DNA from: Methanolobus vulcani
GTDB lineage: Archaea; Halobacteriota; Methanosarcinia; Methanosarcinales; Methanosarcinaceae
Assembly (NCBI RefSeq): GCF_900100715.1
Contig: NZ_FNCA01000001.1
Location: 62,001-126,000 of the forward strand
Length of the DNA: 64,000 bases
Direction: 5' to 3'
Positions 1 through 64,000 of the stretch are shown here, in pieces (the first letter of the stretch is position 1; the number at the start of each line of letters is the position of its first letter). The notes beneath the pieces are model-generated. The model was not told the origin of the DNA. It worked only from the letters and a program-made list of their open reading frames with translations, and searched no databases. Position numbers and translations under genes: made by a program.

Positions 1-1065
1 AGCACGATTGAGAATATTGATAGCAGCATTATGATCACGGTCAAGAACTAATCCACAATGAGGACATTTATGTACCCTCACCGCTAATGTTTTTTCTACT
101 TTATTACCACAATTGCTACAAAGTTGCGACGTATTACATGGGTTTACCAATTCTACAAACTTACCAGCTTCTTCCGCTTTGTATTTTGTAATCTGAATCA
201 GATTACTCCATGATGCATCATGTATTGATTTTGATAGTCTTGAATTTTTTACCATATTCTTTACATTCAGGTCTTCAAAGGCTATGAAATCGTAAACATT
301 AATGAGTTCCCTGCTTAATTTATGGTTAAAATCATTTCTTTGATTGCGTATTTTTCGATGTAATCTGTTTACCTTATCACACTGTTTCTTCCAGTTATTA
401 GAAAACTTCTTTTTTCTGCTAAGATTACGTTGTTGTCTTTTTAATTCATTCTCTTTCTTGCGATAATATTTAGGGGAATTTATTTGAGTACCATCACTTA
501 ACGTAACCAGAGAATTGAGTCCTACATCAATTCCTACAAAAGTAACAGGTTCTACAGATATTGTATTATTTTCAATGACTACAGAGAATGTAACATACCA
601 TTGTTTCCCATCTCTGCGAATAGTACAGGTCTTGATTTTGCCTTCTATTTCTCTATGTTGAACTATCTTTATTTCTCCAATTTTAGATAACTTCAACTTT
701 TTTCCAGATATACTAAAACCAGATTGAGGATAAGTAAAACTATTATATCTATTCTTACCTTTGAAACGAGGATAACCTGCTTTTACATCTCCATTTTTGC
801 ATCGTCTAAAGAAACTATCAAAGGATTTGCCTAATCTCCTGATTACATCCTGTTTTACCTGAGAATGTACTTCCGTATCAAATTCAAGATACTGGACCTG
901 ATACAATTGTTCCATAGTTGACAAACCTTGATTGCATCTTTCGTATGCGTTTCTACGGTCTGCAAGAAATTCGTTATAGATATGTCTACAAACATCAAGC
1001 GTCCTGTTCAAAGTCACTTCCTGTTGTTTTGTAGGATATAATCTAAACTTATATGATTTTTGCAT
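1..1065 (-). CDS. tnpB: TnpB RNA-guided endonuclease of IS605 element (3' end cut by window)
   Basis: 355 codons are open from an ATG at 1065 to the left edge, and no stop is reached. TnpB proteins are RNA-guided DNA nucleases that cut the empty donor or target site and favour retention of the element. Visible features are the N-terminal YKFRLYPTKQQ start typical of OrfB, the RuvC aspartate in FVGIDVGLNS, the RuvC glutamate in FIAFEDLNV, a four-cysteine zinc finger (CSNCGN and CPHCG), and the last RuvC aspartate in LDRDHNAAINI. All catalytic positions are present, so the protein is probably active. Only the last few residues should be missing. It is divergent from tnpA. Confidence 0.93.
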   Translation of the reverse strand, partial: MQKSYKFRLYPTKQQEVTLNRTLDVCRHIYNEFLADRRNAYERCNQGLSTMEQLYQVQYLEFDTEVHSQVKQDVIRRLGKSFDSFFRRCKNGDVKAGYPRFKGKNRYNSFTYPQSGFSISGKKLKLSKIGEIKIVQHREIEGKIKTCTIRRDGKQWYVTFSVVIENNTISVEPVTFVGIDVGLNSLVTLSDGTQINSPKYYRKKENELKRQQRNLSRKKKFSNNWKKQCDKVNRLHRKIRNQRNDFNHKLSRELINVYDFIAFEDLNVKNMVKNSRLSKSIHDASWSNLIQITKYKAEEAGKFVELVNPCNTSQLCSNCGNKVEKTLAVRVHKCPHCGLVLDRDHNAAINILNRA

Positions 1066-1118
1066 TAGATACCTATAGGCTCGTAATGTTTAACTATCTT
1101 TCGCATCTATAGAAAAAT

Positions 1119-1535
1119 ATGACTTATTCAAGCTCTGCTGTATATGAGATCAATTATCATATTGTATGGTGTACTAAATATCGGAAACAGGTTATGAATG
1201 ATGAGTTAAAGGAGTTTCTTGATGACCAGATAAGAACAATAGCGGATTCTAAGGAATGGGAAATACTTGAACTTGAAGTCATGCCTGAACATATCCATCT
1301 TTTCATATCTGCACCACCGTTCATAGCACCTACGGATATTGTTAAGATTATGAAAGGTGTTACTACAAAAAGAATATTCCAGAAGTTCCCTGAATTACGA
1401 AAAAAAGAATTTTTGGGTAATCATCTTTGGTCGCCAAGCTATTATGTTGGTACTCATGGTCAAGTATCTGCTGAAACGATTAAGAAATACATAGACGGTA
1501 GTTCCAATAGGGGACGTAATTCATCCACCGGATGA
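1119..1535 (+). CDS. tnpA: TnpA, IS200-like Y1 HUH transposase
   Basis: 138 aa, the normal length of the single-strand HUH transposases that excise and insert IS200/IS605 elements. The HUH motif reads MPEHIHLFIS, and the nucleophilic tyrosine is expected in the C-terminal helix at ETIKKYIDGSS. Hallmark segments YHIVWCTKYRK and LWSPSYYVGT are present. The stop codon lies in the loop of the terminal hairpin (1525-1544), so gene and element end overlap tightly. It starts 53 bp from divergent tnpB. The reading frame is intact and nothing suggests inactivation. Confidence 0.95.
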   Translation: MTYSSSAVYEINYHIVWCTKYRKQVMNDELKEFLDDQIRTIADSKEWEILELEVMPEHIHLFISAPPFIAPTDIVKIMKGVTTKRIFQKFPELRKKEFLGNHLWSPSYYVGTHGQVSAETIKKYIDGSSNRGRNSSTG

Positions 1536-1544
1536 ATCCGGTGG
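1525..1544. repeat. IS605 end hairpin beside tnpA
   Basis: CCACCGGA and TCCGGTGG form a perfect 8-bp stem around a TGAA loop. The site is at the tnpA end of the element, where IS200/IS605 ends carry the subterminal palindrome bound by TnpA. It also overlaps the tnpA stop codon and may act as a transcription terminator. Confidence 0.7.
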
Positions 1545-1559
1545 TCTTCTTACTCCAAA

Positions 1560-1886
1560 GTGATAAAGCAGGAACATGTAGCAATCGAGCCATATACAGT
1601 ATTTGTAGAGGTTACAGCTGCCATCCGAAGAAGAACAGGTTCAAAAGAACTTGCTACAAGAGTAAAAAATGACCTTATTGCGCTTGGAAGCTTTCGTTTT
1701 GTTGATCTAGATACAGTCAGTTCATCTTCTGCTGCAGAAATTGCCGCTGATATCGGAGTCAGAGGAAAGGATGCAATTGTTATTCAGGTTGCAAAAGAAT
1801 TTGGAATTCCACTTGTCACTCTTGACGTAGAGATCATTGAAAAGGCAAGGGGAATTGTTGAGATGGCTGACCTTGATGTTCTTTAA
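1560..1886 (+). pseudogene. 3' fragment of a VapC-type PIN-domain toxin gene, cut by the IS605 element
   Basis: The 108 residues match the middle and end of a PIN-domain ribonuclease: a helix with the conserved acidic residue (TVFVEVTAAIRRR), GKDAIVIQVAKEFG carrying the third acidic residue, and PLVTLD followed by a C-terminal helix. The N-terminal strand with the first catalytic aspartate is missing. The frame remains open upstream of the GTG at 1560 into the end of the IS element, which supports disruption by insertion rather than an independent short gene. The missing 5' part and the antitoxin should lie left of the window. It is very unlikely to be functional. Confidence 0.75.
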
Positions 1887-1949
1887 GATAGTGTTAAAAT
1901 AGGTCATTTTGGTTTTAACAATCATGTAATAGGTTGTTCTATTTTCTAG

Positions 1950-1983
1950 CAGAAATTATGGAATGTGCTGCCCGTGGCGTGTG
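1950..1983 (+). repeat. Degenerate GC-rich hairpin repeat, copy a
   Basis: Resembles the repeat seen intact at 3811 and 4811 (GAAGTTATGGAATACGCCGC followed by a GC inverted repeat), here reading ATTATGGAATGTGCTGCCCG. It lies between the vapC fragment and the convergent end of the ATPase gene. Confidence 0.5.
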
Positions 1984-3408
1984 TTAGCGGTCATCTCTGA
2001 ACAAAATATCATCCATATCAAAAAGCATAAGTCCTTTATCTTTCAGTTTATCCTTATTCTCGATCGATTTTGCAATGACTGCAAAGTGTTCGTTTCTTTC
2101 TTCATTGTACCAATTAACATATGATGATTTTTCTCTGAGATCCCTTACTATTTTTGTTACATCTTTTGATGTCAACGTTTTCCATTCGCACTCAACAAAC
2201 AGCATATCTTTTGATCTTTCGTTTAATGCAACAAGATCGATCTCATAGGTCTTTTTATTATTTTGTTGTCCTGGGACCGTTCCCCATTGCCTTCCAATTC
2301 TTTCAAAAGCAAATGGCAACCTGTCACTGTTGTTGAGATCTATCAAATATTGCCGGGATATATCTTCAAAAACTTGGCCAAGATACCGGTTATATGAGTC
2401 GTTTATCCTGGTACTTATCATATTCCTGTTTACTTCCATCAGTGATCTAGATGGATAGATGTAGGTGTACCAGAATTTCATGAACTTGTCTGAAATGGTG
2501 TAGATGGAACCTGTCTTTATGTTTCTTGTACCTTTAAGGACCACAGGCCATTCCTTGCTTATGAAACCAAGACCTATGAGAACACGCAGATATTTTGGAA
2601 TGTTATTTACAGGTATGTAGGTTCTTTGAGAGATCTCAGAAACACGAGTTTTACCTTCGGATATTGCTTCTAGTATTAGTTCATATTTAGTTGGTTCTCT
2701 TAGCTCTTCTTTCAACAGGAAAATAGCTTCATCATAAAGAAATGTAGCCCTGTGCAGTATGTTCTTATCAACATTTTCCATAAATGAAAGGTCTTTTTCG
2801 AATTTGTTCAGATAAGCAGGGACACCACCAAGACAGCCGTATATGCGTACAAGTTCTTCCGGATCTTTTGCAGGGAAGAATTGTGCCATGTGAATGAATT
2901 TTAAAGGTTCTACCTTGATCTGTCCGTTTCGACGACCATATAAAGGAGACTTATAGCCAAGAACTTCATTTTCCATCATGCCTATGCTTGAACCAAGAAG
3001 TATTAGCATGACATTTGCATCCTTAAGGTACATATCCCATGCAGCCTGAAATGCAGACATTGATGCTTTGTTGCCTTCTATAAGGTATGGTACTTCATCG
3101 ATAATGATCACAGGTTTTTCACTGGTCTGCTGAGCAATGAATTTCAATGCAGCATCCCATTTAGTGATCTTTGGCTGGTAAATACCGAGTTGTTCGGATG
3201 TTTTCTCAAGAAAGTCCTCTACCTGATGCTCAAGGTCAAGTTTCTGGGATAAATAATAGACAGAAGGTTTTCCAGCCTTGAATTTCAGCACAAGTTCTGT
3301 TTTACCAACACGCTTTCTTCCATATATTACGACCAGTGATGAAGAATCACGGGAATATTCTGATTCAAGGAATTCTAATTCTTCGGTGCGATTGATAAAC
3401 AGACTCAT
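1984..3408 (-). CDS. Archaeal AAA ATPase with C-terminal DUF234 domain
   Basis: 474 aa, with the layout of the archaeal-type P-loop ATPase family. The N terminus holds FINRTEELEFLE and a Walker A in VVIYGRKRVGKTELV (about residues 26-40). Walker B is KPVIIIDEVPYL (about 98-109). A winged-helix section follows (ILEAISEGKTRVSEISQRT). The C-terminal DUF234/nuclease-like section contains YEIDLVALNERSKDMLFVECEWK, which has the acidic/lysine pattern of PD-(D/E)XK folds. The cellular role of the family is unsettled. It is common in archaeal accessory regions, and this copy lies beside TA genes and an IS. Length and motifs are complete. Confidence 0.88.
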   Translation of the reverse strand: MSLFINRTEELEFLESEYSRDSSSLVVIYGRKRVGKTELVLKFKAGKPSVYYLSQKLDLEHQVEDFLEKTSEQLGIYQPKITKWDAALKFIAQQTSEKPVIIIDEVPYLIEGNKASMSAFQAAWDMYLKDANVMLILLGSSIGMMENEVLGYKSPLYGRRNGQIKVEPLKFIHMAQFFPAKDPEELVRIYGCLGGVPAYLNKFEKDLSFMENVDKNILHRATFLYDEAIFLLKEELREPTKYELILEAISEGKTRVSEISQRTYIPVNNIPKYLRVLIGLGFISKEWPVVLKGTRNIKTGSIYTISDKFMKFWYTYIYPSRSLMEVNRNMISTRINDSYNRYLGQVFEDISRQYLIDLNNSDRLPFAFERIGRQWGTVPGQQNNKKTYEIDLVALNERSKDMLFVECEWKTLTSKDVTKIVRDLREKSSYVNWYNEERNEHFAVIAKSIENKDKLKDKGLMLFDMDDILFRDDR

Positions 3409-3537
3409 AATCCTAAGTATTAAGAGTCTATATTATATCGATTTCTGCTGGTTGATGTAGTACAGTAGATTTATATCCTCTAAAAATGATGATCGTTTTC
3501 TCTAATATTAGCTACATATAGTGATTTCAATAGGTAT

Positions 3538-3840
3538 TCTACAGAGCCGATAATTTGATGTTTAATAAGAGGTTTTCGGAATACTATGTGTACATACAAC
3601 GTTTGACGTGTCAGAATGACACATAAGATAAGGTTGGAAGCCTATTTTATAGGGGAGTGTGACAGGCTCATTCTTATTTTGATTATACCTTGAGAGAATC
3701 ACAAGAATAATAGATGTTGATCAGGAATAGAGCAGGAGAAATCTGCTATAATGAAAAAAATAAGGTTATTTTGATTTAATAATCAGGGACTACTTGCTCC
3801 TATTTTTTTCGAAGTTATGGAATACGCCGCCTGCGGCGGG
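3538..3840 (+). repeat. ~305-bp dispersed noncoding repeat, copy 1
   Basis: Closely matches 6610-6917 over its whole length with scattered substitutions and small indels. It starts at TTCTACAGAGC, contains a hairpin GTGTCA-GAA-TGACAC (3608-3622) that is mostly kept in the other copy, and ends in the GC hairpin AATACGCCGCCTGCGGCGG. No reading frame is conserved. It lies 145 bp upstream of a TA operon and accounts for most of the gene-free stretch 3409-3985. It could be a structured RNA gene or a MITE-like element; the sequence does not decide between them. Confidence 0.75.
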
Positions 3841-3985
3841 ATGATTCCAACTAATCTAATCCAACTATTGGCCATTCATAGAAATTGAAGTGACTAAGTA
3901 TTTATGGATGAACTCAGTCCATTTGTTAACAAAGCATTATGTTGATATATATGCAAATGCATAATCCTATGTAAATGGTGTTGTC

Positions 3986-4141
3986 ATGAAAAGATTTACT
4001 ATATCCATTCCAGATGAACTTAAAAAGGAAATTGATGATTTTCCTGATATAAATTGGGTTCAGATAGCCAGAGAAAGCATTGAGAAGAAATTGCTTTTAC
4101 TTGAAGAGTTTGAAAACTTTGAGAAAGGTCGTGAAAACTAA
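3986..4141 (+). CDS. Small ribbon-helix-helix antitoxin-like protein
   Basis: 51 aa: KRFTISIPDELKKEIDD starts a ribbon-helix-helix fold (strand, then two helices ending about residue 40), and a charged tail follows. RHH antitoxins of the VapB/RelB type bind operator DNA as dimers and use the tail to cover the toxin. The tail here is short. The stop codon TAA overlaps the ATG of the next gene by one base, so the two are translationally coupled. It may be the remnant antitoxin of a lost toxin or an extra repressor of the operon. The start is an ATG at 3986. Confidence 0.7.
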   Translation: MKRFTISIPDELKKEIDDFPDINWVQIARESIEKKLLLLEEFENFEKGREN

Positions 4142-4428
4142 TGACAACCATGACAGTTCCCCTGGATGACGAGCTCTATGACAAGATCCATAAATTATCA
4201 TGGGTCAGGTGGTCTAAGGTTGCACAGGATGGAATAAGGAAACGCAAGATATTTGAAACGTATATGAGGGATAAAGAGATTTCAGAAGATGATGCTGTTT
4301 TTTGTGAGATGATCGACTGGCATCCTGTTGATGAGCTACCCCTGAAAGAAGAATTCATTGATAAAATCAAAAAGATTGCTAAAGAACCAGGCATCCCGGT
4401 TAAAGATATATCCGATATATTCCGGTGA
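4141..4428 (+). CDS. Ribbon-helix-helix antitoxin of a RelE/ParE-type pair
   Basis: 95 aa. The N-terminal TMTVPLDDELYDKIHKLSWV and following helix match the RHH DNA-binding unit (about residues 3-38). The C-terminal half (ISEDDAVFCEMIDW and after) is acidic and likely wraps the toxin. It overlaps the preceding small RHH gene by 1 nt and the toxin gene by 4 nt (GTGA), the usual spacing for co-translated antitoxin and toxin. It would repress its own operon and neutralise the toxin at 4425. Confidence 0.82.
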   Translation: MTTMTVPLDDELYDKIHKLSWVRWSKVAQDGIRKRKIFETYMRDKEISEDDAVFCEMIDWHPVDELPLKEEFIDKIKKIAKEPGIPVKDISDIFR

Positions 4429-4703
4429 TAGTTGTGGTATATTCTCTTCAAATCACATCAGTCTGCCAGAAAGAGATCAAACGATTGACCAGAAAGAATT
4501 CACATTTACAAAACGTTCTTTCGAAAAAAATAACTGAGATCCTTGAGAATCCTACAAGATATAAACCATTACGCAATGAGCTTGCAGGATTCTACAGAGT
4601 GCACATTATGACAAGTTTTGTCCTTATATTTGCTGTAGATATAGAAGAGAGAACTGTTACACTTGTTCATTTTTCACACCATGATGATGCATATCAGATA
4701 TGA
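4425..4703 (+). CDS. RelE/ParE-superfamily toxin
   Basis: 92 aa starting with GTG inside the antitoxin stop region (4-nt overlap). The fold signature is clear: a first strand (VVYSLQITSVCQKEIKRL), two helices, then NPTRYKPLRNELAGFYRVHIMTSF and a terminal strand with VTLVHFSHHDDAY. RelE-type toxins cut mRNA on the ribosome, and ParE-type toxins poison gyrase. The sequence does not separate the two, although the LRNELAGFYRVH pattern is more RelE-like. The frame is intact, so this is one of the few TA pairs in the first 8 kb with no visible lesion. Confidence 0.85.
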   Translation: MIVVVYSLQITSVCQKEIKRLTRKNSHLQNVLSKKITEILENPTRYKPLRNELAGFYRVHIMTSFVLIFAVDIEERTVTLVHFSHHDDAYQI

Positions 4704-4810
4704 ATTTGTTTTTTATTTTCAGGCTCGGTGAGATCGAGACTTAAGATTTGCTATGAAAGAATTTTTGGTTAAAAATAATTCATGAAAAATTTTATTTCTA
4801 TTGTTGATCA

Positions 4811-4840
4811 GAAGTTATGGAATACGCCGCATGCGGCGGA
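4811..4840 (+). repeat. GC-rich hairpin repeat, copy c
   Basis: GAAGTTATGGAATACGCCGC followed by ATGCGGCGGA gives an inverted repeat GCCGC-ATGC-GGCGG. It is nearly identical to the end of the ~305-bp repeats (3811, 6890), here without the rest of that repeat. It sits between the RelE-type operon and the degraded UPF0175 gene. Confidence 0.75.
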
Positions 4841-4910
4841 ATGGTTTTATTAATATTTTAATAAAAGCAGATCATTAATTATATGTAAAAAGCAAAATAG
4901 AAGGATTGAA

Positions 4911-5258
4911 ATGAGCATTACTATTGAGATTCCACCTTCAATTGAGAACATCCTGAACAAGCGTGCGCATGAACAGCATCTTGACAGGGAATCCATACTC
5001 AAGCAGATGTATGAGAGAGTGCCGAACATTATCTTGTAGAGGAGGATTTTAAAGGCAGGATCAGTAAATGAAAGCTTGCAGAAATGCTTGATATGGATAT
5101 ATATATGAAGTAAACGACCTGCTTGACAGATACCATATCAAAGGTAATCTTGACTTTGAGACTTTGCAGGAAGGCATGAAAACTGCCGAATCCTTCGCCA
5201 GATACGACAGTAAGAAGACCGAAAATAAGAATGGACGATGGTTCTTTGTCCTTCATTA
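4911..5258 (+). pseudogene. Degraded UPF0175-family antitoxin gene
   Basis: The first 35 codons (MSITIEIPPSIENILNKRAH and on) are a typical UPF0175 start, then the frame stops at 5037. The expected continuation is present in a second frame (AEHYLVEEDFKGRIS at ~5020-5065, then KLAEMLDMDIY), and after another shift near 5100 in a third frame as YEVNDLLDRYHIKGN. UPF0175 proteins are small HTH antitoxins usually paired with a PIN or DUF3368 toxin. None follows here. At least two frameshifts and an in-frame stop mark it as decayed. Confidence 0.7.
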
Positions 5259-5304
5259 ATGGCCGGCAAAATCTTTAAAATATAACGTTAATATAAAAAG
5301 TATT

Positions 5305-5535
5305 ATGGCTACAATTACTTTATCAATACCTGATAATCTGATGAAAGAGATGGATCTGTCCAGGGAAATAAACTGGTCCGAGGTTGCAAAGGAAGCTATC
5401 AGAACGAAGGTCAACCAACTAAGGATATTCAGGTCCATAACATCAAAATCTCATCTTTCCGAAGATGATGCACTTGAGATTGGAAGGAAGATAAACGAGT
5501 CCCTGCACCAGCGATACGAAGATATGGGTGTTTGA
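5305..5535 (+). CDS. VapB-type ribbon-helix-helix antitoxin, toxin lost
   Basis: 76 aa. ATITLSIPDNLMKEMDL and the next helix (WSEVAKEAIRTKV) form an RHH unit, followed by an acidic tail (SEDDALEIGRKINESLH) typical of archaeal VapB. The gene resembles the RHH proteins at 3986 and 4141. A vapC gene normally begins directly after, but only an 11-codon start of one is present (5536-5571). It is therefore an orphan antitoxin, possibly still able to bind other VapC proteins or its own operator. Confidence 0.8.
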   Translation: MATITLSIPDNLMKEMDLSREINWSEVAKEAIRTKVNQLRIFRSITSKSHLSEDDALEIGRKINESLHQRYEDMGV

Positions 5536-5571
5536 ATGGAGCTGGTCGTTGACAAGTCAACAAACATTTAA
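5536..5571 (+). pseudogene. Remnant of a vapC start (11 codons)
   Basis: ATG one base after the VapB stop opens MELVVDKSTNI and then a stop. MELVVD followed by a small residue is the standard first strand of archaeal VapC, with the aspartate as the first catalytic residue. Nothing after it resembles a PIN domain before the next gene at 5603, so the toxin body appears to have been deleted. The match is short, so confidence is moderate. Confidence 0.5.
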
Positions 5572-5602
5572 CTGAAAAGTACAATCTAAAATATGGTGAA
5601 GT

Positions 5603-5854
5603 ATGAGTATAATAGTCAAACTCAGTAGTGAACATACAATTGCTCTACCGGAAGATCTTATCAGAAAGATGCATTTTGCATCAAATGATGAAATATTGGT
5701 CCAGATCGAAGAAGATAAACTTGTTCTTACAAAGAAAGGGAATGATTACACTAGCAAGCTGCGAGGTTTGCATAAAGATATCTGGGAGAATGTCGATTCA
5801 GAAGAATTCCTGAAAAAGGAAAGAATGTCCTGGGACAAGCATGCTGAAAATTGA
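5603..5854 (+). CDS. AbrB/MazE-type (SpoVT-AbrB) antitoxin
   Basis: 83 aa. MSIIVKLSSEHTIALPEDLIRKMHF and EILVQIEEDKLVLTKK form the swapped-hairpin AbrB DNA-binding fold (about residues 1-50). A charged tail (WENVDSEEFLKKERMSWDKH) would contact a PIN toxin. A GGTGA ribosome binding site precedes the ATG. The vapC start codon at 5841 overlaps its 3' end, so it was the antitoxin of the now frameshifted VapC. Confidence 0.82.
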   Translation: MSIIVKLSSEHTIALPEDLIRKMHFASNDEILVQIEEDKLVLTKKGNDYTSKLRGLHKDIWENVDSEEFLKKERMSWDKHAEN

Positions 5855-6277
5855 GGAACATTCAAAAATTGGCATTATACAATGCTGTTCATTTATCTTT
5901 TTGAAGATAATGAAGATTTCTCCGACATTTGTGCGGCTATATTAGGAGATATAGAATGTGGAAATCGAAAAGGAATCACGTCCTCTATAACCCTTCTTGA
6001 AATACTTGTAAAACCAAAAAGAGATGGAAATCTGGCTGCTGTCACTGATTATAAGGAAGTCCTTACTGCTTTTCCAAACCTTGATATTGTGAATGTTGAT
6101 CAGGAGATTGCTGATATAGCTTCCACCCTTCGTGCCAGCTATTCAATAAAGACACCAGATGCCATCCAGATCGCAACTTCTATCAAAGAAGGATTCACAG
6201 CATTCATTACAAACGACCATGCTCTTAAAAGAATAGAAGAAATAGAAGTTATTGTTTTAAGAGACGTAATGGAATAG
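5841..6277 (+). pseudogene. vapC PIN-domain toxin gene with a one-base deletion
   Basis: An ATG at 5841 overlapping the antitoxin gene opens MLKIEEHSKIGI, then the frame breaks at ~5876. The rest of the PIN domain continues from 5882 in another frame: LFIYLFEDN, TLLEILVKP (second acidic residue), KTPDAIQIATS (third) and FITNDHALKRIEEIEVI. Inserting one G after 5876 (ATTATACAA to ATTGATACAA) restores GIDTMLFIYLFEDN, the standard PIN opening with its first catalytic aspartate. The open frame from ATG 5882 alone would lack that aspartate. It is therefore an inactive toxin, unless the shift is a sequencing error. Confidence 0.8.
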
Positions 6278-6289
6278 TGATAGATTATT

Positions 6290-6496
6290 TCAAATCTTCT
6301 GTATGCCTACAAGATCAAAATGATCGGTCTGCTCTTTGTCGAATGTAACTTCAAGATAAAGCTCGATGGCCTCTTTGATACGCTGGTTTAGTTCATCCAA
6401 TGTTTCTGCCTGAGTATGGCATCCATTAAGCTCTGGTACAGAAGCCACATATATCCCATCTTCGTCCTGTTCAATGACCACTGTGAATTCTCTCAT
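6290..6496 (-). CDS. hicB: Orphan HicB-like antitoxin
   Basis: 68 aa with the degenerate RNase-H-like HicB fold: FTVVIEQDEDGIYVASVPEL, then GCHTQAETLDELNQRIKEAI. It closely resembles the HicB at 19597. No hicA reading frame is found on either side, and the 3' side runs straight into the convergent vapC relic. A start at 6496 is supported by AAGGA nine bases upstream. It has no C-terminal DNA-binding domain. It is an orphan antitoxin or a remnant of a hicBA pair. Confidence 0.78.
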   Translation of the reverse strand: MREFTVVIEQDEDGIYVASVPELNGCHTQAETLDELNQRIKEAIELYLEVTFDKEQTDHFDLVGIQKI

Positions 6497-6609
6497 GTCA
6501 TCATTCCTTCTTTTCTAAATGATAGATATGTTTATGAATAGAAATAATTACCCATTATTTGTGTATGGGAAGTATTTGTTTTGGAGATGCAGAGTATTTT
6601 AAGAAGGCT

Positions 6610-6917
6610 TTCTACAGAGCAGATAATTTGATGTTTAATAAGAGTTTTTCGGAATACTACTTGTACCATACAACGTTTGACGTGTCAGGATAACACTAAG
6701 ACCGGAGAGTTGGAAGCCGATTTCATCTAGGAGTGTGACAGGCTCATTCTTATTCTGATTATACCGTAGGAGAATCACAAGAATAATAGATGTTGATCAG
6801 GAATAGAGCAGGAGAAATCTGCTATAATGAAAAAAATAAGGTCATTTTGATTTAATAATAATGGACTACTTGCTCCTATTCTTTTTTCGAAGTTATGGAA
6901 TACGCCGCCTGCAGCGG
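6610..6917 (+). repeat. ~305-bp dispersed noncoding repeat, copy 2
   Basis: Second copy of the 3538-3840 element, aligned end to end from TTCTACAGAGC to the terminal GC hairpin GCCGCCTGCAGCGG. Long identical blocks, for example the one containing GGAATAGAGCAGGAGAAATC, alternate with short variable ones. It lies 140 bp upstream of the mntA/hepT pair, as copy 1 lies upstream of another TA operon. It fills most of the gene-free stretch 6497-7057. Confidence 0.75.
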
Positions 6918-7057
6918 TGCTCGTCCTGACCTAAACTAATTATTGTTTACTTCATAGAACAGATTAATTATTAATGCACATCATACTATTTTTCTTCCCG
7001 CAGGAGTTAAATACTAAGGACGTCAGCTCAATTATAGAGAGATTAGTAGGTGGGAAT

Positions 7058-7360
7058 ATGCCAAAACATGCTAAAATGGACAACATTAAAATCCTAATCA
7101 AAGAGCACAGAGATGAGATAAATCAGTTGTTCAATGCAGAAATAGTTGGTATTTTCGGTTCTTATGCCAGGGGAGAGGAAAATGTCAACAGTGATGTTGA
7201 CGTACTTGTAAATTTTAATGATGATGCTACACTTTTTGACCTTGTGGGACTTGGTGACTATCTGGAAGAGCGGATTGGGCTGCCAGTGGACGTTGTTTCA
7301 ATGAGAGCTTTGCATCCGATGATGAAGAGTGAAGTTCTAAAAGAGATGGTAACTGTATGA
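7058..7360 (+). CDS. mntA: MntA-type minimal nucleotidyltransferase antitoxin
   Basis: 100 aa from the ATG at 7058, which has a purine-rich GGTGGG just upstream. An in-frame ATG at 6974 would add 28 unlikely residues. The nucleotidyltransferase motif is intact: GSYARGEENVNSDVDVLV gives GS-X10-DxD. MntA proteins add AMP to the partner HepT toxin and so silence it. The stop overlaps the start of hepT by 4 nt. It is the intact counterpart of the frameshifted copy at 23283. Confidence 0.9.
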   Translation: MPKHAKMDNIKILIKEHRDEINQLFNAEIVGIFGSYARGEENVNSDVDVLVNFNDDATLFDLVGLGDYLEERIGLPVDVVSMRALHPMMKSEVLKEMVTV

Positions 7361-7710
7361 GATCACCATCGCTGTACATTTCAGAGATAATTTGTGCCAT
7401 TGATTCCATCGAGGATTTTACTTCAGGTATGAACAAAGATGATTTTCTGGAAGATGAAAAAACAAAAAGTGCTGTTGTACGACAGTTTGAGATAATGGGA
7501 GAAGCCAGTAAAGCTTTACCAAAAAGCATTAAAGAACTTGCACCGGATATTCCCTGGAGTAATATTGCAGGAATGAGGGACCGACTTATACATGCTTATT
7601 TTGTTGTAGATTACAAACTTGTGTGGAAAACATTGGAAGAAGAATTGCCTGGACTTAGGGAAAGACTTGAAATGCTTCAGATGGATTCTATTAAAGATGA
7701 GGAACTCTGA
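7357..7710 (+). CDS. hepT: HepT toxin (HEPN domain)
   Basis: 117 aa, all-helical HEPN/DUF86 protein. The RNase motif R-X4-H-X-Y is GMRDRLIHAYF (about residues 73-83), where the tyrosine is the AMPylation target of MntA. ATGA overlap with mntA indicates coupled translation. The homologue at 23667 shares FTSGM/FTSGI, the GEAS/GEAA helix and the HEPN motif. Intact. Confidence 0.9.
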   Translation: MRSPSLYISEIICAIDSIEDFTSGMNKDDFLEDEKTKSAVVRQFEIMGEASKALPKSIKELAPDIPWSNIAGMRDRLIHAYFVVDYKLVWKTLEEELPGLRERLEMLQMDSIKDEEL

Positions 7711-7884
7711 AGAACAAACAGTATCCCGAGGAATAAAGTTTTGTTGTTAGAACTTGACCTCATATCTGGCTTTTTCAAGAACTGCATGAATGTATTCAAT
7801 AAGCATCATTCACACCTGTATATCTAGATCTGGAATGTACTATTTGTGTATAAATCATCATGGTTTTATCTCTAATTTTGATCC

Positions 7885-7912
7885 TATGCTATGAATGCGC
7901 CGTCTACGGCAG
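7885..7912 (+). repeat. Degenerate GC hairpin repeat, copy e, in the gene-free stretch 7711-8160
   Basis: ATGCTATGAATGCGCCGTCTACGGCAGA (positions 7885-7912) is a diverged member of the hairpin family. The rest of the 450-bp stretch is AT-rich with no convincing gene. It marks the boundary between the TA island and the glycan cluster. Confidence 0.5.
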
Positions 7913-8160
7913 AGCTGTTGATTCATCAATCAGATTCATCAACTTTCTGCCATTCCAGATTCCCCGCAACATTCCTCTCCAAGAGACAATTCGCTAATCC
8001 TATTGTAGTTATTATATCTGCCATATTTATAAATCTACCCAAATTTTCAGATATTTAATTCACAAAACTTAAATATGTATAGTGAATTTAATGTACCCAG
8101 CGGCATACAAATATACAGGCATCCTTTGCCTGACAAAAAACGCCCGGGTGTTTGGAAAAA

Positions 8161-8355
8161 ATGGTGGCATATAATACATTATCTAATCTTAATGTCCTGA
8201 TTACGGGTGGTGCTGGTTTCATCGGAGGTCATGTGGTTGACAAACTCATCGAAATAGGAAACACTGTTACGATTTTTGATAATATGAGTTCCAGAAGAAT
8301 GGAATTCATCGAACACCACAAGAATAATCCTAATAAAGAGATGAAGATGTGGTAA
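8161..8355 (+). pseudogene. Truncated NDP-sugar epimerase/dehydratase (N-terminal Rossmann part only)
   Basis: 64 codons from the ATG at 8161; a TTG at 8152 is also possible. NVLITGGAGFIGGHVVDKL is the glycine-rich NAD-binding start of short-chain epimerases and is followed by VTIFDNMSS. The frame ends at 8355, so the catalytic YxxxK half (about 250 residues) is absent and does not continue in other frames before the flippase gene. It is probably a recombination scar at the edge of the glycan cluster. Confidence 0.8.
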
Positions 8356-8424
8356 ATTTTGTCAGATAGCAACCTGTTTTTCAAATTAATAAATTCAACC
8401 TACGAAGCAGTTTGCCGTGAAAAA

Positions 8425-9648
8425 ATGAGCAAAAATGTTGAATTTTTTTTTCAGAATCTCACATATGTTGCCATTGGTACAATAATTGGTAATATATGTC
8501 TCTTTGCGTTCAATGCACTCGGTGGACGATATTTAGGACCAGCAGAATATGGAAAATTTACTCTTATCAATTCTGTTGCAACATTTCTCTATATTCCAAT
8601 GCTTTTTGGAATGAGTTCAGCAATTGTAAAATACAATTCTGAAACTAATGAATATCATAAACAAAAATCAATCATTTCTACTACATATATATTGATTCTA
8701 GTTGCTACTATATTTTCAACACTCTTTTATATAGGATTTTCATCTAAAATTGCAGATATACTTTCAATACATCTAAATATGTTTTATTTTTCAATTTTGT
8801 TTGCCCTTATAACTGCACTTCATACATTAACAACAAATACTCTTCGTAGCCTACACCGCATGAAAATATTTTCTATTTTAAAATTAATATATGGATTTGC
8901 ACTACTTTTTTCGTTTATAATATTTATTAGAATAGAGGGACTTTCATATAAATCCATGCTATTTCCAATGTACATTTCTGCCATTATAATTAGTGTCTAT
9001 ATTTTGGTAACAAATATTCGGAAATACTTAGCGCTGACATTTGATTCTCATTGGGCAAAGACTTTAATAATATATAGCAGCTATAATATATTTAATAGTG
9101 TGTCATTTATGCTTTATTCCAATATAGACAAAATATTAATAAACAAATATATGTTTGTTGAAAATGTTGGAGTGTATTATGCTTACAACATTTCTTCAAT
9201 AAGTATAATGAATGTGTTATCAGGAATAATAATTAATGTTTTGTTCCCAACAATATGCAAATATGAAGATAAGAAGAACATCACAAACAAAATAAATAAA
9301 TTCATGCCTTTATCTTTATTAGTAGGGTTTGTAACAATTATATGCACGCAGTATATTATTCTAAACATATATGGCAAACAATATCCTATAAATTTTCAAT
9401 TGATGTTACTTTTTACAATAGTTTCTTTACTTTTCTTTTGTTATAACACATATATGTGGATTTTTAACTCATTAGGTATAGCTGGTGTTAAAATTACAAT
9501 GTATGGAAGCGTAGTAATTGCAATAATTGACATCATCCTCAATATTTATCTAATTCCAAGATATGGATTATTTGGTGCAATTGGATCTACAGCACTAGCT
9601 TACTGTGCAGGTCTTTTTGTAATTTACAATCACAAAAACATGATATAA
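8425..9648 (+). CDS. Wzx-type polysaccharide flippase
   Basis: About 407 aa with around 12 predicted membrane segments, MATE/MVF-like polysaccharide exporter fold. The start VEFFFQNLTYVAIGTIIGN and GGRYLGPAEYGKFTLI match the first two helices of O-antigen flippases. Such proteins move lipid-linked oligosaccharide across the membrane. The ATG at 8425 is chosen; a TTG at 8359 would add 22 residues and cannot be excluded. The gene is very AT-rich compared with the 24-37 kb region, suggesting transfer. It is the only plus-strand gene in this cluster and converges with the DUF2206 gene. Confidence 0.88.
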   Translation: MSKNVEFFFQNLTYVAIGTIIGNICLFAFNALGGRYLGPAEYGKFTLINSVATFLYIPMLFGMSSAIVKYNSETNEYHKQKSIISTTYILILVATIFSTLFYIGFSSKIADILSIHLNMFYFSILFALITALHTLTTNTLRSLHRMKIFSILKLIYGFALLFSFIIFIRIEGLSYKSMLFPMYISAIIISVYILVTNIRKYLALTFDSHWAKTLIIYSSYNIFNSVSFMLYSNIDKILINKYMFVENVGVYYAYNISSISIMNVLSGIIINVLFPTICKYEDKKNITNKINKFMPLSLLVGFVTIICTQYIILNIYGKQYPINFQLMLLFTIVSLLFFCYNTYMWIFNSLGIAGVKITMYGSVVIAIIDIILNIYLIPRYGLFGAIGSTALAYCAGLFVIYNHKNMI

Positions 9649-9738
9649 ATATTAATATATAAGAGTGCTAATTAAAGACAACAATCGAATAATTAGCTAA
9701 TAAATAAAAGTGTTTATAAGTTACATTCACATAAAAAA

Positions 9739-11898
9739 CTAAAATTGTATTTTAACCAGCGTTCCTCCATTATTATAAATATTACTAGTTCCACTTAAAA
9801 TAGCATCATATTGAGAAATGTTTACGACTTCTGTATGAACTCGATATAGTGAAGAAGGATAAACTATGTTGTTAATAACATTCGACCATCTTAAATAAAT
9901 ATATTCATTCTTTTGTGAAACATTATATTCAAAGAAATTCTCATTCATAGGAACATCATACTTATTTTTAGAAGTATACCCCAATAATACTCTTTGATAA
10001 CCAGGAAAATCACTGTTTATAGTAATATTAGTAGGATTGTACAAAGCTAACCAACTTGCCCCATAAACTTCTTGCTCATATATATAAACACTATCTCTTG
10101 AAGGCCCATTTATATTTAAATCTTCAGAGTAAGGAACTCCAAATATATTAAATATAAATGTAGTGGCACAAATATTTTGCATAACCAAGACGATTGCTAC
10201 AAAAATTATTGCATGCTCTTTTTTTATTTTGTGTCTGGTGATTGATCCAATTTTAAAAATATTTTGGAAAAAAATTTCACCCCCAATAACAAAGCAAGGG
10301 GCCAAAAAAATGAGGGTTTGTAAATAGAGCCTAGTAATACCATAGCCTGAGGAAACAAATGGCAAGATTATCATTGAAAACATTAAAACCAAACCAACGG
10401 CACTCATTGCAAGATATTCTATTTCAAAGGTTGTATTTTTATAATTTTTGAAGAGACTGACGCTTCCAAGACTGATAAAAAGAAGGGTTATAGTTCGAAC
10501 CCAAAAAAACAATTTATAAGGGATTTGTGTAGACATGCCTATACCAACGGCCCTTAAAGCCGTAGCATCCCTAGATTCCATTAAAAATGCATTAGCCAAC
10601 TCTAAATAGCTTTTGTAGAAGAATCTTGTCAAATCATTAAATGGTTCTCTTGTTATTAGGCTATACCATAGAAATATAAACACAAAAAATAGTATAATGA
10701 GGTTAAAACTTATATTTGGTTTTACATCACATTTTTTGTCAAAATACTTAAAAATGTACAATAAAATCCAACTTCCAAGCAAAAATATATAAAAAACATA
10801 TGCAGTAGAATAGTGAGACAAAATTACTGAAGCCGAAAAAACAATAAATAATACTTTTTTATTAAATACACTAATATCAATATCAAATAGTACTACAACA
10901 GATAAAATAAAAAACAAAAAAGCAATTTCTTGTCGTGCATGCTCAAACATTTCAAAAATAAAAGTACCTTGTGATATAAAAAATAGAACAGCTATAAAAC
11001 TATACTGATTATTCATGTATTTCTGAAATAATATATACAATCCAATTGGAACAAAAGAAAATATCAGAGGATAAATTATTTTATATATATATTGTTCGTT
11101 GATACCTGTAAATTGTTGATAAAGTACCGGCAGTATAGTGACACTCAACAAGGAATTTAATTCGTTACTATTTGTTGTTTGCAGATTCCAATATAACTTA
11201 TTCAATGTCAGTTTAAATATATAATATTCTTTATGAATATCACTACCTTTTATGTAATAACTTGATAGACTGTGCATAAAAAGCAAGCTTAATCCAATCA
11301 TCCAAATAGCAATAAGATAAGTAGAATTTGGTACTCTGCCCCCAAAATATATTATACACAGAGAGTAAATAGGAATCAACACTAACAAAATAAATAACAA
11401 ACAATTATTTCCTTCCGTATTCATCAAATATGACCCAAATATAGCCAAAAATGGGAATATAATAGGAAAAATTGCAGGCGATATTGAGTTATTCTTGGAG
11501 TTAAATTTGAAATTTAATGAATTACTTCTCAAATGAAAAGCATAATTTTTTTTATTTCGTATCCAAGAAAGTAAAAATAACACGAGCATAAAAACATCTA
11601 TAACTAATAAACTATTGTTAACTGATAATGGGCATGCAATGACGGGATATAAACTATTTATAGCCAATCCTGATAAAAATAGAAAAGAAATGCTCAAACC
11701 AACAGAATACATAAAAAACTTAGATGCTGTAGTTTCATTAAGTTTTAAAATATAAAGAATCAAACAACCAGGAATCGTAGTGAAATAAAGAAAACCTAAA
11801 ATCGGTCTGAAGATGGGTATATTTAAAATTATCGAAATATTAGTTATGAGAGTAAATACTAAAAAAAAGAGAACAGTATTACTTTTTGTATTATTCAT
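9739..11898 (-). CDS. DUF2206-type multi-pass membrane protein
   Basis: About 719 aa with at least 14 hydrophobic segments. The N-terminal signature IFRPILGFLYFTTIPGCLIL followed by a short loop and KFFMYSVGLSISFL matches the methanogen DUF2206 family. The C-terminal ~170 residues are soluble and likely extracytoplasmic (GASWLALYNPTNITINSD). The overall layout resembles GT-C glycosyltransferases or polymerases, but no catalytic motif can be assigned with confidence. The ATG at 11898 is preferred over 11916 because GGGG lies about ten bases upstream. It is separated by 20 bp from the glycosyltransferase gene upstream. Confidence 0.8.
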   Translation of the reverse strand: MNNTKSNTVLFFLVFTLITNISIILNIPIFRPILGFLYFTTIPGCLILYILKLNETTASKFFMYSVGLSISFLFLSGLAINSLYPVIACPLSVNNSLLVIDVFMLVLFLLSWIRNKKNYAFHLRSNSLNFKFNSKNNSISPAIFPIIFPFLAIFGSYLMNTEGNNCLLFILLVLIPIYSLCIIYFGGRVPNSTYLIAIWMIGLSLLFMHSLSSYYIKGSDIHKEYYIFKLTLNKLYWNLQTTNSNELNSLLSVTILPVLYQQFTGINEQYIYKIIYPLIFSFVPIGLYILFQKYMNNQYSFIAVLFFISQGTFIFEMFEHARQEIAFLFFILSVVVLFDIDISVFNKKVLFIVFSASVILSHYSTAYVFYIFLLGSWILLYIFKYFDKKCDVKPNISFNLIILFFVFIFLWYSLITREPFNDLTRFFYKSYLELANAFLMESRDATALRAVGIGMSTQIPYKLFFWVRTITLLFISLGSVSLFKNYKNTTFEIEYLAMSAVGLVLMFSMIILPFVSSGYGITRLYLQTLIFLAPCFVIGGEIFFQNIFKIGSITRHKIKKEHAIIFVAIVLVMQNICATTFIFNIFGVPYSEDLNINGPSRDSVYIYEQEVYGASWLALYNPTNITINSDFPGYQRVLLGYTSKNKYDVPMNENFFEYNVSQKNEYIYLRWSNVINNIVYPSSLYRVHTEVVNISQYDAILSGTSNIYNNGGTLVKIQF

Positions 11899-11918
11899 AA
11901 CATATCCCCATATCACAT

Positions 11919-13169
11919 TTATTTAACTATTATATTTTTATTTGCTACGTTTTTAAAAATAAGTTCAAAGTTATCGATGTGCTGATCTAATTCATATTTC
12001 TTGGCAGATTCCAAAGCATTTTCACTAAACTCATACAAGATAGAAGGATTTGCTATCAAATACTCAATTTTATCCTGCAAATCAATGGCACTTGTAGGTT
12101 CGTATAATAGTCCGTTGTATCCATCAATAATTATACTAGGGATACCACCAATTGAACTTCCAATGACTGGAACCTTATATTTAAAGCTTTCAATAATAAC
12201 TAGCCCAAAAGGTTCATACCAAATTGAAGGGACAATAGACAAATTTGCATGTTTATAAAAAGGAATCAAATCATTTGAATTTTTAAATCCATGAAAAATA
12301 ATTCTTTTATCATTACCTGCAATGTTTTTCAGTTCATTTTCGTACGTACCTTTTCCAATTATGTCCAATTTAATGTTCTCATACTTTATTTGTTTAAAAG
12401 CTTCCAATAATACTTGAACACCTTTATGCTTATTCAAGCCACCGACATATAAAATATTGATACTACTTGTATCTTTTTCTAAAAATTTGTGAGTATTAAT
12501 ATTCAATTCAACTGCATTTGGCACAACAATCTTGGGTGTTTTTTCAAAAAGCCTATTTGAATTCAACTTATCAAGTACGAACTGTGATGCTGCAGTAACC
12601 AAATCCGGCTTATTATCCACAAAATATTTTTGGATTTTAGAATAACATTTGCATAATATAGGCGGATTATGGCAAATACTCATTGATTTTTTTAATAGAC
12701 TTGATTTTGGACATATTAACGAGTAATCCCTTGCTGTAAAAATAAATGGTACTTTTTGCTTTTTAATAGCACTGAATAGAGAAAGAGATAAACCGCGGAA
12801 ATTATTCACATGTACTATATCTGGGTGTTCACACTTTAGTATTTTAGATATTATATAATATGAAGAAGGGTTCCATAAATCTATCACGTAATAAAATGGC
12901 TTTACAAAAAATGGCTGTTTTGCTGAAGTATACATTGGATAAAGGTTAAATGGAAATAATCGATATATTTTGATACCATCAATAACCTCTACATATGTTT
13001 TTCTTGTAGGACTTGTCGTAATAACAAAAACATCATGACCTTTTTTAGACAGGCCTTCTGCAAGATTCCTTACACTATTTTCAGTTCCACCAAAAATAAA
13101 AGGCTTATATAAGTTTGTTATAAAACAAATTTTCAAATACACCACTTCACTGCACTCTAAATCAGACAT
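11919..13169 (-). CDS. GT4-family glycosyltransferase
   Basis: 416 aa GT-B fold. The N-terminal domain begins ICFITNLYKPFIFGGTENS with the glycine-rich loop. The C-terminal donor domain holds ILYVGGLNKHKGVQVLLEA and the E-X7-E motif in YEPFGLVIIESFKYKVPVIG. It transfers a sugar from a nucleotide donor to a growing glycan at the cytoplasmic face. It overlaps the preceding glycosyltransferase gene by 8 nt. A start about 11 codons further in (TTG before KICFITN) is possible. Confidence 0.9.
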   Translation of the reverse strand: MSDLECSEVVYLKICFITNLYKPFIFGGTENSVRNLAEGLSKKGHDVFVITTSPTRKTYVEVIDGIKIYRLFPFNLYPMYTSAKQPFFVKPFYYVIDLWNPSSYYIISKILKCEHPDIVHVNNFRGLSLSLFSAIKKQKVPFIFTARDYSLICPKSSLLKKSMSICHNPPILCKCYSKIQKYFVDNKPDLVTAASQFVLDKLNSNRLFEKTPKIVVPNAVELNINTHKFLEKDTSSINILYVGGLNKHKGVQVLLEAFKQIKYENIKLDIIGKGTYENELKNIAGNDKRIIFHGFKNSNDLIPFYKHANLSIVPSIWYEPFGLVIIESFKYKVPVIGSSIGGIPSIIIDGYNGLLYEPTSAIDLQDKIEYLIANPSILYEFSENALESAKKYELDQHIDNFELIFKNVANKNIIVK

Positions 13170-14343
13170 ATTGCAAATAAATCTGTTCTGTTTGCTCAGC
13201 TACGCGCTCCCAGGAAAATTTGGAAGCATCTTTCTTCGATTTTTCACCCATTTTTAATCGTACATCTTCATCTTGTAAAAGGAAAAGAATCTTATTTCCG
13301 AGATCTATGTAATCACCTGTTTTTGTGAAATATCCATTTTCTCCTTCCTGTACAATTGATTTAAAAACTACTAAATTACTTGTAATAAGAGGAAGTCCAC
13401 AAGCAGATGCCTCTAAAAGTACAATACCAAATCCTTCTGAAATAGAGGGGAGAACAAAAATATCTGATGAATGATAATACATATATTTAACGTCATCATC
13501 TACAAAGCCTGTAAAAGTGATATACCGTTCTAATTTCAGTTCTTTTGCCATTGATTTAAGTTCTTTGATATAATTACCACTACCAACAAAAACCAGATGA
13601 CAATCTTGATAATTATTCACTATTAGTGACATAGCCTCAATTAACACATTTGGAGCTTTTCTGGGTGTTAAACTTCCTACAAACAAAATTATTTTTTTAT
13701 CCAATGGTAAACCAAGTTTTTTACGGCATTCATGCTTACCTAAATCAATATGAAAGTCTTCAAAATCAATTCCATTTGGAACCGCACATACTTTCTTACG
13801 AATCTTACTTAAATGCATAGAATGATTAATATAATATTGTGATGGAGTCAGAACTATGTTCGATGCGGAAAGTAATATGTCAGCAATAAACCCATCGAAT
13901 AAAGCAACTCCAACTTTTCTAAATAAACTACCAAATCCTTTAACCCAATCTTCATGATAAGTGGTAATTAATGGCTTCTTTTTCTTCTTTGCATAAAAGT
14001 AAGCCGTTAAAGGTGCAGGTAGATTTCCGAGTTGAGAATGGACAATATCCAAATCAATGTTTGAGAATAAAGGTTTGAAAATTAAACCACTAGAAATCGG
14101 AGATTGGCCTATTTTAAAATTATTTTTATAGCGGTATATCGTGATGTTTCCATATTTTTCAATTGAATCCTTGGCATTGTTCATTGACGATGTAAAAATA
14201 TACACATCATGGCCTCTCTTGCCCATTTGAAGTGCTAAATTATATGTCACATTCTCTACCCCCCCACCTATATAAGATCCAGTAGACTCTCTTGTAGAAG
14301 GATTTTTACATGGAAATGCTGTTGTGAAATACCCAATTTTCAT
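13162..14343 (-). CDS. GT4-family glycosyltransferase
   Basis: 393 aa from an ATG with GGTGA at good spacing. An upstream in-frame ATG (14391) is less likely. The start is KIGYFTTAFPCKN and a GGGVENVTYNLA loop. The donor domain has ILFVGSLTPRKAPNVLIEA and SISEGFGIVLLEASACGLPL with the E-X7-E pair. It belongs to the same minus-strand unit as the glycosyltransferase at 11919. Acceptor and donor sugars cannot be read from the sequence. Confidence 0.9.
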   Translation of the reverse strand: MKIGYFTTAFPCKNPSTRESTGSYIGGGVENVTYNLALQMGKRGHDVYIFTSSMNNAKDSIEKYGNITIYRYKNNFKIGQSPISSGLIFKPLFSNIDLDIVHSQLGNLPAPLTAYFYAKKKKKPLITTYHEDWVKGFGSLFRKVGVALFDGFIADILLSASNIVLTPSQYYINHSMHLSKIRKKVCAVPNGIDFEDFHIDLGKHECRKKLGLPLDKKIILFVGSLTPRKAPNVLIEAMSLIVNNYQDCHLVFVGSGNYIKELKSMAKELKLERYITFTGFVDDDVKYMYYHSSDIFVLPSISEGFGIVLLEASACGLPLITSNLVVFKSIVQEGENGYFTKTGDYIDLGNKILFLLQDEDVRLKMGEKSKKDASKFSWERVAEQTEQIYLQYV

Positions 14344-14553
14344 CAAGTCACCATTAGTTGTGTATATATGTACATAATAAATTACTAGCAATTTGAGTTA
14401 ATTTTTGATTTTCTAAGCAAATATCGGATAGTAGGGGGAGCAAATCGTCCTTTTGATTCCTTTTTTTTCAATCCATTTATTACACATGCAACACTTACAA
14501 TTCATGATATATAAGAATAATATTCTGCTGCGTTAGCTAAATTTTCATGAGAT

Positions 14554-15837
14554 TTACCATTCTATTTTGACATTTGAAATTGCAGATCTAACTTTTCCAG
14601 ATTTGTCTTTTGGAATCTCATCTACAGTTTCGACTTCCACAATTACTTCATTTCCCATAATAGTACGAACTTTACTAACAATTTGATTTGGAGTGTATTG
14701 AGAAAACATGTCGTTTTTAACAACTTGTATTTTAATTTTATCTTTTCTTTCTTGAATTGCTTTTAGTTGAGAAATACCACTAATTTGCCGTATAATCAAT
14801 GTCCATATAATAGGAGAAAATATTCTACCATCTGATGTTTGCATAAAAGAGTCACTTCTGCCTTCAACTAGTTTCATCAGAGGCAATCCTCTTCCACATG
14901 AACAGGATTCATCACTTGGTATACCAATATCACCTATTCTATACCTAATTAAAGGCATAGCATAATTATAGAGACCGGTGTAAACAATTTCACCCCTCTC
15001 ACCTGGTGAAACACTTTCTCCATTTTCTACAAATTCCATAATAACAGAATCTGCATCAATATGATAACCCATATGCTCCCTGCACTCCCAAGCAGTTCGA
15101 TTTAGTTCAACACAACCGAAATGATCAACCATTTCTAAATCAAAAACTGAATTTATGTATTTTCTTGTTTGTGAATCTAAAAGCTCAGATGTTCCAAATA
15201 TCATTTTAGGATTGACATTTTCCATTTCTTTATTATCAATTTCCTCTGCTATTAATTTAATCGAAGATGTATATCCACCAAGCACTTCGGGATTCAGTGT
15301 TCCTAACATCTCAATTTGTTTACTTACTGGATCAAATGCTGATATTTGAGTTGCATTAAAAATTCTCAATTTTTGAAACCAACGAGGTTTTTGATAGTGA
15401 TGAGGATCACCAAAAACAGCCCACTTACTTCTCAATCTTAAGCCATTCTCTATATGAGAACGTAAATTAATAGCTTTGCTAAAATCATCTGCTGCTTCAT
15501 CATACACAACTTTTAATGGTATTCCAGTAGAACCACTTGTTTCAGTAACAAAACACTTTCTTAAATCAAGACCTTGTACTAATCTTGATTCAAGTTTTTG
15601 TTGTCTTAATTCCTCTTTTGTTGTAAAAGGAATCTTATTCAAATCATTTAGTGTTTTTATATCATTTGGATGAATACCTGCAGATTTGAACTTTTCACGA
15701 TAAAAAATCGTGTTATTATAAGCATGTTTTACCATATGCCTAAGTTTTTTTATCTGCAATCCTTCTAATTCCGATGGTTTAAGCCATTGATTTTTACGTG
15801 CTTGATGAAGAAGCCTTAATTTATTAAATGAACTCAT
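14554..15837 (-). CDS. CapK-like adenylate-forming enzyme (phenylacetate-CoA ligase family)
   Basis: 427 aa. The AMP-binding signature is ETSGSTGIPLKVVYD (about residue 103). Later motifs are FGTSELLDSQTRKYI, GEIVYTGLYNYAMPLIRYRIGD and the C-terminal DKSGKVRSAIS lysine. CapK-type members are common in capsule and surface-glycan clusters, where their substrate is mostly unknown. A GAGGT site precedes the ATG. The 210 bp upstream of the next gene (14344-14553) carries only a 30-codon Cys-rich frame that I do not trust. It is transcribed with the epimerase at 15847. Confidence 0.85.
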   Translation of the reverse strand: MSSFNKLRLLHQARKNQWLKPSELEGLQIKKLRHMVKHAYNNTIFYREKFKSAGIHPNDIKTLNDLNKIPFTTKEELRQQKLESRLVQGLDLRKCFVTETSGSTGIPLKVVYDEAADDFSKAINLRSHIENGLRLRSKWAVFGDPHHYQKPRWFQKLRIFNATQISAFDPVSKQIEMLGTLNPEVLGGYTSSIKLIAEEIDNKEMENVNPKMIFGTSELLDSQTRKYINSVFDLEMVDHFGCVELNRTAWECREHMGYHIDADSVIMEFVENGESVSPGERGEIVYTGLYNYAMPLIRYRIGDIGIPSDESCSCGRGLPLMKLVEGRSDSFMQTSDGRIFSPIIWTLIIRQISGISQLKAIQERKDKIKIQVVKNDMFSQYTPNQIVSKVRTIMGNEVIVEVETVDEIPKDKSGKVRSAISNVKIEW

Positions 15838-15846
15838 GAAATTACC

Positions 15847-16788
15847 TCAACTATTGAAATAATCCACATATTTTTTAAGACCATCTAAAATTACTGTTTT
15901 TGGCTCAAACCCAATCAGTTCACAAGCTAGCTTCACATCAGAATGTGTGTCTTTAGCATCTCCTTTTTGAGATTCAACATATTTAACATCAGATCTTGAA
16001 CCTGTAATAGATTTCAAATTATAAATTAAATCATTTAGAGTAATCTGATTTCCATGACCTATATTTAGAACCTTACCATTTGTGATTTTATTACTAAGTA
16101 AGGCTACATTTCCTTCAACCACATCTTCAATATAAGTAAAATCCCTTGTCTGCTCCCCATCTCCAAATACAGTTATAGGCTCATTTGCAAGCATCTTTCT
16201 TGTAAAAATAGAAATTGCAAGATCAGGTCGCATCCTAGGACCATAAACTGTAAAATAACGTAACGAAGTTGTAGGTAATCCATAAACCTCGTAGAATACT
16301 CTACAATACTGTTCAGCAGCAAGCTTACTGACACCATAAGGTGAAACAGGCTGAGTTGGATGTTCCTCATCAAAAGGAAGATATTTTACCTTACCATAAA
16401 CAGAGGAAGATGATGCATTAATCACCTTTTTTACATCTGATTCAAGAGCTGCTTTCAGCACATTTAATGTGCCTACTACATTGACATTATTTGGCTTGAA
16501 AGGATCTTCTACAGATATTCTTACTCCTGCCTGAGCTGCTTCATGATACACATAATCTACCGTATCATCAATAATTTTTTTCATTGTAGCTAAATCAGTC
16601 ACATCAGCGTTGATGAACTGAGCATTTCCACTGTTTAAGACAATATCAATATTCTTTTTCTTGATATCCACAGAATAATATGGATCCAGATTGTCAACAA
16701 TAACGACTTCATGGCCATCTTTGGCAAAACTCTCTGCAATATGAGATCCTATGAATCCCGCTCCACCAGTAACTACTATCTTTGAAAT
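15847..16788 (-). CDS. NAD-dependent nucleotide-sugar 4-epimerase with apparent ATT start
   Basis: About 313 aa, extended SDR fold. KIVVTGGAGFIGSHIAESF is the NAD-binding loop. The active site has SSSVYG and the YxxxK motif in SPYGVSKLAAEQYC, and YFTVYGPRMRPD follows. It resembles UDP-glucuronate or UDP-GlcNAc 4-epimerases. The NAD-binding loop lies upstream of the first ATG (16671). No ATG, GTG or TTG exists in frame between the stop at 16803 and that loop. An ATT at 16788 has GAGGAG eight bases upstream and overlaps the stop of the preceding glycosyltransferase, so ATT is proposed as the start. Confidence 0.85.
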   Translation of the reverse strand: MSKIVVTGGAGFIGSHIAESFAKDGHEVVIVDNLDPYYSVDIKKKNIDIVLNSGNAQFINADVTDLATMKKIIDDTVDYVYHEAAQAGVRISVEDPFKPNNVNVVGTLNVLKAALESDVKKVINASSSSVYGKVKYLPFDEEHPTQPVSPYGVSKLAAEQYCRVFYEVYGLPTTSLRYFTVYGPRMRPDLAISIFTRKMLANEPITVFGDGEQTRDFTYIEDVVEGNVALLSNKITNGKVLNIGHGNQITLNDLIYNLKSITGSRSDVKYVESQKGDAKDTHSDVKLACELIGFEPKTVILDGLKKYVDYFNS

Positions 16789-17888
16789 TATACCAACTCC
16801 TCATAAAGTGAAATTGTTCTTTTTACCGTATCATCCCACGAAAAATCTCTGACAACTCGCTTCCTGCCATATTCACCAAGTTTTCTGGAAAGTTCAGGAT
16901 CTGCTATTAGCCGGGAAATACGATTGGCAAGTGCATTTGAATCTTTGACTGGAACTAAGAAACCACTGCCTTCTACAATATCTACAAGTTGTGGTAATTG
17001 AGAACATACTACCGGAACACCACATGACATTGCTTCCAGAATAGTCCGTGGTACACCCTCTTCCAAGCTTGGTAATACAAAAATTGATGATTGATTGTAT
17101 AGATTTACAATTTCTGAATTTGGAATATAGTCTTTGAAAACAACATTTCCATCAAGATCAAGTTCATGGATCTTCTGAACAAACCTCTCTTTATCAGGCC
17201 CTCTGCCAACCATTGTCAGAATAATACCAGGATTTTCTGATCGAAGAATATCTAAAGCTTCTATGAGATAGTCAACACCCTTTCCTTTAGCATATCTTCC
17301 AATCCAAAGAAGATTATTTGCATTTGATGCAGACTTTTCAATAGGGATGAATTGTTCTGTATTTATACCGTTGTGTATTACACATATTTTATCTGGATTG
17401 ATACCAACAACATCAATAAGTTCCTGTTTTTCAACATCAGTATAGCAAATAACCCTATCTGCTGCCTTAAATGTAATTCTGGCACCCGTTGCGGTATAGA
17501 AATCCTGGAACCATTTTGGAGCAGTCTGAGAATTCAACCCATGACTTGTAATTACAAATGGTGAAGAACCGAATAATCTTAATAATACACATAGATTGGT
17601 GGAAAAATAAAGATGGGAATGTGCATGAATAACATCATATTCATGACGATTTTTGTATAAATCAAAAAACATGGCAGGCATGATAGAATTGCCTAATATT
17701 TTAGCAAGAACAGGATATTTCTTAATCGAATAGTTCGTACGCATAGTTTCATTTTTTGAAATATCAGTAGTGCATACTAATACTTCATGTCCAAGGGATG
17801 ATTGTATTCTTGACATTTCATGGACATGCAAACCGACCCCACCAACTACATATGGGTATAAATCAGCTGCCACACGTAATATTTTCAC
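16788..17888 (-). CDS. GT4-family glycosyltransferase
   Basis: 366 aa GT-B enzyme starting with GTG after a GGTG site. The start ILRVAADLYPYVVGGVGLHV contains the acceptor-domain glycine loop. The donor domain contains LLWIGRYAKGKGVDYLIEA and LEEGVPRTILEAMSCGVPVV. Base composition is closer to the core region than that of the glycosyltransferases at 11.9-14.3 kb. It is followed with stop/start overlap by the epimerase gene. Confidence 0.92.
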   Translation of the reverse strand: MKILRVAADLYPYVVGGVGLHVHEMSRIQSSLGHEVLVCTTDISKNETMRTNYSIKKYPVLAKILGNSIMPAMFFDLYKNRHEYDVIHAHSHLYFSTNLCVLLRLFGSSPFVITSHGLNSQTAPKWFQDFYTATGARITFKAADRVICYTDVEKQELIDVVGINPDKICVIHNGINTEQFIPIEKSASNANNLLWIGRYAKGKGVDYLIEALDILRSENPGIILTMVGRGPDKERFVQKIHELDLDGNVVFKDYIPNSEIVNLYNQSSIFVLPSLEEGVPRTILEAMSCGVPVVCSQLPQLVDIVEGSGFLVPVKDSNALANRISRLIADPELSRKLGEYGRKRVVRDFSWDDTVKRTISLYEELV

Positions 17889-17920
17889 TTAATACACCTT
17901 TCGTTTTTAATAATCCCGAA

Positions 17921-18814
17921 TTAAGCATTAGACTTTTTTAAATCATTAATTTGAGTTGCTAATGAATTAAGGATCAATCCACTAAACATTCCAAAAACAC
18001 CCACCATTGAAAATGTCATTGCAATCAATGAAGTCCCTATTGCAAAAGCACCAGTTGACTGAAATATATATAATGTCCTAAAAGCAAGAGCAAGACCTAA
18101 TATTAGCAAAATAAATCCAGGCACCCCAAAATACAACAAAGGATGTTTCCTCTGAAATTGCACAATAATTGAATTCAAAACACTCATTCCATGCCTCACC
18201 GGATTAAAAGTCGACCCCTCAACATCATACCTGCATGTGATAGGCACTTCAGTGATCTTAAAACCAGCCGCAGCCGCATCGTTGATCATCTCTGATTCCA
18301 CACCCATGCCTGCATTATTGAACTTGAAGACACCAAATGTCTCTTTGGAAAATGCACGGAAACCGCTTTGAGAATCGGTCAGCTTGACATCAGCAGTCAT
18401 ATTAGTAGCAAAAGTCAGGACTTCCTGACCTACACGACGGTATTTTGGAACATCGACACTGTGGCCTTTCAGGAATCTGGCACCGTTGACAACATCGGCT
18501 TGTTTCCATAGAATTGGCTCAACTACTTGTGGGATCTCATCAGGGCAGTGTTGTCCATCTGCATCAAGTGTAACAAGGATGTCCACTTCTTTATGCTGAG
18601 CCCAGCGGAAGGCTGTACGTAAAGCAACACCTTTGCCGGAATTCTGTTCATGACAAATGACCGTGGCACCCATGAGCTCAGCTATCTGAGCCGTTTTATC
18701 AGCACTGCCATCATCGATTACAAGAACCTCATCAACATGCTGCTTCGCTCTGGCGATAACACTCCCTATTGCTATCTCCTCGTTAAAAGCAGGAATTGCA
18801 GCTACAATTGTCAT
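17921..18814 (-). CDS. GT2 polyprenyl-phosphate sugar synthase with two C-terminal membrane helices
   Basis: 297 aa. The GT-A domain has VAAIPAFNEEIAIGSVI, VLVIDDGSADKTAQIAE, LVTLDADGQHCPDEI (DxD) and DSQSGFRAFS. This is the pattern of dolichyl-phosphate glucose/mannose synthases. Two hydrophobic helices at about 220-285 anchor it. It probably loads a sugar onto dolichol phosphate for transfer on the outer face. It is the first gene of the minus-strand run 18814-9739, with a GGTAGG site before the ATG and a 324-bp promoter region upstream. Confidence 0.9.
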   Translation of the reverse strand: MTIVAAIPAFNEEIAIGSVIARAKQHVDEVLVIDDGSADKTAQIAELMGATVICHEQNSGKGVALRTAFRWAQHKEVDILVTLDADGQHCPDEIPQVVEPILWKQADVVNGARFLKGHSVDVPKYRRVGQEVLTFATNMTADVKLTDSQSGFRAFSKETFGVFKFNNAGMGVESEMINDAAAAGFKITEVPITCRYDVEGSTFNPVRHGMSVLNSIIVQFQRKHPLLYFGVPGFILLILGLALAFRTLYIFQSTGAFAIGTSLIAMTFSMVGVFGMFSGLILNSLATQINDLKKSNA

Positions 18815-18890
18815 TACCTATCCTACCACCGTTTTGTTTGAGTTGCGCACCGATGAACTTTTCAAAAAGTACATATGGGCGCATGCATTA

Positions 18891-18911
18891 TGTGTAGACA
18901 TGTGTTACACA
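18891..18911. promoter_or_regulatory. Inverted repeat in the 324-bp gene-free region before the glycan cluster
   Basis: TGTGTA and TACACA flank nine bases about 77 bp upstream of the GT2 start. The position fits an operator or upstream element. The rest of 18815-19138 is AT-rich with TATA-like runs and no gene. Confidence 0.35.
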
Positions 18912-19138
18912 CATCCTATGCACAGTATGAAGATTACTTATCGAATATAAAAGTTTCTATTTTTGCGTGTTAATTGCTTTGTATAATATAGAAAATATAA
19001 CTCCTGACAAATATTTTATTTTGTTCGCTGTGATGCGAAAAAGCAGCCGCTAAGCCATAATGAGTATTTGAACAATTTACACCTGGAGACAAGTAAATAA
19101 AAACAGTGCATCAGAAAAAAAGTATCAAAAAGAGATGC

Positions 19139-19321
19139 TCAATTACTCAGAGCTTCCTTCAGATGCACAAGAGGATGGCAAACTACAGATGCAGAAGTAT
19201 TTGAAGATAGATCTGAAACGAACATCCTGTACTTACCACAATAGCTTCCGCCGCCATTCTCGCTGCATGTCATGGCATTGGAACTGGCATACTCACACTT
19301 GTCGTAGAATTTGCATTTCAT
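19139..19321 (-). CDS. Small cysteine-rich protein of unknown function
   Basis: 60 aa. KCKFYDKCEYASSNAMTC then ENGGGSYCGKYR gives four cysteines spaced like a small metal-binding knuckle. A GAGGGA site lies about six bases upstream of the ATG, which supports translation. I recognise similar short Cys-rich proteins from methanogens but not a function. A frame on the opposite strand overlaps it but lacks any such signature. Confidence 0.6.
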   Translation of the reverse strand: MKCKFYDKCEYASSNAMTCSENGGGSYCGKYRMFVSDLSSNTSASVVCHPLVHLKEALSN

Positions 19322-19478
19322 GTTTATCCCTCTTATGTCAAAATCTGCAAATATAATTATTATCTATATTAATATATAGTTTTCTGAATACAACTGTGCA
19401 ATATGTAGCAAGAAACAGAATGCTGGGCATTGATGTATCTATATGGACTGTGATGAATGCTTGATCAGAGTAAATTGC

Positions 19479-19521
19479 AAAACTAAAGCAACCTCACGGC
19501 GAAGGCGGCACGGTCCATGAA
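19479..19521 (-). repeat. Hairpin repeat of the 19-23 kb island, copy f
   Basis: AACTAAAGCAACCTCACGGC followed by GAAGGCGGCACGGTCC. Close relatives are at 20568-20606 and 23206-23244. Read on the minus strand, its core resembles the hairpin repeat of the first TA island. The surrounding stretch 19322-19596 has no gene. Confidence 0.6.
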
Positions 19522-19596
19522 TTATTAAAAACAAAAATCCACACAGAAGTATAAATGATAGTTTTGATATACAACACTAATAGTGATGTGAATTAT

Positions 19597-19827
19597 ATGG
19601 TACACAGAGTTATGAATTTTACAGTCCTCATTGAACAGGATGAAGATGGAGTATACATTGCAAAAGTACCTGACATACCTGGATGCTACACCCAGGGAAA
19701 AACAGTGGAGCAGGCAATGAAAAGGATAGAAGAAGCAGTCAGGGTATGTATTGAATCAGATGAAGAAATGGATGCTTTCACACCTATGAAATTCATCGGT
19801 TTGCAAAATATAGAGGTCAGGGTATGA
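19597..19827 (+). CDS. hicB: HicB antitoxin
   Basis: About 76 aa. MNFTVLIEQDEDGVYIAKVP and GCYTQGKTVEQAMKRIEEAV are the HicB core, which binds and blocks the HicA ribonuclease. ATG 19597 has GTGATG at good spacing; ATG 19612 is the alternative and matches other HicB starts. It overlaps hicA by 4 nt in antitoxin-first order. It is similar to the orphan HicB at 6290. Confidence 0.87.
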   Translation: MVHRVMNFTVLIEQDEDGVYIAKVPDIPGCYTQGKTVEQAMKRIEEAVRVCIESDEEMDAFTPMKFIGLQNIEVRV

Positions 19828-20064
19828 GCAGACTCCTTCCGGTAACCGGAAGAAAAATGTGCAAGATACTTGAATCAGAAGGCTTTGTTAAAGTGCATCA
19901 GGTTGGCAGTCATGTACGATATGTTCATCCTGACGGCAGAAGAACTGTAATTCCCGTTCATGGAAATGAGGAATTAGGCATTAGGCATTGGTCTTCTCAA
20001 AGAGATACTAAAACAGGTAAAAATGTCACGTGAAACCTATGAAGAACTAAGACACAAAGTATGA
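19824..20064 (+). pseudogene. hicA: hicA mRNA interferase gene frameshifted by a 7-bp tandem duplication
   Basis: The first 55 codons are a normal HicA: MSRLLPVTGRKMCKILESEG, then GSHVRYVHPDG with the catalytic histidine, and VIPVHGNEELGI. TAGGCAT occurs twice in tandem (19975-19988). The frame then reads out as RHWSSQRDTKTGKNVT and stops at 20033. Removing one 7-mer restores GIGLLKEILKQVKMSRETYEELRHKV, the expected C-terminal helix, ending at 20064. The double-stranded-RNA-binding-like core is mostly kept, so partial activity cannot be excluded. Confidence 0.85.
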
Positions 20065-20111
20065 AGAACAAAAAGTGAAGTTCATCATCTGAGACTCAAT
20101 ACAAACCAATT

Positions 20112-20161
20112 AACGTTCATTTCAAAAACCAGTAATTAACATTGAGAATGACACATTTTTC
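20112..20161. repeat. Left flank of the duplicated acylphosphatase locus (contains its 3' end)
   Basis: Matches 23100-23150 with few differences (core TTTCAAAAACCAGTAATTAA). It includes the last eight codons and stop of the acylphosphatase gene. Confidence 0.8.
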
Positions 20162-20492
20162 GCAGATACAATACCAAGGCATCAATCCTTTCATACATAG
20201 CCACTTTAACATCCTCTTCCCTGATAATATCAAAGATACTATACTCATGAGTAGGCTCTTTGAAAACAACATCAATATTCATTACCTTAATAGGATATTG
20301 TGTGACATTGACCTTTTCAAGTAATATATTGATGTTACTACCCTCACCCTCGCATATAACCTGCACAGTCCCGTCGTCGAGATTCATGACACGTCCGGTA
20401 AGGTCCAGATCAAAAGCTATCTCATCAATAAAATCTCTGAAACCCGCCTTTTGAACTCTGCCATGTATTATAATCTCTGCACGCTTCTTCAT
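20136..20492 (-). CDS. Acylphosphatase-like protein
   Basis: 118 aa. The family signature is IIIHGRVQKAGFRDFIDEIA, with the phosphate-binding arginine after AGF, then GRVMNLDDGTVQVICEGEG with the expected asparagine. Acylphosphatases hydrolyse carboxyl-phosphate bonds in small metabolites. The core is about 92 residues, and the last ~25 residues (DVKVAMYERIDALVLYLRKM) are an extension. AGGGAAAA precedes the ATG. A deletion derivative retaining only the last codons is at 23100-23245. Confidence 0.87.
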   Translation of the reverse strand: MKKRAEIIIHGRVQKAGFRDFIDEIAFDLDLTGRVMNLDDGTVQVICEGEGSNINILLEKVNVTQYPIKVMNIDVVFKEPTHEYSIFDIIREEDVKVAMYERIDALVLYLRKMCHSQC

Positions 20493-20507
20493 AAGAATTC
20501 ATTTTCC

Positions 20508-20606
20508 CTTAAAGTAATATAAAAGTTATTATCATAACATATTAACAAAACTGATTTAATCACAGAACTAAAGCAACCATACGCTGAAGGTGGCACAGTA
20601 CAATGC
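20508..20606. repeat. Right flank of the duplicated acylphosphatase locus with hairpin repeat copy g
   Basis: AAAGTAATATAAAAGTTATT and the following ACTAAAGCAACCATACGCTG match 23151-23245. In this locus the acylphosphatase gene lies between the two flanks. At 23.1 kb the flanks are joined. Confidence 0.8.
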
Positions 20607-20681
20607 CACTGAAAAAATACCACATGAAATACCTACAAGCATCAATTCAAAACCTGATACTAACCGGCAAATAAATCATCG

Positions 20682-22193
20682 TTATTTCCTACTTCCCCTA
20701 AGAAATTCCCTTCCCTTCTCAGTGGTCCTATATTTCTGAAGCCTGCTTCTTGGTTTATCAGGAATGGTATAATCTAATAAACCGTGACCAATAAGTTCTG
20801 ATATAGCTTTCTTGACATTTCCGGAAACCGTCGAATGCCCCAGCATCTCAGCAATCTCTCTTTTAGACTTTGGACCAGAGACACAACCGGATAATATATC
20901 CATCTGAGTATCAGTAAGCTCGACTTGGGCCTCGACTTGGGCCTCGACTTGGGCCTCAGGATGGATCATCAGAACAGTAAGGAAATAACTTCGTTCATCA
21001 TCAGTCATAAAAACAGGTTTCGGAGAACCATTATATTCCAGAACCTTTCTTATTTTTCGAAATCCGGTATTCCGGCCTTCTGTCAAATGAAGTTCCTTAA
21101 GGAAATCCCCTATTATACGATTCCTATATCTTCTTGAAGATATATTCTCATCCATCAGATTATCCTTATTCAGAGGAGGTAATGGCCCAGGATAGCTCAG
21201 TATCTCAATCCTGGCAGGATAGATCCTCACCTCTACAGGTTCCTGTATCTCATAGCTTTTATGATAGACCGCATTGACAAGAGCCTCTTCAAATGCTTCA
21301 TAGGGATAATTAAAAAAACGTAGTGCTTCTGCTTGACCCGGAATCTTTCGGATATTCTCTACAAGAATATTGTTCTTTACATATGCAAGAACAGACACAA
21401 TCTGCTGTCTCAGAGGACCTGTGAAGATCCTCTCTGTAAAACTGTCACCAACATCATCCTCAAACTCAACAACATCTATCTGTGCACCTCTGAAGAAACG
21501 GTGAGGTTCATCATTGAAAAATAAAAGGCCTGCGTTTTTTGGCATTACATACTCATCTGGCCCCTCAACAATATTCATTCTTCTGCAAAGATCGGCAAAT
21601 GGTATTGCATCAGCCTCTAATAGAAGACCGCTCCCCACTTCTTTAAGATGAGCTTTTACAAGAGTCAGATTAATATCACTAATACCTGCATTATGATTGA
21701 TCCTGTCATCAAAGGGTATTGACGCTGTCATAGACAATAATTCCCTTTCATCAGATTTCTGAGCTTTTACCGTCTTTGAGAATCTTCTGATGTAATAAGC
21801 AGACTCTTTTTTCTTACCAAGTGAAACAGGAGATTTGTAGGGACGATTTTGTCCTCCTGGAACCCAGATGATCAAGATAAGCTTGTTCTGGAAATATGTT
21901 GGTTCCACAACCGGAAAATACACCGGATACAACTGATTACACAGTTCATGCAGTTCTTTCTGCATTCTGTCAACATGTTCTATATTAAGGCCATAAGGCG
22001 GCAGAACAGGAAGTCCATCTTCTTCTTCAATTCCAACGATAATGTATCCACCGCCCCAATTGTTAAAATCATTGGCAAATGCACAAATACTATGCAAAAC
22101 AGACTCTGGATTCCAGCCTTTCTTAAATTCCATACGCTCCCATTCAACCATGCGGCCATTGATAAGTTCTTTAATATTCACAGGAAGCGACAT
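20682..22193 (-). CDS. Schlafen/AlbA_2-type ATP-binding regulator with C-terminal winged helix
   Basis: 503 aa. The N-terminal AlbA_2 domain (EWERMEFKKGWNPESVLHSI, then WGGGYIIVGIEEEDG) is followed by an HATPase_c_4-like segment (FEEALVNAVYHKSYEIQEPV, RIEILSYPGPLPP, GRNTGFRKIRK) and a winged helix (GPKSKREIAEMLGHSTVSG). Proteins of this plan are putative transcriptional regulators or helicase-related factors of unclear target. A 12-bp tandem repeat encodes VEAQ three times in the linker (20919-20954). Upstream DNA has two phased palindromes (22349-22393) that could be its operators. Confidence 0.87.
   Translation of the reverse strand: MSLPVNIKELINGRMVEWERMEFKKGWNPESVLHSICAFANDFNNWGGGYIIVGIEEEDGLPVLPPYGLNIEHVDRMQKELHELCNQLYPVYFPVVEPTYFQNKLILIIWVPGGQNRPYKSPVSLGKKKESAYYIRRFSKTVKAQKSDERELLSMTASIPFDDRINHNAGISDINLTLVKAHLKEVGSGLLLEADAIPFADLCRRMNIVEGPDEYVMPKNAGLLFFNDEPHRFFRGAQIDVVEFEDDVGDSFTERIFTGPLRQQIVSVLAYVKNNILVENIRKIPGQAEALRFFNYPYEAFEEALVNAVYHKSYEIQEPVEVRIYPARIEILSYPGPLPPLNKDNLMDENISSRRYRNRIIGDFLKELHLTEGRNTGFRKIRKVLEYNGSPKPVFMTDDERSYFLTVLMIHPEAQVEAQVEAQVELTDTQMDILSGCVSGPKSKREIAEMLGHSTVSGNVKKAISELIGHGLLDYTIPDKPRSRLQKYRTTEKGREFLRGSRK
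20919..20954 (-). repeat. 12-bp coding tandem repeat (VEAQ x3)
   Basis: CTCGACTTGGGC is repeated three times without change, giving VEAQVEAQVEAQ between the ATPase-like part and the winged helix. The unit length keeps the frame, so slippage would change linker length only. Confidence 0.9.
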
Positions 22194-22348
22194 TTTCCAT
22201 TTTCTCCTTGTTATTCATTATCCCTTTCAGCAAATATCGTCATGAGTAGACCGTATTGATAGAAATGGATTTTTATATTATCGTCTTGCATTTAATCTTC
22301 ATTATATAATAAAAGTATCCTTAGTTTGCCCATAATTAGATAACATTG

Positions 22349-22393
22349 CCGATTATAATCGGTAATTATGCATGATATCCCAGATTATAATCT
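22349..22393. promoter_or_regulatory. Twin palindromes upstream of the Schlafen-like gene
   Basis: CCGATTATAATCGG (22349-22362) and AGATTATAATCT (22382-22393) share the palindromic core GATTATAATC. Their centres are 32 bp apart, about three helical turns. They lie ~155 bp before the ATG at 22193, in the gene-free stretch 22194-22697. They look like two binding sites for a dimeric regulator. Confidence 0.5.
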
Positions 22394-22601
22394 ATGATTT
22401 GATGTGGGTTTTAAAATAGTGGTCTTTTTGCTCCAACATGAGAAATATTATTCTACAGAAAGACAGATATAAGTTTCCATCACAAATGGAGATTTGGTTG
22501 AGAAAATCTCTACTAGTATTAGAGGTTAGGGACAGTATTTACTGCATTAAAAAGGAAATTTATAAAAATATCACCAAATTGAAATTCTGTGAACACAACA
22601 T

Positions 22602-22630
22602 TTCTGCCGAAGGCGGCGCGATCCTATAAC
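22602..22630 (-). repeat. Hairpin repeat copy h
   Basis: TGCCGAAGGCGGCGCGATCC is the reverse-oriented core of the hairpin family (compare 37651 and 3811). The rest of 22394-22697 shows no gene. Confidence 0.5.
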
Positions 22631-22697
22631 ATTAAATAAAAAACGCTTGAACTACTGGATAAAAATGAGCCAAGAACCCGGCTTATCGTATTTACCT

Positions 22698-22790
22698 TTA
22701 TTTGAGCAAGTTCACGCCTTCCGGATGCTTTTTACCTATAGCTTTTAAATCTTTTTTAAAAGCATTGGTAAAGACACCCTCATATTTCAT
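22698..22790 (-). pseudogene. Truncated RelE-type toxin (first 30 codons)
   Basis: ATG at 22790 opens MKYEGVFTNAFKKDLKAIGK and stops after KHPEGVNLLK. This is the first strand and helix of a RelE/YafQ-type toxin, whose normal length is about 90 residues. The ATG overlaps the stop of the antitoxin fragment (ATGA), the usual pair spacing. The catalytic half is missing. Confidence 0.65.
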
Positions 22791-22922
22791 TCTAACCCGA
22801 GTTCAGCCTTAAGCTCTTTAAGAGTATAGACATTGCCATCTCTAATGTCCTTTTTTGCTTCCTCGATACGTTGAATGGTTTTTTGGCTCAGTGGCACAGG
22901 ATCGATACCAATGTTTTTGGAA
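22787..22922 (-). pseudogene. C-terminal part of a RelB-like antitoxin
   Basis: Open frame ending SQKTIQRIEEAKKDIRDG then NVYTLKELKAELGLE, the C-terminal signature of RelB/DinJ-like antitoxins. No start codon or DNA-binding N terminus could be found in frame upstream of ~22922. It is coupled to the truncated toxin at 22698-22790. Confidence 0.6.
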
Positions 22923-23099
22923 CGGGAACATGCCGATCTTGAAAAAGTGCGAGTATTCAAATCCACATTTTACAAATACTCATATTTGTTTAAATAATCA
23001 GTGCCAACCAGAACTATGGAAAACCCGGAGAAGAAACAGAAAAATTGTCTGGCAATATTAGCTAGACTCCAAACCCCATGCCTTTGATATGAACTAATT

Positions 23100-23245
23100 C
23101 ACGTTCGATTTCAAAAACCAGTATTTAACATTGAGAATGGCACATTTTTCTCAAAGTAATATAAAAGTTATTATCATACCTCTTAACAGATCAGAAGTAT
23201 CACAAAAACTAAAGCAACCATACGCTAAAGGCGGTACAGTCCATA
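23100..23245. repeat. Deletion copy of the acylphosphatase locus
   Basis: The left part matches 20112-20161 and still encodes RKMCHSQC plus stop on the minus strand, the end of the acylphosphatase. At 23150 the sequence switches directly to the right flank (TCAAAGTAATATAAAAG onward), matching 20510-20606 including the ACTAAAGCAACCATACGCT hairpin repeat. About 350 bp, the gene body, is absent. TTTTC at both edges in the complete locus suggests recombination between short repeats. Confidence 0.8.
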
Positions 23246-23282
23246 TACACAGAACATAAAAAACAACTAATAAAAGCACTTC

Positions 23283-23680
23283 ATGATGATTACACAAAAA
23301 GGTTTTTTACATAAACTCAACCAAAGCAGCAATATAAAAGACCCTCCAAAAGTGTATCAGAGGTCTCATAAAGGAAAACAATATGATCAAAAGGATATTA
23401 TTCTGGGAAGGCTGGATGAACTGCTTCCGGAATTGAAAAAGAACTATAAAGTAAAGGAAATAGGTCTTTTTGGTTCAGTAGTGAGGATGAATACAAAATT
23501 GGCAGCGATATTGACTTCCTTGTTGAGTTTGAGAAAGGTGCGGATCTTTTTGATCTCGCAGCCCTTGGAATTTTTCTTGAAGACGAGTTTGGTTCAAAAG
23601 TAGATGTCATCTCGAAACATGCTGTAAGGGATGAATTGAAGAGCAGGATTTTTTCAGAAGTCGTTTATGCACATACTTGA
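23283..23680 (+). pseudogene. mntA: mntA nucleotidyltransferase antitoxin gene with a one-base deletion
   Basis: The open frame gives DIILGRLDELLPELKKNY and EIGLFGSVVR, then breaks at ~23486. The other frame continues DEYKIGSDIDFLVEFEKGAD, DLAALGIFLEDEFGSKVDVI and stops at 23680. Restoring one G gives GSVVRDEYKIGSDID, i.e. GS-X10-DxD, exactly the spacing of the intact copy at 7058. As read, the protein loses its DxD and cannot transfer AMP. It overlaps hepT at 23667. Confidence 0.82.
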
Positions 23681-24011
23681 GTACAGGTTGTTTTTAACTG
23701 ACATTATTGAAGCAATCGATGAGATAGAAGAGTTCACTTCTGGAATAGACTTCAGCGAATTTCTGAACGATAGAAAAACCCAAAAGGCAGTTGTGAAGAA
23801 TATCGAAGTAATTGGTGAAGCTGCTAAGAATGTGCCGGATGAAATAAAAACAAGTTATGCCTACATTCCCTGGCGGGTGATTGCCGGTATGCGGGATCGC
23901 TTAGCTCATGGTTATTTCGGAATCGATTATGCGATTGTGTGGGATGTTGTTGACAATCGTCTGCTTGGTTTAAGAGATTCCATCCGAGTAATTTTGGTTG
24001 AAATAGATTGA
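23667..24011 (+). CDS. hepT: HepT toxin (HEPN domain), partner antitoxin broken
   Basis: 114 aa. The HEPN RNase motif is GMRDRLAHGYF (R-X4-H-X-Y). Shared features with the HepT at 7357 include DIIEAIDEIEEFTSGI, VIGEAAKNVP and IPWRVIAGMRD. The frame is intact although the upstream mntA is frameshifted, so neutralisation would need another source such as the MntA at 7058, or this toxin may be weak. Confidence 0.87.
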   Translation: MHILEYRLFLTDIIEAIDEIEEFTSGIDFSEFLNDRKTQKAVVKNIEVIGEAAKNVPDEIKTSYAYIPWRVIAGMRDRLAHGYFGIDYAIVWDVVDNRLLGLRDSIRVILVEID

Positions 24012-24034
24012 GCAGGAGAAAATTAAACGATTTT

Positions 24035-24619
24035 TCATTCCACAGGCTCATACCTGAACCCGAACCCCAGATCCTTCAAAGCCAGCAGGGCCATGAACAT
24101 CACACAGAATATAAAGAACACCGAAACAAAGCATGCAAAATTATAGTAGAAGAAATTCACACCTGAAAGTTTCACGTTCATGAATGCGAAAATACTAAGT
24201 GGTTCATTGTAGACCGGATACAGGTAAGTAAGTCCGCCATCTGCAATATCATCCAGTAAAAGATGTGACAAAAAGGCAGCTTCTGCAAAGATACCGATTG
24301 ATGAAGCTTTAGAAGTATTCCTGTATACAAAATAACCCAGCAGGAAAGCAAGTATGAATGCCACAAGACCAAAGAACAGTGAATGAGTGGGAACCGAACC
24401 TATCCTGGTATGCTGAAGAGTACCATGTAAAATATAATTCCACACCGCAGGTACATCCGGGAACACTGAACCTACACTGCCCACAAAGAGCAGTAAACCT
24501 AGATGTTTAACATCCTTTATGCTCATCTCTCTTCTAAAACCGCTTCCTGCTATTGCAAATATCCCCACCAGTGACACGCAGAAAATGAAGAAGGACAGAT
24601 GAAACGCTGGATATGGCAT
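24035..24619 (-). CDS. YdjM/DUF457-like membrane-bound metal-dependent hydrolase
   Basis: 194 aa with about five membrane helices. Metal-ligand-like motifs are VFPDVPAVW, RIGSVPTHSLFFG and LSHLLLDDIADGG, the D, H and H/D pattern of the LexA-regulated YdjM family. The substrate is unknown; these proteins are thought to act on membrane lipids or lipid-linked compounds. It diverges from a related gene at 24740, 120 bp away. Confidence 0.75.
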   Translation of the reverse strand: MPYPAFHLSFFIFCVSLVGIFAIAGSGFRREMSIKDVKHLGLLLFVGSVGSVFPDVPAVWNYILHGTLQHTRIGSVPTHSLFFGLVAFILAFLLGYFVYRNTSKASSIGIFAEAAFLSHLLLDDIADGGLTYLYPVYNEPLSIFAFMNVKLSGVNFFYYNFACFVSVFFIFCVMFMALLALKDLGFGFRYEPVE

Positions 24620-24739
24620 GTACTAGTATATTAACTAAAATTATATAAATATGGTGTTCTCACATAAGAGGACCTAAAACTCACACAAAATTCCATTAGA
24701 CCACAAAAGACAATAGCAAAACAATACTTAAGAGTGCAC

Positions 24740-25315
24740 ATGTTCATCTTCGGTCACATAGGGATCACAGTTGGGATATTTGTCCTTATAAGAACACATC
24801 CCGCATTTTCAAAAATTGACCTGAACATTCTATTTATCGCATTCGGTGCCATGCTCCCTGACATCCTGGACAAGCCACTTGGAGAGGGTCTGCTTGCAGA
24901 TACACTTGCAAACGGCAGGATATACGGTCACACATTGCTCTTCTTCTTCCTTGTCCTGACAATAGCATACTATATCTACAAAAAGATAGACAACCCTAAC
25001 CTGCTGATAATACCTGTCGCTTCCTTCATGCACCTGTTGCAAGACAGGATGTGGATGACACCTCAAACACTTTTCTGGCCGCTCATGGGATGGCAGTTTC
25101 CAGACGGATATCAGTCCGCGGGCATACTTGACTATTTTCTCAGCATATTCAAAAATGCATACACTCCGGCAATGAGCTTTGTATTTCTGTCAGAACTATC
25201 AGGACTTTTGATCTTGATAATTGTCCTCGGAAGCAGCATAAGGAACAAACTAATTTTGCCTTATATAACAAGTAGGAAAGAAGGAGTATCGGTTCCAAAG
25301 GAAAATAATAGTTGA
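24740..25315 (+). CDS. YdjM/DUF457-like membrane protein
   Basis: 191 aa, five to six hydrophobic helices. FGHIGITVGIFVL, GAMLPDILDKPLG, NGRIYGHTLLFFF and SFMHLLQDRMW follow the same H/D/H spacing as the divergent neighbour. The residue after the fourth motif (DRMWMTPQTLFWP) also fits this family. ATG 24740 is chosen over the GTG two codons upstream. Its function is not established. Confidence 0.75.
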   Translation: MFIFGHIGITVGIFVLIRTHPAFSKIDLNILFIAFGAMLPDILDKPLGEGLLADTLANGRIYGHTLLFFFLVLTIAYYIYKKIDNPNLLIIPVASFMHLLQDRMWMTPQTLFWPLMGWQFPDGYQSAGILDYFLSIFKNAYTPAMSFVFLSELSGLLILIIVLGSSIRNKLILPYITSRKEGVSVPKENNS

Positions 25316-25553
25316 AGATAAACTTTTCCTGAAATTACTATCTCAATATGAACTCCATATACAGTTACCCAATAAATACAATAAGTTCAACTAAATACTG
25401 ACATTCATTTTCGGCACTATGCCAAAACTTTTCAAGTAAGAGATATATACATACTTGAAAAACTGAGGCGCAGTTATACAAAGATACATTTTATTTCGCC
25501 ACAGGAAGTAATCTGGCTGCATATCCGAAAGCTTGCAGTAAATGGCAGGTCAT

Positions 25554-28500
25554 ATGATAAAAAATAATGAAGAGAATCTTAAACTGAAAAAGCTGGTTGC
25601 CTATTCAGAAGAACTTTTCCAGAGCTCTGCCGATGATATCGATTACGATCGTATAAATGAAATGATGAAGGATATTTCAGGTGCCAGATATGCTGCTTTT
25701 ATTCTTTTTGATGAGAACATCAATGCATACATAACAAAAAGTGTCCATGGAACCGAAGACCAGATCCAGAAAGCCTGTAAGATTCTTGATCTTAACCTTC
25801 AGGGAAAAGTATGGAACAGAGAAGCGAGTCTTGAAAATAAGATAAGGAACAATATAATCACACGCTTTTCATCAATACATGAACTTACAGAAGGATCGTT
25901 TCCAAAAGCTCCCATCTTAATGCTGGAAAAGACATTCAATGTAGGTCCGACAATAGTTGCTAACATTGTCAGAAATAACCTTGATCGGGGATATTTTGTT
26001 CTGATCTATCATGTCGGGGAAGAGCATACCAATGAAGAGCTAATTGAAGTTTTTTCACGACAGGTTGGGTTGCTGCTTGAGAGGAAAAGAACAGAAGAAA
26101 AACTCCATTTCCAGTTCAATTACCAGAAAATGATATCCGACATCAGCTCAAAGTTCCTGAGTATTTCTGATGATGAACTTGATAATGCTATAAATGAAGC
26201 TCTTGAAATGTGCAGGGGACTTTTTGGTGTGGAAAGAGCATATATATCTCTTTTTTCCGATGATGGAAAGATGATCGATAAAAGCTATGAGTGTTGTGCA
26301 GAAGGAATCGAAAGTCATGCGCACACAGTCATAGGAACAAAACTTGATGATTATCCCTGGTTTAAGAAGAACATTATGGAACTGGAACACATGTATGTTC
26401 CAGATGTTTATAAAATGCCACCAGAAGCCAGATCTGTAAAAGAGAAATGGAAAGAATATTCGTTAAGATCAATAATTCACATACCACTTAAAGAACAAAA
26501 CAAGGTTGTAGGATTTTTTGGTTTTAACTCTCTCCATGAGCGAACATGGTCAGAAGAACAGATCACACTATTAAAGGTACTTGCAGGGATAATCTCCAGT
26601 GCCCTTGAAAAAAGAACAGAGAGAAAAGAACTCCAAATACAGAAAAAAAGACTTAGTGATGCACAGAGGATCGGAAAGATAGGAAGCTGGGAATTTGACA
26701 TGAACACAGGAATGGTTCATGCATCAAAAGAGGCATTCAGGATATATGGCATAAATGACACCAGCATAACGATTCGTGATGTTCAGTCTCTTGTTCTGCC
26801 TCAGTTCAGACCTGAACTTGATAGGGCATTAATTGATCTCATAGAACAAAACAAACCCTATAATGTGGAGTTCAGTATTAGAAGGGCCGCTAATTGTGAG
26901 ATACGCCATATAACTTCAACTGCAGAATACAAAGCCGACAAAAATGTAGTAGTCGGGACTCTTCAGGATATTACCGAACGTAAGGAAGCAGAGAAAAGAA
27001 TTGCTGAAGAGGAAGTCTGGAAGCATGAGCTCATAAAGAACTCAATGGATGGGATCGTAGTACTTGACATGCTTGGTAGGGTTTACGAAGCAAACCAGCG
27101 TTATTCGGACATGCTTGGCTATTCACTTGACGAAATAAAAAATATGCATATATGGGACTGGGACAAAAGCATAGATAGTAATCAACTTCCATGGGCATTG
27201 ATGTCTGCACAGAAATATGAAAGATATATCGAAACCCATTACAAGAGAAAAGACGGGACGATAATAAATGTGGAGATCAGTTCCAGTAGTGCTATTTGTG
27301 GTGATCAGGAACTTGTATTTTGCGTATGCAGGGATATAACCGATAGAAAACGCTCAGAAGATGACCTAAGGAACAGGACACAACTACTGGACATTGCTCT
27401 TGAAGCCACATGTGCAGGAATCTGGAATGTGGATCTGCTGACAGGAAGCATTGGACTGGAGGGACTTGAAAGCTGGAAAAAGATAACGGGATACGATATC
27501 AGCGATTTTTCTGATTACAACCTTACAATGTGGGAAGAACTGATCCATCCGGATGATGCTGAAGAAGTTATCACTAAGTTCACCGATACAGCCACCGGGA
27601 AAAACGATCATTACCTGTCAGAGTACAGAATGCTTCACAAAGACGGATACTGGGTATGGGTACGTGCACATGGACGAGTTTCCAGCTATGATAAAGATGG
27701 AAAAGCACTGCATGTTTATGGAACACACATTAGCATAGATGAGAACAAAAAGGCGGAAGAAAAAGCAAAGGCTGCAAGCCAGGCAAAGTCAGATTTCCTT
27801 GCAAACATGAGTCATGAGATCCGTACACCATTAAATGGCATTATCGGATTTACAGATCTGCTAATGGAATCTCAGCTAAGTCCTTCACAATTTCAGCATA
27901 TGCAAACAATTCATGCATCTGCCAATTCACTTCTTGACCTGATAAATGACGTGCTTGATATCTCTAAGATAGAGGCAGGAAAGCTTGAACTTGAGAACGA
28001 AAGTTTTGATCTAAGAGAGCTGTGCGAACAGATAGCAGATATGCTGAAGTACAATGCACATGCAAAGGGACTTGAACTTCTACTTAGCATTTCATCTGAT
28101 ATCCCGGATCTTGTTGTTGGCGACCGCATAAGACTAAGACAGGTGCTTGTGAATCTCCTGGGAAATGCCATCAAATTTACAGTTTCCGGAGAAGTGGAAC
28201 TAAAAGTTCATACTGAAAAAATGGATACGGAAGGGAAAGCTGATATAAGATTCTCTGTCATGGACACTGGCATAGGTATTCCGGCGGATAGACAAAAGGA
28301 GGTATTTGAAGCTTTTTCACAGGCAGATAATTCCATTTCCAGAAAATACGGAGGAACCGGCCTTGGCCTTAGTATTTCAAACAGGCTCCTTGAAAAAATG
28401 AATTCCAGACTTGAACTTAGCAGTGAAGAAGGAAAAGGAAGCATTTTTAGTTTCTCTGTCTCAATGCCCTGTGAATGTACAGAACCATCTGATAAGAATA

Positions 28501-29765
28501 AGAAGACAACAGATTTTGGAAAGGTACTCATAGTTGACGATAATGTCAAAAACTGCCACATAATAAGATCTATCCTGGAAGACGCAGGTATTGCCACAGA
28601 ACTGGCCTGCTCTGGAAAAGAAGCAGTGGAGAACTCTAAGGAAATAGCTGATGAAATCAGACTAATCATCTTAGACAAGCACATGCCTTCTATGACAGGA
28701 ACTAAGTTGCTGCAGGAGATACGTGCCGGAAATAGTTATTACTCCCGTGACATACCACTTATAATAATGCAGGATTCAACTGACATAAATGACGTTGAAA
28801 AATGGGACAGCGAAGTAGCTATAAATGAAATAGTAGATGAAAATTCGACCCATACCTTAATTAAACCGATAAAAAGGGAAGAACTGCTTGAAAATATAAT
28901 CCGCCTATTATCAGGTGAAAAGAACAGTATACCTGAAAAATTCCACTATCTTAAACAGCCTGGAAATAAAAATGAAAAAAAATACAGGGTCCTTATTGCA
29001 GAGGACAATGAAACGAACATGCTTCTTAGTGTTACCATTGTTTCTAAGATCCTTCCGAATTCAGAAATATACAAAGCAAAGAATGGAAAAAAAGCAGTGG
29101 AACTGTTCAAAGAATGGCATCCTGACCTGATACTGATGGATATACAGATGCCTGAGATCAGTGGATATGATGCTACTTCCATGATAAGGGATATCGAAAG
29201 GACAACAGGCACCCACACTCCGATAATTGCACTGACGGCAGGAACTTTCAGAGGCGAGAAAGAAAAATGCCTCGAAAACGGGCTTGATGACTATGTCCCA
29301 AAACCAATTGTCTTAGATACCATTCACCATGTTTGTGAAAAATGGCTATTTAATAGAGATGGACAAAAGTCTCAGAGAAATGGAATAACAAATAATGAAG
29401 AAGAAGAGAGAGAGATTACCTTCAATAATGTCCACTTCGATTCACAATGGCTGCGGGATAATACAAGTGGGAGTAAAGAACTATACCAAAATCTGACAGC
29501 AATGGCAATGAAATCCTTTGCACAAAATTATGAACAAATGTGCAATGCACATTCAAATAATGATATGGAACAGGTAAGTACCATCGCCCATAAGACAAAG
29601 GGAACAGCACTTAACACAGGTTTTAATTTGCTTGCAACTATTGCTGCAGATATTGAAGATTCTGCAAGTAATAAAATTGAAACTGGTACCCTTGAACTCC
29701 TTGACAGGATGAAAAAAGAGATCGAGTATCTTACATCTTTTTTTGATGGACAGAATATCAATTGA
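25554..29765 (+). CDS. Soluble hybrid histidine kinase: GAF-GAF-PAS x3-HisKA-HATPase-REC-REC-HPt
   Basis: About 1403 aa without membrane segments, so a cytoplasmic sensor. Order: GAF-like (to ~200), a second GAF (~205-355), three PAS/PAC units (~365-480, 490-605, 615-735, each ending in DITE/DITD or a similar PAC motif), HisKA with NMSHEIRTPLNG (~770), HATPase with GTGLGLSISNRLL (~935). Then a receiver with LIILDKHMP (~1040), a receiver with LILMDIQMP (~1195) and an HPt domain with IAHKTKGTALN. All phospho-acceptor His and Asp residues are present, giving a full phosphorelay in one chain. No output domain is seen. ATG 25554 has CAGGT upstream; ATG 25542 is the alternative. Confidence 0.93.
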   Translation: MIKNNEENLKLKKLVAYSEELFQSSADDIDYDRINEMMKDISGARYAAFILFDENINAYITKSVHGTEDQIQKACKILDLNLQGKVWNREASLENKIRNNIITRFSSIHELTEGSFPKAPILMLEKTFNVGPTIVANIVRNNLDRGYFVLIYHVGEEHTNEELIEVFSRQVGLLLERKRTEEKLHFQFNYQKMISDISSKFLSISDDELDNAINEALEMCRGLFGVERAYISLFSDDGKMIDKSYECCAEGIESHAHTVIGTKLDDYPWFKKNIMELEHMYVPDVYKMPPEARSVKEKWKEYSLRSIIHIPLKEQNKVVGFFGFNSLHERTWSEEQITLLKVLAGIISSALEKRTERKELQIQKKRLSDAQRIGKIGSWEFDMNTGMVHASKEAFRIYGINDTSITIRDVQSLVLPQFRPELDRALIDLIEQNKPYNVEFSIRRAANCEIRHITSTAEYKADKNVVVGTLQDITERKEAEKRIAEEEVWKHELIKNSMDGIVVLDMLGRVYEANQRYSDMLGYSLDEIKNMHIWDWDKSIDSNQLPWALMSAQKYERYIETHYKRKDGTIINVEISSSSAICGDQELVFCVCRDITDRKRSEDDLRNRTQLLDIALEATCAGIWNVDLLTGSIGLEGLESWKKITGYDISDFSDYNLTMWEELIHPDDAEEVITKFTDTATGKNDHYLSEYRMLHKDGYWVWVRAHGRVSSYDKDGKALHVYGTHISIDENKKAEEKAKAASQAKSDFLANMSHEIRTPLNGIIGFTDLLMESQLSPSQFQHMQTIHASANSLLDLINDVLDISKIEAGKLELENESFDLRELCEQIADMLKYNAHAKGLELLLSISSDIPDLVVGDRIRLRQVLVNLLGNAIKFTVSGEVELKVHTEKMDTEGKADIRFSVMDTGIGIPADRQKEVFEAFSQADNSISRKYGGTGLGLSISNRLLEKMNSRLELSSEEGKGSIFSFSVSMPCECTEPSDKNKKTTDFGKVLIVDDNVKNCHIIRSILEDAGIATELACSGKEAVENSKEIADEIRLIILDKHMPSMTGTKLLQEIRAGNSYYSRDIPLIIMQDSTDINDVEKWDSEVAINEIVDENSTHTLIKPIKREELLENIIRLLSGEKNSIPEKFHYLKQPGNKNEKKYRVLIAEDNETNMLLSVTIVSKILPNSEIYKAKNGKKAVELFKEWHPDLILMDIQMPEISGYDATSMIRDIERTTGTHTPIIALTAGTFRGEKEKCLENGLDDYVPKPIVLDTIHHVCEKWLFNRDGQKSQRNGITNNEEEEREITFNNVHFDSQWLRDNTSGSKELYQNLTAMAMKSFAQNYEQMCNAHSNNDMEQVSTIAHKTKGTALNTGFNLLATIAADIEDSASNKIETGTLELLDRMKKEIEYLTSFFDGQNIN

Positions 29766-29803
29766 ACGATTCTCAGTTGAACGCTTCTCAGTTGAACGAT
29801 TCG
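29759..29803 (+). repeat. 15-bp tandem repeat x3 across the kinase stop codon
   Basis: Units CAATTGAACGATTCT, CAGTTGAACGCTTCT and CAGTTGAACGATTCG follow one another. The first contains the kinase stop codon, and each carries the same in-frame TGA. Confidence 0.8.
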
Positions 29804-29864
29804 GAATCACAATTATTAACTGTTTAATAAAACATCAACATTCGTGAAAAGAAAAGTAATAAAT

Positions 29865-29873
29865 TTATATAAG
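29865..29873 (+). promoter_or_regulatory. TATA box of the diacetamido-sugar operon
   Basis: TTATATAAG centred about 28 bp before the ATG at 29897. With archaeal spacing, transcription would begin at or just before the ATG, suggesting a leaderless mRNA. Confidence 0.6.
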
Positions 29874-29896
29874 CTTAAATCCTTTTGTGAAATAAA

Positions 29897-30574
29897 ATGA
29901 GTGGGATCATGCAAAACAATACATATATTCACAGATCTGCTAAACTTTATGGATCCAGCAGCATCGGCAAAGAGTCTGTAGTGCTTGAAAATGTAATACT
30001 TGGATATCCTCAGCACAGTATACTTATGGAAATCACAAAGGCTGACGTTGACATAGAAAACTATGGGCAGCCGGGTACTGTGATAGGTGACAATGCATTC
30101 ATTCGGGCAGGAACGACCATCTTTAGCAATGTAAAAGCAGGGAATAATTTCAAGACCGGACATAATGCCATGATAAGAGAGAACACCATAATAGGTGACA
30201 ATGTCCTCATTGGAACAAATGTGATAATCGACGGCAATGTTACCATAGGTAGTAATGTCAGCATCCAGGGCAATGTGTATATTCCCACCCATGTGACCAT
30301 TGAAGATAAAGTCTTTATCGGTCCCTGTGCGGTTCTTGCCAACGACAAGTATCCTATCAGAGGAGAATATCATCCCGAAGGTCCGGTGATCAGAAAAGGT
30401 GCTTCTATTGGTGCTAATGCTACGCTGGTTCCCGGAGTAGAGATAGGCGAGGGAGCCATGGTGGCTGCCGGAGCACTGGTTACAAAGGACGTACCTGCAT
30501 GGAAACTTGCTATAGGATGCCCTGCAAAGATCGTTGACCTTCCTGAAAAACTGGAAACATTGAATAGTATATAA
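29897..30574 (+). CDS. WbpD/WlbB-like N-acetyltransferase (left-handed beta helix)
   Basis: 225 aa of hexapeptide repeats ([33 protein letters not shown] and so on), then [20 protein letters not shown] and [19 protein letters not shown]. This matches the acetyltransferases that acetylate the 3-amino group of UDP-GlcNAc3NA in GlcNAc3NAcA synthesis. It is followed by the aminotransferase, oxidoreductase and dehydrogenase of the same pathway in one operon. An internal ATG at 29909 with a purine-rich site is an alternative start. Confidence 0.85.
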
Positions 30575-30634
30575 ACAATAAGAACAATTATATTTCAAGT
30601 ATTATTATAATAATCTCAGAGATTTGTGATATCC

Positions 30635-31720
30635 ATGATACCCATTGCAAAACCACAGCTTGATGAAGCTGAAATTGAAGCCGTCACTAATGTACTGCGC
30701 TCGGGAATTATCGCTGAAGGACCGCGTGTTGCAGAGTTTGAACAGGAATTTGCGGATTATACAGGCACAGAATATGCAGTGGCAGTGAATTCTGGAACTG
30801 CCGCACTACATGCTGCTTTATTTGCACACGGCATCGGAAAGGGTGATGAGATTATCACAAGCTCTTTCAGTTTTATAGCCACAGCCAACTCCATACTTTT
30901 TACAGGTGCAAGACCTGTGTTTGCTGACATAAAGTCCGACACATTCAATCTTGATCCTCAACTTATCGAAGAAAAGATCACACCTGCTACAAAAGCCATC
31001 ATGCCAGTACACCTCTATGGCCATCCTGCAGACATGGGATTGATGAACGACATTGCAGAGGACCATGACCTGATACTTATTGAAGACGCATGCCAGGCAC
31101 ACGGAGCCATTTATAATGGGAAAAAAGTAGGTTCCTTCGGTACAGGTGCATTCAGTTTCTACCCTACCAAGAACATGACCACCAGTGAAGGTGGAATCAT
31201 CACTACTGATAACAAAGAAGTTGCCGATAGAGCACGCATGATACGTGCACACGGTTCCAAACAACGTTATCTTCATGAAATGCTGGGTTACAACCTTAGA
31301 ATGACAGATATATCAGCTGCTATTGGAATGGTTCAACTGAAAAGACTTCCTTACTATATAGAAACAAGGAAGAGAAATGCAAAAATGCTTACAGATAAAC
31401 TTCAGGGTATAGAAGGCATTGAATGCCCGATGGTCAGGAAAGACTGCGAGCATGTATTCCACCAATACACCATACGTACTAAGAATAGAGATCATTTGGC
31501 AGACTATCTGAAAGAGAAAGATATTGGTTCCGGAATATACTATCCAATACCCATCCACAGACAGCCTTACTATAAGGAACTTGGATACAACGATAATCTT
31601 TTGGTTACGGAAAAGGCCTCAAGAGAAGTACTCTCACTACCAGTCCATCCTGCTGTGACCGAGAATGATATCAACACAATAAGTAATGCAATAAAACAGT
31701 GGAGTGATGCACAATGTTAA
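30635..31720 (+). CDS. WbpE-like PLP-dependent sugar aminotransferase (DegT family)
   Basis: 361 aa. MIPIAKPQLDEAEIEAVTNV, AVNSGTAALHAALFA, LIEDACQAHGAIYNG and the PLP lysine region FSFYPTKNMTTSEGG are all present, as is RMTDISAAIGMVQL. DegT enzymes of this type aminate 3-keto UDP-sugars with glutamate. ATG 30635 has GTGAT four bases before it; GTG 30626 is less likely. The 3' end overlaps the next gene by 7 nt. Confidence 0.92.
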   Translation: MIPIAKPQLDEAEIEAVTNVLRSGIIAEGPRVAEFEQEFADYTGTEYAVAVNSGTAALHAALFAHGIGKGDEIITSSFSFIATANSILFTGARPVFADIKSDTFNLDPQLIEEKITPATKAIMPVHLYGHPADMGLMNDIAEDHDLILIEDACQAHGAIYNGKKVGSFGTGAFSFYPTKNMTTSEGGIITTDNKEVADRARMIRAHGSKQRYLHEMLGYNLRMTDISAAIGMVQLKRLPYYIETRKRNAKMLTDKLQGIEGIECPMVRKDCEHVFHQYTIRTKNRDHLADYLKEKDIGSGIYYPIPIHRQPYYKELGYNDNLLVTEKASREVLSLPVHPAVTENDINTISNAIKQWSDAQC

Positions 31721-32652
31721 GAGTCGGTGTCATCGGTGCCGGTGCCATGGGTAAGAACCACATACGTATCTACAGTGAGATGTCTGGTGTGGAACTTGCT
31801 GGTATTTCGGATATCGACAAGGATCTTGTGGAAAGTCTTGCACAGCAGTATAATACTAATGCTTTTACAGATTACAGGGAAATGCTGGCATCGGGAATTG
31901 ATGCAGTAAGCATTGTTGTTCCTACCAAGATGCACCGTCAGGTTGCCATAGATGCTATTGAAGCGGGTGCACACGTACTTGTAGAAAAACCCATTGCAGA
32001 CACCGTTGAGAATGCTGATGCAATCATTGATGCAGCTAAGAAAAAGGGACGTCTTGTAATGGTTGGACATATTGAGAGGTTCAACCCTGCTGTCATAAAG
32101 CTCAAAGAGATAATCGAATCAGGTCTGCTCGGGAAGATAGTTTCTATTTCTACCAGAAGAGTTGGACCCTATAATCCAAGGATAAGAGATGTAGGTGTTA
32201 TTCTGGACATCGGTGTACATGACATAGATGTAATATCATATCTTTATGGCAGTGATATTAATCAGGTATATGCAGTAGCCGGGGCAGATATCCACTCCTT
32301 TGAGGACCATGCCACCATACACATGAGACTTGATCATTCTTTCTCCGGGCTGGTTGAGGTAAACTGGCTCACACCGCATAAAGTGAGAAAGCTCACAGCC
32401 GTTGGTGTTGGCGGTGTTGCCTATCTTGACTATATAGACCAGACAGTGGAACTTCATGACAGTGGCTGGATCAGGAAAGCAAAGATAGAACAGAAAGAAC
32501 CACTCAGGAACGAACTTGAATATTTCATTGATTGTATCAATAACGGCAAACAGCCAAATCCTTCCGGAACTGATGGAAAGCATGCACTGAAAGTAAGTCT
32601 TGCAGCCATTAGTTCATACAAAGAAGCAAAAATGATAGATATTAAGGAATGA
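31714..32652 (+). CDS. WbpB-like Gfo/Idh/MocA oxidoreductase
   Basis: 312 aa. N-terminal NAD-binding VGVIGAGAMGKNHIRIY, then VLVEKPIADTVENAD (EKP motif) and GHIERFNPAVIKLK, DIGVHDIDVISYLYG. In the GlcNAc3NAcA pathway this enzyme oxidises C3 of UDP-N-acetylglucosaminuronic acid before the aminotransferase acts. It overlaps both neighbours, so the four genes are translationally linked. Confidence 0.9.
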   Translation: MLRVGVIGAGAMGKNHIRIYSEMSGVELAGISDIDKDLVESLAQQYNTNAFTDYREMLASGIDAVSIVVPTKMHRQVAIDAIEAGAHVLVEKPIADTVENADAIIDAAKKKGRLVMVGHIERFNPAVIKLKEIIESGLLGKIVSISTRRVGPYNPRIRDVGVILDIGVHDIDVISYLYGSDINQVYAVAGADIHSFEDHATIHMRLDHSFSGLVEVNWLTPHKVRKLTAVGVGGVAYLDYIDQTVELHDSGWIRKAKIEQKEPLRNELEYFIDCINNGKQPNPSGTDGKHALKVSLAAISSYKEAKMIDIKE

Positions 32653-32657
32653 TGATC

Positions 32658-34091
32658 ATGAGCCAGAAACTCGAGAATATTTTGAAAGAAAAAGGACCTA
32701 TAAAGAAGATAGGAGTTATAGGAATGGGTTATGTAGGCATCCCTGCAGCGGCCCTTTTTGCTGATTCAGATAAGTTTGACCATGTACTTGGATTCCAGAG
32801 GGATTCTCCTTCATCAGGTTACAAGATAGAAATGCTCAATCATGGTGAAAGTCCACTTAAAGGTGAGGAACCCGGACTGGAAGAGCTTCTTAAAAAGGTA
32901 ACTGACGCAGGTAAGTTTGAGTGCACACCCGACTTTTCCAGAATATCAGAACTTGATGCAGTTACACTGGCAATTCAGACACCTTTTGCAGACCCAAAGG
33001 CACTGGAACCTGACTTTGGGGCGCTTAAAGAAGGAATACGCAATGTAGGCAGATACCTTAAACCAGGAGTCCTTGTCGTTCTTGAATCTACCATCACCCC
33101 TGGTACAACCGATGGAATGGCAAAGGATATACTCGAGGAAGAATCAGGACTAAAAGCAGGAGAGGACTTTGCACTTGCACATGCCCCTGAAAGAGTGATG
33201 GTTGGAAGACTACTCCGTAATATCCAGGAACATGACAGGATCGTGGGTGGTATTGATAAGGCAAGCACCGACAGGGCAGTTGAACTCTATTCACCGGTAC
33301 TCACAAAGGGAAAGGTCATACCAATGAGCGCAACTGCCGCTGAAGTCACAAAGACTGCGGAGAACACATTCAGGGACCTGCAGATCGCAGCGGCGAACCA
33401 GCTTGCACTTTACTGTGAGGCCATGGGGATCAATGTTTATGACGTAAGGGCCGGTATCGACAGCCTGAAAGGAGAAGGCATAACAAGAGCCATACTATGG
33501 CCAGGTGCCGGTGTTGGTGGACACTGCCTTACCAAGGACACCTACCACCTTGAACGTGGTGTAAAACTGGGAACCGAAGCTCTTGATTACCCACAGGATG
33601 CAGAGTCTATCTATGTACTTGCACGCAGGGTCAACGATTTCATGCCTGTGCACATGTACAACCTGACTGTTGCCGCTCTTAAAAGAATAAATATGGACAT
33701 AAAGGGTGCAAAGATTGCCATGCTTGGATGGGCTTTCATCAATGACTCAGACGATGCACGTAACCCACCGTCAGAACCTTACAGGGACATGGTCCTTGAA
33801 GCCGGAGCAGAACTTAAGGTTCATGACCCTCATGTTCTCAGCTACCCTGATGTAGAGCTGCTTAAGGACTCAAGTGACGTTATAAAAGGAGCAGATGCAG
33901 TTGTTATCTTTACAGGCCATAAAGAGTATTTTGGTCTGAAACCCGAGGACATCAAGAAACTCACAGGCAAAGAAAACACTGTGATCATAGACGGCAGAAA
34001 TGTTATCGATCCTGACACTTTCATAAATGCAGGGTTTGTGTACAAGGGAATCGGCCGTGGTGACAAGAACAGTCATCCGATCGGGCAGTAA
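32658..34091 (+). CDS. WbpA/WecC-like UDP-N-acetylhexosamine 6-dehydrogenase
   Basis: About 477 aa of the UDP-glucose/UDP-GlcNAc dehydrogenase family. IGVIGMGYVGIPAAALFA binds NAD, VLESTITPGTTDGMAKD and APERVMVG follow, then EVTKTAENTFRDLQIAAANQ, and the catalytic cysteine is in GAGVGGHCLTKDTYHL. It oxidises UDP-GlcNAc (or UDP-ManNAc) at C6 to the uronate, the first step of the pathway. ATG 32658 has AAGGA nine bases upstream; ATG 32649 overlapping the previous stop is possible. Confidence 0.92.
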   Translation: MSQKLENILKEKGPIKKIGVIGMGYVGIPAAALFADSDKFDHVLGFQRDSPSSGYKIEMLNHGESPLKGEEPGLEELLKKVTDAGKFECTPDFSRISELDAVTLAIQTPFADPKALEPDFGALKEGIRNVGRYLKPGVLVVLESTITPGTTDGMAKDILEEESGLKAGEDFALAHAPERVMVGRLLRNIQEHDRIVGGIDKASTDRAVELYSPVLTKGKVIPMSATAAEVTKTAENTFRDLQIAAANQLALYCEAMGINVYDVRAGIDSLKGEGITRAILWPGAGVGGHCLTKDTYHLERGVKLGTEALDYPQDAESIYVLARRVNDFMPVHMYNLTVAALKRINMDIKGAKIAMLGWAFINDSDDARNPPSEPYRDMVLEAGAELKVHDPHVLSYPDVELLKDSSDVIKGADAVVIFTGHKEYFGLKPEDIKKLTGKENTVIIDGRNVIDPDTFINAGFVYKGIGRGDKNSHPIGQ

Positions 34092-34092
34092 T

Positions 34093-34704
34093 CTATTCTT
34101 CACCGGGATCTGCTTCCCGGTCGTCTTCTTTTTTCCTGCGCAGATTCATCAGTATGAGGATTATAAAAAGTATCTGTGCAATCGTCACACCTATACCATC
34201 AGCCAGAAGGTCATGAACACTGGACGTACGACCCGGCACAAAGGACTGATGATATTCATCGCTTATCCCGTAGATAACACCAAGTATCACAGCAAAAATA
34301 GCCGAATACTTTCTGAGGATAACATGGTCTGAGTTTTTAAATGTGAGGTGCAGGAGAACACCCAGACCAAAGTATAGGAACATATGGGCTACTTTATCAA
34401 TATGTGCATGAGCATAATCCGCGATGTCTACCAGAAAACCAAGACCCAGACTTTTTGCAAAGTCTGCAAGTTCATACATTATAGGAATCTTAAAAATAGA
34501 AGCCGGTACGCTGAGATTGGCCTGTGCCGACAGGTAGAATATAAAACCTGCATAAAGGACTGTCAGAGCTATGAGAATCTCTTTTTTGTGTTTCATGAAA
34601 TCAAAATGCTGTATCCATGAAACCTGTTTAAGGATAAACTGTATGAAGTAAAGGAAATAAAGGACTAAAAATGCAATATATTTGTTTTTAAGAAGATTCT
34701 GCAT
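34093..34704 (-). CDS. VanZ-like membrane protein
   Basis: 203 aa with about five hydrophobic stretches. The VanZ signature is DKVAHMFLYFGLGVLL and YGISDEYHQSFVPGRTSSVH then DLLADGIG. The biochemical role of VanZ-like proteins is unknown. An internal ATG at 34596 would remove the first hydrophobic stretch. Its 3' end nearly touches the convergent dehydrogenase gene (1 bp apart). Confidence 0.88.
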   Translation of the reverse strand: MQNLLKNKYIAFLVLYFLYFIQFILKQVSWIQHFDFMKHKKEILIALTVLYAGFIFYLSAQANLSVPASIFKIPIMYELADFAKSLGLGFLVDIADYAHAHIDKVAHMFLYFGLGVLLHLTFKNSDHVILRKYSAIFAVILGVIYGISDEYHQSFVPGRTSSVHDLLADGIGVTIAQILFIILILMNLRRKKEDDREADPGEE

Positions 34705-34754
34705 ATTATTCTATATTATAAATGTTGTACTAAGTTAAAATAATTATCCGACCG

Positions 34755-35660
34755 TCAGCCAATAATCTCTTCAAGACCCTTATAGAGATCGATCTTTGGT
34801 TCAAAACCAATACCTTTAGCCTTTGTGATACAGGATGAACTGTGTTTTATGTCACCTGGCATAGGGTCTTTGTACTCTATATCCATGGAACTGTCAAATA
34901 TGTCCAGAACAATCTGCGCCAGTTCATCTATACGTGTGACCATGCCGGTTCCTACGTTATAGACATTTCCATCCTTACCGGCCCCACTCACCAGTAGTGT
35001 GATCATATCAACCACATCATGTGCAGAGACAAAATCCCTGGTGTTTGAGCCATCGCCGAAGATAACAGGAGGAAGACCTTCCCTTAATCTCCCTATGAAC
35101 TTAGAAATCACACCTGAATAAGGATTGGAAGGGTCCTGTCTGGGACTATATATGTTGAAAGGTCTTATGCTGACAGTGGGAAGACCATATGCATGATGAT
35201 ACATACTACAATATTTCTCACCACAAAGCTTGCTGGCACCATATGGTGACATAGGATCCTGAGGGTGTTTCTCATCAATTGGAAGATATTGCGGATTTCC
35301 GTAAACAGCAGCAGAACTTATGTATACGAAACGCTCAATGTCGCCGGATCTGGCCCCTTCAAGAAGGTTCAGGGTTCCAAATACGTTGTTATCCGCATCA
35401 AATAAAGGCTCGGACATGGAACGGGCAACACTTATCTGGGCTGCTGTATGGATTATAATATCATTTTGAGATGCAAGTTCCCTGGCATCAGAAGACCTTA
35501 TGTCGTCTTTTACAAAACTAACATTTGAAGGCAGATCTGGTTCCTTTCCTGAAGACAGATTATCAAGTACAGTAACTTCATAGCTGTCATGCATAATGTC
35601 AACCAGATAACTACCTACCTGACCAATGCCACCGGTAATAAGAACCTTCTTCATGTTCAT
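34755..35660 (-). CDS. UDP-glucose/UDP-GlcNAc 4-epimerase-like SDR
   Basis: 301 aa from ATG 35660 (35654 also possible). An apparent upstream extension overlaps the Cys-rich gene and is rejected. KKVLITGGIGQVGSYLVDIM binds NAD with an unusual GIGQVG loop. The active site is SSAAVYG and SPYGASKLCGEKYC. IRPFNIYSPRQDPSNPYSG is typical of archaeal GalE-like enzymes. It likely supplies a galacto-type sugar for the neighbouring glycan genes. Confidence 0.9.
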   Translation of the reverse strand: MNMKKVLITGGIGQVGSYLVDIMHDSYEVTVLDNLSSGKEPDLPSNVSFVKDDIRSSDARELASQNDIIIHTAAQISVARSMSEPLFDADNNVFGTLNLLEGARSGDIERFVYISSAAVYGNPQYLPIDEKHPQDPMSPYGASKLCGEKYCSMYHHAYGLPTVSIRPFNIYSPRQDPSNPYSGVISKFIGRLREGLPPVIFGDGSNTRDFVSAHDVVDMITLLVSGAGKDGNVYNVGTGMVTRIDELAQIVLDIFDSSMDIEYKDPMPGDIKHSSSCITKAKGIGFEPKIDLYKGLEEIIG

Positions 35661-35773
35661 TAAATTGTGAGCTTTATATATAACAGTACCTCTGACGCAA
35701 AAATAACAGAAAGTAAAAGGATCCAGAAAAAGTGTATAAAACAAAATTGAAAACAAAAAAGAAAGATTTGGAC

Positions 35774-35932
35774 TTAGCACACAGTTTTCAACTGCTCTAA
35801 GCCCCTGGAGACAGTTCCAAATGTTGCACGTTCCATGCAGTGAAGAGTGCAATACATCTCCTCACGGGCATAGTTCTCGTAAACATAGATAGGACTGCCA
35901 CATGTTGCGCATTTTTTCTCTACTAATTTCAT
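35774..35932 (-). CDS. Small zinc-ribbon-like protein
   Basis: 52 aa. KKCATCGSPIYVYENYAREE then MYCTLHCMERA gives CxxC plus CxxxC, a likely zinc-binding knuckle. The ATG at 35932 has GGTGGT four bases upstream; an ATG at 35968 lacks such a site. Function unknown. It is divergent from the GPT gene across a 403-bp region. Confidence 0.68.
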   Translation of the reverse strand: MKLVEKKCATCGSPIYVYENYAREEMYCTLHCMERATFGTVSRGLEQLKTVC

Positions 35933-36068
35933 TGTACCACCTATAGTAAGTAACTCCGAAGCAGACATACTGTAATGTATGCCCTGGAGTATTAACTATC
36001 ATTATGACAATAACCCAATTGTCAATTGAAAAAAGATGACAATACTATATAAATTTATGTTTGATGCA

Positions 36069-36110
36069 ATAAATTATAATCATGATGATTATGAGATAGC
36101 AATAATTTAT
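36069..36110. promoter_or_regulatory. Nested palindromes in the divergent region 35933-36335
   Basis: ATAAATTAT (36069-36077) pairs with ATAATTTAT (36102-36110). Inside lies ATAATCAT-G-ATGATTAT (36076-36092). The region separates the Cys-rich gene from the GPT gene, so a shared operator is possible. The AT content makes chance palindromes easier. Confidence 0.4.
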
Positions 36111-36335
36111 AGATAAGGAAAACATTATTATATAAAACTGGGCTTATTTCAGGGAAATACTGTACAAAACAGAAACCATTCTATATTCAAAGCACATAGA
36201 ATACATAGCAGTAAATACATATATAATAAATGAATAAATAAAAAAGCTAATAAAGAGCCAGATTCAGTCTACGGATGATGTTGGCTATGGAATTGAAAAT
36301 AAATTGATAATAAACTAATTCAGAGGATTTGAACT

Positions 36336-37316
36336 ATGCTGGATCTGGATTCACCTTCTACACTTTTAACCTTGGTTCTTGGAAGCACTTTTTTGGTGCC
36401 GTTCCTGGCTACATATGTATCAATGCCTTATTTTATCAGAAAACTTACGGATAAGGGCATCATAGCCAGGGATTATTATAAGAGAGAAGTGACCATGATC
36501 CCAGAAAGAGGAGGCATTGCCATTATCCTTGTGGCTATGGTATGTTTCTCCCTGAACACTCTGTTCTTCAAATTCTCATCAACAAATTATGTGGTCCTCA
36601 TAGTAATTGCCATGTTCGGTCTATTTGGAATACTGGACGATATGGTCGATATTGGCAGGGTAACAAAACTGCTTCTTATGTATTATTGTTCATATCCACT
36701 TATCCAGTATGCCACTCATACGGCCTTCACACTCCCCAGTGCCGGCAACATTGAGCTGGGAATTCTTTACCTGCAGTTCATTGTACCCACATATGTCCTT
36801 GTTGCATCCAACCTTGTGAACATGCACTCAGGTTTCAACGGTCTTGCATCAGGATTGTCTGTTATCGTTCTCATATCCTTGATAATAAAATCCATACTTT
36901 TAGGTGATGTGGACAACACCTTTGCTGTTGTCAGTGTTACAGGAGCAACCCTTGGCTATTATATGTACGACAGGTATCCTTCAAAGATATTCTGGGGAAA
37001 TGTGGGATCACTCACCATAGGAGCAGCTATTGGAACTATAATAGTGGTCCAGGGTTTTATCATCAGTGGTTTCATCATGCTTATCCCACATACAATTAAC
37101 TTCCTCATGTACGTCTACTGGAGAGTAATGAAGTTCCCGGTAGCTAAATTTGGAAAAGAGAGAGAAGATGGAACTCTTGAAGTTCCAAATGCACTCACAC
37201 TCAAATGGGTTCTTCCTTATTATCGCAGAGTAACTGAAAGGCAAGCCACCTGGGCAATGTACGCCCTTACAATGTTATTCTGTGCAATTGGAATACTCTT
37301 CCCCGGAAGGATCTGA
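36336..37316 (+). CDS. GPT-family UDP-GlcNAc/dolichyl-phosphate sugar-1-phosphate transferase (AglH-like)
   Basis: 326 aa, about ten membrane helices. Family motifs are PERGGIAIILVAMVCF, FGILDDMVDIG (DDxxD-type), ASNLVNMHSGFNGLASG and KIFWGNVGSLTIGA. It moves a HexNAc-1-phosphate onto dolichyl phosphate and so starts lipid-linked glycan assembly. AGAGGA precedes the ATG. It sits beside the nucleotide-sugar operon that could feed it or later steps. Confidence 0.92.
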   Translation: MLDLDSPSTLLTLVLGSTFLVPFLATYVSMPYFIRKLTDKGIIARDYYKREVTMIPERGGIAIILVAMVCFSLNTLFFKFSSTNYVVLIVIAMFGLFGILDDMVDIGRVTKLLLMYYCSYPLIQYATHTAFTLPSAGNIELGILYLQFIVPTYVLVASNLVNMHSGFNGLASGLSVIVLISLIIKSILLGDVDNTFAVVSVTGATLGYYMYDRYPSKIFWGNVGSLTIGAAIGTIIVVQGFIISGFIMLIPHTINFLMYVYWRVMKFPVAKFGKEREDGTLEVPNALTLKWVLPYYRRVTERQATWAMYALTMLFCAIGILFPGRI

Positions 37317-37650
37317 ACTGCTACAATAAAGCTTAAGGAATCTTTACTTGTATTTTTTACATATGATATGCACAATTACTGTCTGTTTCTTTTTTCATAA
37401 CACTTCAGCAGGGCTGATATCTTTATCTACGATCAATTATGCAGCCGTGCTATGCTGAATTATTATTTGTTTACAAAATGATGTATTGCAGGTCATGAAT
37501 AACTTGAGTAAGCACGAAGGGGGCAAAGCCGGCATTTTACCATAAAGCGGAACAAAATATCCTGCATAATACCATGGAATGTTTCTTCACAAGACCTCTA
37601 TAGAATTATCAGCATGAACAGGATAATTTTTGGAACAATCTTCTGTGCAC

Positions 37651-37684
37651 AGGCATCGAAATGCGCCACCTTCGGTGGATGGTT
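37651..37684 (+). repeat. Hairpin repeat copy j within the 580-bp gene-free stretch 37317-37896
   Basis: CATCGAAATGCGCCACCTTC then GGTGGATGG forms CCACC-TTC-GGTGG. It is the copy farthest from the TA islands. I see no gene in the rest of 37317-37847. Confidence 0.55.
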
Positions 37685-37847
37685 ACTTTGTTTTTAGATT
37701 ACAGATTGCTTTTTATGGAAATGAAAAGCAGCAAGATTTATGTTACTCATATTAACAGGAATTCTACAGAGCCTTTTTGTATTCTGCGCTATGCGGTAGA
37801 CAAACAGTAATGGAGAGGCAATAACCAGAAAAGAGAAGCAGATCAAT

Positions 37848-37874
37848 AAAAAAAAGTGTGCCCCGAAAGGGGCA
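37848..37874 (-). terminator. Terminator hairpin of the cohesin-dockerin protein gene
   Basis: TGCCCCGAAAGGGGCA (37859-37874) is a perfect 6-bp GC stem. On the minus strand it is followed within a few bases by a run of eight T. It lies 22 bp after the stop of the gene at 37897. Confidence 0.7.
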
Positions 37875-37896
37875 TCTAATTAATTTTTGTTTAACC

Positions 37897-40800
37897 TTAA
37901 ACAGTTTCACCGAAGTGACCTGATACTATTGAAAGGTCCTGGATGTTCACAGTACTGTCCTGGTTCACATCCCAACGAGGAAGTTCTGTGGTGTAGGTTT
38001 TACCATAGTTCTGACCAACAAGGGTAATGTCAAGTACATTGACAATTCCATCCTCATTTACATCCCATCTTGGCTGCAGGTCTGTGATGGTTATTGTACT
38101 TGATGAGCTTACTTCTTCTGTACCATCACTTATTGTTACCTTAATGGTGTGAGTTCCTGCAGATTCATAGTCTGTTGTCCATGAGTAGCTGAAAGATGTG
38201 CTTACCTGTACACCATCGATCTCAATGAGATAACTTAATGAATCTCCATCTGCATCATTTGCAGCTACATTCACTTCAATGGTTGAACCTTCTTCAAATA
38301 CAGAACTGTCTGCTGGTTCAAAGAGAGTTATCTCAGGCATGTGGTTCAATGGTGTCACGGTTATGCTCACATTTACTGTGTCTGTAAGATATCCATCTGT
38401 GACTTCAAATGAGGCTACATATGATCCTGCATCTCCTTCTGATGGAGTCCAGCTGAAACTTCCTCCATTGAAAGTTGCACCGGATGGGAGTGTTGTGGCT
38501 GTGTATGTAAGTTCATCAGCATCTGCGTCAGTTGCACTTACCGTGAAACTAAGGCTCTGTCCTTCAACTACAGTCTGTGATGGAACAGATATGAACTGCG
38601 GAGCTGTGTCAATGAGAACTGTTGCATTGGAAACTGTATATCCTGCAGGATTGGAGTTTACATCACTAAGGATCACATCGGAAAGTCCTATATTAAGTAT
38701 ACCGGAGCTGCTGCCAGCTACCATCTCGATTGTGGCCATTACATCTGGAGATGTGATGGTTCCGCTACCTACTATGGCTGCATAGACATTGTCCAGTAGT
38801 CCTGCTGCATTGTCAATACTGTCATACTGGAAGGTTGTTGCAAGTCCGCTTGCTGTGAACAGGTCACCTTCATTTACTGTAGAGATACTTGCAAGTTGAC
38901 TATACTGCAGGTCAAACTGTGAACCTGTAAGATCCTGGGTCGGATCTATGTACACATCCAGACTGAAAGATTCTCCCGGAGCTACTGTTGCACTTGACGG
39001 GGTGATAGAGATGGATGAATACGCCGATTCTGCTGCTGCAGAGACTATTACTGTCCATGACCTTGAGATAGTTCCTGCTGCTGCAGTTCCATCAAAGGTT
39101 ATAATGTGAGTACCTGCTGTAGTCCATGATTCCACATGCTGTGTTGTACCAGCTTCAACCTCTACACCATCAAGAGACCAGACTGCACTTGTGAATTCCT
39201 GACTGGTATCTACTGAGAATGTGGTGGATTCACCTGTTGTTGCTGTAAGTGATGTTGCAGATGGTGTGAATGACAGGCCTGTACCAGAGGAGACTGGTGC
39301 ATCTTCTTGTACTGTCTCACCTTCAGTGATCTCCCATGTCTGCACTACAGCACCATTTGAATTAAATCCTGAGAACATGATCGTAGTTGTTCCAGATTCT
39401 ACTTCCCATGTATAATCCATTGATCCTGATGATACAAGGTTTCCATTTACATACCACTTCATGGTTGTCAGTTCCTGATCAGCCCATACCTGGAACTTCC
39501 TGGATTCACCTGCTGTGAATGGATTGTCAGAGCTTGGTGCAAATCCTGTGATCTGAGGAGACGTGCTGCTTGCATCAGGAATGATTGCAGTGATCGTGTA
39601 TGTTGGAGTATTTGGATCTTCACGATACCATGTTGAGTCTGGGGTGATGCCTTTGAGGGTTACTGTGTCATCTGTTGGGGATGTGAATTCTGCAGAATAG
39701 GCATAAGCAGTATAGGTATTATCTGTAGCATATTTACCTACAGCTATTGCAGGAGCATTCAAACGCCTAACCATTGGTGAAAAAGTAAATCCGTCTGCAT
39801 CAAGAGGGAACACTGATATCTCGTTTCCATAGCCGTCAACACTTTTAATGGAACTATCAATTTCATTCGAAATCTCAAGGTTTCCACCTGACAGGTTTAT
39901 TCCTTTTGAATCTATTACCTCAAAACTTGGATAGTAATACTCTGCAAGGTTGTTCTTGTATGACAATAACTGATATTTTGTATTGATAGCCAACGCATTG
40001 TCGGTATAATACGATCCAAACCGATAAAATGAACTATCAATTACAATACCATTTTGAACATTATATGATCCTATCTTTGTATAAAGGAAATATTCATCGA
40101 AATTCTTGTAGTCTACTCCATGATCCATAGACATATTAATAACAGTCACATCTTTTGTTCCAAAAGATTTAAAGCTGCCATTCATTATTGATACATCTTC
40201 AAAAGTTATATTTGTGACATTGTCAGAAAACTGAGCACCGCCATTTTCGAGATAGAAATCTTTGAAATGAATGTTTTCTGCAGCTGGTGATGTTTGGTAA
40301 CCTGCTGTAACAATTACATTATTGCTAACAGAATCATAAACTTTAACAGATTCCAATATCAGGTTCTTTGCAGGATGGATATCAACTCCGTTGTGACCTG
40401 AATTTCTAATTATAATGTTTTTAAATCTAGAATTATTTTCCATTGCTGCTGCACCAAAACCACTCCATCCAGTGTCATTAATGAAAAGATCATGACCATA
40501 ATTATTATTTCCTTCACTTAAGGATATACCTAGATAGCCAGTTTTAGGATCAAGATAACTTCCAACATGTGATACATTTATATTATAAAATTCACTGTTA
40601 GTCATACTTTTAAAGAGTACTCCATTCAAGTGTGAAATGTTTGTTATTTCTACATCATGAATTAACAGATGATCACAATTCAAAGTATAAAATGCACCTG
40701 CGCTAGTAGGGTTTCCATCAAATATGTCTACATTAAATACTTCTGTATTTTTTAAGTTCTCTAACCAAAAGTCACGTGAATTTGAAATATTTATATCAGA

Positions 40801-41307
40801 TAATGTGCCTACAACGCTATCATAAATTTGAATGGCTGTGGAATAACGAATATTTACATCATGGAATTCAGAATTATGTAATGCAATACCTCCTACCAAT
40901 GATGCATTATCATTTTCTAAATCCCAGCCAGTTATTGAGATATCATGTATTCTGAAAATATCATTCGAATTATAACCATAAAGCAATTTAGATTTTGCGC
41001 TATTGCCTGTGAGTCTTAATTCTGAAATCTGCGTACCATTTAAGTATACTGTCGAATTCTTAGAATAAATTGCTCCATTTACTAGCCATATGTTATTATC
41101 CATTGGAGCTACAATATTAGCATTATTTATTGATTCATTTATCTTGAGAATATCGACGCTAGGCTCGTTTTCTACGATAACAACTTTAAAAGTACTATCA
41201 TAATATATACTTGCTGTTGCATTAAATGAAAAACAAGCCATTATTATAGTAGTAAAAATAAATAATTGGAATATCAGTTTAATTACGTTTTTATTTTTAG
41301 TAGTCAT
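37897..41307 (-). CDS. Large secreted beta-helix protein with Ig-like, cohesin and dockerin modules
   Basis: 1136 aa. Signal peptide at 1-33 (LIFQLFIFTTIIMACFSF). Residues ~60-470 are a right-handed parallel beta-helix of short N-rich repeats (VTNITFEDVSIMNGSF and similar). Two Ig-like modules follow (~570-745; each with WYVNG or WSLDG and a TW/SW end), then a cohesin-like domain (~752-890, SSISITPSSATVAPGESFSL, then FDLQYSQLASIS). A cadherin/Ig module follows (ATDADADELTYTATTLPSG), another Ig-like one (DADGDSLSYLIEIDG) and a C-terminal dockerin with two calcium loops (DVNEDGIVNVLDI, DVNQDSTVNIQDL). No CTERM anchor. The cohesin and dockerin could chain copies or attach it to other surface proteins. 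Confidence 0.88.
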   Translation of the reverse strand: MTTKNKNVIKLIFQLFIFTTIIMACFSFNATASIYYDSTFKVVIVENEPSVDILKINESINNANIVAPMDNNIWLVNGAIYSKNSTVYLNGTQISELRLTGNSAKSKLLYGYNSNDIFRIHDISITGWDLENDNASLVGGIALHNSEFHDVNIRYSTAIQIYDSVVGTLSDINISNSRDFWLENLKNTEVFNVDIFDGNPTSAGAFYTLNCDHLLIHDVEITNISHLNGVLFKSMTNSEFYNINVSHVGSYLDPKTGYLGISLSEGNNNYGHDLFINDTGWSGFGAAAMENNSRFKNIIIRNSGHNGVDIHPAKNLILESVKVYDSVSNNVIVTAGYQTSPAAENIHFKDFYLENGGAQFSDNVTNITFEDVSIMNGSFKSFGTKDVTVINMSMDHGVDYKNFDEYFLYTKIGSYNVQNGIVIDSSFYRFGSYYTDNALAINTKYQLLSYKNNLAEYYYPSFEVIDSKGINLSGGNLEISNEIDSSIKSVDGYGNEISVFPLDADGFTFSPMVRRLNAPAIAVGKYATDNTYTAYAYSAEFTSPTDDTVTLKGITPDSTWYREDPNTPTYTITAIIPDASSTSPQITGFAPSSDNPFTAGESRKFQVWADQELTTMKWYVNGNLVSSGSMDYTWEVESGTTTIMFSGFNSNGAVVQTWEITEGETVQEDAPVSSGTGLSFTPSATSLTATTGESTTFSVDTSQEFTSAVWSLDGVEVEAGTTQHVESWTTAGTHIITFDGTAAAGTISRSWTVIVSAAAESAYSSISITPSSATVAPGESFSLDVYIDPTQDLTGSQFDLQYSQLASISTVNEGDLFTASGLATTFQYDSIDNAAGLLDNVYAAIVGSGTITSPDVMATIEMVAGSSSGILNIGLSDVILSDVNSNPAGYTVSNATVLIDTAPQFISVPSQTVVEGQSLSFTVSATDADADELTYTATTLPSGATFNGGSFSWTPSEGDAGSYVASFEVTDGYLTDTVNVSITVTPLNHMPEITLFEPADSSVFEEGSTIEVNVAANDADGDSLSYLIEIDGVQVSTSFSYSWTTDYESAGTHTIKVTISDGTEEVSSSSTITITDLQPRWDVNEDGIVNVLDITLVGQNYGKTYTTELPRWDVNQDSTVNIQDLSIVSGHFGETV

Positions 41308-41627
41308 GTCAACCTCAACCTAATAATAGATTTTGTCTATGTGAAAAGACGGACGTACATGAACATATATTATATGAACACAAAATCAGACTAGTTGAAC
41401 ATGAGATTCCTTGCATAATTACCTCTTGGTTAGTAAATGATTAAATGAATTATAACAGCTACCTAATAAACAAAGGTCAATATTAACATTTTGATAAAAT
41501 ATATTTTATAAAATATGTGGACTGTGACTTATGTTCATAATTTGATGGTATTAATAAAACGAGGATAACCTTGATAGCACTTTTCGAAAGATAAAACATC
41601 TTGCATAGGACATAAACAAAAGTATTT
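41308..41627. other. 320-bp gene-free stretch, AT-rich
   Basis: Contains the upstream region of the cohesin-dockerin gene and the 3' side of the acyltransferase at 41628. Only short frames overlapping the acyltransferase are open. Nothing else was recognised. Confidence 0.5.
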
Positions 41628-42197
41628 TCATTTGAGTTTTTTAATTTCCCTTGCTGGAACTCCGGCAACAACAGAAAATTGGGCAACATCAGTGTTCACA
41701 ACAGAATTTGCACCTATTACAGAATGAGTGCCTATAGAAACATTTGGCAATACAATAGAACCACGGCCAATCCATACATCTTCACTTATTTCTATTTCAC
41801 CCATCGTATACCCTTGTGAATTAATGAGACTATCTAAATCAGTAAAAGAATGATTACTATCTCTTATACTAGTGAATTCACCAATTAACGAATTTGACCC
41901 TATTTTTACAGATTTCATACATGCAATAAAATCATATCCAGTAAAGTTAACGTTATTACCTATCGATAAATTGGCACCTGAACTACACTCTATTCTACAA
42001 CCGTTTCCAAAAAAAGAATTGTCTCCTATTTTCAAAATAGAGTTTTGACCTATTCGTAACCAAATATTAGAATGAACTTGCACGTTTTTTCCAATCAACA
42101 ATTGTGTATTACATTTGTTCAATGCATTCTGCAATTTAATTTTAAATCGAAGTTTTATGAAAAATATGTGTGAACGCATTAATTTAAGCATTTGCAT
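41628..42197 (-). CDS. Hexapeptide-repeat acyltransferase (WbbJ/Maa type)
   Basis: 189 aa. Hexapeptide turns run from LLIGKNVQVHSNIWLRIG through ILKIGDNSFFGNG to WIGRGSIVLPNVSIGTHSVI and end AGVPAREIK. The catalytic histidine is probably in SIRDSNHSF. Such enzymes O- or N-acetylate sugars using acetyl-CoA. It is the last gene of the run 48004-41628 and overlaps the glycosyltransferase gene by 14 nt. Confidence 0.87.
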   Translation of the reverse strand: MQMLKLMRSHIFFIKLRFKIKLQNALNKCNTQLLIGKNVQVHSNIWLRIGQNSILKIGDNSFFGNGCRIECSSGANLSIGNNVNFTGYDFIACMKSVKIGSNSLIGEFTSIRDSNHSFTDLDSLINSQGYTMGEIEISEDVWIGRGSIVLPNVSIGTHSVIGANSVVNTDVAQFSVVAGVPAREIKKLK

Positions 42198-43308
42198 TTG
42201 ATATCACATCCTTATAAAGATAGATATAATCATTTGCAAGCAAATCCCACCTAAAATTATTTGCAAAATTTTTTTGCTTTTCTAAAAGTGTGGCATCTAC
42301 TGAATAACTTGTTTTGTGCAAAATATTAAGTATAGATTCTACATTTGGAACAAAGGAATTTGAATTTAATCCATTTTCAATTGCAAAATCATTTATACCT
42401 GCATATTTTGAAAAATAAACCGGACAATTTGAACTGGCAAGAGCTTCAACTGCAGCTAAGCAAAAAGCATCAAAAAGTGATGGATAGATAGCAATATCTA
42501 CATTTTTCAAAAAATATTTAATATCATCTTTTTCTAAGTGACCTAAGAATGAAATATTTTTATTAACACCTAAACTAGAAGCCAATTGAATTAAATCGTC
42601 ATGATGAGCCCCATCTCCTGCAAGAAATAAATGAGCTGTTGAATCTGATTTTAAATAGGATGAAAAAGCATTCAATAATAGATCTACTCCTTTTTCAGGA
42701 GATAAACGACCATGATAAAATACTTTTTTAACCATGCTTTTGTTTCTAATCGCAGATTTAGATTTTACATTAACTTGATCATATTCCACAGAATTAAACC
42801 AAAATTCATCCACCCCATTTGGAATAACCACACTCTGTTTTACGCCATAATTAAGTAAAATTTGTTTCATCGAATAAGAATGAACAACTACCCTTGTTGG
42901 AAATTTTAGTAAAAATGGCACACATAATGAATTAATCCGATCAGAGATGCTAGCCTTTTTATTATGTTGCCTTATATACATAAGATGCATTCTCACATCG
43001 CCATGATAATGCAAAATAAGAGGCCTTTTCAAAAACAGAGAACACATTATTAATAAAAACTTATGATTGGGGAAAATATTGGGGCTAATAGCAATATGAA
43101 CTAAACAATTTTTATTTCTTACAAAATTAAACCATGAAAAAATTTGTAATCCATGTTTTTGCATAAATTCATAACTAGGTTTTTCACCTGATAAAAGTAT
43201 ATATTGAAATGGCAAAGACCCCTTTAGAGATAATAATTCCATGAAAATAGATTTGCTAACCATACTAGGAGCATCACTATATTTTGAACAATAATATATA
43301 AGATTCAT
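42184..43308 (-). CDS. GT4-family glycosyltransferase
   Basis: 374 aa. MNLIYYCSKYSDAPSMVSKS starts an acceptor domain without the classic GG loop. The donor domain has VFYHGRLSPEKGVDLLLNAF, LFLAGDGAHHDDL and IYPSLFDAFCLAAVEALASS, keeping the E-X7-E region in a modified form (F-D-A-F-C). Strongly AT-rich like its neighbours. It lies between a hexapeptide transferase and the membrane protein at 43323. Confidence 0.87.
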   Translation of the reverse strand: MNLIYYCSKYSDAPSMVSKSIFMELLSLKGSLPFQYILLSGEKPSYEFMQKHGLQIFSWFNFVRNKNCLVHIAISPNIFPNHKFLLIMCSLFLKRPLILHYHGDVRMHLMYIRQHNKKASISDRINSLCVPFLLKFPTRVVVHSYSMKQILLNYGVKQSVVIPNGVDEFWFNSVEYDQVNVKSKSAIRNKSMVKKVFYHGRLSPEKGVDLLLNAFSSYLKSDSTAHLFLAGDGAHHDDLIQLASSLGVNKNISFLGHLEKDDIKYFLKNVDIAIYPSLFDAFCLAAVEALASSNCPVYFSKYAGINDFAIENGLNSNSFVPNVESILNILHKTSYSVDATLLEKQKNFANNFRWDLLANDYIYLYKDVISNANA

Positions 43309-43322
43309 TCAGCCAACCTCTC

Positions 43323-44858
43323 TTAAAGAAGCCACAATTGAATTCTGCCGTTTGAATAAACTTTATCTTTTGAAGAGCTTATCGAAGCTACCAAAGGTTC
43401 ATAATTATGTGTATCTTCTACAAAATAAGTCAAATTGAACCTATCAATAATTGCCATTTCATTTCCACCATCGATATTTACTCTCTCAAGAAGCCAATTA
43501 AATAAACCCCATATATCATTTCCTTGTTCTAGAACATATGGACCATCAAAATAGTAGCTTGAAGAAGTAGGGCTTATTTTTATAACAGGTAATTCCGTTC
43601 CATTAATTAATTTATATGCGAGTATTACAGCTCCACCAGTGGGTAAAATTGGATGTGCATCCGAAGATGCAAGTAATTTCCATGTTTCACCACTATTTCC
43701 AAATCCTCTTAGGCCATCAGATATGTGTTGATTTGTCCAAACTGAAGATTGGTAAGTAGAATCTTGCATATACCAATAATCCTGTGAAGAACCTGTACGT
43801 GTATGATTGTAGAAAGATGAAAACGAAACAAAACTTATGAGTAAAAAAATAATAAATAATAGTTTTAAGTGTGATATATGCGGGTTTTTAACTAGAAATA
43901 AATTGTAAAAACCTACGCTTATAAAATAAATAGAAAAACACAATATAATGTAGATACCATATGTTTGTGAATATGAAAAAGGAAGAAGCATTAAGAATGC
44001 TAATAGCATAAAATATTCTGAAAATGTTTTTTTCATATTTAGTAAAGAATATAGGACTCCCGAAATTATAAAAATGAAAATAGGACCAATATATCTTAAA
44101 TTGATTACAACTACATTAATAATCCATGAATAACGTGATCCAGCAGTAATTAAGGTTCTAGTAAAGAAAGGGAAAGTAATAGCCACTAATAATATGATAG
44201 GAAACAAGTAATCAAGATATTTTAAATATGCTTTAAGCTGTGAACTGCCATAGATAATTTTTAACACTAAATAAATGACAGAAATTGGCAGCAAAAAGTA
44301 GAAATAATGGTGTGTAAATGCCATAAATAAGAAAATAAATGCAAATAGTGGCACTTTTTTTGTATATGGCATTTCTTTTAAAAGGATAAACAGAAACAAA
44401 GGCAAAAAAATCATAAATGGACCTCTAGCACTTAATTCCCATGTGCTAAAAATCATAATTCCCTGTGATAATGAAAAGAAAAATGCCATAATAAATTTTG
44501 GCAAGAATTTTTTAAATAAGATGCCTGCAAAGATAAAAGAGGTAAAAACACTAAATACACCAAAAATGAGTGAAAAAATAAGGACTGCTTTTTCGGAATT
44601 TATTCCTACAAACCCAAATAGTTGAGTAGTAGCAGACAATGCAAAAGGAACCGAGCTAGCATATGAATAAGGATATAAACCTAAACTGGATAACCAATTT
44701 ACCCACCAATTGGCTTCACCAAAATATGATAGAGAGTTTGACAAAGCATGAATAAAAAAAGAGTCACCTCCTCCTTTTTCATGGGGTATGGATGGAATAC
44801 GTAAAATAATATTAAGAATAACAAGTAAAGAAAGTAATATTATTTTTGTTACATTCAT
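43323..44858 (-). CDS. Multi-pass membrane protein, GT-C glycosyltransferase-like
   Basis: About 511 aa with some 11 hydrophobic segments and a C-terminal soluble domain (~370-511). The first loop, PHEKGGGDSFFIHALSNSLS then WWVNWLSSLGLYPYSYASS, holds an aspartate where GT-C enzymes keep their catalytic acid and resembles oligosaccharyltransferase-like proteins of methanogens. The assignment is structural only. ATG 44858 overlaps the previous stop (ATGA), which selects this start over 44882. Confidence 0.72.
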   Translation of the reverse strand: MNVTKIILLSLLVILNIILRIPSIPHEKGGGDSFFIHALSNSLSYFGEANWWVNWLSSLGLYPYSYASSVPFALSATTQLFGFVGINSEKAVLIFSLIFGVFSVFTSFIFAGILFKKFLPKFIMAFFFSLSQGIMIFSTWELSARGPFMIFLPLFLFILLKEMPYTKKVPLFAFIFLFMAFTHHYFYFLLPISVIYLVLKIIYGSSQLKAYLKYLDYLFPIILLVAITFPFFTRTLITAGSRYSWIINVVVINLRYIGPIFIFIISGVLYSLLNMKKTFSEYFMLLAFLMLLPFSYSQTYGIYIILCFSIYFISVGFYNLFLVKNPHISHLKLLFIIFLLISFVSFSSFYNHTRTGSSQDYWYMQDSTYQSSVWTNQHISDGLRGFGNSGETWKLLASSDAHPILPTGGAVILAYKLINGTELPVIKISPTSSSYYFDGPYVLEQGNDIWGLFNWLLERVNIDGGNEMAIIDRFNLTYFVEDTHNYEPLVASISSSKDKVYSNGRIQLWLL

Positions 44859-45751
44859 CTTAAGCGTTTTAAGTTGAAACATATTGATTCCTTTAATCCT
44901 TTGTTCTTATAATATTGTAAAACCTCTTCATCAGCTATTCGAGGAGAACGCTTCAAGTAATCATGAAAATACCCTAATAGGTAAGCAAAACCCATTGTAT
45001 TTCCATAGTATTGGCTATTGCTTATTATAAACTTTATCCCTTTTAAAAATGCATGGAGCGGTGTAAAACCTATATAATAATTGTTAGAACCTACTTTTTT
45101 ATAACCTGTCCACTGCCCTTGCGCACTTGCGTATGGACGAGTAGAAATGGCTTTGGTTTCTTTAAAACACCGTATGTCCCAATTTTTAATTTTTGCTTTA
45201 ACATTAGACACACTATCAGGACTACATGTTATTTGATAACCATCAGTTTCTTTAAAGCAGGATAAACGCCATAACCTTGCTCCACCAGTAGGTAAATCTG
45301 GCCTAAATCTAGACCAAACAATCTTCTGGTCAACAATATTGCCTACATGACCACTGCAAATACCTAAACGGGAATTTGAATTGAAATTATTAATAAGAGT
45401 TCCAATATAATTTTTATCAAGAATTATGTCTGCATCAATGCAACCAATAAAATCAAGTTTAATGTTATTTATATCACAATACTCCAAAGCATAGTTAAAC
45501 CCCTCCCTATACACTTTTGAAACATGGACACCTAAATCTCTACCCATATTGGGAAGATTTATACAGTGAATCCACTCATATTTGTTAGAAAGATCATCTA
45601 ATATTTTAGGAGTAAAGTCAGTACTTCCATCATCAACAATTACCCACAAAAGTGGTTTGATTGTTTGATTTGCAATTGCTTCTGCAACTTGTACTAAACT
45701 GTCTTCCTCATTTTTACACGGAGTAACTATGATATAAGTCGCTAAACCCAT
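44855..45751 (-). CDS. GT2-family glycosyltransferase
   Basis: 298 aa GT-A fold. YIIVTPCKNEEDSLVQVAEA, LLWVIVDDGSTDFTPKIL and DFIGCIDADIILDKN (DxD) are intact. SRFRPDLPTGGARLWRLSCF precedes the catalytic-base region. It overlaps the deacetylase gene by 10 nt and the GT-C gene by 4 nt. Sugar unknown. Confidence 0.9.
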   Translation of the reverse strand: MGLATYIIVTPCKNEEDSLVQVAEAIANQTIKPLLWVIVDDGSTDFTPKILDDLSNKYEWIHCINLPNMGRDLGVHVSKVYREGFNYALEYCDINNIKLDFIGCIDADIILDKNYIGTLINNFNSNSRLGICSGHVGNIVDQKIVWSRFRPDLPTGGARLWRLSCFKETDGYQITCSPDSVSNVKAKIKNWDIRCFKETKAISTRPYASAQGQWTGYKKVGSNNYYIGFTPLHAFLKGIKFIISNSQYYGNTMGFAYLLGYFHDYLKRSPRIADEEVLQYYKNKGLKESICFNLKRLR

Positions 45752-46398
45752 ATACTCTCATCCATCCTTATAACCTCAAAGCACTCTGCATAATCATATC
45801 CTGTTGCCCATCCATGAGTAATGGCCATAGCTTTGACTCTATCAATTAATACTTCGGATCCAAATTTATTATATTGAGACTGATAAGATCTTATTGCTTT
45901 CAATTTAATCTCTAAAGTTTCGGAAATGTCAACAAAGAACTGGGGTCGGAATGCAAATACATTTGGCCGATAAGGTAGAGTAGAGCCACTTAAAACATTT
46001 TTTACGCGTCCTTGTCTTGAAACGGCAAACATTATATCAGCTGCAGCTTTATGATCTTGGTGAGAATCAAAAGGATGATGGGAAATAAAAATATCAGGTC
46101 TTATTTCGTCAACAATTTTATCCACACGTGATATTATTTCTCCAGAGTTTGGCAAATTTGTGGTGACATAGTCAAAAAAGATAACCTCTTTTACACCTAA
46201 AATCTCAGATGCTTTTTTTGCTTCTTCTTTGAGTTGGTTATCCGTGTAACTTTTGCCTGTCATATCAGTATAGCCACCAGAAGTTAAAATCAAAAGATAG
46301 ACATCATATCCTTTTTTTGCAAACTTAGCAAGAGTGCCTCCTGCTTCTAATTCCATATCATCAGGGTGAGCACCCATAGCAAGAACTTTAATTGTCAC
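45742..46398 (-). CDS. PIG-L/LmbE-family N-deacetylase
   Basis: 218 aa. VLAMGAHPDDMELEAGGTLA carries the zinc-binding AHPDD motif, and DIFISHHPFDSHQDHKAAAD supplies the histidines of the second motif. PIG-L enzymes remove acetyl groups from GlcNAc-containing compounds. Directly downstream of the formyltransferase gene (12-bp gap), it suggests an acetyl-to-formyl exchange on an amino sugar. Confidence 0.92.
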   Translation of the reverse strand: MTIKVLAMGAHPDDMELEAGGTLAKFAKKGYDVYLLILTSGGYTDMTGKSYTDNQLKEEAKKASEILGVKEVIFFDYVTTNLPNSGEIISRVDKIVDEIRPDIFISHHPFDSHQDHKAAADIMFAVSRQGRVKNVLSGSTLPYRPNVFAFRPQFFVDISETLEIKLKAIRSYQSQYNKFGSEVLIDRVKAMAITHGWATGYDYAECFEVIRMDESIWV

Positions 46399-46410
46399 CT
46401 AAACACCTTC

Positions 46411-47340
46411 CTATTCTAATAAATATCCTTCTTTAAATTCAACTTGTACTAATTCATTATTAAGATCAAACACATCATAGTCTTCAATTATAACTAAACT
46501 GTTTTTTGCATTGACAATTAACTGAGAATTGGAAACATTAATGATTCTCCCATAAGACTCTTCTGAGTTGTGAGGTTCAAAAGAGACACGCCATACTACT
46601 ATTTTGGAGGAGTTATGGTATGTAAATGCTCCAGGCCAAGGTTTAGATATAGCCCTTACTAAATTATAAATTTGTTCGCCTTCTTTATCCCATTCTATAT
46701 GGCCATCACAAGGTTTACGAGGTTTAAAAAATGTAGCTTGTGATGAATCCTGAATTTTTGGGCTAATAGAACCTTCATCATTAAACCTTGTGAAAAAGGT
46801 AGTTAATAATTCAGATGCTTTTTGATAAAGCCGATCATGTAGGTCTTTTGCCGTGTCATCAAATAATATTGGAACTTTTGTCTGTAGCAAAATATCCCCT
46901 GTATCTAAATTTTCATCCATCAAATGTAAAGTTATACCTGTCTCTTGTTCACCGTTAATAATAGCCCAATTAATAACATGCTGACCCCTATATTGAGGTA
47001 ATAATGATGGATGAATATTAACAGTTCCATATTTAGGTGTATTAAAAATTGTTGGAGGGATAATATATTTATATCCACAGACAATAATAAAATCTAATTT
47101 ATTCTGATTCAAGTATGGGGAATAATTACTGAGTTCTTTTTTTGATGGTTGAAATAATGGTATATTCAAAGAATGAGTTAATTCAAATATTGATTTCAAG
47201 TTATCAGACCCATCATCTGGCCTAGTAAAAACTGCCGATACATCAACTAGAGTACATAAATGATTAAGAACATCTGCATTATTTCCAAAGAAAACTACTT
47301 TATAATTATATTTACTCAAAATAATCAAACCTATATCCAT
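46411..47340 (-). CDS. Sugar N-formyltransferase (Fmt-like)
   Basis: 309 aa. VVFFGNNADVLNHLCTLVDV, then the formyl-THF site GTVNIHPSLLPQYRGQHVIN with the catalytic Asn and His, and MDENLDTGDILLQTK with the catalytic Asp. The C-terminal OB-like domain resembles Fmt/ArnA. Archaea do not formylate initiator tRNA, so a sugar amine is the likely substrate. It overlaps the WbqC-like gene by 29 nt; a TTG start at 47319 is possible. The cofactor question (folate in a methanogen) is open. Confidence 0.87.
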   Translation of the reverse strand: MDIGLIILSKYNYKVVFFGNNADVLNHLCTLVDVSAVFTRPDDGSDNLKSIFELTHSLNIPLFQPSKKELSNYSPYLNQNKLDFIIVCGYKYIIPPTIFNTPKYGTVNIHPSLLPQYRGQHVINWAIINGEQETGITLHLMDENLDTGDILLQTKVPILFDDTAKDLHDRLYQKASELLTTFFTRFNDEGSISPKIQDSSQATFFKPRKPCDGHIEWDKEGEQIYNLVRAISKPWPGAFTYHNSSKIVVWRVSFEPHNSEESYGRIINVSNSQLIVNAKNSLVIIEDYDVFDLNNELVQVEFKEGYLLE

Positions 47341-47989
47341 TTAGTAGTGCATCTATAGAAGACATATTTGGCAAAAAACCCATGTATTGCTGTTTATATT
47401 GCGGATGAACAAATGTCTGGAAAACAACATTTATTTCTGAATTGGAAAAAACATTCAAATCCATATAATTTTTACCTGTCGGACCTGACAAATATGTATC
47501 TCCACCAACAGCCTTTACAAGATCTACAATTTTGGTTGAAGAAGTTGTATTGAACCCAAATTCACTTGAAAGAATGATTTCTTTTTTTATGCTGAAAGAA
47601 TCCATCATAAAACGAATTAGCTCTATATTTAAATCAACTAATAACTCATATTCATTTTCATAAATGTCCTTAAGTCCATTGATATACTTTTCAAAGCAAG
47701 CTGATTTGCTATAATTAGAATATATCTGGTTAAAATGATCGTCGTTCCATTTTATTCCTTTAATCAAAAAATCATTTTTTATTTTTATTTCATTAATAGG
47801 TATGTGTTTTTTGGAAACTGGAACTGTTAACCATTTAGAACCGTTAAATATTTTTATACGATTTCGATGTTGAAAATCACTTTTATTAAATTGAGCATCA
47901 TCATAAATAATAAATACATCAGATTTTAACATTTTGTCAAAAAAACCAAGATATGGAAGATAGTTTGGTTGATGTATTCCTACAATCAT
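47312..47989 (-). CDS. WbqC-family protein
   Basis: 225 aa. MIVGIHQPNYLPYLGFFDKM, FIIYDDAQFNKSDFQHRNRI and YLSGPTGKNYMDLNVF are the WbqC signatures. WbqC proteins occur in O-antigen and flagellin-glycan clusters and are thought to help modify amino sugars; their chemistry is not established. ATG 47989 is chosen over 48004. First gene of the unit that includes the formyltransferase and deacetylase. Confidence 0.88.
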   Translation of the reverse strand: MIVGIHQPNYLPYLGFFDKMLKSDVFIIYDDAQFNKSDFQHRNRIKIFNGSKWLTVPVSKKHIPINEIKIKNDFLIKGIKWNDDHFNQIYSNYSKSACFEKYINGLKDIYENEYELLVDLNIELIRFMMDSFSIKKEIILSSEFGFNTTSSTKIVDLVKAVGGDTYLSGPTGKNYMDLNVFSNSEINVVFQTFVHPQYKQQYMGFLPNMSSIDALLNGYRFDYFE

Positions 47990-48143
47990 AAATGATATAA
48001 TCATCCTCTTAATATTTATATATTTATATTCAACGACAATGAAATTAAGGACTATTTTGAATTAAAATATATATGCTTGTACAATAGTGATTTCCAATTA
48101 AAGTATGAACTTCTTGGTAAGCCAACAAGCAAATAAGAAAAGA

Positions 48144-48165
48144 AGAGAAAGTTTTTACTTTCTCT
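48144..48165 (-). terminator. Hairpin overlapping the end of the PEF-CTERM gene
   Basis: AGAGAAAG and CTTTCTCT form an 8-bp stem around the stop codon. Pyrimidine-rich DNA follows on the minus strand (TCTTTTCTTATTTG). Confidence 0.55.
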
Positions 48166-50206
48166 TAAAGATTAATGACAATCCTACAATTGCTATTAGG
48201 GGTATAGTAATTGTTGGGAATTCTGGAATCTCCTGAGTAGTGACATTGCCATCTTCTTCGTTTCCGCCCAACCAAATGCTTTCGGGACTACCTGGTAGCT
48301 GATTGACACGTATAACGACACCATATCCATCTTCATTAGCTGGTAGTACACCATCCCATTCGCAGCTGTCATCAAGAGTTATTGTAATCTTTTTAACGGC
48401 ATTCTGATTCCCCGTAACTCTATTTACGGCTGTAAGCATTGTGCCAAATCCTGCATTTCCAAATCCAGTATCCTCGTCTACTTCCCAGTAAACATCCGGG
48501 TTGTCAGATTCCACGCCAATAATGCAGTCACCATCAAGATTAAGCAATATAGTCTTGATGCTCCCAGTTTCCACGGGTTCCAGAATGTCAACAATAATTG
48601 AATCAGAGTAAGTATTCACAGTGATAGTTATGTCGTCACTATAAGCCACGTTTGCATCTTCTTCTGTTAAGTAACAGGTTGTTATAGGTTCGTTGTTTGG
48701 AGTATAGACGGCCAGTGGTAAATAGTCTATTGAATTTACACATGCACTTCCTTCGACAGATATAGGTATGTATATTTCATCACAAAAACCATCGCCATCT
48801 GTGTCTGGATGTGTTTGACTGAAACCCGTTCCATCTGGTTTTGCCCAATAGTTTCCGCCTAAATAAGGCCCATTGACAATGTTTGTACCTGTGCTTTTTG
48901 TAGTGTTTAAACAATTAGTTTCATCTAAATCATAATCTGACATCAACAAGTTAAGATTATTTTCAAAATAGTTATTATATATTTTATTTTGTGAGGGCTC
49001 AACTAAATCGATTCCTGACAATATGTTATTTTTAATGGTGTTTCCAACAATTTGGTTATTATCTGTAATCGCCAACAGAATACCAGATTCTGTGTTTGAG
49101 TTGCATGTGTTATTAATTAAGTTATTGTGGTCCCCCCACATCACTACAATACCATATCCCGTATTTGAATTGGCTTCATTACTAGTTAAATCGTTGTAGT
49201 TTCCATCAGATTTAATTCCAAAATCAGTGTTTTCATAAACACTATTTGATGCAAACAGATTTGAATTACCTTCACATGCAATGCCTTCTCTGTTGTCGTA
49301 TACGGTGTTTCCTATTAACGTATTAGATGATCCACTAATGGAGATTCCGTACGAATTTGAATAGACAGTATTTGTGGCTAAAAAGTAATTATTACCTAGT
49401 AAAAAAACAGTCTGCAAATTCGAATAAAAAACATTATTAGTTATATTATTTCCATTGTCAGCAAAACTAGCATAGTTTAAAATTCTGATACCAAAATTAT
49501 TACTATAAATGTAATTGTTAATAAAATCACAATCGTCGATATATATGCCGGAAATAGCATCATTAGTTTCATATATAGTATTGTTTTCTACACGGTTCCC
49601 TATAGAATCTTCTATGAGAACTCCCTCATTACTGCTACTAATAACGTTGCCCGTTAGTACGTTGTTAGAAGTACGTACTATATATACCCCCCGTTCATCA
49701 TTATTAGAAATGATATTCTCATTTACTTTATTATAAAGTGAATATTGTATGAAAATTCCATTTACGTTGTCTGTAATTACATTATTACTAAACGTATGGT
49801 TACTGCCTGCAACATCTCCCTCCCCCACAGATATACCAAACGAACCATCACTAATGGTAAAACCACTAATTTCTACGTTATTTCCAACCCGTAAACTGCT
49901 ATCTGGTTCATTGTAAAAAGCATTTAGATCAAAAACCGGTTTATTACGGTTGGCAGCCTGTACAATTGTGTCTTCCGGGTTGCCTGAAAACGAGGTTATG
50001 TTCAGATCCTTGACGATTACTACATTTTCAATATAAGTCCCTGGGTAAACTTCAACTATGTCACCATCTTCAGCCGCATCCACTGCTTCCTGTATCGTTA
50101 AAAAATCTTTTCCACTGCTGTCATCTACAGTATATATAACTGCCGAAGCAGTTCCTACAAAAAACAAAGCTAAAGCTACTGCTACTATTGCAATTCTTAA
50201 TTTCAT
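48155..50206 (-). CDS. PEF-CTERM surface protein with NosD-like beta-helix
   Basis: 683 aa from ATG 50206, which has GGTGG five bases upstream. Signal peptide RIAIVAVALALFFVGTASA. Residues ~25-480 are NosD/CASH-type parallel beta-helix repeats (NNVEISGFTISDGSFGISV and many N-T/V-I-x-N repeats). A soluble domain (~510-650) follows. The C terminus is PEFPTITIPLIAIVGLSL then FKRK, a PEF-CTERM sorting signal: motif, hydrophobic helix, basic tail. Expected substrate of the archaeosortase at 57664, leading to cleavage and lipid anchoring. It sits inside the glycan cluster. Confidence 0.92.
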   Translation of the reverse strand: MKLRIAIVAVALALFFVGTASAVIYTVDDSSGKDFLTIQEAVDAAEDGDIVEVYPGTYIENVVIVKDLNITSFSGNPEDTIVQAANRNKPVFDLNAFYNEPDSSLRVGNNVEISGFTISDGSFGISVGEGDVAGSNHTFSNNVITDNVNGIFIQYSLYNKVNENIISNNDERGVYIVRTSNNVLTGNVISSSNEGVLIEDSIGNRVENNTIYETNDAISGIYIDDCDFINNYIYSNNFGIRILNYASFADNGNNITNNVFYSNLQTVFLLGNNYFLATNTVYSNSYGISISGSSNTLIGNTVYDNREGIACEGNSNLFASNSVYENTDFGIKSDGNYNDLTSNEANSNTGYGIVVMWGDHNNLINNTCNSNTESGILLAITDNNQIVGNTIKNNILSGIDLVEPSQNKIYNNYFENNLNLLMSDYDLDETNCLNTTKSTGTNIVNGPYLGGNYWAKPDGTGFSQTHPDTDGDGFCDEIYIPISVEGSACVNSIDYLPLAVYTPNNEPITTCYLTEEDANVAYSDDITITVNTYSDSIIVDILEPVETGSIKTILLNLDGDCIIGVESDNPDVYWEVDEDTGFGNAGFGTMLTAVNRVTGNQNAVKKITITLDDSCEWDGVLPANEDGYGVVIRVNQLPGSPESIWLGGNEEDGNVTTQEIPEFPTITIPLIAIVGLSLIFKRK

Positions 50207-50447
50207 TAAACCACCGAGTTCAATAACCTTATACAAATATTGAGTGATGACTATAAGAAGTTACTTATTTAAAATACAAATAAATGATTTAAACAGTGTT
50301 AATTTGGGACATTACAACAAATGACCAACATCTTACAGTACATATCATAATTTATAAAAATCGAATCCTATCTGGATTTTTATGATGTCAACATAAGCAA
50401 CCAAAATAACAATGTAAAAATAATGGATGCATCATTTAATATAAAAA

Positions 50448-51875
50448 TTACTTTCCTTTTTTGACTAACGATTTTAGCATCAAATAATCATCTCCAGAGA
50501 TACTTTTGAATAATACTAACAGACATAGATATAATACTGCACAGATAATTATAGTTAAGAACATATTTATTTTAGGGAGCATTGAAAGAACTAATCCCAT
50601 GATCACTGAAGACAAAATAATCATGAAACTGCTCTTATTCAATGGAATGTATGAAAATGATTTATAGATAAAAATGGATTCGGAGATAAATAAAAGGATC
50701 ACTGAAATTAATGTTGCTATTGCAGCCCCATTATAAGAATAAAGCGGAATTAAAATTATATTTAGTATTATATTGATTACACAGCATATACCTACTGAAA
50801 TAGTATTCATTTTTTGCCTATTTGAAGATGTGAGCAAAGAACTTTGAATTGAATTGATAGAATTAAATATTACTGTTAACGACAGTATTTGAAGTGTGAT
50901 AACTGAATAATTATAATCTGCACTATATAATAAATGTATAATTCTATCTGATAAAAGGAATAAACCCATAGTTATAGGTAGCATTAACTGGAGAATATAT
51001 TTGCATCCAAGTGAATAAGTATAGTTTAATTTTGATACATTTTCATGGTATAGTTTAGACATAACTGGCATCATTGTAGAGGCTAACGCACCTGGCAAAA
51101 AAAGCAATGGATCGGTAAGTTTGTATGCAGCTGAATATAATCCAACTGCAGTATTCCCTACCATTTTTGAAAGCATTAAAATATCGATACGATAATAAAT
51201 TATAAAAAGAGCATAACCAGCTATGAAAGGTAGACATTCCTTGAATAAATACTTCCACATACCAAAATCAATACTAAAATGCAAATTAATAAATTTTTTA
51301 GAGTAAAACATTGCAAGAATCATACGAATAGATTCAGCAGCAACATACCCATAAAAAAAATAAATAATAGGATAATGAAGATATATAAAAATGAAAACAA
51401 AAATTGCATAAATAAACTTAGATGAAATTAAACCTATTGAAGAATATTGCATTTTTAAATTAGCTTGAAATAATGATTCAAAAAGATAACTAATCCCTTG
51501 GAATAATAAAATTATCGTCATTATGGAAATGTACGAAATAATAGAATAAGAATAGTGTAATAAATTAATTAGTAATATAGCCATAAGTATTGCAAAAACA
51601 GAAGTAATAACTCTTATAGAAAGAATGTTACCCATCATAATATTTGTCTTTTCTGGAAATCGCGCCAAATCCCGTATTAAAATAGAATCCATTCCAAAAT
51701 TAGCAACAAAAGTAAAAAACATCAAGTAAGTAATTACAAAATTATAATCTCCAAATTGTTCTACTCCTAAATATCTAGCCAAATATACTGAAATAAATAA
51801 AGCTAGTATTTTCACCACTACATTTCCTATTAATATAAATGTTGCATTTGTTGCTACTTTTTTGTATGTAGTCAT
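50448..51875 (-). CDS. Wzx-type polysaccharide flippase
   Basis: 475 aa, about 12-14 membrane helices. YKKVATNATFILIGNVVVKI, ARYLGVEQFGDYNFVITYLM and MDSILIRDLARFPEKTN match the polysaccharide flippase (MATE/MVF) family. It overlaps the upstream GT2 gene by 4 nt. A second flippase after the one at 8425, so the window encodes two separate glycan export routes. The 241 bp to the PEF-CTERM gene holds the latter's promoter. Confidence 0.93.
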   Translation of the reverse strand: MTTYKKVATNATFILIGNVVVKILALFISVYLARYLGVEQFGDYNFVITYLMFFTFVANFGMDSILIRDLARFPEKTNIMMGNILSIRVITSVFAILMAILLINLLHYSYSIISYISIMTIILLFQGISYLFESLFQANLKMQYSSIGLISSKFIYAIFVFIFIYLHYPIIYFFYGYVAAESIRMILAMFYSKKFINLHFSIDFGMWKYLFKECLPFIAGYALFIIYYRIDILMLSKMVGNTAVGLYSAAYKLTDPLLFLPGALASTMMPVMSKLYHENVSKLNYTYSLGCKYILQLMLPITMGLFLLSDRIIHLLYSADYNYSVITLQILSLTVIFNSINSIQSSLLTSSNRQKMNTISVGICCVINIILNIILIPLYSYNGAAIATLISVILLFISESIFIYKSFSYIPLNKSSFMIILSSVIMGLVLSMLPKINMFLTIIICAVLYLCLLVLFKSISGDDYLMLKSLVKKGK

Positions 51876-52861
51876 GACAAGTACCTTTGATTAATTAATT
51901 CTATATTTAAATTTTTTATATCAGAGAAATGTTTTAAGCATACATAATAAGCATAAAAACTATACAAAATTCTATTAAAGAAATAGTTGAATTTACTATT
52001 TGCAAATATAATTGCAAAAATTATATCTTGAAATAAAAGCCCAATTTCGCTCCAGAAAAACAACAAGAAATTAATGGGCCTCCCTAAATTTTTCGATACA
52101 AAATATAAATTATATGTTTTTTCCATGATTAAAGAATCTTTCATTGGACTATTTTTATTTAAAGACGGATGGGTATATACAATGGCTTTTGGTGCAATGT
52201 AAACAGATTTTGGATTTGATAAATAAATCCTATAAGAGAAATCTGCATCTTCGCCATAACAATACTTTACTAACTTTTCATCATATTTAAAAGTCTTAAA
52301 TACTTCCTTTTTAATGCAAGTTAAACCCCCAGAAGCCCATTCACAGTTAGCATCTTCAGTACAATTAAAAGGAGATGTTGTTTTTCCCGACATTAAAACC
52401 TTTTTTTCGCACGGAGTGTACCTAAATGTTAAAAAAAAATTCGCATAAGAATTCCATATGTTATCCCATATTTGATTAAGTAATTTAACCGAAGATTTTC
52501 TTTTTGGAATCATACCTTGAACAAGTAAAGCATCTGGATGACTGTTAAAACAACTAACTATTTCCTCAATATAGTTCTCTGCTGGAATATCATCATCATC
52601 CAAAAAAAACAAGTAATCACCGTGAGCTTTTGAAGCACCTAAATTTCGAGCGATAGAAACACTATTAACACTAGTGAACAAATAAGTACATGAAGCAAAA
52701 TGTGAAGTATAAGAAGATGTAACCTCTTTAGTTAGTTTGTTAGAAGCATTATCTACTACTATTACTTCATCTGGAAGATGAGATTGACTAGAAAGAACGC
52801 TCAACAACTCTCCCAATTTCTCAGGTCTATTATAAGTAGGAATAATAACAGATATTTTCAT
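51872..52861 (-). CDS. GT2-family glycosyltransferase
   Basis: 329 aa. ISVIIPTYNRPEKLGELLSV, DEVIVVDNASN, YLFFLDDDDIPAENYIEEIV (DDD cluster) and the acceptor-side ED motif in YCYGEDADFSYRIYL are all present. A short hydrophobic C-terminal segment may associate with the membrane. Typical of rhamnosyl- or galactosyl-type surface-glycan enzymes, but the sugar cannot be told. Confidence 0.92.
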   Translation of the reverse strand: MKISVIIPTYNRPEKLGELLSVLSSQSHLPDEVIVVDNASNKLTKEVTSSYTSHFASCTYLFTSVNSVSIARNLGASKAHGDYLFFLDDDDIPAENYIEEIVSCFNSHPDALLVQGMIPKRKSSVKLLNQIWDNIWNSYANFFLTFRYTPCEKKVLMSGKTTSPFNCTEDANCEWASGGLTCIKKEVFKTFKYDEKLVKYCYGEDADFSYRIYLSNPKSVYIAPKAIVYTHPSLNKNSPMKDSLIMEKTYNLYFVSKNLGRPINFLLFFWSEIGLLFQDIIFAIIFANSKFNYFFNRILYSFYAYYVCLKHFSDIKNLNIELINQRYLS

Positions 52862-52917
52862 AAAATCACAAAAATTACAATATACATATTATTTGACAAT
52901 GGCCTAATCAACAAAAC

Positions 52918-53973
52918 TCATTTATTTAAAGAATTATCACAGGATTGTTCAATAGTAGTTAATATAAACTCAACGACATCTATTTTATCATTCAACATTT
53001 TTTCTCTTTTAATAACCCATTCATCCCTAGAATTAGGCTTTAAAATAGCAATTGCCTTATTTAAAGCTTCAGATTTGTCAACAAGAGTATAACATAAATC
53101 ATAGCTATGTTCAAGTTCCTCCAGATAACCCCTTGTAGTATTTGAAACATAAATAGAAGGAACACCTAATACAGCAGCTTCTGCAGCCATTGAAGCTCCT
53201 TCACCTATATATAGCGAAGAATAATACAAAAGGCTATGAAAATTCTCAGGAGGTACATTTACTTTATACTTTCCAAGTTCTGGACCGAGTTCAATCTCCG
53301 TAGTAATAAAGACTTTGCCATATTTAAGGAGAGAATTTACAAAAGATAAAATATCAGCTTCATTTTTAAAATTAAAGCCTTCTGCATTAACATCATGATG
53401 CGCATTTAAAGCTGAAAGACGGAGTATCGTATATTTTTCACCTTTTTTCAAACCGGCAATCTGCAACACACCAGGATCTGGAGTAAAGTATTTTGGGTGT
53501 AAATAAGATAACTCATAATATCCATTGAATTTCTTTTGTTTTTTACCCCTATCAATTCTGTGACATGTAGGTACATAATCTACTTTCGAAAACAGCAAAG
53601 TTGTGAATACAAACTGATTAATTGTTGCTTTTTCAGTATCAGTATCAGTAAAAGAAATATGATCTTTTCTCAATAAAAAACTAGCTTGGGCTGCATAAGG
53701 TGAACCAAAGCTCACAAAAAGATCTGCATTGAAATTCTTTGCTATTTTATATACCCGATAATCATTTTTAAACATGCCACATAATTTATTGAACAAACCT
53801 GTGTAATGAGGTTTCACTTCATAATCTAAACAATAAGAATTTAAAATCTCCAAGATATTTTCTTTGTTTGCAGCAACAATCTTAATTGAATGACCATCAG
53901 TAGATAATCTATTTATTACATTCAAAAAAACATTAATATCCTTTGGATGATTTATATCAATGAGAATACGCAT
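52918..53973 (-). CDS. DUF354 protein (GT-B/epimerase-like)
   Basis: 351 aa. MRILIDINHPKDINVFLNVI and FVSFGSPYAAQASFLL then SFTDTDTEK match DUF354, a family with a UDP-GlcNAc 2-epimerase/GT-B fold found in archaeal glycan clusters. The second domain has LYIGEGASMAAEAAVLGVPS, like a nucleotide-sugar binding loop. GGAGGT lies before the ATG, the strongest ribosome site in the operon. Its reaction is unknown. Confidence 0.85.
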   Translation of the reverse strand: MRILIDINHPKDINVFLNVINRLSTDGHSIKIVAANKENILEILNSYCLDYEVKPHYTGLFNKLCGMFKNDYRVYKIAKNFNADLFVSFGSPYAAQASFLLRKDHISFTDTDTEKATINQFVFTTLLFSKVDYVPTCHRIDRGKKQKKFNGYYELSYLHPKYFTPDPGVLQIAGLKKGEKYTILRLSALNAHHDVNAEGFNFKNEADILSFVNSLLKYGKVFITTEIELGPELGKYKVNVPPENFHSLLYYSSLYIGEGASMAAEAAVLGVPSIYVSNTTRGYLEELEHSYDLCYTLVDKSEALNKAIAILKPNSRDEWVIKREKMLNDKIDVVEFILTTIEQSCDNSLNK

Positions 53974-53976
53974 TGA

Positions 53977-55077
53977 TTACCTCCATATAAGTGTATTTAG
54001 TAAATCTTTTGATGAGAAAACTTTTTTACCCCGATAAGAAGAAAGAGCTGAATTGAATATTTTCATCTTGTTTTCATTTCTTAATAATTGGTTAATAATA
54101 GAAGGAATATCTTTGTAGATATTTATGAACTTTACACCTATATCATATGAAGTATTTGTTTCAAAATCATAGCCTAATGACACATTATATAGATGAAATG
54201 GAAAGTCAACCCCACATGCAATTGGATGCTTTAAATACTGCCAAAAACGAGGGTTTATTTCAATTAACTTAAAGCAATTATCCCTCAAATCCAATTTGAA
54301 TTCAATTTCCGCTACTCCATACCACTTCAGGCTATCAAATATTTTTTTTGCATAATCCAGTAAAACCTGTTCAAATATACTCACGCCACATGTAGTAATT
54401 CCACCCGTATGAGGATATTCACGAATTTTTTTTGCCATAAAAAATGATACTAACTCATGGTCTTGATTGTACAGCACATTTATCATATACATCTGCTCAC
54501 TTGAACCAGGAATATATTCTTGAACCATAGGAAGATGTCCAGCATTAATAAGTTCGGAATAATAACCTATAAGTTCATCTTTTGATTTAACAATATGAAT
54601 ACATCTTGCTGCACCTCCACCCATTCGAGGTTTTATTATTAGAGGATATGTCGCAATTTCGGAATATTTAATCAATTCATCATGATTTTTAAAAACAAAT
54701 GTTTCAGGTACTGGGATATTTAATAATTTCGCTAAATCAAATGTTTGAAATTTATCGTGTGCTTTTATCAAATAATCGTAATCTGAAATTGGAACATCAC
54801 ACACTTCATTCAAAAGAGATTTGTTTTTACTAAGTGGAATTACAACGTCATCACTCATTGGAAATACTGTTTCGATATGATTTTTTAAACATATATCATA
54901 TACTGAGTCAATAAAATATTCAGTTGACGGAGGCAAATAAGTCACATATTTTTGTTGGGAAAAATTAAAGATGGGTTCTGAAATATCTGCTGCAATAGTA
55001 GAAATACCTTCTTTATTAAGAGATTTTGCTGCCTCTTTTGATATTTTCCAAGAAGAATTTGTTAATAATACAGACAT
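53977..55077 (-). CDS. ATP-grasp enzyme of the glycan cluster
   Basis: 366 aa. N-terminal pre-ATP-grasp domain (VLLTNSSWKISKEAAKSLNK), then YPLIIKPRMGGGAARCIHIV (phosphate-binding loop), MVQEYIPGSSEQMYMINVLY, and FKLIEINPRFWQYLKHPIAC with the metal-binding E and N. ATP-grasp ligases join a carboxylate to an amine through acyl phosphate. In such clusters they may add an amino acid to a sugar. Three bp separate it from the DUF354 gene. Confidence 0.9.
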   Translation of the reverse strand: MSVLLTNSSWKISKEAAKSLNKEGISTIAADISEPIFNFSQQKYVTYLPPSTEYFIDSVYDICLKNHIETVFPMSDDVVIPLSKNKSLLNEVCDVPISDYDYLIKAHDKFQTFDLAKLLNIPVPETFVFKNHDELIKYSEIATYPLIIKPRMGGGAARCIHIVKSKDELIGYYSELINAGHLPMVQEYIPGSSEQMYMINVLYNQDHELVSFFMAKKIREYPHTGGITTCGVSIFEQVLLDYAKKIFDSLKWYGVAEIEFKLDLRDNCFKLIEINPRFWQYLKHPIACGVDFPFHLYNVSLGYDFETNTSYDIGVKFINIYKDIPSIINQLLRNENKMKIFNSALSSYRGKKVFSSKDLLNTLIWR

Positions 55078-55094
55078 ATAAACCTACTCCACTT

Positions 55095-55556
55095 TTACTT
55101 TAAAGTACCTATTTTTTTTGCAGGAACACCTGCAACTATGGTATATGATTCTACATTTTTAGTAACAACTGCCCCAGCACCCACAACAGCTCCTTCACCA
55201 ATTGTAACATTAGGCAATATTGTAACAGAAGCTCCAATCCAAGAGCCTCTCATAATATGTATTGGGCCACTTGTTGTCGAAGTAATTTTGCCATATTTAG
55301 CAATATCACTTACAGGATGTGTACGAAGAACTAAGATTGAATACGGACCAATGTGAACATCATCTTCGATTGTAAGCAAAGATGAATCTGAATGATGAGT
55401 CCCCCATAAAAGGCAAAAGGGACTTATAATGGAGTTATTACCTATAGCGTAACCACATTTCCTCCACCAATAAGTAGGCCACTTATACGATACAGGATAT
55501 CGTGCTAAAAAACTATATAATTTCAACTTCAGTTTATGTAATATTAATAGGCCCAT
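55095..55556 (-). CDS. Hexapeptide-repeat acetyltransferase
   Basis: 153 aa from ATG 55556, preceded by GGTGG; a TTG start at 55586 would overlap the FemAB gene. YAIGNNSIISPFCLLWG, LLTIEDDVHIGPYSILVLRT, GSWIGASVTILPNVTIGEGA and AGVPAKKIG mark a short left-handed beta-helix O-acetyltransferase. The histidine in LRTHPVSD may be catalytic. Likely acetylates the glycan made by the operon. Confidence 0.87.
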   Translation of the reverse strand: MGLLILHKLKLKLYSFLARYPVSYKWPTYWWRKCGYAIGNNSIISPFCLLWGTHHSDSSLLTIEDDVHIGPYSILVLRTHPVSDIAKYGKITSTTSGPIHIMRGSWIGASVTILPNVTIGEGAVVGAGAVVTKNVESYTIVAGVPAKKIGTLK

Positions 55557-55570
55557 AATCCACCATTGTT

Positions 55571-56596
55571 TTAACGTGAAATCCAAGTCAAAAAAGGTTT
55601 TACTTTTTGATAGGGCTTCAGTGCGTTGATTGCTAGTATTTTTTTTGCCGCAGAATGCACCTTCTCATACCTGCCATAATTCACCATTTCCCCACCAAAT
55701 CTTCTCTTGAACTCCCTGACACCATATGGTTTATCCGGGTGACCGGCACCGCCAAAATCAAAGACCTTATATTTACCGGCATTCGTCTTAAGGATATGCC
55801 ATACAAGAGCTTCATCCACGTAATCAACTCCCTGACAGGATCCGGCATACCAATCATAAACCATATCCTTATAATTGAGAGTAATTCGTGTTCCTATAGC
55901 TTCCTCGTCTTTATATGCAATAAAGAAATCTGCAAGCTCTGTACCTGACAAGTCATCATATACAGCTTCAAAGAGAGAAATATCTGCTATGGGAATCTTA
56001 AATCGCTTATATGTTTCAAGCACAAGATCATAACATAGATTCAGTTCTTTCTTATTTTCTACGCTACGGACTACAATTCCATCTCTTTCAGCCCTGTTTA
56101 TCCCTTTTCGACGGGACTTCTGGATATCCGACCAAATTTCTTTTTCATCCCGATCAAGATCGATCAAAAAATCAAGGTGTTCTTTGTATTCATAACCCAT
56201 CTCAGTCAAAGTATCGTGATAATCGCTGGTATCCCACATATTGCGTATCTGAGTATAAACAATCTTACTTTTTATTCGATTATTATAGTGAGACATTAGT
56301 TCCAAAACTGCTTTCCTGCCCTGATCAGAATCCACAAATAGCGGAGCACCCTGAATGACTGAGCGTGACGAAAAAGGCGAAAGCACACCTTTCATTTCAC
56401 AAATCAAAGAACCCTGCACCAGAGCAAGTATATTTCCTGAATCTTCATCCCTTGCTATAAGGCGTACAGGTTCATACTTGTTGGTCTTCTCATATATCTT
56501 TGACATATGAGATGTCTGGAAAATATTGCCATGCGGATGATCCTGAACAAAATTATCCCACTCTGTATCATCAAAATTATCAGTAATTAATGTCAT
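55571..56596 (-). CDS. FemAB-like tandem-GNAT protein
   Basis: 341 aa from ATG 56596 with GGTGA upstream. HPHGNIFQTSHMSKIYEKTN, then SDIQKSRRKGINRAERDGIV with its basic helix and, in the second half, DYVDEALVWHILKTNAGKYK then FDFGGAGHPDKPYGVREFKR match FemAB/MeTr. Bacterial FemAB adds amino acids to peptidoglycan; methanogens of this group have no such wall, so the acceptor is probably the surface glycan. FemAB genes are also hallmarks of bacterial PEP-CTERM/exosortase loci. Confidence 0.88.
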   Translation of the reverse strand: MTLITDNFDDTEWDNFVQDHPHGNIFQTSHMSKIYEKTNKYEPVRLIARDEDSGNILALVQGSLICEMKGVLSPFSSRSVIQGAPLFVDSDQGRKAVLELMSHYNNRIKSKIVYTQIRNMWDTSDYHDTLTEMGYEYKEHLDFLIDLDRDEKEIWSDIQKSRRKGINRAERDGIVVRSVENKKELNLCYDLVLETYKRFKIPIADISLFEAVYDDLSGTELADFFIAYKDEEAIGTRITLNYKDMVYDWYAGSCQGVDYVDEALVWHILKTNAGKYKVFDFGGAGHPDKPYGVREFKRRFGGEMVNYGRYEKVHSAAKKILAINALKPYQKVKPFLTWISR

Positions 56597-56610
56597 GAAC
56601 TTCACCTAAG

Positions 56611-57399
56611 CTACCTGGTCATCTTCCTATACTGTATAATTCCAGCCTTGCCAACATTCTTGAGATTCTGCATGACAAGCTCTTTGGTCCAACCCAGCAT
56701 TCCATCACACCACCTGTTAGGATGTGCAAGGATACACATCTGCTCAACCTCTTCACGCTTCACAAGGTTAATAACATCATCTGTAGATTTTATGGTTTTC
56801 CCATACCTGACACTCAGTTCATTATCAGGACTTTCAAGAACATCCTTTACACGTATGTTGCGATCCGCCCAGGTTCTTCCGGTATCTGTGAGATAAAGCA
56901 CTTTGGAATAATCAATGGAAAAATAAGGTTCACCTACGATCCCAAGATCAGTGTAATTATGATCCTTCCAGAGATCCCGATTGGACCACGAAGCAAAAGG
57001 ATTTCCATGCATGCATGCAGTAGTAACCTTCGCATATTTGCGAAGATCTTCCAGTTCAGTTCTGAATATTTCCAAGGCCTCTTCTTTATCACCCTTTGCC
57101 TTATCCATTACTTCATAATGGAAACCCACCTCATGTCCAAGATCTGCGACCTCTTCAATGGCCGAAGGGATGAAAACATCTTTTACATGCCTGAAATAAT
57201 AAGTAGATCTTACACCATATTCCGCTTCCAGTCTTGCCATTTCAAGATTTCTGTCAACAGCACGATCCACATCGTGGCGTAAGATGATACAGCGTTCCTC
57301 TGGAGACAAAAGATAATCGAGAACTGGCATGGGTTTGTATTCTGTAGACTCTATTGCTTCGATAAGTTCTTCATACTTAGCTAATGTGAAATCTCTCAA
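56611..57399 (-). CDS. Polysaccharide deacetylase-like protein
   Basis: 262 aa from a TTG with GAGG seven bases upstream. The first metal motif is CIILRHDVDRAVDRNLEMAR. GHEVGFHYEVMDKAKGD carries the H-x3-E/H zone, and ACMHGNPFASWSNRDLW and CILAHPNRWCDG supply later histidines. This fits the NodB-fold deacetylases. It is the first gene of the minus-strand operon, divergent from the archaeosortase gene across 264 bp. Confidence 0.88.
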   Translation of the reverse strand: MRDFTLAKYEELIEAIESTEYKPMPVLDYLLSPEERCIILRHDVDRAVDRNLEMARLEAEYGVRSTYYFRHVKDVFIPSAIEEVADLGHEVGFHYEVMDKAKGDKEEALEIFRTELEDLRKYAKVTTACMHGNPFASWSNRDLWKDHNYTDLGIVGEPYFSIDYSKVLYLTDTGRTWADRNIRVKDVLESPDNELSVRYGKTIKSTDDVINLVKREEVEQMCILAHPNRWCDGMLGWTKELVMQNLKNVGKAGIIQYRKMTR

Positions 57400-57663
57400 G
57401 ACAGAACCTCAGTGTTAGATAACAATCAATATTTATGGAGTGGTAAAGTAATCAGATTCAACTGACGGCACATTAAGTATTTAATGAAACAGGAAATCCC
57501 ATAGTATATTGCAATATCACCCTGTTTTTAGCCAAATTACTAAACAAAGCAAAATATAAATTACTAACTATATAAAGTTAGCACCTGCTCAAAAAATGAT
57601 GATGATGAGGACTTCAGTCAAATATATATATCATTTTAATGATTCTGTAAATGGGTACAAAAA

Positions 57664-58488
57664 ATGCAAGATGAAAACAAAAACTTAATTATTATCCTTT
57701 TAGTACTTGCACTTTTCACGGGGGCAACTATAGAACTCAGTGAAGGTTCTACTATAATGGGTGTAATACTTTTCATAATAGCTGCAATCCTTATCTCCAG
57801 AATGAAATTAAAAGGAGAAGAAGGGTTACAGAGTTCAAAAAATTTCATGCTCATAGGTGGGTTCATAGTAGCTGCTGATCTCATATACAACTATGTGAAC
57901 AGCAGCGGGCTGGGAACACTCGATTCAATGGTCTTTTTCCTTGGAGTATCATTGATCGCAATGGGTACAGGGAAGAGAGACCTGAAACAACTTGGAGAAT
58001 TTGGTTTCTATATATCCTCTGTGTTCACCGGACTATACCTGATATTCTATTCATTCTTTGGATTTTTTAACATCGATTTTCTGCATCTCTTTGACCATTA
58101 TTTTGTCCTTATGCCAACTGTGGCATTCATAAAGATTTTTGGAATACCCATTGAAATAATAGCCACAGAGACCGTCATCCTGTATGGTGCTAAACCAATG
58201 ACCATTGTGATAGGAGGACCCTGTTCAGGTCTTTATTCAATGTTCCTGTTAATAGGTATTGTTGCTGGATATTCAAGGATAGAGAAAATGGACATGAAAA
58301 AGACATTTGCCTTATTGGGTCTTGCAGTTCTTATCGCATACATTGCAAACCTTATCAGAGTCCTGATCTTATATATCACTGCATACTTCTACGGAATGGA
58401 CGTAATGATGATAGTCCATACACACATAGGCTGGATGATATTCGCAGTCACTGCAGGCGGCATCATGTACATTATCAATAAAAAATAA
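57664..58488 (+). CDS. artC: Archaeosortase (ArtC-like, PEF-CTERM type)
   Basis: 274 aa with about eight membrane helices. The catalytic Cys187 is in IGGPCSGLYSMFLLIGI, Arg232 in YIANLIRVLILYI and the third residue His254 in IVHTHIGWMIF, the Cys/Arg/His set of exosortases and archaeosortases. These transpeptidase-like enzymes cleave C-terminal sorting signals. PEF-CTERM proteins at 48155 and 62702 are likely substrates, and the family paired with PEF-CTERM is ArtC; the subtype here is inferred from those substrates. TATATAAAG about 95 bp upstream is a possible promoter. Confidence 0.93.
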   Translation: MQDENKNLIIILLVLALFTGATIELSEGSTIMGVILFIIAAILISRMKLKGEEGLQSSKNFMLIGGFIVAADLIYNYVNSSGLGTLDSMVFFLGVSLIAMGTGKRDLKQLGEFGFYISSVFTGLYLIFYSFFGFFNIDFLHLFDHYFVLMPTVAFIKIFGIPIEIIATETVILYGAKPMTIVIGGPCSGLYSMFLLIGIVAGYSRIEKMDMKKTFALLGLAVLIAYIANLIRVLILYITAYFYGMDVMMIVHTHIGWMIFAVTAGGIMYIINKK

Positions 58489-58504
58489 AAGAAATAGTAA
58501 AAAT

Positions 58505-58532
58505 AATAGAATGCATTTTAGCGTTCTATTAA
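58505..58532. terminator. Bidirectional terminator between convergent genes
   Basis: TAATAGAA and TTCTATTA flank a 12-base loop between the archaeosortase gene and the small membrane protein gene, overlapping the end of the latter. Confidence 0.45.
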
Positions 58533-58760
58533 TCTCTTTTTGAATATCCTGACAGATATAACCATCAGAACTATGACTGTGCCCATATAAACAAAGCTAA
58601 GTCCAAATACAAGTAGGAATTTGAAATCTTTGAGTATAAAAGTTATAGCCACAATAAGACCAAAAAGAATGATCGAATAAGAAATAAAACTGAACATCAT
58701 TGCTTTTTGCCAGTCTTTAAGACTTGTATAAAAATAGTTAATCTCCGTAAACATACTCAA
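58518..58760 (-). CDS. Small two- or three-helix membrane protein
   Basis: 80 aa. YFYTSLKDWQKAMMFSFISY leads into two hydrophobic segments (IILFGLIVAITFIL, FLLVFGLSFVYMGTVIVLMV) and a basic tail (FKKRLIER). I recognise no family. Its ATG overlaps the stop of the M48-like gene by 4 nt, so the two products are probably made together and may interact in the membrane. Confidence 0.7.
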   Translation of the reverse strand: MSMFTEINYFYTSLKDWQKAMMFSFISYSIILFGLIVAITFILKDFKFLLVFGLSFVYMGTVIVLMVISVRIFKKRLIER

Positions 58761-59662
58761 ACCTCAACTCCATCCAGCCTTTTTCTAATTATTTTCTCCT
58801 GATATACATCATTATCGATCTTGTCAATGGCCTTCAAACGTGCCGAAAGATCAGGTTTCATATTAAAAAGAGAGAGATGAATGTCGAAAAAAGAGTTGAC
58901 TTTAACAGGATTCATGACATACAAATGAACATGGCCAGGATTAAAATACTCCATGGAATTAAGAAGTATATCATTATGCAACCTTTTTAACGCGGATGAT
59001 AATATATCCTTATTTTTCATTACCTTTAAAACTTCAATATCAGCCTTTGATGTTGAATCAGAAGCACCGGCATAAACAATAAGGGAACATGGAAGCATAA
59101 CAATACCCATAACAACAAATCGTATGAATTTTGGAGCAGGATCTTCCTCCTGACCAAAACCACCCAGCATAGCCATCCACAGAGCAATAGTAGAAAAAGA
59201 TGCAATGATACCTGCTATAAATGCCACAAAAGTATTGAGAGCCACATTGCCTTCTTTAATGCGAGCCATCTCCCGGGCAAAGATCATTTCCAGTTCATCA
59301 TCTTCCAGAATATCAAGCAATCTGCGAGAGAAAACGATATGAGAACTTTTTTTAGAACCTACTGTAAATATAACAGGAACTGCTGATTCAAATAGATGGA
59401 TTTCCGGCTTATTCACCGAAAAAATGCTGCAAAGATTATCTAACATTCCATATACTTCTGCAAACTCACCAGATGGCACATCATGGCATCCATACCACTT
59501 CAAAATAAAACGTGAAGATGACAGATAGATTACTCTGCTCAATATGAGAACAATAGCAAAACTCAAAATTCCCGGTACTAAGCCTCCAATATAGAATGAA
59601 ACTGATACTACAGGAAGAGTAATCAAAATAAACAGAAGATATATCCAGATCTTATTCCTAAT
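58757..59662 (-). CDS. M48/HtpX-like membrane protein lacking the protease motif, apparent ATT start
   Basis: About 301 aa. Two N-terminal helices, VNKPEIHLFESAVPVIFTVG, and two more helices follow the HtpX plan. Where HtpX has HExxH after DELEAVLA, this protein has DELEMIFAREMARIKEGN: both histidines are arginine and only the glutamate remains. The distal zinc-ligand glutamate region (ASDSTSKADIEVLKVM) is also changed. The protein should therefore not cleave peptides. The start shown is ATT 59662 with GAGGG five to six bases upstream; the first TTG (59626) would cut the first helix. Coupled to the 80-aa membrane protein. Confidence 0.75.
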   Translation of the reverse strand: MRNKIWIYLLFILITLPVVSVSFYIGGLVPGILSFAIVLILSRVIYLSSSRFILKWYGCHDVPSGEFAEVYGMLDNLCSIFSVNKPEIHLFESAVPVIFTVGSKKSSHIVFSRRLLDILEDDELEMIFAREMARIKEGNVALNTFVAFIAGIIASFSTIALWMAMLGGFGQEEDPAPKFIRFVVMGIVMLPCSLIVYAGASDSTSKADIEVLKVMKNKDILSSALKRLHNDILLNSMEYFNPGHVHLYVMNPVKVNSFFDIHLSLFNMKPDLSARLKAIDKIDNDVYQEKIIRKRLDGVEV

Positions 59663-59827
59663 GCTTATCCCTCGGTCATATTATAAAAGATACAATGTTG
59701 TTTTATTCTGAAGTTGATATACAATGGCACCCTATACTTATATATTTTAGCAAATAATTACCTTCAACTCATAAATATTTCATTCATATTTCATAATCAT
59801 ACTAACTTACAAGGATCAAGTGAATAG

Positions 59828-62548
59828 ATGTTTGGCAAAAACAAATGCAAGTACACCCAGGATCTTAAAATATTATTTTTGGTAGCATTGCTATCAATTG
59901 TCTTTATCCTGGTTCCGCCTTTCAGTGAAACCCCTTTGAGGATACCTTTCGCATTACTATTGATATTTTTTATACCTGGGTATACTTTTATTTCCGCCAT
60001 GTTCCCCGGAAATCAGGTGATCTCAGGAATTGAAAGATTCACACTAAGCGTTGGTTTTAGCATTATTATCATGGTTTTTGATGGATTTCTTATTAGCCTT
60101 ACTGTATGGAAATTCAGGCCAAACTCAATTACCATTTCACTTGTATTGCTCACATTCATATTTGGGATCATAGCTTATCTGGCAAGGAAACGCCTACCTC
60201 TGGATGATCAATTTAGCTTTTCATACAAAGATTTCATTCATTCACTTACAGCGCCGGAAACATGCAACATTGATGATGAAGAGGAGAATATCTGCTATGA
60301 TGAGAACATAGATGACAAGCGTTTTGCTGCAAGGAACAGAAAAAAAATATCCTCAATGCGCAAACCAGTGAAAGCTATGAAAAAACCTGCTTTGAAAACC
60401 AGTGAAAGATTGCCTCCAGAGATTACAAAAACTCTCATAATAGCAATGGTGCTTTCGATCATCGTTGCCGGTTCAATGTTTGCCTATGCAAAAGCTACCA
60501 GAGAAAAAGAGACATTCACAACATTATACATACTGGGCCCTGATGGCAAAGCTGACAACTACCCGGAAAATTTCTCAATAAATGATCCGATACAGATTAT
60601 TGCTGGTATTGAAAATTATGAACATGCAAAAGAGAACTACACACTTGAGATAATTCTGGATGGGTCTACATTAAATACAATGGAAATAACTCTCGATCAT
60701 GGAGAAAAGTGGGAAAAAGAACTTACTATAACTCCTACCCAATCAAAACAAGGAAAACAGAAACTCGAACTTGCTTTATATAAGGGTGGTTCAGAAGGTA
60801 ATACATATAGAACAGTAAATCTCTGGGTCAATCAGGTACTAAGCAATGGACCCATCATAACAAAAGATCATGAAGCAATAGATTTCGTAAAAATAATAAA
60901 TCCATCTATGGAATCTGATGACGGATGGGAATTCACCACCACTAACGATACCATAGCCGCAGGATACTATGAAAATGGTACGGGAATATACGGATCAAGG
61001 GCATTTGTCATCAATGCCACTTATAAGGGTATGCTTAATGAATACAATTCACATACTGTAGAACAGATGATATACAGTAACAAATCTGCAAATGTTATAT
61101 TATCATGCTACATTAAAGATTCATATACAAAAGGAACCCCGGATAAAGATGAAACCCAATCAAAAAGAATAATTTTGAACAGAAATGTAATTTGGTCTGA
61201 TGGAATGAATGGAGATGAAGGTTGGCAACATTTAGAAATACCAATCACATTGCAAGAAGGTAATAATACCCTTGACTTTAGAATGCTACAGGGAAGACTT
61301 CAGGAATTAAATCCTGTTGAAATGATAATAGATGAGGTTTCTATTATACCAGAATCTGCATTATCAAAATACATAAGAGCCGACAATACAGTAGAATTTG
61401 AACTGCCAGAATCTAAGGTATTGCCGCTTCCAAAAACAAGCAATACAAAATTTACTGTTCAGTGGGAAGGCACTGATGTTGGATCTGGAATCTATTATTA
61501 TACTATACAATATTCTACGAATGGAACTGAATGGAAAGACTGGATATCAAAAACAGCTATGACATCGGGAGAGTTTGAAGGGCAAGAAGGAGTTACATAT
61601 TATTTCAGATCAAAAGCTGTTGACAATGCACTTAATGAGGAAATGGAAAAATCAACACCAGATACCAGTACAACCATAGATACGGCCACACCGGAGATTG
61701 AACTGGATATTACACCAAATCCGACAAGTGATGTAACGTATCTAACAGTAAACTCGAACAAAGCACTTTTGTCTGTTGACTGCCTGATCACCCCTCACAA
61801 TTTTGGTACTATTGAAAATATCAAACTTTCTACAACTGATAATATAACCTGGGCAAGCAAATACAAAGTGGAAGTACAAGATACATATGATATTGAGGTA
61901 ATGGCCAGAGATTATGCAAACAACACAGCCTACACATTTGGCACGTTATACACGGATGAGTCTTTAGAAAAACTGACTATAGATTTCGATCCAGAAGAAA
62001 CATCTGATGAAGTAACAATAACTGTAACCTCATCAACTGCATTAAAGACAGAACCTACCTTAGTAGTGAAAGACAGATATGGTCACAAACTAGAGGTTAA
62101 TTACCAGAGTTCAAAAGATAATGAGTATGTATACGTTGCCACAACCAATGATGACGATCTGGATTATACAATCTATGATGGAACAGCACGTGTTACGGTT
62201 ACTGCTAAAACAGTTAATTCAATGACGCTCTATGAAGAAGATACTTTCTTAATAGACAGAGTAGACCCGACAATCGTAAGTTTCAGTCCTGATGACGGTG
62301 AAACTGTTAAAACAAATAGCCCATCTATCAGAGCTTCATATTCAGATGATCGTGCAGGTATTGATAAAACAAAAGTAAAACTCATAGTAAATGGAATAGA
62401 TGTAACCAGCAATGCGGAAATAGATTACAGTTCCATATATTATCTGGCACAAGGACTGGAAAATGGAAAAGTTGACGTGCAACTGACAGTAACAGATCAG
62501 GCGGGCAATACTAAAGAGAAAGACTGGTCATTCTTTGTAACAGCATGA
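59828..62548 (+). CDS. DUF1616 membrane protein with large extracytoplasmic beta-rich domain
   Basis: 906 aa. Four helices at ~14-120 with RIPFALLLIFFIPGYTFISA then GIERFTLSVGFSII are the DUF1616 signature. An acidic then basic linker leads to a fifth helix (TLIIAMVLSIIVAGSMFAYA, ~residue 205). The outside part holds a CARDB-like stretch (FSINDPIQIIAGIENYE), a carbohydrate-binding-like jelly roll (~355-500) and Ig/FN3-like repeats (YYYTIQYSTNGTEWKDWISK, then VDPTIVSFSPDDGETV). It may hold or recognise surface glycan. It lies between the archaeosortase unit and a PEF-CTERM gene. Confidence 0.85.
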   Translation: MFGKNKCKYTQDLKILFLVALLSIVFILVPPFSETPLRIPFALLLIFFIPGYTFISAMFPGNQVISGIERFTLSVGFSIIIMVFDGFLISLTVWKFRPNSITISLVLLTFIFGIIAYLARKRLPLDDQFSFSYKDFIHSLTAPETCNIDDEEENICYDENIDDKRFAARNRKKISSMRKPVKAMKKPALKTSERLPPEITKTLIIAMVLSIIVAGSMFAYAKATREKETFTTLYILGPDGKADNYPENFSINDPIQIIAGIENYEHAKENYTLEIILDGSTLNTMEITLDHGEKWEKELTITPTQSKQGKQKLELALYKGGSEGNTYRTVNLWVNQVLSNGPIITKDHEAIDFVKIINPSMESDDGWEFTTTNDTIAAGYYENGTGIYGSRAFVINATYKGMLNEYNSHTVEQMIYSNKSANVILSCYIKDSYTKGTPDKDETQSKRIILNRNVIWSDGMNGDEGWQHLEIPITLQEGNNTLDFRMLQGRLQELNPVEMIIDEVSIIPESALSKYIRADNTVEFELPESKVLPLPKTSNTKFTVQWEGTDVGSGIYYYTIQYSTNGTEWKDWISKTAMTSGEFEGQEGVTYYFRSKAVDNALNEEMEKSTPDTSTTIDTATPEIELDITPNPTSDVTYLTVNSNKALLSVDCLITPHNFGTIENIKLSTTDNITWASKYKVEVQDTYDIEVMARDYANNTAYTFGTLYTDESLEKLTIDFDPEETSDEVTITVTSSTALKTEPTLVVKDRYGHKLEVNYQSSKDNEYVYVATTNDDDLDYTIYDGTARVTVTAKTVNSMTLYEEDTFLIDRVDPTIVSFSPDDGETVKTNSPSIRASYSDDRAGIDKTKVKLIVNGIDVTSNAEIDYSSIYYLAQGLENGKVDVQLTVTDQAGNTKEKDWSFFVTA

Positions 62549-62701
62549 TGATGGCGAATAAAGGATATCGATAACATATCATCATAATGAGTATAATGAC
62601 TTATATGAATGTTTACAAACGTTTATATAGAAAAAAAGCAAAGGAGAGAATACCGTAAAAATCTTTTAGATATACTTTGAGATATAATGAGGTGGTACGA
62701 T

Positions 62702-63205
62702 ATGAAAAAAATATTAATAGCAATAGCAGTCATTGCATTGTTTACAGGAACAGCAGCAGCATATGATGCTAACATATGGAATGCAGCAGGAACAGCAGCA
62801 GCCGGTAACCCAATAGTTATTCACCCTGGCGAAACACTTACATTCAGTTACAATGGAGCTAATTTTGCATCCGAGAATCAGGTTTTGCCTTATTACTCTG
62901 ACGTAGAAGCTGTTTCAGGAGGAGCTGCCGATACAGATATGACAGTAACTATCAGCAAAACAAACTTCGAGCCAGGAATAGCAGATCCATATACCGATGT
63001 AGCTGTAGTTCAGATCACTCTTGATGCAAATGCACCAGCAACAGGACAGTGGAGAGTTACCATAGGAGCAGGCGAAGATGCAATAACAAAGGATGTAGGA
63101 TCAGCAGCAAGGAACTTCCTGATTCCTGAATTCCCAACAATTGCACTCCCAGTAGCTGCAATCCTTGGTCTTGCATTCTTCATGCAGCGCCGCAAGGAAG
63201 AGTAA
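62702..63205 (+). CDS. Small PEF-CTERM surface protein
   Basis: 167 aa from ATG 62702, with GAGGTGGT five bases upstream. Signal peptide ILIAIAVIALFTGTAAA, a beta-rich domain with PIVIHPGETLTFSYNG and WRVTIGAGEDA, then IPEFPTIALPVAAILGLAFF and a basic tail QRRKEE: a complete PEF-CTERM signal. Second probable archaeosortase substrate, 4 kb from the enzyme. TTTATATAG ~75 bp upstream is a likely TATA box. The strong ribosome site suggests high expression. Confidence 0.92.
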   Translation: MKKILIAIAVIALFTGTAAAYDANIWNAAGTAAAGNPIVIHPGETLTFSYNGANFASENQVLPYYSDVEAVSGGAADTDMTVTISKTNFEPGIADPYTDVAVVQITLDANAPATGQWRVTIGAGEDAITKDVGSAARNFLIPEFPTIALPVAAILGLAFFMQRRKEE

Positions 63206-63220
63206 GTTAACTAACTTACT
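63201..63220 (+). terminator. Terminator overlapping the PEF-CTERM stop codon
   Basis: AGTAAGTTA and TAACTTACT form a 9-bp stem with a 2-base loop containing the stop codon, followed by a T-rich tract (CCTATTTTCTCTTTTTT). Confidence 0.65.
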
Positions 63221-63322
63221 CCTATTTTCTCTTTTTTGAAATCTAGCTTTAATTCATCTAACTCTAAAACTTATATTCTTTTAAACCCATACTTCCCTGA
63301 ATAACATCAGAAGATGATCATC

Positions 63323-64000
63323 ATGGAAGAACTAATCACAAAATTATCTAATGCTCATGGAATATCCGGTAGCGAAGGCAATATAAGAACAATTCTTGAA
63401 GAAGAACTCAAACCTTATACTGACGAGATGAGAACTGATAAAATGGGAAATCTCATAGCAATCAGAAAAGGTGAAGGACCTTCAATTATGCTTGCTGCAC
63501 ATATGGATGAGATTGGCCTGATGGTCAAATACATCGATGAAAACGGTTTCCTCAAGTTTGTCAAGATCGGTGGATGGTACGACCCAACTCTCCATAGCCA
63601 GAGAGTTATTGTCCATACAACAAAAGGCCCCATACCAGGTGTTATAGGATCAAAACCACCACATGTTATGAAGCCTGAGGACAGGAAGAAACCACCTGAA
63701 GCTAAAGATATGTTCATTGACGTCGGTGCAAAGGACAAAGAAGATGCTATGAACATGGGCATAATTGTTGGCACACCTGTTTCCATGGATCGTGAAGTAA
63801 AGAAACTTGCAAATGGCAAGATAACCGGTAAAGCATTCGACAACAGGGCGGGATGCGCGATTATGATCGATGCTATGCGACAGATAGCAGAGCTCGATAT
63901 CAAGGCAACCATCTATGCAGTAGGTACCGTACAGGAAGAGGTTGGACTTAAAGGAGCACGTACTTCAGCGTTTGGACTTGATCCTGACATTGCAATTGCA
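63323..64000 (+). CDS. M42-family metallo-aminopeptidase (5' part)
   Basis: 226 codons from ATG 63323 (63314 possible) to the window edge. LSNAHGISGSEGNIRTILEE, MLAAHMDEIGLMVKYIDENG with the first zinc histidine/aspartate, GKAFDNRAGCAIMIDAMRQI with the bridging aspartate, and GTVQEEVGLKGARTSAF with the catalytic glutamates match M42 peptidases. These form large tetrahedral cytoplasmic aminopeptidases. About 125 residues are missing beyond the window. Confidence 0.93.
   Translation, partial: MEELITKLSNAHGISGSEGNIRTILEEELKPYTDEMRTDKMGNLIAIRKGEGPSIMLAAHMDEIGLMVKYIDENGFLKFVKIGGWYDPTLHSQRVIVHTTKGPIPGVIGSKPPHVMKPEDRKKPPEAKDMFIDVGAKDKEDAMNMGIIVGTPVSMDREVKKLANGKITGKAFDNRAGCAIMIDAMRQIAELDIKATIYAVGTVQEEVGLKGARTSAFGLDPDIAIA

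Follow-up and report, generated by a model that had tools for sequence, protein, structure and literature searches.

Archaeosortase C beside a deacetylase and a FemAB-type transferase in Methanolobus vulcani: a conserved neighbourhood and a candidate acceptor

To which group does archaeosortase C (ArtC) join the surface proteins that it sorts? The acceptor group of exosortases and of ArtC is not given in the literature that was searched. The window analysed here, i.e. the whole stretch of 64,000 nucleotides from Methanolobus vulcani, contains artC beside genes for a polysaccharide deacetylase-like protein and a FemAB-type aminoacyl transferase, and this arrangement suggests an aminoacylated sugar amine as a specific candidate. 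As this lineage has neither an outer membrane nor peptidoglycan in the way and offers ArtA as an internal comparison, the acceptor question becomes testable.

The artC locus and its PEF-CTERM proteins

The sortase encoded by artC (274 aa; 57664..58488, plus strand) is a genuine archaeosortase C, as it reaches 337.5 bits with TIGR03762 (cut-off 100), and fails the exosortase (EpsH) model TIGR02602 (47.7 bits against a cut-off of 105.55). The initial annotation had listed Cys187, Arg232 and His254 for this enzyme. In an alignment of 19 ArtC proteins Cys187 and Arg232 of the catalytic Cys-Arg-His set are indeed invariant, but the invariant histidine is His252, position 254 being a tyrosine in some of them.

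An intergenic region of 264 bp (57400..57663) separates artC from the divergent gene of the CE4-like deacetylase (262 aa; 56611..57399, minus strand), an order that is kept in relatives. The minus-strand run continues with the FemAB-type aminoacyl transferase (344 aa; 55571..56605), a hexapeptide-repeat sugar acetyltransferase (55095..55586; PF00132), an ATP-grasp ligase (53977..55077; PF02786, PF02655 and PRK12767-type models), a glycosyltransferase-like DUF354 protein (52918..53973; PF04007, 33.2 bits, gathering score 22), a GT2 glycosyltransferase (51872..52861; NCBIfam GT2 models) and a Wzx-type flippase (50448..51875; 110 bits to NF041871, below the cut-off of that model). The layout that had been described is thus confirmed by ORF coordinates and family models. 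A BshB1-like PIG-L protein encoded at 45742-46398, within the same glycan gene run, is a second possible deacetylase.

On the other side of artC lie genes for a small membrane protein (80 aa; 58518..58760, minus strand), an M48-like membrane protein (58757..59626, minus strand; PF01435, 37.3 bits) and a DUF1616 protein (59828..62548, plus strand; PF07760, 202 bits), the first and the last of which are conserved beside artC according to the neighbourhood table. The M48-like protein stays next to artC while its zinc motif decays: a motif alignment gives HEIGH in Methanosarcina, REIGH in Methanococcoides, REMAR (the window protein, which has lost HExxH) or CETAK in Methanolobus, and HNIVQ in another family.

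PEF-CTERM proteins are encoded on both sides of artC, as had been noted. One is a small protein (62687..63205, plus strand; 38.4 bits to TIGR03024), the other a parallel beta-helix, NosD-like surface protein (48155..50236, minus strand; PF05048 and PF13229), which scored 21.6 bits to TIGR03024 in the window scan (cut-off 23) and 27.6 bits in the genome search. Their position is weak evidence, however, because they are only two of 14 matches above the cut-off that are spread over six contigs of the genome; most substrates of ArtC would therefore be encoded far from artC itself. PEF-CTERM proteins are also present in 24 genomes without ArtC above the cut-off, among them G130, G138, G128, G154, G168 and G140; G138 is a single contig and has one exosortase-family match only. 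A third archaeosortase-like frame was seen in the genome of the window (G000:C9:233599-233910, locus L002; 39.3 bits to TIGR04125).

Conservation of the neighbourhood

The survey covered 186 genomes of the order, 62 of which have ArtC above the cut-off; 60 artC loci were fetched, and their neighbouring genes were assigned after comparing them with those of the window. Among the 31 Methanosarcinaceae loci with at least 4.5 kb upstream of artC, a divergent deacetylase gene lies within 3 kb in 26, and both this gene and a window-type FemAB gene are found in 23. Outside this family the deacetylase adjoins artC in only 2 of 16 loci. The M48-like and DUF1616 genes on the other side of artC are more widely conserved than the deacetylase-FemAB pair. 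In one locus (L198, G063:C34) two divergent archaeosortase-like genes stand in tandem near a deacetylase and three FemAB genes.

Profile searches linked the pair to ArtC also at the level of whole genomes. An ArtC-type deacetylase (over 360 bits) occurs in 41 of the 62 genomes with ArtC versus 2 of the other 124, and an ArtC-type FemAB (over 450 bits) in 26 versus 1; stratified by genus, the association gave Cochran-Mantel-Haenszel (CMH) p-values of 3e-13 and 2e-10, respectively, which are somewhat circular because the profiles derive from copies next to artC and the bit limits were put at gaps in scores that were already known. In two trees the artC-adjacent copies cluster, with 5 and 3 label changes compared to 20.6 and 16.6 in shuffles. 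Within genera, co-occurrence is far above expectation. The linkage of deacetylase, FemAB and ArtC is old and conserved, and accident is very unlikely within the Methanosarcinaceae. A literature search on archaeosortase neighbourhoods, outside the scope of which fell Haft et al. 2012, found no earlier mention of this one.

Surface-protein and polysaccharide genes might nevertheless share an exchangeable island in which neighbours have no functional meaning. Polysaccharide genes are often exchanged, adjacency is rare outside the Methanosarcinaceae, and in genome G107 ArtC is encoded on one contig and the deacetylase and FemAB, together with the M48-like and DUF1616 proteins, on another (loci L071 and L199). 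Such hitchhiking is hard to reconcile with the within-genus association, with the clades of adjacent copies, which look vertical, and with the replacement described below, which preserves the slot. The DUF1616 gene argues in the same direction: when it was searched for in 14 genomes, namely 13 without ArtC above the cut-off and G107, G132 alone gave a long close match (49% identity over 806 residues) and G107 a split one, all others being short or partial; an ArtC-type deacetylase, too, is present in just these two of the 14 genomes. We therefore regard hitchhiking as unlikely.

The pair compared with PEP-CTERM loci and polysaccharide modules

The locus had been presented as an archaeal parallel of the bacterial loci in which an exosortase accompanies exopolysaccharide genes, and the FemAB and the deacetylase were compared with the corresponding subfamily models. 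The window FemAB passes PF02388 (50.0 bits, gathering score 24) and fails TIGR03019, the nearest NCBIfam model, with 56.6 bits against a cut-off of 260.35. The deacetylase on its own reached no Pfam or NCBIfam model; it has no match to TIGR03006, the PEP-CTERM deacetylase model (4 of 27 relatives have one, with E 0.0019 at best), or to PF01522 (best relative E 0.011, gathering score missed). Filing the two window proteins as members of the PEP-CTERM subfamilies is thus ruled out by the model cut-offs.

Other artC loci carry such proteins in the same place. Four Methanosarcinaceae loci in which the deacetylase has no window-type FemAB beside it were checked (L048, L056, L063 and L066). L056 combines a deacetylase of PF01522 (66.1 bits) with a FemAB that reaches 292.3 bits to TIGR03019, above the cut-off; in L048 and L063 TIGR03019 is the best model for the slot FemAB but stays under its cut-off (216.1 and 191.6 bits); in L066 the FemAB was assigned by position, as genome G113 has a TIGR03019 match of 201.7 bits there. 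Outside the family, L086 contains a FemAB with 225.4 bits, also below the cut-off. In the whole order, with E up to 1e-30, 6 of 28 TIGR03019 matches lie within 10 kb of artC compared to 0.13 expected, a test that is independent of the profiles built here but whose 10-kb limit was chosen after the places had been seen. The FemAB, and once both genes, have been replaced by other subfamilies in the same slot beside artC. Elsewhere, a divergent archaeosortase-like gene has a deacetylase above the TIGR03006 cut-off at a distance of about 2.5 kb (G057:C29:63376-67025), and fusions of about 570 aa, in which a TIGR03006-like domain follows a window-type deacetylase domain, occur away from artC at G157:C1:906948-908483 and similar places.

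The claimed parallel therefore holds for the slot, which a PEP-CTERM-type FemAB can fill, and not for the window proteins themselves. As in the PEP-CTERM/exosortase systems (EpsH, XrtA), a sortase of the same superfamily stands beside a deacetylase, a FemAB and glycan genes, and in relatives a TIGR03019-type protein occupies the FemAB slot; here, in contrast, the sortase is ArtC and the FemAB and the deacetylase of the window fall outside TIGR03019 and TIGR03006. Judged by these sequence comparisons, the locus corresponds in archaea to the bacterial PEP-CTERM locus but does not belong to it. The same pair of activities appears to be kept beside a sortase in archaea as in bacteria, partly by means of different subfamilies.

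The pair is not restricted to sortase loci. Distant relatives of the FemAB in Woesearchaeota, Aminicenantes, Bacteroidetes and Anaerolineae belong to polysaccharide-type clusters, several of them with the same type of deacetylase and a DUF354 gene, and no sortase was found within the fetched flanks. An exosortase-family gene is present elsewhere in 9 of 14 of these genomes, on another contig except in the archaeal contig L194, where it lies about 16 kb from the FemAB relative. Methanosarcinaceae that lack ArtC also carry deacetylase-DUF354 clusters, some with a FemAB, and in relatives of the window the glycan genes downstream of the pair are freely exchanged, as seen in the neighbourhood table. 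Since the window proteins are outside the PEP-CTERM subfamilies and the same pair is found in polysaccharide loci without a sortase, the locus is an analogue that arose from a general polysaccharide module recruited beside ArtC.

From this it is quite conceivable that the deacetylase and the FemAB decorate a surface polysaccharide independently of sorting, that PEF-CTERM proteins work in or bind this polysaccharide, and that ArtC uses a lipid acceptor like ArtA. The sortase-free occurrence of the module with DUF354, GT2 and flippase genes in Woesearchaeota, Bacteroidetes, Aminicenantes and ArtC-less Methanosarcinaceae, and the free swapping of the downstream genes, fit this explanation. Yet it is the pair that remains nearest to artC and follows its presence, the other glycan genes being variable, and the substitution of a PEP-CTERM-type FemAB in this slot speaks for a function linked to the sortase. 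We consider this explanation possible, although it is not the one that we favour.

A linking sugar as candidate acceptor of ArtC

The likeliest reading is that the deacetylase and the FemAB make an aminoacylated sugar amine that ArtC would join to PEF-CTERM proteins. The predicted structures are consistent with both activities. The AlphaFold2 (AF2) model of the FemAB (pLDDT 93.3) has the tandem-GNAT FemX fold, with FemX as top match (E 7e-19). Its closest solved folds are FemX, Sbb17 and Sba18, FemA and then MprF, with 12 to 19% identity to FemX/FemA and Sbb17/Sba18. FemX, Sbb17, Sba18, FemA and MprF are enzymes that transfer amino acids from tRNA; the substrates of the peptide-bond-forming enzymes FemX/FemA and Sbb17/Sba18, which depend on aminoacyl-tRNA, differ in being peptidoglycan or streptothrisamine. 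The initial suggestion that the FemAB may add an amino acid appears a good guess, since the modelled fold is that of amino-acid transferases such as FemX.

The label of polysaccharide deacetylase comes from the weak matches of relatives and from the fold, which place the protein near CE4, and not from a family-model match of its own. The best PDB matches of its AF2 model (pLDDT 86.5) are CE4 deacetylases (E 4e-4, probability 1.0), with TM scores of only about 0.4 to 0.5 and with CE4 pseudoenzymes among the matches. In two alignments the motifs HDVDR, GHExGxHYE, CMHGNP and HPNR are invariant. The metal ligands of CE4 motif 2 are arranged as H-S/T-x-x-H; here the motif reads H94-Y-E-V-M, so that the second metal-binding histidine is absent. 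This loss, the low TM scores, the pseudoenzymes and the missing Pfam or NCBIfam match would all suit a protein that is inactive or has another activity, in which case the sugar-amine model would fail and the link between FemAB and ArtC would still be real. However, HDVD, His94, His131 and His226 are invariant across distant relatives, including bacterial ones, and a PF01522 deacetylase occupies the same slot in L056, so that we hold such a loss of function to be improbable, even more so than hitchhiking.

Taken as a deacetylase, the CE4-like protein would free an amine on a lipid-linked amino sugar, to which the FemAB would add an amino acid, and the flippase would export the glycan. ArtC would cut PEF-CTERM proteins at their signal through Cys187 and transfer the carboxyl end formed in this way to the aminoacyl sugar, at its amine. 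The protein would then be anchored via a glycan, the linking sugar, and not directly via archaetidylethanolamine, which has been suggested for ArtA; that a glycan or lipid-glycan serves for attachment is what we infer.

Two precedents led to this reading. In Porphyromonas gingivalis and Tannerella forsythia, VimE, a putative deacetylase, and VimA, a transferase that matches TIGR03019, make a sugar that carries serine or glycine, to which the C termini of cargo proteins are amide-bonded; the authors drew attention to similar pairs next to exosortases but did not assign them a role (PMC7468200). The Wbp/Vim pathway resembles the artC locus in that a deacetylase and a TIGR03019-like transferase go with a C-terminal sorting enzyme, the Vim pair supplying the aminoacylated sugar, and differs in that the sorting enzyme is the PorU sortase of type IX secretion and the carrier an outer-membrane LPS. 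The second precedent is found in the same genome, where artA is followed by pssD and pssA, the archaetidylserine decarboxylase and synthase genes. It was from this synteny that others arrived at the lipid donor of ArtA (PMC7157517). As artA heads a lipid-donor operon, the genes next to an archaeosortase can indicate its acceptor; in Methanosarcinaceae, and for ArtA of Haloferax, an archaeosortase likewise has neighbours thought to make its acceptor, but those make archaetidylethanolamine and not a glycan.

The linking-sugar function is favoured by the identity of ArtC and its invariant Cys-Arg-His residues, the conserved divergent order, the within-genus co-occurrence and the clustered trees, as well as by the PEP-CTERM-type FemAB in the slot and the FemX and CE4-like folds. 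It is weakened by the pair or its paralogues in polysaccharide loci without ArtC, the scarce adjacency outside the family, the separation of ArtC from the pair in G107, the missing motif 2 histidine and the PEF-CTERM proteins in genomes without ArtC above the cut-off. On balance we find it plausible and give a probability of about 0.45 that the locus forms a conserved unit of function for one of the two main routes by which the cell sorts surface proteins, with ArtC anchoring them via an aminoacyl linking sugar. More tentatively, the deacetylase and the FemAB beside artC may make an aminoacylated amino-sugar glycolipid to which ArtC joins PEF-CTERM proteins; such an anchor would differ from the archaetidyl one that ArtA uses in this cell, and would follow the chemical logic of bacterial exosortase loci and the Vim pathway.

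The window also contains a Wbp-like run of genes (29897..34091, plus strand) for an acetyltransferase (NF040723, 526.6 bits, cut-off 450), a transaminase, a UDP-GlcNAc 3-dehydrogenase and an NDP-sugar dehydrogenase (TIGR03026, 311.5 bits, cut-off 189.8), with a TIGR03588-like match. These precursor genes are compatible with a linking sugar and possibly supply a 2,3-diamino-uronate that is not specific to ArtC. As proof of the linking sugar they were rejected, as the 3-dehydrogenase is present in 119 of the 186 genomes and G115 lacks it although ArtC, the deacetylase and the FemAB are all there; its wide distribution and this absence mean that a 2,3-diamino-uronate precursor is not obligatory, and the absence from G115 weighs against the linking-sugar reading. 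A VanZ-family protein is encoded next to this run, at 34093-34704.
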